Positions 1-20,413 of a stretch of DNA of 20,413 bases are shown piece after piece; position 1 is the stretch's first letter, and each line of letters begins with the position of its first letter. The stretch is taken from positions 1 to 20,413 of IMG/VR virus record IMGVR_UViG_3300005605_000031; one strand, 5' to 3'. The DNA is from a virus. The position numbers and the translations under genes were made by a program. The notes below the pieces were generated by a model. It searched no databases and was not told where the DNA came from. It was given only the letters and a program-made list of their open reading frames with translations.

Positions 1-3000
1 AGTAAATGTATTTCCATCTACAGAATCAATTTGAATTGATTCGTCATGTGCAAAATCTGTTCCACGAGGATAATGATGTTTTGTGGCATGAGCATCTCTA
101 TCACATGTAAATGTTAATGAAGTAGTAGCAATTCCAACACTGCTAGATGCTCTTTCAATACCATTAGTTGTAGCAGAAACAAAGGTATGAGCAGAAACGT
201 CTGGAGATATTCCAACATCAACTGCAAATGTATTAATTCCTACACCAGAAACTGACATCCACTTATTGCTAACAGGATCACTAGGTCTAGGATAAGAATG
301 TTGTGTTACATGATTGTCCTTAGCACAAGTCATCAATATAGAATCATCATTAATCTTAACGTAATCACCATTAGTAAACTGATGGTTAGGAATATTGAGA
401 ACCAATACACCTGTACCTGGTGTATATGTACAAGTTGTTATTGTATGCTTAGTTGGAGCACGTAGTCCATGATTAGGTGATGTAAATACCAACTTACCAT
501 CATTAGGAGCATAAGTTGCTGTAGAAATACCTTTAGGTGCTAAAGTTGTTACACCTACATTAACTGTAATTGTAGTAGCTGCGGTTGCTCCAACACCAAT
601 TACTGCTTTATGTACAGGATCATTAATACCAGATCTTCCAACATTAACAGTAATAGTATTAGTGGTTTTTCCAATAATTGCTATAGTTGTATCATAAACA
701 GGGTCAGTTGCACGAGGATAAGCATGATTAGTAGCATGATTATCTAAAGCACATGTGAAAGTTAAAGAATTCTCAGCAATAGTAATACTATCAGCAGTTG
801 TAAGTCCGTGAGCATTGGCAAAGGTTAATACTAAATCACCAGTTACACCATCATAAGTTGCTCCTGTAGGAGTCTTAGCAGTTTTACCTGTTGGTGTTAT
901 AGCATTAGTTGCTGCACTTACAAATGTATGTGAATATCCAGCACGAGGATAAGCATGTTGCGTAGCATTTGAATCTCTAGCACATGTAAATGTTAGAGAT
1001 GTGGTATTAATTCCAATATTACTTTTTGCTTTCTTAAGGCTATTATTAACTACAGATACAAGAGTATGAATACCAACATTATTACTATTTGCATATCCAA
1101 CATTAACTTCAAATGTATTAGCAGCTACACCAAGAATTGGAAGCCATCTACCACTAACAGGATCTGATGAACGAGGATATGTATGCAATCCGGCATGATT
1201 GTCTTTAGCACATGTGAATTTCAATGCCCCATCATCTATCTTGACATATTCACCTTTAGCAAATCCATGACTTGCAAGTGTAAATGTACAAATACCAGTT
1301 ATTGGTGTGTATGTAGCAGTAGATATTGTATGTGAAGTAGCGGGGAATAATCCGTGTAAATTCCCAACTGTCATTGTCAAATCACCAGTTCCAGGAGTAT
1401 ATGCTGCAGCAGAAACTGGATGATATACTAAGGTTGATACACCAACATTAACAGTAAATTTAGTTAAGGTTGTAGATGCAATTGCAACGTTAGTAACATT
1501 ATGTGCAGGGTCAGTTGTACGAGGATATGTGTGCTGAGTAGCATGATTATCTCTTGCACAAGTGAATGTTAGTGAATTAGTGGCAATACCAACAGTATCA
1601 ACACCGTGTCTGAGATTATGTCTACCAGAAACTGTGAATACTAATGTTCCTGTTGATGGAGTATAAACTGCTTGTGTAGGTGTTAATCCAGCACCAACCC
1701 AAGATCCAATACGAACTGCACCAGAAGTAGCACTTACAAAGGTATGAGCATAATCACCACCACTGAATACTGCACTGCTTCCAGCACTTACAAAAGTATG
1801 TGGATAATCACCACCAGAAACTACAGCATTTGTGCCTGAAGTTACAAACTTATGCACATACTGTCCACCAGATCCAATACCAATACGCTCATTACGCATT
1901 GCTTGTATTGCCATATCTCTGGCTTGCTGGAAAGCATATATTGTTTGTGGTTCTTCATCGGCAACATGAGCACCAGTTATATAAAGATTCGCTGCATCAT
2001 ATACCCTATCATTACCACCATATTCGGTATTATATGCAACAACATCTACAACATCTATAACATCATCAATACAATCTTGATTAACAAATGTACCAACACC
2101 AGATGCTACCTTAAATGTAGCAACACCAACATTAACAGTAAATTCTGTATTTGATGTCTTAGTGATAGCAGCAGTTCTACCAGAACCAACTGGATCATCA
2201 CCACGAGGATATAAAGTTGAAGTAGCAAAATTATCTAAAGCACATGTAAATGCTAAAGAACGATCAACAATTGAAATAGCGGCATTTGTTACTAGTCCAT
2301 GATTACCAGCAAATCCTAATGTTAAAATACCAGTTGAAGCACTATATGCTGCAGCATTAGGTGTAAGATTACCAGCACCTACTATATTAACAGCATTAGT
2401 TAAAGTACTAGATCCAGCATCAAATTTATGCTCATAAGGACCGTTATACTTATCCAACATACGTTTTACAGCAACCTCGCCAATTAAATTCTTATTCTTA
2501 CGAATGAGTCCTGCAGCATCACCATACCTATCTTCAGATGGTTTTGCTTTTGCTGGAGCAAGCTCATAAGTCATTGATAAACCAACACCAGTTGTACTGG
2601 TATTTCCAAGACCCAATCTAGATACACCTTCAACATCTAAATTCTGATATGCTGGACTATCTACCCAAATTCTTGGATTTTCATATCCAGTTCCCATTCC
2701 AATTATATTGAATGTCAATTCTCCACCGTCTCCAGAAGGAGATTTTCCAACATTTAAAGTAAATGTATTAATAGTCGTTGATCCAATTGCCAAAGAAGCA
2801 TTATTTGCAGGGTCTGTTAAACGAGGATATGCATGTTCAGAAGAATAATCATCTTGACTACATGTAAATGCTATAGAAGTAGTTGCAATACCAACAATAT
2901 TACCAGCTGTATGTCCGTGTCCAACCGATGTCAATACTAAATCACCAGTTGCAGTGTTGTAAAGTGCGTCAGAAACATCAGTATATTGAATAGTTGCAAA

Positions 3001-6000
3001 TCCAACATTAACAGTTACAGTATGAGGACTGCTAGTTGTAACTGCAGTAACGTCTATACTCTTTCCAGCAACAGGATCAGTTGCACGAGGATAGGCATGA
3101 TTAGTAGCGTTATTATCCTTAGCACACGTAAATGTTAAAGTATTCTGTCCAATCCTAATTTCATCGCTTGCGGTAATTCCGTGAGCATTAGCAAAGGTTA
3201 GTACAAGAGCACCTGTTGCTCCATTATATGTTGCACCACTTGGTGTTGTAGAAGCACCACCAACCTTAGTAACTGCGCTCTGAGCAGCACCTACAAAGGT
3301 GTGTGGATACTGACCACCATAATATATGGCACTAGTTGCTGCACTTACAAACTTGTGAGGATATTGAGCACCAACGGTTGCAATAATAGTAGCAGCAGTT
3401 CCAACATGGTTAGGATCTGATACTGCAACACCAACCTGCCCAACATATCCAGATCCAAATGTTCCAGTAGATCCTATACCAATAGAAGTAATTGCACCAT
3501 CAGAATTTACTGTGGTAGTAACTGATGCTCCTACAAGAGGTGCATATCCTAATCCACCAGTTGATCCAAGAGAAACAACTACACCACCTCTTGGCAATTG
3601 ATTCTGATTTATATCATAATCAACAATAATATTATCATCAGTACCTGCTCTAGTAATTCCAGTGAATGTTACACTAGTAATTCCAGAAATTTCATCAAAT
3701 GCGTAATTATTTCCTGCATTATTAATAGTATTTGGTGTTTGGAAAACATCGTTTATAAAGACAAGATCACTTCCAGCTTCAACTCCACTTGTATGCTCTC
3801 CTTCCTTATAAACAGTAAATGTCTTTCCAATACCATTAAATTCTAATGATGTATCATCATATATCTTATTTCCTGCATAATCCCTACGGAGATAAACCCT
3901 ACCATTAAATGTGGATTTTGCCGATGGAAGAGCACTAGAGTTTAATCTAGTATTTGTTCCCTTTCCATCAGGTGCATCAGTAAACCATATTTTATTTCCT
4001 ACAATATTAAATGCACCCTTATAAATTCTAATATCAGTTCCATCAGTATGTGTTGTCTTTGCAGTTCCAACAAATCCCCTCTTAACTTCAATAACTGGGA
4101 ATGTTCCAACACCAGTAATTGGACCTAATGTCTGAGTTGCTAAACCAACATTAACAACATCAAGGAATTCCTCATCAAGTTTAACAATATCTCTTGGTTT
4201 AACTGAAGAAATGCCAGTAAGTCCTAAGAAGGTCAATCCTACACCAATAGTAGAAGTATTATTTGCAAGTGTAAATGATAATGGAGTGTACATCAAAGGA
4301 TATTGAGTTACACCGTCTATAGTAATTAATGCTTTTTCAAGCTTCTTCTTCATTTCAAGTTTATGATAATTACCAGATCCAGTAGAAAGGAATGTAAATC
4401 CAATTCCAGGATTATCTTGAGTTCCTCCAGATGTTCCTGTTAATTTAAAAGTATCCTTTGTAAGCTTAATTGCATAAACTGTTGTTGGGCAAATTGTAGT
4501 TGATACACCAACCTCAAATCTCTCTCTAAATGTTGATGCAACAGAAACATTATTTAAAGTTAATCCCCAATCAACATCAGTTGAATAGAAGGTTACACCC
4601 GTTCCTACTGGAGTAACATTTCCACTCATTGTAATAGAACCAATACCAATTGAGATAATAGTTGATCCAGTACCCGCTATTACAGCATCATTTGCTTGAT
4701 TGAATACAATAGATCCAACACTAAGTTGTACTGTATTAGCAATACCAGTAATAACAGTACTAGAAGCACTAGAATTACCAATAAAGTAATTGTAAGATGT
4801 ATTAATTCCCGTTATTTGATAATCATTTATTACTTTACCACTACTTACAAGGTGTTCTATTGTTTGTCCAACTACCATTCCAGTAGTATTAGCAATACCT
4901 GTAACAGTTGAGAATCCAGCAATAACATCTGCAGTAAACTGCACACCTTGAACCCTAGCAGAGCTAATTCCAAGAGGTTCTGCTGCAGTTCCAATTAAAG
5001 TTGATTCTGGAGTATAAATCAACTCTTCTCCAGTCTCGAAGAAATGATTATCAATACTGAATATTCCAGTAGCAGTATCTAAAATAGTAGCAGTCTTTGG
5101 ATTAAATACCTTCTCATAGATAGGAATTCTCTTATAATTTAAATCAAAATCTAATTTATCCTTACCAAATTCATTCAATGATCCGTAGAAAGAATTAGTG
5201 ACATTTTCAATATGTGTTCCATAAGTATAATCTGGAGGAATATTATAAAGATCGCGATCAGCATATATTATTTGATTAAATGCCGAAACTTCCACATTAT
5301 CCGAAACATATTCTGGATCAGGGTGGAATTTAACTGAAACTGTTGTTCCCGATACAGATGTAGAGAATGTTCCAATTCCAGAAGTACTACCAACAGATAT
5401 AAATTGAGAATGTTGAATATTAGCCGTAACTTGATCTGCAGCCACCCATACGTTATGAATTGCTGCTGTTGATCCAACACCCACTTTAATTATTGATTTT
5501 GATGCAAATTCTACATCTTGATCAAGTGTAAAGAGAGTGGATATACCAGAAGTATTGTTATATACTGATTCTAATCTTGCAGTTCTTTCTGACCCATCAA
5601 GTTGATCAGCAACAAGGAATCTATATGTTCCAACACCAGCTGTAGTAGATCCAATTCCAACTACTTTTGCTTTAACTGTTACGTTATTTTGTGTGGAATT
5701 ATCAAATTTCAATCTTAAAATATTATTTTCAACACTCATTCCAAAAGTACCAATACCAGGACCAGAATAAGTTGCAAAATTCTGAGTATCAAAATAAGAT
5801 TCTGCTATATGAGTATCTTGACCATCATAATAACCAGCAATTTCATAATAATTCTGCCTCTCAGTCGATTCATCTCTAACATGAGCATATGCATAGAATG
5901 TATCAATTTGACCAGGTAATGCCCTAAAGACCGATGTACTGAACCCTAATGTTCCAGATCCAGAAGCTGGTCCAACTCTTTCTGTTTTAGATGATAATCT

Positions 6001-9000
6001 TGCAAATCCAATATCAGTATATCCAATACCAATATTAAATGGACTACTATCAAAAGATTCTCTATAAACTTTTATATTATAACTATAATCATTTGGATTA
6101 ACAGGTGTGAATCTTAAGATAGGATCTCCAACCGCACCTAAAGATCCAACAAAATCACCAAGTTTTGTACCCTGAGATACAACATCTATCTTATTAGTAG
6201 TATAAGTATCAGAATAATTGTTTAGAAGAATAACTTCACTCAACTGAGTGCTTAATTTTTTCTCATCAGATACTTGTACTAAGAACTTAGAATAGAAATC
6301 TGTAATTGAATATTCTGCAACATCAACATAAGGTTGCCTATTTAATTCAGCACTAGAGAAGTTTTCACTAATATCATCAATCTGTAAAACTCTATTTGAT
6401 ACACAGTTAATATAATCTGATAATTTCTTACTCTTAAATATAATAAATCTAGAAAAATTGGAACCAGGATTGTAATCTTGAACTAAATCAAAATTGCTGA
6501 TAGTATCAACTCTTCTTAAAGAAATAAAGTCTAATACTGGTGATAGAGATTGTGTTACTCCGACTCCAACAACTGTTGCTGATATTACTTCCGTATCAGC
6601 AAAATTCTTCATTCCTACAGGATGAACCAATTTATTAACTGGATCAACCATCTCATCCCAAGTAATCGGGCTCTTAACAGTGTATGATAGGTTTTGATAG
6701 TAATCATTATCTGGCAGTACTTGAAGATCGTCACTCAATCTTCCAGTATTGTCCTTCCATCCAAAATCCTTTTTGTTTGCATAATCAATTACAAATCGAT
6801 TATTATATGAATCTATACTATTAACTGTAGCGTAATTACCAGAAGTAGCACCAATTAAAACGTCACCAACCTTTACTTCATAATCACCAACAGTCTTAAT
6901 AAAGTTTTCATCAATAACCTTAACCTGTAAATCGGTTAGAGTATCATTTACCTTTAAGAATTCTTCAACAAAGAAAAGACTTGGTTCTCTGGTGATAGAA
7001 AATTCTGGATAATTATCCGATTTAACAATAGAAGTAAACGCTGTCTCAGCATCTAGATAATTTCCTGCATCAGTTGTATAATCTCCAATATTATATTTTA
7101 AAACAGCTGGATTAGAATTTGTATATGAAAGTACTCTAAAGAAATTATAATTATGATCTATTGAGTTAAATCCATCTCCAGGATATGTAACATTACCTAA
7201 ATCATCGGTGTAACTCTTTTTACCTATCCCCTCAATCCAAATTTTATCGCCATTTTTAAATGGTGGAACAATAAATCCTTGAATTGCTGGTGTATTAAGT
7301 TCTAACGTTACAACTCCACTGGATTTAATATAAGATGTAACTCTTACAACTTGAATGCCGTTACTATTGTTTAAAGTGTAAATTCTATGAGAAACATTGT
7401 CTAATCCTTTTGGTTCATCAATAATTTCAATACCCTCTATAGCATTACCATTAAAATTGGGTTTTACCTTAATTAAACCAGTTTCAACTTTTTTCTTTGT
7501 ATATTCATTAACAACTACTACATCAGGTGGTGAAATATAATTTTTACCTCCACTAATAACTTCAACTCTTGTTATTTTCTGCGAAGCCTCAAGACCAATA
7601 TGCTTAAATATCTCAGCTTGAGGACTTAAAGTTTTATCTGAAGAATATTCAAATCCCTCATTAATAATTCTAAAATTATTAAGTTTTCCAATAGTACTAG
7701 TTTTTGGTTGAATAATTGCATTAGATCCTAAAGAAGTCGCCGTTGATGTTGAAAAACCACTTATAGTCGGCAATTTCTTATAATTGGAACCACCCGCAAT
7801 CATATTCAATTTGGTTATTGGTCCAGAAGCACTTAAAGAAGATGTATTATATTTTAATACTTTACAATCAGATGGAACATAAGTTAGTCTTTCTGGAGAT
7901 TCATCAAGAGAAATATAGAAAGATGTTGATCCTATTCCAAAAGCAGTAAATGTTCCATTATATACACTAGGTCTATACAATATTTCAGAATAATCCTTAA
8001 CATCATTATCAGGTTTAACAGATTTACCATCCTTTTCTATAGAATAATATAATTTTGTTGGTAAATCATCATTATATGCAATCGTAACTGATGCACTAGT
8101 GTTAACACCTACTATACCGTTTCTTACAACAGAGAATGTATTAGTTGTTCCTGTAGATACAAATTCATTACTTACAGTTTGATCATAAAAAAGTTTGAAA
8201 TCATAATTTGCTAAAGATGAATCACCTACATTAAAAACTAAACTATTGTTCTTAACTACTTCAATTTGGGGATTAACTTTACTTAATTCCTGAGTAACAC
8301 CACCTGTACTACCAATACTTATAATTTTTGGTGGATCTGAGAATACATCAATATAAGTATTTGTAAGTCTAATATTATTATCATCTATCTTATAAACAAA
8401 ATATGATCCAGTATCTAAACCACTGGCAATCATTCCATCACCAGCACTGTAGAATACCTTATCACCAGATTCTAACTTATGATCATCTAGATTAAAACTA
8501 CTATGCAATCTATCTACAGCATAACTAGAATTCTTAACAGCATTTGAATTAAATCCAACAGGATCTATAAGAACTTTATCATAAGTATTATTATATCTTA
8601 CGGTAACTTCTGTTGCTTCATCAATTCCTAAAGATAATCTAGGATTAACAATAAAATCAACTTTATCTAAATTAGAAAGATCGTGAACTGTTGAAATTGA
8701 TACTTGAGATTTAATCTTACTTGCAGTAGCAGTTAATCTTGTATTAGTAGTTTCAAGGCTATATCCATAGGTATTGGATCCATTATTATTAAAGAATAAT
8801 CCACTCGTATTAGTAGTAAGACCAATTTGAGTTACTATTCCAATAAAATCTTTGGATTTGTTTATAACATAAACAGTTTCAACATCATCTGCAGCGGGTA
8901 AATTTAGATTTGGTCCTGCAGAAGTATCCCTTACCTGTATCGCATTATCTCCGTTTTCTTTTCTTAGTAAAAGTGCCTGATTATTCTTAAAAGGATGATT

Positions 9001-12000
9001 TGGAATATGGATGCTTTGAGTCTGAATAGAAACAGTCTTCTTAGTCTCACCAACAAAATATCCAATAGAAGTCTCAACACCAGTACCTACACCAACACCA
9101 ACCGTCTTATTTGGGTTAAAGTATATTTTAGTATCTTTTTCAGAATCAAAATATTCAGTTGCTAATGGAATAGTAAATGAGTCTGCTTTATAATAAACAG
9201 TTGTGCCTACAGTATGTGCAACACCAACAAGTTCTCTCTTAACTCTTAATATCTTTTCATCATCAAATCTACCAATAACGGAGAAGAATTCAGTTCCAAT
9301 ACCAATAGTCGTTCCAGATCCAACTAAAGGTGGTATAGATGAAACATAAATATCGGTTACAATACCAGCAGTAGAATGTCCTGGAAGATCTGTTATGAGA
9401 TATGATGTTTCTGAAGTAACTCCAATAACATGTGAATCTAATAACCCATCAATATGAGTGGTAACACCAGAAATAGTAATTCTATCTGAATCTAAAAGAC
9501 TATGTACCTTAGGGGAATGTACGCTATTATCATGTGTATAAACACGTAATGTATTCTGATCTTCCCAAGTAACTACTGAATTTTCAAATTTATCATAAGT
9601 TGTGGTTACAGATAAAATATCTTTACCACCAATACTAGTAACTTCTGCTATTGCTCCGCCACCTTCAGTATTCTTATTAACAAAATTAACAGCATTACCA
9701 ACCTTATAATCTGTTCCTGGATTAACAATGTCTAATGAATCTACAGATCCTCTTGATGCTGATTCAATAATAGAAGTTTGTTTATATGTTTCATTTGATT
9801 CAATAAGGAAATCATTTCCAGAATACTTTTGGTCTACTCTATATGGGAAGGTATTTCTAACTAAAGAAGAATTAGAAAAATCAAAATCTTGATCTAAAAC
9901 ATCAACTGAAGTATTTGATCTATAAGTATCACCAACAAAATATGGAAATTCTGGTTTTAATGTATTGTTAGTATAATCTGTAGTAAGACCGACATGATAA
10001 GCATAAACACCATTTGGAAACTCTGGAGTCTTAGTAAATCTACCATTATGGGAATCTAAGTGCCCACCACCAGTAAACTTATAATCCCCAACAAAATACC
10101 CCAATTCAAAATCAGTTAATGTAGGTCTATCAGTAATATTGTATTGTGAAGCAGTATATCCTGTATCCATCTTCACAATGGTAGATGTCATATCTTTAGG
10201 ATCTTGATATGCATAAGGTCCATAAATTGGATTACCATCATTAGCCCACCCAATAACAGCAGAATGACCTGTATCTACATCAGGGTCATTTAATGCTGTA
10301 CCATCTCTTATAGTTGAATATCCAACTACACTGTAAGATAAATCATCTACATTTTCATATAATACTTCTTCACCAAACCTTTTAAAGTTATTAACTATAA
10401 GTGGTCTTACACTTGGATCTAAAACACAATTTCTTCCTGGAGGTATTATGGAAATATATGTATTATTATCTTGATAATTAGTTCCTCTATTAAGAACTAT
10501 TATATCAATAATTCTTCCTTTTTCAACAACTGCTCTTACCTTTGCGCCTTCACCTCTACCCTTTATTACTATATCTGGAGCAGCATTATAATATTTTCCA
10601 CCATTCTGAACTTCTACTTCAATTAATTTTCCATCCTTTATAATTGGTTTTAATTGAGCAGCTTCACCATTTTTAATAGTTAATGTTGGTTTTCTCTCAA
10701 AATTAAGTATCTTTGATCCATATCCCGATCCATTTTCATATACAAATACATCAATTATTTCTCCTCTAACAAGTGGAGTAGCAGTAACTGTTCCTATTGA
10801 ACCACCTGTAATTTCAGCCTCTACAGTAATTTTAACCGGAGGATAAGAAATTGATTGATATCCAGTACCTGCTGCCCTAAATCTTACATAATTTCTACTA
10901 TCATAGAAATTCTTTGCTTCAGAATTATAAAATGGACTTGCACCACTAATTCCAGCAGCAGTAGATGTAATTATTGAAGGAGAAGCATCAAATGCAGTTA
11001 CTGATCCTGAGTTCTTACAACACAATAATATTGTTCCATATACCTTCTTAAGTGGTGCTTTTGATGGTGTAAAATCAGACACATATCTTGCAGCACCTTT
11101 AACTATCCTCAAGTTAGAAATATTTCCTTTAAAATCACCAATTGTACCATTCCAACTACCAATTCTAGGTCTTGGAGAACCTGTATTAGCAGTAACAGTA
11201 TAAGTATGAGTACTACTATTTTCTAAAACTCCATCTATAAAGATTCTTGATGTTCCAGATGAACGAGAAATTGCAATATGGTGCCATACATCATCTGCAA
11301 CTGATGTAGCAGATAGTAGAACAGTAGTCGGACTAGTATGTAATTTTACACGACCACCACCACCAGAACTTAATAAACTTATAACAGGATTATTAGAATT
11401 ACCTCCAGTTGGTCCATCCATCATATAAATTATACGTTCAGAACTACCATCTAAAGTAGCTACTGCAGTTTTTACCCAACATTCAAATGTAAAGTCACCA
11501 GATCCAAGAACAAAATCAGAATGTCCACCAATATCAAGTCTATCACTAGTTCCATCAAATAAAACTGATCCTAATTTTTCTTCTGTAACACCAACATTTG
11601 ATAGTTGGAAACTAGAACTATCAATTTTCATAACATAATAGGAATTTTCACTCGAAAGTCCTATTATTGGAGTAGTTTCATAAGTATAATTAACTAAATC
11701 ACCATCATTAAATCCATGATTAGGGAAGTTAATAACACTTAAGGATGTTGTAATTCCAAGAGGTGAAACTTTTAAATTTCTATTTTCATATCCAGATCCC
11801 GGATTTATAATTTTAAATTCAGAAATTACATCTTTTGCTTCTAAATCCCTAAATTTGTGCATTCCACCAGTATTAATGGTAGTAAATCCAACTGTATTAA
11901 TACCTGCTACATAATCTTCTAATTTCTTATAAAGATAAATCGCTCTTGGATTTATAGTTTGTGGATAATAAATTGATCCATTTACAAGGTATTCATCTTG

Positions 12001-14634
12001 ATTAGTATTAGATCCACCAAAAGTACCTATTCCAAGTGGTAAATTGCCACTAGGATTATAAACAATTGGATCACCATCTTGTAATCTATGCTCCTCATCA
12101 AAAACAATAGTCTCATTAGAAATATCAACACCACCAGTTAATGCAACACCAACCTGTGAAGCATTAAATTCAATTTCTCTATATTGTTTCGTTAATACTG
12201 GTTTAATATCAGCATCAGTACCATTTCCACCATCAATAGTTGCAGAAACAATCCTTTGAATGCTGAAATTTTGTGAATCGATTAAAACATCTTTAACAGA
12301 TCCCCTAACAACTGCTGTAAGTAGAGCAGTAGTACCAACACCAACAGCAGCTGGCTTAGAAGCAAGAATAGTGGGTGGATTTATAACATCATAATTAACC
12401 CCTTTATTATAAACCTTTACATCTTCTATTGGTCCATAATAAACCTTATCATCAGTTTTATAATTTAAAATTTCAACACCATTTACCATCAATCCAACAG
12501 GACCAAACTTAGTTGCTTGATTAGTTCCAGATTGAATATTTGGTACTAAAGGAATTTTTGTTAATGCTTTCTTTGCTGATAAAGTTCTACCACTATGCTG
12601 TCTTAATGTGAATGAATGAGTAGAATTTGTATTATATGCATCAAATTCAATATAATTTGTTGTTCCAATAAAAGATTTGGATACATATAACCTTATTTGA
12701 TTTGTACGATTGTTATTATCCCTTAAAACCTCAACATGATATATTTCATTCAACTTTAAACCACTAATAACATTATCAACACCTGATGAACTGTATATAA
12801 CCTCATCACCAGTAATAAAAGGAACATTGTCAACAAAACCCAAAACAGAATATCTGTTCGATGCTGCACTATATCCCTTAAAATAGTCACTTATAACTGT
12901 TGATCCTGTTATTGTAAAACTAGATGCAGATTTTTTCTTAGTTATTGAATATTTTGGTAGAGAATTTGATGCAACATACATATACTCCTCATTTTCATTA
13001 TAAACATTCTGTACATCTGAAAGAATGTTTGAGGAAGATAAAATAACGTCAGAAGGAGAAGTAGTCCCTGCATAATCATACCTTTTTCTTATACTTAATT
13101 GGGTATAAGAAGGAACAGTAATATTTTGATCTATTTCTACGCTATATTCACTGATTGCAGTTACTTTAGCAAGTGTATTAACTGCAGATTCACTATTTCT
13201 GTTTAAAATATCTACAGTATCACCAACTTTCAAACTAGAAGGTTGTGCCTTTTCATGCAAAACCAACATGTTATTATTAAAACTTGCAATTTCATATCTA
13301 GATCTTACATTGTAAATCCAAGTATTAAATGCAAATTCCTTAAAGTTTCTATTCTTATTCTCAACTTTTTCACCAAGGTTCTTAACAGAAATTAAGTCAT
13401 CCTTTAATAATAAACCAAACTTATCTTTATCCTTAATATCTGATAGAACACCAGTAATTCTTAATCTAACTGGCTTTGTAATATCTCCATCTTCATATCC
13501 GAAAATCGTATCTTCAGAACGAATATCATCAGTTGGATTAATAATATCATTTACACCAGTACAATTAAAGAACTGATTAACATTTTTACTATTAAATGTA
13601 ATTTTATTATCCCCAGAAACTAGAGTTCCTGTAGTACCAAATCCAACTGTAGAATCAACTGTAATTACAGAAGCACCAATAGAAACAGTATCTGTAACTT
13701 TAGTCTTTGGTGAAATTGTAAAATTGCCCTGAATTAAGCTACTTTCATCAAATCCAGAGAATAATTGTATTTTATAGAACGTTCTATTGTTTCTACTGAT
13801 AATTTCAACTTCAGAAACAGGCCCAGCAGCACTTAAATCTGCATTTTGAACCATATTTCCAACTAATTTGTTGGGATCTCCAGATATTCTCTCACAAACT
13901 AATACTTCTCTTCTAATATACTCACCAGCAGAAGGTTTAAGTAGAAAATCCTCTAAATTGATAATTTTAGGAGTATGTCCAAATAAAACGTTGAAAAGAA
14001 TCCTAAATGATTCATTAGTTCCTTTAGATTGATAAAAATCACGTATTTGCTTAATAAATTTATTAATATCTAAATCTTTTACAAAATCAACATCTTCAAA
14101 TCCAGGGGCAAGAAGAACTTTTAATTTTCTATAAAATTCTTGTAGAAATAGAGCACTTAAATTCTCTATTCTTAAATTATTATTATGAGCACTTGCAGTT
14201 GTAGATTCAAAAATTAATTCTTCAGAATTAAGTGGATCCCTATAACTGGTAATACCACTAAATCCACGAATACATCCAGTAAAACTAGTTGAAGTTTTAC
14301 CAGTATATGTGATTATTTCATCATCAACTTTAATAAGACCATACTGATCTGGATATCCTTTCGTATTATCTACCGAAATTGTTGTATCAGTTGTAGATAC
14401 AGCACTTGTTAAAGATGTGATTCCAGCAACCACATCTTGAGTCATATAGTTAAAATTCAAATATTGATCAAGATTTTCAGCAATATCAATAGGTCCACCT
14501 TGATATTCCTGCCCAATATAATATTGCTTTAAAAATTCCGATGCCTTAGGAGCTTCCGATATTAAAAACTCAGGTAACTGATTATCAATTATTTGTTGTA
14601 CTTTGACTCTAGCATCAAAACCGGTCGTGATCAT
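1..14634 (-). CDS. Giant modular baseplate/tail structural protein (gp7-like ends, LamG, YHYH, repeat arms), 3' truncated
   Basis: The frame is open for 4878 codons, from ATG at 14634 to the window edge, with no stop, so the C-terminus is missing. In-frame codons just upstream of the ATG are a stop, which fixes it as the first possible ATG. The visible part exceeds 500 kDa. Seen in order: an alpha-helical N-terminus (1-270) with DFYQSKGTNESFRILF (199-214), which resembles T4 gp7 as I recall it; a tail-type hairpin element around 72-130 (ITYTGKT, GCIRGFSG); a LamG-like domain (about 1020-1205); GxxY beta repeats near 732-760, 1340-1388 and 2356-2378; a YHYH domain (1457-1572); a second gp7-like spot, VHPVGM (2670-2675); tandem beta repeats (about 2930-3130); and a repeat array from about 3800 onward. 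It lies directly behind gp25-gp6 in a late operon, so a virion baseplate role is likely. Replacement of gp7 is inference; a large baseplate-anchored fibre is the alternative. Confidence 0.9.
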   Translation of the reverse strand, partial: MITTGFDARVKVQQIIDNQLPEFLISEAPKASEFLKQYYIGQEYQGGPIDIAENLDQYLNFNYMTQDVVAGITSLTSAVSTTDTTISVDNTKGYPDQYGLIKVDDEIITYTGKTSTSFTGCIRGFSGITSYRDPLNSEELIFESTTASAHNNNLRIENLSALFLQEFYRKLKVLLAPGFEDVDFVKDLDINKFIKQIRDFYQSKGTNESFRILFNVLFGHTPKIINLEDFLLKPSAGEYIRREVLVCERISGDPNKLVGNMVQNADLSAAGPVSEVEIISRNNRTFYKIQLFSGFDESSLIQGNFTISPKTKVTDTVSIGASVITVDSTVGFGTTGTLVSGDNKITFNSKNVNQFFNCTGVNDIINPTDDIRSEDTIFGYEDGDITKPVRLRITGVLSDIKDKDKFGLLLKDDLISVKNLGEKVENKNRNFKEFAFNTWIYNVRSRYEIASFNNNMLVLHEKAQPSSLKVGDTVDILNRNSESAVNTLAKVTAISEYSVEIDQNITVPSYTQLSIRKRYDYAGTTSPSDVILSSSNILSDVQNVYNENEEYMYVASNSLPKYSITKKKSASSFTITGSTVISDYFKGYSAASNRYSVLGFVDNVPFITGDEVIYSSSGVDNVISGLKLNEIYHVEVLRDNNNRTNQIRLYVSKSFIGTTNYIEFDAYNTNSTHSFTLRQHSGRTLSAKKALTKIPLVPNIQSGTNQATKFGPVGLMVNGVEILNYKTDDKVYYGPIEDVKVYNKGVNYDVINPPTILASKPAAVGVGTTALLTAVVRGSVKDVLIDSQNFSIQRIVSATIDGGNGTDADIKPVLTKQYREIEFNASQVGVALTGGVDISNETIVFDEEHRLQDGDPIVYNPSGNLPLGIGTFGGSNTNQDEYLVNGSIYYPQTINPRAIYLYKKLEDYVAGINTVGFTTINTGGMHKFRDLEAKDVISEFKIINPGSGYENRNLKVSPLGITTSLSVINFPNHGFNDGDLVNYTYETTPIIGLSSENSYYVMKIDSSSFQLSNVGVTEEKLGSVLFDGTSDRLDIGGHSDFVLGSGDFTFECWVKTAVATLDGSSERIIYMMDGPTGGNSNNPVISLLSSGGGGRVKLHTSPTTVLLSATSVADDVWHHIAISRSSGTSRIFIDGVLENSSTHTYTVTANTGSPRPRIGSWNGTIGDFKGNISNLRIVKGAARYVSDFTPSKAPLKKVYGTILLCCKNSGSVTAFDASPSIITSTAAGISGASPFYNSEAKNFYDSRNYVRFRAAGTGYQSISYPPVKITVEAEITGGSIGTVTATPLVRGEIIDVFVYENGSGYGSKILNFERKPTLTIKNGEAAQLKPIIKDGKLIEVEVQNGGKYYNAAPDIVIKGRGEGAKVRAVVEKGRIIDIIVLNRGTNYQDNNTYISIIPPGRNCVLDPSVRPLIVNNFKRFGEEVLYENVDDLSYSVVGYSTIRDGTALNDPDVDTGHSAVIGWANDGNPIYGPYAYQDPKDMTSTIVKMDTGYTASQYNITDRPTLTDFELGYFVGDYKFTGGGHLDSHNGRFTKTPEFPNGVYAYHVGLTTDYTNNTLKPEFPYFVGDTYRSNTSVDVLDQDFDFSNSSLVRNTFPYRVDQKYSGNDFLIESNETYKQTSIIESASRGSVDSLDIVNPGTDYKVGNAVNFVNKNTEGGGAIAEVTSIGGKDILSVTTTYDKFENSVVTWEDQNTLRVYTHDNSVHSPKVHSLLDSDRITISGVTTHIDGLLDSHVIGVTSETSYLITDLPGHSTAGIVTDIYVSSIPPLVGSGTTIGIGTEFFSVIGRFDDEKILRVKRELVGVAHTVGTTVYYKADSFTIPLATEYFDSEKDTKIYFNPNKTVGVGVGTGVETSIGYFVGETKKTVSIQTQSIHIPNHPFKNNQALLLRKENGDNAIQVRDTSAGPNLNLPAADDVETVYVINKSKDFIGIVTQIGLTTNTSGLFFNNNGSNTYGYSLETTNTRLTATASKIKSQVSISTVHDLSNLDKVDFIVNPRLSLGIDEATEVTVRYNNTYDKVLIDPVGFNSNAVKNSSYAVDRLHSSFNLDDHKLESGDKVFYSAGDGMIASGLDTGSYFVYKIDDNNIRLTNTYIDVFSDPPKIISIGSTGGVTQELSKVNPQIEVVKNNSLVFNVGDSSLANYDFKLFYDQTVSNEFVSTGTTNTFSVVRNGIVGVNTSASVTIAYNDDLPTKLYYSIEKDGKSVKPDNDVKDYSEILYRPSVYNGTFTAFGIGSTSFYISLDESPERLTYVPSDCKVLKYNTSSLSASGPITKLNMIAGGSNYKKLPTISGFSTSTATSLGSNAIIQPKTSTIGKLNNFRIINEGFEYSSDKTLSPQAEIFKHIGLEASQKITRVEVISGGKNYISPPDVVVVNEYTKKKVETGLIKVKPNFNGNAIEGIEIIDEPKGLDNVSHRIYTLNNSNGIQVVRVTSYIKSSGVVTLELNTPAIQGFIVPPFKNGDKIWIEGIGKKSYTDDLGNVTYPGDGFNSIDHNYNFFRVLSYTNSNPAVLKYNIGDYTTDAGNYLDAETAFTSIVKSDNYPEFSITREPSLFFVEEFLKVNDTLTDLQVKVIDENFIKTVGDYEVKVGDVLIGATSGNYATVNSIDSYNNRFVIDYANKKDFGWKDNTGRLSDDLQVLPDNDYYQNLSYTVKSPITWDEMVDPVNKLVHPVGMKNFADTEVISATVVGVGVTQSLSPVLDFISLRRVDTISNFDLVQDYNPGSNFSRFIIFKSKKLSDYINCVSNRVLQIDDISENFSSAELNRQPYVDVAEYSITDFYSKFLVQVSDEKKLSTQLSEVILLNNYSDTYTTNKIDVVSQGTKLGDFVGSLGAVGDPILRFTPVNPNDYSYNIKVYRESFDSSPFNIGIGYTDIGFARLSSKTERVGPASGSGTLGFSTSVFRALPGQIDTFYAYAHVRDESTERQNYYEIAGYYDGQDTHIAESYFDTQNFATYSGPGIGTFGMSVENNILRLKFDNSTQNNVTVKAKVVGIGSTTAGVGTYRFLVADQLDGSERTARLESVYNNTSGISTLFTLDQDVEFASKSIIKVGVGSTAAIHNVWVAADQVTANIQHSQFISVGSTSGIGTFSTSVSGTTVSVKFHPDPEYVSDNVEVSAFNQIIYADRDLYNIPPDYTYGTHIENVTNSFYGSLNEFGKDKLDFDLNYKRIPIYEKVFNPKTATILDTATGIFSIDNHFFETGEELIYTPESTLIGTAAEPLGISSARVQGVQFTADVIAGFSTVTGIANTTGMVVGQTIEHLVSSGKVINDYQITGINTSYNYFIGNSSASSTVITGIANTVQLSVGSIVFNQANDAVIAGTGSTIISIGIGSITMSGNVTPVGTGVTFYSTDVDWGLTLNNVSVASTFRERFEVGVSTTICPTTVYAIKLTKDTFKLTGTSGGTQDNPGIGFTFLSTGSGNYHKLEMKKKLEKALITIDGVTQYPLMYTPLSFTLANNTSTIGVGLTFLGLTGISSVKPRDIVKLDEEFLDVVNVGLATQTLGPITGVGTFPVIEVKRGFVGTAKTTHTDGTDIRIYKGAFNIVGNKIWFTDAPDGKGTNTRLNSSALPSAKSTFNGRVYLRRDYAGNKIYDDTSLEFNGIGKTFTVYKEGEHTSGVEAGSDLVFINDVFQTPNTINNAGNNYAFDEISGITSVTFTGITRAGTDDNIIVDYDINQNQLPRGGVVVSLGSTGGLGYAPLVGASVTTTVNSDGAITSIGIGSTGTFGSGYVGQVGVAVSDPNHVGTAATIIATVGAQYPHKFVSAATSAIYYGGQYPHTFVGAAQSAVTKVGGASTTPSGATYNGATGALVLTFANAHGITASDEIRIGQNTLTFTCAKDNNATNHAYPRATDPVAGKSIDVTAVTTSSPHTVTVNVGFATIQYTDVSDALYNTATGDLVLTSVGHGHTAGNIVGIATTSIAFTCSQDDYSSEHAYPRLTDPANNASLAIGSTTINTFTLNVGKSPSGDGGELTFNIIGMGTGYENPRIWVDSPAYQNLDVEGVSRLGLGNTSTTGVGLSMTYELAPAKAKPSEDRYGDAAGLIRKNKNLIGEVAVKRMLDKYNGPYEHKFDAGSSTLTNAVNIVGAGNLTPNAAAYSASTGILTLGFAGNHGLVTNAAISIVDRSLAFTCALDNFATSTLYPRGDDPVGSGRTAAITKTSNTEFTVNVGVATFKVASGVGTFVNQDCIDDVIDVVDVVAYNTEYGGNDRVYDAANLYITGAHVADEEPQTIYAFQQARDMAIQAMRNERIGIGSGGQYVHKFVTSGTNAVVSGGDYPHTFVSAGSSAVFSGGDYAHTFVSATSGAVRIGSWVGAGLTPTQAVYTPSTGTLVFTVSGRHNLRHGVDTVGIATNSLTFTCARDNHATQHTYPRTTDPAHNVTNVAIASTTLTKFTVNVGVSTLVYHPVSAAAYTPGTGDLTMTVGNLHGLFPATSHTISTATYTPITGICTFTLASHGFAKGEYVKIDDGALKFTCAKDNHAGLHTYPRSSDPVSGRWLPILGVAANTFEVNVGYANSNNVGIHTLVSVVNNSLKKAKSNIGINTTSLTFTCARDSNATQHAYPRAGYSHTFVSAATNAITPTGKTAKTPTGATYDGVTGDLVLTFANAHGLTTADSITIAENSLTFTCALDNHATNHAYPRATDPVYDTTIAIIGKTTNTITVNVGRSGINDPVHKAVIGVGATAATTITVNVGVTTLAPKGISTATYAPNDGKLVFTSPNHGLRAPTKHTITTCTYTPGTGVLVLNIPNHQFTNGDYVKINDDSILMTCAKDNHVTQHSYPRPSDPVSNKWMSVSGVGINTFAVDVGISPDVSAHTFVSATTNGIERASSSVGIATTSLTFTCDRDAHATKHHYPRGTDFAHDESIQIDSVDGNTFT
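45..3132 (-). repeat. Array of nine Cx2Dx5HxYPR-type repeats in the giant protein
   Basis: Nine copies of a motif TFTCA-x-DN-x-AT-x-H-x-YPR-x2-DP lie, in forward coordinates, near 45-116, 266-335, 698-763, 940-994, 1157-1221, 1506-1570, 2191-2251, 2807-2870 and 3071-3132. Each follows a strand with TGxLxLTF..HGL and most are followed by an INVNVG-type strand. C, D, H and YPR are kept in eight units; the copy at 2191-2251 lacks the H. The copy at 2807-2870 reads CSQDDYSSEHAYPR. Spacing is irregular (roughly 220-620 nt) because other repeats are interleaved. The nucleotide core is conserved as well (forward cgaggata plus catgatt variants). Confidence 0.9.
1700..1880 (-). repeat. Three tandem 54-bp (18-residue) HTFVSA repeats
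   Basis: Three consecutive units of the form GGDYPHTFVSAGSSAVFS occur with an exact 54-nt period: the histidine codons lie at 1854-1852, 1800-1798 and 1746-1744. The units read GGQYVHKFVTSGTNAVVS, GGDYPHTFVSAGSSAVFS and GGDYAHTFVSATSGAVRI. The same unit appears as a tandem pair near 3270-3375 and singly near 170-200 and 905-935, so it is a recurrent building block of the arm. Confidence 0.9.
3270..3375 (-). repeat. Two tandem 54-bp HTFV repeats
   Basis: The giant ORF encodes QYPHKFVSAATSAIYYGG followed by QYPHTFVGAAQSAV. The histidine codons at 3357-3355 and 3303-3301 are 54 nt apart, the same period as the triplet near 1700-1880. This gives a second, independent array of the 18-residue unit. 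Confidence 0.85.
5255..5850 (-). repeat. Two diverged beta-sandwich repeats (about 126 residues each) in the giant protein
   Basis: Two units share the order of an internal VGIGST or VGVGST turn, a strand with HIAES or NIQHS, a GIGTF strand, and a final strand rich in V and K (LKLKF, VSVKF). The GIGTF landmarks lie at about 5758-5744 and 5380-5366, roughly 378 nt apart. Identity is low, so this is an old duplication. Similar repeats are common in large marine phage tail proteins. Confidence 0.5.
6590..6720 (-). other. Second gp7-like signature (VHPVGM) in the giant protein
   Basis: Around residues 2640-2682 the protein reads YYQNLSYTVKS, then ITWDEMVDPVNKLVHPVGMK and NFAD. A similar stretch with HPVGF occurs near the end of T4 gp7 as I recall it, and YQ..SY.IKS...VHP.G patterns recur in baseplate wedge proteins. 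If both matches are real, about 2400 residues are intercalated between the two halves of a gp7-like core. This is inference from motif memory. Confidence 0.4.
9919..10266 (-). other. YHYH domain in the giant protein
   Basis: Residues 1457-1572 carry the landmarks of the YHYH domain family: HSAVIGWANDGNPIYGPYAY at the start, a central GGHLDSHNGRFTKTPEFP, the name-giving YAYH (here NGVYAYHVGL), and a terminal FPYFVGDTYR. YHYH domains occur in secreted bacterial proteins and, from memory, in structural proteins of T4-like cyanophages. Their molecular function is unresolved; conserved histidines suggest metal or ligand binding. I see all the main motifs without truncation. Confidence 0.85.
10470..10790 (-). 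repeat. GxGY-type beta repeats in the giant protein
   Basis: Residues about 1282-1388 show repeated turns of the form NGSGYGSK, NGGKYYNAAPDIVIKG, GEGAKVRAVVEKGRI and LNRGTNYQD. The spacing suggests stacked beta strands, as in tail-fibre shafts. Related single turns occur near residues 732-760 (YNKGVNYDVINPPTI), 970-1000 (NPGSGYENR) and 2356-2378 (SGGKNYISPPDVVVV). These look like structural spacers rather than catalytic units. Confidence 0.6.
11020..11580 (-). other. LamG / concanavalin A-like lectin domain in the giant protein
   Basis: These are about residues 1020-1205. The hallmarks of a LamG-type jelly roll are visible in order: VLFDGTSDRLDIGG near 1025-1037, then SGDFTFECWVKT, a WHHIAISRSSGTSRIFIDG strand pair, and the closing GNISNLRIVKGAARY followed by SDFTPSKAPL. 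This domain class binds carbohydrate or protein ligands and is often found in phage tail and fibre proteins. Inside a baseplate protein it probably contacts host surface glycans or stabilises packing between subunits. The domain call is firm; the ligand is unknown. Confidence 0.85.
13830..14634 (-). other. gp7-like N-terminal module of the giant protein
   Basis: These are residues 1-268 of the giant ORF. Unlike the glycine- and threonine-rich remainder, this part looks alpha-helical, with segments such as LFLQEFYRKLKVLL and IKQIRDFYQSKG followed by ESFRILFNVLFG (about residues 195-215). From memory, T4 gp7 has a similar stretch (DFYSTKG, then KFLFKVLYNE). The order gp25, gp6, this protein matches the position of gp7 among wedge genes. 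A beta hairpin element with TISVD, DDEIITYTGKT and TGCIRG is inserted around residues 72-130; this pattern is common in phage tail proteins. The gp7 assignment needs a profile search. Confidence 0.5.
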
Positions 14635-14643
14635 ATTACTTTA

Positions 14644-16506
14644 TTACCTAGTTAACTGTCCATTGGAATAACTTGATCTGACGGGATAATTAACACCCGA
14701 TATTTGTTCGCCAGAAGCAATCGTGTCCTTAACCATATTTATCTCACTTTTTGAAACATCAAACACCAAATATAGATCCTTAAGACCAATAACATCATTA
14801 GAATCTGGATATGCTTGAATTTCAATAACACCATCGGGTAAAACAGTATTAGTAATATTAAGTGTATTAACAATTACCTCACCTTTTGTATAATCTACTG
14901 TTCCAATTGATTTTTTAACAACTTCATAAGTATCCGGTTCAACTGTAGGTTTAACTGCAGAAAGCACACCAATAGCACTGTCTGCAGATGGGACATCTAC
15001 AAAATACACTATTTCTGCTTCACCTTGAATTGAAAATCCAGTACTCTTAATGTTATAACCATCTATTTTCTTATAAAACTTATTACCAAAGCATAATTCG
15101 TACTGAGCATATGTATTTAATATACAATTAAGATTTCTTCTCATCCTAACTCTTGTAATATTGGATGTAATTGAATTATCAACACCATCAATCAATTGTA
15201 TGGTCTTACTATACTTAAATCTTCCACCAAATTTATTCAAATCTACTGATTTTGCATATTTTGATAAAGATGTTGTTATATTGGATTTAAGATCCAATAC
15301 ATTACTTACTCTTGAAGAATCATAGAAAATATCACTATCAATTTCAACATATAGTAGTTTAAGATCAATGATTTCTTGATTGATACCAGATACCGTATAC
15401 TGTTTTAAGTCATTTAAGAGTTCAGTTTTCTTAAAGTCTGATAATGTCCAACCATTTTTAGGTTTAATGCTGATTAGAACTTTTCCAAACTGAGGTGGAT
15501 CTAATTCTTCTCCACCAATAACAGTTACTGATTCTGTTTCTGGATAAACTGACTGAACTATGGCTTCATAATCCCTTGCTGTAACGGCACGATTTTGCGA
15601 TGCATAAGTTCTAGGAGCAAAGTACTTAACAGACTCAATAGGCTCAATGTCGCCGCCTCCAGAGGCATTAGAAGTGGTAGTAATACTAACACTAGTGGTC
15701 GAATTTATAATAGAATCATTACCATCAGTGGTTGTTCCCGCATAAGAGAATAATGATGGTCCATTACCTTCACTTCCTTTAGTTGTAATATAACTAACCG
15801 TAACTGTCTCACCACTGGATAGTTTCTTACCAATAATGCCATCACCGAATAAAAGTTCATATCTTTCATCAGTAATTTCTTGTAGTAGATAAATTTCTGA
15901 TTCACCATCAATTTTTACGATGTTATCTATCTGTTTATACTCACGAGTTCCAACTTTAACCACTATTGTGCTTGTATCAATATCAGGATTATCAAGAATA
16001 AACCTCTGATTCGTTGAATTATCGATTATAAACTGTTTTGTCAAGAAAATTCCTTGATAAACCGTAATATTTTCAAATTCTGCTACATTACTAACAATAT
16101 TTGTAGTGACATCTTCAGGTACAGAGAAGGTATATGTGGTGTTATCAACTCCACCAACACAAACTAACCCTGATTTTAGTATCAATTGCCCTTCTACACT
16201 TGATGTTCCTACATTAAATGATACAGTTGCCTTCGCTGCTGTCTTAGAACGGGGTACATAACCAATATTTCTTGCTAACGAAACAACATTTTCCCTTAAA
16301 GTCGCAGAATCCAGGAAGGATTCGTTGACAATCATGTTGGAATTGAATGCAGTAATATAGGTATTATATGCTAATGTGTCGATTAATACAGAAAAATTGG
16401 ATCCTTCAAAGTCAAAATCCGTGAAAGTTGTGTTAGCACGGAGATAATCCTTAATGGACGTCTTTATTTGATCGAAATCAAGATTTGTAAACTTTGTAAA
16501 AGGCAT
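14644..16506 (-). CDS. gp6: Baseplate wedge subunit gp6 (Baseplate_J-like)
   Basis: This 620-aa protein is close to the T4 gp6 length of about 660. It is the baseplate wedge protein that dimerises into the ring around the hub and drives sheath-contraction geometry. The N-terminus has a helical FDQIKTSIKDYLRANTTFTD followed by the FSVLIDTLAYNTY region and YVPRSKTAAKATVSF (about residues 80-96), both typical of the J/gp6 family. The middle has RAVTARDYEAIVQSVYPETE (about 304-323), the best-known family signature, followed by GKVLISIKPKNG. The ATG lies 1 nt after the gp25 stop, with no strong Shine-Dalgarno, so coupled translation is likely. The stop is a tandem TAATAA; the second TAA is in frame and shared with the reading frame of the giant gene. 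Confidence 0.95.
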   Translation of the reverse strand: MPFTKFTNLDFDQIKTSIKDYLRANTTFTDFDFEGSNFSVLIDTLAYNTYITAFNSNMIVNESFLDSATLRENVVSLARNIGYVPRSKTAAKATVSFNVGTSSVEGQLILKSGLVCVGGVDNTTYTFSVPEDVTTNIVSNVAEFENITVYQGIFLTKQFIIDNSTNQRFILDNPDIDTSTIVVKVGTREYKQIDNIVKIDGESEIYLLQEITDERYELLFGDGIIGKKLSSGETVTVSYITTKGSEGNGPSLFSYAGTTTDGNDSIINSTTSVSITTTSNASGGGDIEPIESVKYFAPRTYASQNRAVTARDYEAIVQSVYPETESVTVIGGEELDPPQFGKVLISIKPKNGWTLSDFKKTELLNDLKQYTVSGINQEIIDLKLLYVEIDSDIFYDSSRVSNVLDLKSNITTSLSKYAKSVDLNKFGGRFKYSKTIQLIDGVDNSITSNITRVRMRRNLNCILNTYAQYELCFGNKFYKKIDGYNIKSTGFSIQGEAEIVYFVDVPSADSAIGVLSAVKPTVEPDTYEVVKKSIGTVDYTKGEVIVNTLNITNTVLPDGVIEIQAYPDSNDVIGLKDLYLVFDVSKSEINMVKDTIASGEQISGVNYPVRSSYSNGQLTR

Positions 16507-16507
16507 A

Positions 16508-16909
16508 TTATCTTGTTGCTTCTAGAATATAGGTAAATTTTTGGGGTGGAACGTCCTGACCAATGATTTTAAAGTTAATATTTACTTCAAAAGCATTATT
16601 ATCTGGTTGTGGAATGACTTTAACATTAACATTTTCAACCCTTGGTTCATAATTACTGATTGCAATTGTTATTTGCTCTTCAAGAATGGTTGCATTACCA
16701 AAGTCAACAAACTCAAATAGGGTAGTTTTTACCTCAGACCCAATATATGAGTTAAAAAATCGCTCACTAGGTACAGTTTGAATAAGATTGCGAATAGCTC
16801 TCTTAATAGCATCCTCATTTTTGAGAATGGGAATATCTTTTGTGATAGGATGCATCTCAAAAGAGAGACTAATATCCTTAAATGCTCTGGATATTCGTTT
16901 TACAGCCAT
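16508..16909 (-). CDS. gp25: Baseplate wedge subunit gp25 (GPW/gp25 family)
   Basis: This 133-aa protein matches T4 gp25 in length (132). gp25 sits at the inner baseplate, ties the gp6 ring to the tube and primes sheath assembly. The family signature is visible: ISLSFEMHPITKDIPILKNE, then DAIKRAIRNLIQTVPSERFF (residues 33-52), then the conserved GSEVKTTLFE (57-66). The EDAIKRAIRNL helix and the PSERFFN turn are the core gp25/TssE landmarks. The chosen ATG follows a perfect late octamer TATAAATA by about 30 nt; no clear Shine-Dalgarno is seen. It is the first gene of the gp25-gp6-giant late operon. Confidence 0.96.
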   Translation of the reverse strand: MAVKRISRAFKDISLSFEMHPITKDIPILKNEDAIKRAIRNLIQTVPSERFFNSYIGSEVKTTLFEFVDFGNATILEEQITIAISNYEPRVENVNVKVIPQPDNNAFEVNINFKIIGQDVPPQKFTYILEATR

Positions 16910-16938
16910 CTATGAACGAAACAACATGTATTATTTGT

Positions 16939-16946
16939 TATTTATA
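16939..16946 (-). promoter_or_regulatory. T4-type late promoter (TATAAATA) for gp25-gp6-giant
   Basis: On the minus strand this is a perfect TATAAATA, the octamer read by the T4 late sigma gp55 and also reported upstream of cyanophage structural genes. It lies about 30 nt before the gp25 ATG, right after the stop of the 46-aa ORF. No -35 element is needed in this class. Confidence 0.75.
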
Positions 16947-16949
16947 CTG

Positions 16950-17090
16950 TTATACGCCTTCTTTTAAATGCTGCTTTTTTGATGGCATATCATCGTGCAT
17001 AATTTCTTGAATGACTTGTGGGTCAGATTCAGTGTTTTCACTTTCAGAATCTTCCCATACCTTTTTAACAGCAGACATTAGGTTATCCAT
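16950..17090 (-). CDS. 46-aa acidic small protein, unknown
   Basis: ATG at 17090 to TAA at 16950-16952. The protein starts MDNLMSAVKKVWEDSESENT and ends MPSKKQHLKEGV, with many D and E residues, no cysteine and no membrane segment. I do not recognise a family. It sits between an intrinsic terminator and late-like octamer on its upstream side and the gp25 late promoter just past its stop. It is therefore probably a late-transcribed small virion or assembly protein, but that is context only. Short length limits the gene call. Confidence 0.6.
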   Translation of the reverse strand: MDNLMSAVKKVWEDSESENTESDPQVIQEIMHDDMPSKKQHLKEGV

Positions 17091-17112
17091 TTATTTGTAT
17101 TATTTAAAAAAT

Positions 17113-17120
17113 TATTTATC
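17113..17120 (-). promoter_or_regulatory. Possible late promoter (GATAAATA)
   Basis: Minus-strand GATAAATA has one mismatch to TATAAATA, 23 nt upstream of the 46-aa ORF. It lies immediately downstream of the terminator at 17131-17151, so it would restart transcription for late genes. Confidence 0.4.
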
Positions 17121-17130
17121 TTAGGACATA

Positions 17131-17151
17131 AAAAAGCACCCGTAGGTGCTT
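17131..17151 (-). terminator. Intrinsic terminator ending the small-gene/glycosyltransferase operon
   Basis: Minus-strand stem AAGCACC / GGTGCTT with a 4-nt loop, a perfect 7-bp pairing, followed by a run of five T. The upstream arm overlaps the stop codon of the 73-aa gene (17150-17152). There is no T-run on the plus side, so it works for leftward transcription. Confidence 0.85.
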
Positions 17152-17371
17152 ATCTTATGGTTACTTTATTTATTTCTGCCTCTTCTATTGCTTCTTTTAT
17201 AATCTGCTTTAGTTCTCGTTTCTTTTTCTTACCCAATCCTGCTCTGGTGTCTATTTGGACTTTTAACCAATAAACAAAAGCAAGAACTAGGATGAATTGA
17301 ATGCCTTCACCCCATGATAAGTTCCATGCTTCATTCAGGTTTAGGGATGCTGCTGCTAATAGATGCATCAT
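17150..17371 (-). CDS. 73-aa single-span membrane protein, unknown
   Basis: The protein has a short N-terminus, one hydrophobic segment (about residues 23-38, GIQFILVLAFVYWLKV), then a basic stretch GKKKKR (47-52) and a charged helix IIKEAIEEAEINK. The positive residues just after the span predict the C-terminus in the cytoplasm. Size and layout would suit an accessory lysis or membrane-anchor protein, but one span and no holin signature means function is unknown. Its ATG overlaps the stop of the 49-aa gene as ATGA, with AAGGG just upstream, so translation is coupled. A second in-frame ATG follows a HGH-free start only if the first is skipped (MM start). It is the last gene before the terminator. 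Confidence 0.8.
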   Translation of the reverse strand: MMHLLAAASLNLNEAWNLSWGEGIQFILVLAFVYWLKVQIDTRAGLGKKKKRELKQIIKEAIEEAEINKVTIR

Positions 17372-17517
17372 CGCCCTTGTCCCCTATAAGGTTTACGAGC
17401 CGAGTTACGCGAGGTTGACGTATATTTTGTATGCTTTCCTGCTCCTTGACGAGTTTTTTTCGGAATAGTTTCTACGTAAGTGCCACCCATAACACCACCT
17501 TTAAGCTTGACTGCCAT
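17368..17517 (-). CDS. 49-aa basic conserved cyanophage-type small protein
   Basis: ATG at 17517, TGA at 17368-17370. The product begins MAVKLKGGVMGGTYVETIPK and ends RKPYRGQGR, with about a quarter K and R and no acidic cluster. I recall very similar small proteins in T4-like cyanophage genomes, without a known role. The basic, glycine-rich composition would fit nucleic acid binding, but nothing proves it. A strong AAGGAG at 17525-17530 precedes the start, and the ATG overlaps the stop of the 57-aa gene by one base (TAATG). The downstream gene starts inside its stop (ATGA). Confidence 0.8.
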   Translation of the reverse strand: MAVKLKGGVMGGTYVETIPKKTRQGAGKHTKYTSTSRNSARKPYRGQGR

Positions 17518-17690
17518 TAATTGTCTCCTTGTACTAAGTAAATTTCAGTGTTTAAATCGTCTGGATTGGGAGAACCTAGAAGATAAAAATCCTCTGCTAA
17601 GTTCCCCATAGTATCGAAGTATTCTTCCTCTGTAAGATCTGAATGTATCTTCTTACCTTTATGGTGAATATTATATCGATGCTCAGACAT
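17517..17690 (-). CDS. 57-aa conserved small protein, unknown
   Basis: ATG at 17690 overlaps the stop of the glycosyltransferase-like gene (TGATG), and its TAA overlaps the next ATG (TAATG). The sequence starts MSEHRYNIHHKGKKIHSDLT, followed by EEEYFDTMGNLAEDFYLLGS and PNPDDLNTEI. The pattern of a short basic strand, an acidic helix and a SPNPD turn recalls small proteins seen in T4-like cyanophages. No membrane segment or catalytic motif is visible. Translational coupling on both sides suggests stoichiometric expression with its neighbours. Confidence 0.75.
   Translation of the reverse strand: MSEHRYNIHHKGKKIHSDLTEEEYFDTMGNLAEDFYLLGSPNPDDLNTEIYLVQGDN
17525..17530 (-). promoter_or_regulatory. 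Strong ribosome binding site (AAGGAG) for the 49-aa gene
   Basis: Minus-strand AAGGAG, 7 nt before the ATG at 17517. It lies inside the last codons of the 57-aa gene. It is the strongest Shine-Dalgarno I found in the window and suggests high expression of the 49-aa protein. Confidence 0.75.
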
Positions 17691-18448
17691 CAGATCACTC
17701 TCGTTTTTTCGTGACCAACTCTAACGCGAGGATCACACCAGATTTCGAAGCCAGCTTCTTTGCAATCGAGACAGAAGGATACGTCTTCTCCACACATATC
17801 TTGTACTTCGCCCGATTCAAATACTTGCATCTGTGGAGCAAACCAGGGATACTTCATCTCTTCGTGTTCAAATACACCATTCTTAATGAGTAACCAACCA
17901 AAACCTGTGTAATCACAAGTAAAAGGCTTTCTACGCTTGCTCATACTCTCTAGTGTTTCGTGATTCATAACTCCACCATTCTTACGGAAGTCATCCTCTT
18001 CTAACCAGTGAGCAATCGAACTAGTATGACCATCTTCTGTACAATACCAACCTGCTGCAAGATCCTTATCCATTAGAACAAGTTGCCAGAACTTCTCTGA
18101 GTTGAATACTATATCACTATCAATCCATAATTGCCAATCATAATTAAGTTTTCCATCCCAAGGTTTTTGATCAGGTCCACGTAGAACGTTTGCTCCTAGA
18201 CACTTACATCTAGCAAAGTTCACCATAGAACTATAATCTTGAGAAATCTGAATACTTGCTCCACTTTGTACAAGATCAAAACATAGTTGTACGAAACTCT
18301 TTAGAAAAGCATATGATACTCCTCTACCAGGTAAGCAAAATACAATTGCTTTACCCTGAACCATTTGCCGTGCTGCATCGTAATCCCATTCTGCTTCTTT
18401 CTTAGCAGTAGTGGGAGTTTTTGCTTTAACAGTAAATCCTTTTGCCAT
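17690..18448 (-). CDS. Glycosyltransferase-like protein (GT-A fold, GT2-like)
   Basis: This 252-aa protein has features of a GT-A transferase. KAIVFCLPGRGVSYAFLKS (33-51) is the first strand and nucleotide-binding helix. WIDSDIVF (108-115) carries a DxD motif (D110-S-D112) that would bind metal and nucleotide-sugar. TGFGWLLIKNGVF (181-193) is the mid-domain acceptor loop. GEDVSFCLDCKEAGFEIWCD (220-239) followed by RVRVGHEK has the ED catalytic-type pair and the late metal-ligand-type histidine H246. Donor and acceptor are unknown; phage capsid or tail decoration, or host glycan change, are possible. A clear AAGGAA precedes the ATG, and an exact sigma70 promoter lies immediately upstream. From memory, relatives occur in T4-like cyanophages. 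Confidence 0.8.
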   Translation of the reverse strand: MAKGFTVKAKTPTTAKKEAEWDYDAARQMVQGKAIVFCLPGRGVSYAFLKSFVQLCFDLVQSGASIQISQDYSSMVNFARCKCLGANVLRGPDQKPWDGKLNYDWQLWIDSDIVFNSEKFWQLVLMDKDLAAGWYCTEDGHTSSIAHWLEEDDFRKNGGVMNHETLESMSKRRKPFTCDYTGFGWLLIKNGVFEHEEMKYPWFAPQMQVFESGEVQDMCGEDVSFCLDCKEAGFEIWCDPRVRVGHEKTRVI

Positions 18449-18471
18449 AATTCTTTGATTCCTTCAAGTCA

Positions 18472-18500
18472 ATTATATCAGTTTATATATGAATTGTCAA
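18472..18500 (-). promoter_or_regulatory. Exact-consensus sigma70 promoter for the glycosyltransferase operon
   Basis: On the minus strand TTGACA (18500-18495) and TATAAT (18477-18472) are separated by exactly 17 nt. The -35 box abuts the stop codon of the 65-aa gene (18501-18503). The predicted start near 18465 leaves a leader of about 16 nt that begins almost at the Shine-Dalgarno AAGGAA (18464-18459). This indicates host-RNA-polymerase (early or middle) transcription. Confidence 0.85.
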
Positions 18501-18698
18501 CTAATAAGAAGGATCTCCTATAGGTTCGGTATACCCATTTTTGCAAAGTCCTCTCTCTATGTCATTTAATTCTTCATATGTTAATTCATCTCTATAATAT
18601 GAATGAAATAAACGTCCCCATATGACTTTAAACTCGTTTTTAGACAAATCTTTAAATAATACTTCGTCTCTTAGGTATATGTGGTAACTAACTGCCAT
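18501..18698 (-). CDS. 65-aa conserved small protein, unknown
   Basis: The protein begins MAVSYHIYLRDEVLFKDLSK, continues with FKVIWGRLFHSYY and ends with YEELNDIERGL and GDPSY. I recall closely similar SYHIYL...FELIWG proteins as frequent small ORFs of T4-like cyanophages, with no assigned function. It has no membrane segment or cofactor motif. Its ATG overlaps the stop of the 56-aa gene by one base (TAATG), so the two are translationally coupled. Its TAG adjoins the -35 box of the next promoter. Confidence 0.8.
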   Translation of the reverse strand: MAVSYHIYLRDEVLFKDLSKNEFKVIWGRLFHSYYRDELTYEELNDIERGLCKNGYTEPIGDPSY

Positions 18699-18868
18699 TA
18701 ATTTTTCTCACTGATTATAATTTCCCCACTATCTTCATGTATGTTTAAATGAGTGCCTTCAAACCAACCTTGTTCGTTTACTATCCATTCAGGTAGAACT
18801 GTAAAATACTCTCCACTTACAGGATCAATCTCTATGGTCGTAAAATTTTCCTCGTGATTTTTTTTCAT
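18698..18868 (-). CDS. 56-aa AbrB/SpoVT-like small protein
   Basis: After a charged start (MKKNHEENF) the sequence reads TTIEIDPVSGEYFTVLPEWI, then VNEQGWFEGTHLNIHED and GEIIISEKN. The order of strand, I-P-E-W turn (here LPEW), helix with GWxEG, strand and final EIIIS resembles the swapped-hairpin AbrB/MazE DNA-binding fold and similar small cyanophage proteins. If it binds DNA it could be a transcription regulator or an antitoxin-like protein; no toxin gene is adjacent, which argues against a toxin-antitoxin pair. ATG at 18868; no clear Shine-Dalgarno. Confidence 0.75.
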   Translation of the reverse strand: MKKNHEENFTTIEIDPVSGEYFTVLPEWIVNEQGWFEGTHLNIHEDSGEIIISEKN

Positions 18869-18888
18869 ATGAGGTATTACCTATTTCA

Positions 18889-18896
18889 GATTTATA
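18889..18896 (-). promoter_or_regulatory. Possible late-like or -10 element (TATAAATC)
   Basis: Minus-strand TATAAATC, one mismatch from the late octamer, 20 nt upstream of the 56-aa gene. The region upstream is T/A-rich without a convincing -35 box. It is the only candidate promoter between the terminator at 18997-19018 and the 56-aa gene. Confidence 0.3.
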
Positions 18897-18996
18897 TAGT
18901 ACGGGAAATTTTTTTAAAGTGAAAGTAAACATTTATCTCGCTTCCGTAACACTTTATAGCTTAAGGGATCCATGCCTTTTATATACGCGACCCCAT

Positions 18997-19018
18997 AAAA
19001 AACCCCCTAAGGCGGGGG
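18997..19018 (-). terminator. Intrinsic terminator after the 70-aa gene
   Basis: Minus-strand CCCCC / GGGGG stem with a 6-nt loop (GCCTTA), followed by six T. It sits 31 nt past the stop of the 70-aa gene and marks the border between the GC-richer block and the AT-rich operon. Confidence 0.85.
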
Positions 19019-19048
19019 CACTGTTGTTTGCACGAACGAATGGGGGTG

Positions 19049-19261
19049 TTATCCGATGATGTACCCGCCGCGTCCCTGTGCTTTGCGGTCTGCTAACAGC
19101 ATTTCCTGATAGCGGCGTTGAACCTCACAAAGATTATCAACCATTTGCTTACCTAGTCCCCCTGCCTTAGTGAAAGTCATGCCGCCGCCTGATGATGCGC
19201 GGAGGTGATGCCCTTTAAGGTTGGTGTCGGTTGAGCGGGTTGATCCGATTGCGCGATGCAT
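19049..19261 (-). CDS. 70-aa basic small protein, unknown
   Basis: I place the start at ATG 19261 (MHRAIGSTRSTDTNLKGH). The frame is open to 19366, but that longer form would run through the terminator at 19293-19321. A shorter start at 19180 (MTFTKAGGLG) is also possible. The C-terminal half looks most protein-like: KQMVDNLCEVQRRYQEML, a helix, then LADRKAQGRGGYIIG. I know no family. GC is higher than in the structural genes. It is a single-gene unit between two terminators, with no good Shine-Dalgarno at the 19261 start. Confidence 0.5.
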   Translation of the reverse strand: MHRAIGSTRSTDTNLKGHHLRASSGGGMTFTKAGGLGKQMVDNLCEVQRRYQEMLLADRKAQGRGGYIIG

Positions 19262-19292
19262 AGAAAATTTGTTTGGTACTCTGTTATTATAG

Positions 19293-19321
19293 AAAAAGAT
19301 CCACCCGTTTAGGGGCGGATC
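19293..19321 (-). terminator. Intrinsic terminator after the 34-aa gene
   Basis: Minus-strand GATCCGCCC pairs with GGGTGGATC (9 bp including one G-U), with a loop of about 6 nt and then five T. It lies 22 nt past the stop of the 34-aa ORF and argues against the longer form of the next ORF. Confidence 0.85.
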
Positions 19322-19343
19322 TCTGAATCTGTTACAAACTGAA

Positions 19344-19448
19344 TTAGTCAGTCTGCTTTGCCTCATAATCGATCTGTTCTAGGATTTCACGAACCTCATT
19401 GGCAGTGGAAGCATTTTCAAGAGCGAACAGAGCAGCATCAACGGACAT
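19344..19448 (-). CDS. 34-aa small protein, unknown
   Basis: ATG at 19448 to TAA at 19344-19346. The sequence MSVDAALFALENASTANEVR followed by EILEQIDYEAKQTD reads as two amphipathic helices, acidic, with no cysteine. It is placed just before a strong terminator, in the same orientation and spacing as the 88-aa gene, which supports a real gene. It has no recognisable family and no Shine-Dalgarno. Confidence 0.5.
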   Translation of the reverse strand: MSVDAALFALENASTANEVREILEQIDYEAKQTD

Positions 19449-19508
19449 GATAAAAAAGCGATGGTGTAGGGTGGGCGTCTTTGAGGCGAACCCGTTCCTA
19501 TAGAATTC

Positions 19509-19775
19509 TTAGTCGTGGAGTTCGTCGATCATTTCGTCCAACTCCTCCAAATCCAGTTTAGGGTCATTCCACTTAACCCCGTCCCCAGTTTCAAAGATTT
19601 GCTCCTCATGCATGTACTCCACGAATCGGGCATAAGTGCCGCAGTTGGTAGCAACCTCATAAAGGGCGCGGGTGTTCTGAATCCAGAGTGAAACGTTCCA
19701 GGTTTCATAATTTGCCCAACCGTTGTAATTCTCCCATGTGGGTGTTTCCATTTGAATTTCGGTTGCAAGGGGCAT
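19509..19775 (-). CDS. 88-aa NYETWN-type acidic protein
   Basis: The hallmark GWANYETWNVSLWIQN (residues 19-34) is a pattern I recall from small conserved proteins in cyanophages and other phages, function unknown. Around it are ALYEVATNCGTYARFVEYM (37-55) and a very acidic tail LDLEELDEMIDELHD (74-88). There is no membrane segment. I keep the first ATG (19775); a second at residue 9 is possible, since the first eight residues are less family-like. A weak promoter-like pair is upstream. GC is higher than in the tail genes. Confidence 0.75.
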   Translation of the reverse strand: MPLATEIQMETPTWENYNGWANYETWNVSLWIQNTRALYEVATNCGTYARFVEYMHEEQIFETGDGVKWNDPKLDLEELDEMIDELHD

Positions 19776-19830
19776 GTTGATTTAGGAAATTTGGATGGGT
19801 GGGGGTTGGGTTGATTCCCTTCCCTCCACT

Positions 19831-19858
19831 ATTCTAATATACAGGATTTTGGGGGCAA
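19831..19858 (-). promoter_or_regulatory. Weak possible sigma70 promoter upstream of the 88-aa gene
   Basis: Minus-strand TTGCCC (19858-19853) and TAGAAT (19836-19831) are 16 nt apart, about 56 nt before the ATG. It lies in a 103-nt gap otherwise made of C-rich and A-rich runs. Confidence 0.25.
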
Positions 19859-19878
19859 TGGGGAAAAATGTGTGCAGT

Positions 19879-20413
19879 TTAAGAAGCGGCACACCATTTT
19901 GCATTATTGAAATTGGCATGGGAGAATAGTTCACGGTCAACCAATTTCCAGGAACCGCCCTGAATCCCATGCATCACGTAACCCTCAGCATCAATTGATT
20001 CGTCCTCAATAAATGCCATGCACCCTGCGTGGCGGTGGCGGCATTGTGAAAGTGCCTGTTCTTTGATTTCCTTAACCATCATCCAGAGTCTAACCAGTTG
20101 GTAGTTTGCAAATTCCTCTGCCACGATTTCGTCCCCGTCTCTGATATATGCATTCAAGTCCTTTTCTAATTGCCGTGCTCCCTTTTCATCTTCATACTCA
20201 ACCAGCGTTGCCATGATCCGTGCGAATTTGCAAAGGTCTCCTAATTCAAACTGCTCAGAGTAGTCACCCCATACACCCGTCCAAATTCCTGCGTCGGGTT
20301 GAACGAAATAGCAGCAGTCCGTCCCTTCCAGAATTTCATCAGATTGAAGCGGTTGCCTGAGTCGTCCCCTAAGTGGTTTTGCCTCAGCAAAGAAAAATGG
20401 GTTGAGTGAAACT
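19879..20413 (-). CDS. Hypothetical protein, 5' truncated by the window edge
   Basis: The frame is open from the right edge (20412) to TAA at 19879, giving 177 visible residues. An internal ATG at 20214 gives a 111-aa product, but the 66 codons upstream are in frame, free of stops and protein-like (DEILEGTDCCYFVQPDAGIW, then TGVWGDYSEQFELGDLCKFA), so the real start is outside the window. Further on: KGARQLEKDLNAYIRDGDEI, and a cysteine-containing QCRHRHAGC segment. The C-terminus has GGSWKLVDRELF and ends in NAKWCAAS. I recognise no family. It has higher GC than the baseplate genes. Confidence 0.7.
   Translation of the reverse strand, partial: VSLNPFFFAEAKPLRGRLRQPLQSDEILEGTDCCYFVQPDAGIWTGVWGDYSEQFELGDLCKFARIMATLVEYEDEKGARQLEKDLNAYIRDGDEIVAEEFANYQLVRLWMMVKEIKEQALSQCRHRHAGCMAFIEDESIDAEGYVMHGIQGGSWKLVDRELFSHANFNNAKWCAAS

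Follow-up and report, generated by a model that had tools for sequence, protein, structure and literature searches.

A giant reading frame in a marine virus fragment is very probably gene 7 of a T4-like cyanomyovirus, coding for a roughly 6000-residue baseplate wedge protein

We suggest with high confidence that the frame filling most of a marine virus fragment is gene 7 of a marine T4-like cyanomyovirus and that its product, a baseplate wedge protein about 6000 residues long, consists of a core and beta-rich arms. The window analysed here is the complete IMG/VR virus fragment of 20,413 bases, and the sequence ends at its left edge. The baseplate genes in the window are listed below.

1..14634, minus strand: giant gp7-type baseplate wedge protein, N-terminal 4878 of about 6000 residues (PHROG 2885, E=0; homology; dN/dS)
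14644..16506, minus strand: gp6 baseplate wedge subunit, 620 aa (PF21379, PHROG 219)
16508..16909, minus strand: gp25 baseplate wedge subunit, 133 aa (PF04965, PHROG 261)

The frame starts with ATG at 14634, runs to position 1 through 4878 codons with no stop, and is open at the window edge, which bears out the first-pass annotation of a single frame of at least 4878 codons covering 72% of the window (14634 of 20413 nt). The five remaining frames contain 233-722 stops each over this stretch, and the probability of a 4878-codon stop-free run at the base composition of the window is about 10^-174. The positions previously used to check the frame (11556, 10266, 9921, 6612 and 3099) are all offset from 14634 by a multiple of three. 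The visible 4878 residues have a predicted mass of 525.9 kDa, in agreement with the proposed mass above 500 kDa, and T4 gp7 is indeed far smaller (1032 aa; about 1030 aa had been quoted). Comparison of the giant frame with that of a related IMG/VR contig, L098 (78% identical), gave dN/dS of 0.16-0.53 across all 300-codon blocks, indicating purifying selection along the entire visible length; the peak of 0.53 belongs to the block containing the LamG domain, where constraint is relaxed. GC content is 6-16% at codon position 3 versus 35-51% at positions 1 and 2. The dN/dS per block and the codon-position GC independently confirm coding by the giant frame.

The placement of the frame directly after gp6 was also correct, gp6 (14644..16506) and gp25 lying upstream. 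The order gp25-gp6-gp7-gp8 is found in P-SSM2, S-SRM01 and S-CAM7, where the homologues annotated as gp7 fill this slot; the gp8 position of the window lies past the contig end, and gp8 follows gp7 in 19 relatives. DNA megablast of the window detected no close isolate. The 462 records matching the window are all cyanophages or marine viruses, and these relatives suggest a cyanobacterial host. Two other regions of the window were noted. A 252-aa protein of unassigned function (17690-18448, PHROG 1574) shares 75-79% DNA identity with SSSM7_095 of S-SSM7 and with a marine virus contig obtained by single-cell amplification; its gene is more conserved at the DNA level than the baseplate genes and in S-SSM7 also stands shortly before gp25. 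The region 19001-20413 reaches a G+C content of 48% (30-38% elsewhere), and the rightmost frame of the window, in this region, ends with a DUF6267 domain.

The leftward extension to a stop codon, proposed by the first-pass annotation, could be followed by proxy only: in the nearest relatives the frame ends after 5567 (L099), 5934 (L097, IMG/VR 3300020411_002746) and 6037 aa (L098, IMG/VR 3300020445_000060), and gp8 comes next. Residues 1-4878 of the window protein are colinear with residues 1-4878 of L098 at 78% identity. Since the frame is colinear with the intact 6037-aa gene, the full gene should run to about 6000 codons; about 1160 C-terminal residues are probably missing, and gp8 probably follows. 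The conserved C-terminal region of the family (about 490 residues, its parts located at 5418-6035 in L098) would lie past the contig end. L098 and L097 are 76-78% identical to the window protein and have the LamG domain, the insertion 3226-3374 and the repeats described below, while more than 100 residues common to the window protein and L098 are missing from L097 after residue 4063. The gene encodes 3852-4920 aa as a single frame in 16 further relatives, each with gp8 next.

Among the isolates, gp7 of the Prochlorococcus phage P-SSM2 (YP_214343.1, 5195 aa) is homologous over nearly the full frame (window residues 2-1016 at 43% identity and 1240-4877, of which 1240-3334 at 36%) and resembles the window protein in gene order, the YHYH domain and the C..D.....H.YPR repeats. 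It differs by having no LamG insertion at 1017-1239 and five repeat motifs against eight in the window part. PHROG 26741 was matched by the window protein in addition to PHROG 2885 ("baseplate wedge subunit", E=0). The S-SM1 protein SSM1_102 (6180 aa, cluster T4-GC969) is homologous to the window protein at its N-terminus (profile E=2.6e-69). Like the annotated gp7 of P-SSM4 (7312 aa), it shares with the window protein the slot after gp6 and the N-terminal homology; both differ by an insertion of about 500 residues at about residue 110-112, within the wedge core, and by an extra gene, T4-GC399, between gp7 and gp8. In the 2010 comparative study (PMC3037559), S-SM1 virions were purified and multiple peptides were reported for 41 proteins, T4-GC969 among them. 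The idea that the window protein would be among the largest of the virion is thus supported through this homologue. Giant proteins in this gene slot are already known and present in the virion particle, and surprise at the size is not supported, given the range of 3852-6037 aa in the 19 relatives and the 7312 aa of P-SSM4. The window gene is real, correctly placed and of a kind already known, near the large end of the known size range.

The chain might be cut post-translationally, leaving no single protein above 500 kDa in the virion; we consider this unlikely. Related sequence is distributed over two genes around a gp9-like gene in S-SSM7 (L076 2562-21656) and P-SSM4 (L073 6234-33766), and over four consecutive frames in S-SKS1 (L071 20001-32387), suggesting that pieces may function apart, whereas in each of the 19 environmental relatives a single frame of 3852-6037 codons runs without interruption. 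The four S-SKS1 frames (707, 1571, 1062 and 592 aa), of which two lack annotation, are colinear with the window protein and reflect either errors in sequencing or a gene that is genuinely split. In S-SSM7, the second gp7-type gene is the one matched by the window repeats.

The identity of the protein as gp7 was analyzed in view of two conflicting sources: the GenBank annotation of the cyanophage homologues is gp7, and PMC7029224 describes T4 gp7 as absent from pelagi- and cyanomyophages, where VrlC appears to replace it. The similarity to T4 gp7 is visible by profiles only, with no blastp match of the window protein to T4 gp7 and no phmmer match of the entire frame to PDB. The profile of residues 1-565 detected one sensible match among PDB sequences, the T4-type gp7 9f4a (728-759, E=0.0027), and hhalign against seven T4-type gp7 sequences gave 95.9% probability and E=6e-9, a pairwise value without database correction. 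T4 gp7 residues 730-758 match PHROG 2885 at 196-224 (E=1.3e-4), and T4 gp7 also matches PHROG 26741. As a control, the cyanophage profile was compared with 18 T4 gene products and matched gp7 at 1.2e-7, the next being gp9 at 0.04. In the reverse direction, the T4-type gp7 profile detected only the N-terminal regions of the giant protein (2e-5) and of S-SM1 SSM1_102 (4e-6), while S-SM1 VrlC gave E=0.15, showing no gp7 signature. The match to T4 gp7 is limited to about 35-90 residues. Foldseek with the model of residues 1-565 detected the T4 baseplate chain 5iv5_BJ (3.9e-4, the only PDB match below 1e-3) and, as a second T4 baseplate match, 5hx2_A (0.07), whose lengths of 1004 and 1030 residues suggest that they are gp7 chains; the model is weak (mean pLDDT 61) and the fold match partial (TM-score 0.10 to the T4 match).

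If the protein served in host recognition or as a tail fibre and had no relation to gp7, with gp7 itself absent and VrlC in its place, this would agree with PMC7029224 and with the LamG domain, the YHYH domain and the fibre-type repeats carried by the window protein. The reciprocal profiles link residues 190-224 to T4 gp7 and not to VrlC, and the slot after gp6 is the gp7 slot in T4 and cyanophages, making this explanation very improbable. By the reciprocal profile control, its part concerning the core domain appears largely refuted, and the replacement of gp7 by VrlC is not borne out at the sequence level for the cyanophage lineage tested.

We conclude that the first 225 residues or so of the gp7-type protein are the wedge core, with the following features.

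13960..14634, minus strand: wedge-core domain, residues 1-225, with helices 3-70 and 159-218 around a beta insert, as in the gp7 family (model, profiles, comparison with XM1 gp17)
14161..14424, minus strand: beta domain between the two helical parts, residues 71-158 (secondary structure of the model)
13963..14067, minus strand: helix motif FYxSKGTxxSFxILFxVLFG, residues 190-224, common with T4 gp7 728-759 (profiles)

Residues K204, G205 and T206 of the motif region are invariant in A1. The model of residues 1-565 has predicted helices at 3-19, 22-27, 29-40 and 51-59. Helices 1-66 alone gave no significant alignment to T4 gp7, and for this reason we infer the first half of the core from its context. 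T4 gp7 has the corresponding helix motif (FYxxKGxExSxxxLFxxLY) and its gene lies between gp6 and gp8, as expected for the window gene. It differs in that the motif is located at 728-759, with about 650 residues before the domain, whereas in the window protein the motif is at 190-224 and the extension is C-terminal. Comparison of the sequences indicates that cyanophage gp7 has kept the core at the N-terminus and grown at the end opposite to that of T4.

In the gp7 homologue XM1 gp17, the initial helices pack with two chains of gp16 (gp6-type) into the core bundle, and the helical domain is broken by a stretch that the map leaves unresolved; flexible parts of the protein bind tail spikes (PMC10457771). 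The T6SS protein TssG forms the same kind of heterotrimer, and two of its loops bind TssK trimers (PMC6300606). By their published description, both proteins, which belong to simple contractile systems, resemble the window protein in having the wedge core at or near the N-terminus, the XM1 helices being likewise interrupted by an insert, and they carry the attachment of spikes (PMC10457771) or TssK (PMC6300606). XM1 gp17 is 242 aa long, in contrast to about 6000 aa expected here.

The domains following the core were compared in 23 proteins, the window protein included.

10906..11586, minus strand: LamG/ConA-like lectin insertion, residues 1017-1243 (PF13385 at 1028-1181), in 4 of 23 proteins, nearest clade only
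9958..10269, minus strand: YHYH domain (PF14240), residues 1456-1559, in 23 of 23 proteins
4513..4959, minus strand: insertion, residues 3226-3374, common to only 4 of the 22 other relatives
1..3267, minus strand: repeat array, residues 3790-4878, beta modules of about 85-100 residues with the motif C..D.....H.YPR, 8 copies

The YHYH domain searched alone gave no match in PDB. The repeat motif, present in 8 copies in the window and 11 in L098, is absent from the short members; repeats were detected in six of the 23 proteins, with one additional weak partial match. In the phage collection, 284 records contain the repeats, and these are without exception records of Synechococcus, Prochlorococcus, cyanophages or marine viruses; the repeats are carried by gp7 and by proteins whose annotation is structural or short tail fibre. 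The repeat model is all-beta (pLDDT 83). The module has only weak Pfam matches (End_beta_barrel of phage endosialidase, Cthe_2159, E1_FCCH) and nothing significant in Foldseek, where partial matches of about 78 residues to phage endosialidases and E1 enzymes recur; a small beta-barrel would be no more than a guess. A 54-base tandem repeat (1732-1848, 2.2 copies) encodes Y.HTFVSA units between the larger repeats. The contig end falls within the array, where the DNA repeats are 68-83% identical, and the array plausibly explains why the assembly broke off there. This location would also suit a long frame created in assembly by joining or miscounting repeat units, but the separate contig L098 is colinear over residues 1-4878 at 78% identity with an equal repeat number in the shared part, so that we give this explanation hardly any credence.

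Returning to the giant gp7, we propose that the first 225 residues or so pack with two gp6 chains, forming the (gp6)2-gp7 scaffold in each of the six wedges; the homology of the core is demonstrated and the complex is predicted from it. The remaining conserved residues (about 3600), together with the clade-specific insertions, would form beta-rich arms extending the wedge outward. Contact with the cyanobacterial surface, or the anchoring of fibres, is likeliest for the LamG domain and the repeat array, and by analogy with the gp7 homologues of XM1 and T6SS our best guess for their role is cyanobacterial surface attachment. A more speculative possibility, which we consider rather doubtful, is that gp7 took over the outer baseplate, combining in one chain the wedge core and the receptor-binding periphery (in T4: gp7, gp10, gp11 and gp12). 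In this reading, gp7 and tail-fibre genes would swap lectin and repeat modules and thereby change the attachment target.

What is new here is modest: the gp7 core has been located in the giant chain from both profile directions, and the constant and inserted parts have been mapped. Our literature search found no cyanomyovirus baseplate structure and no paper on the giant gp7. Marine cyanomyoviruses are abundant, and the boundary between core and arm at about residue 225 of about 6000 provides guidance for structural biologists. The data contradict the published statement of a missing gp7 (PMC7029224). For host attachment they offer two direct candidates, the lineage-specific LamG domain and the repeats confined to cyanophages.
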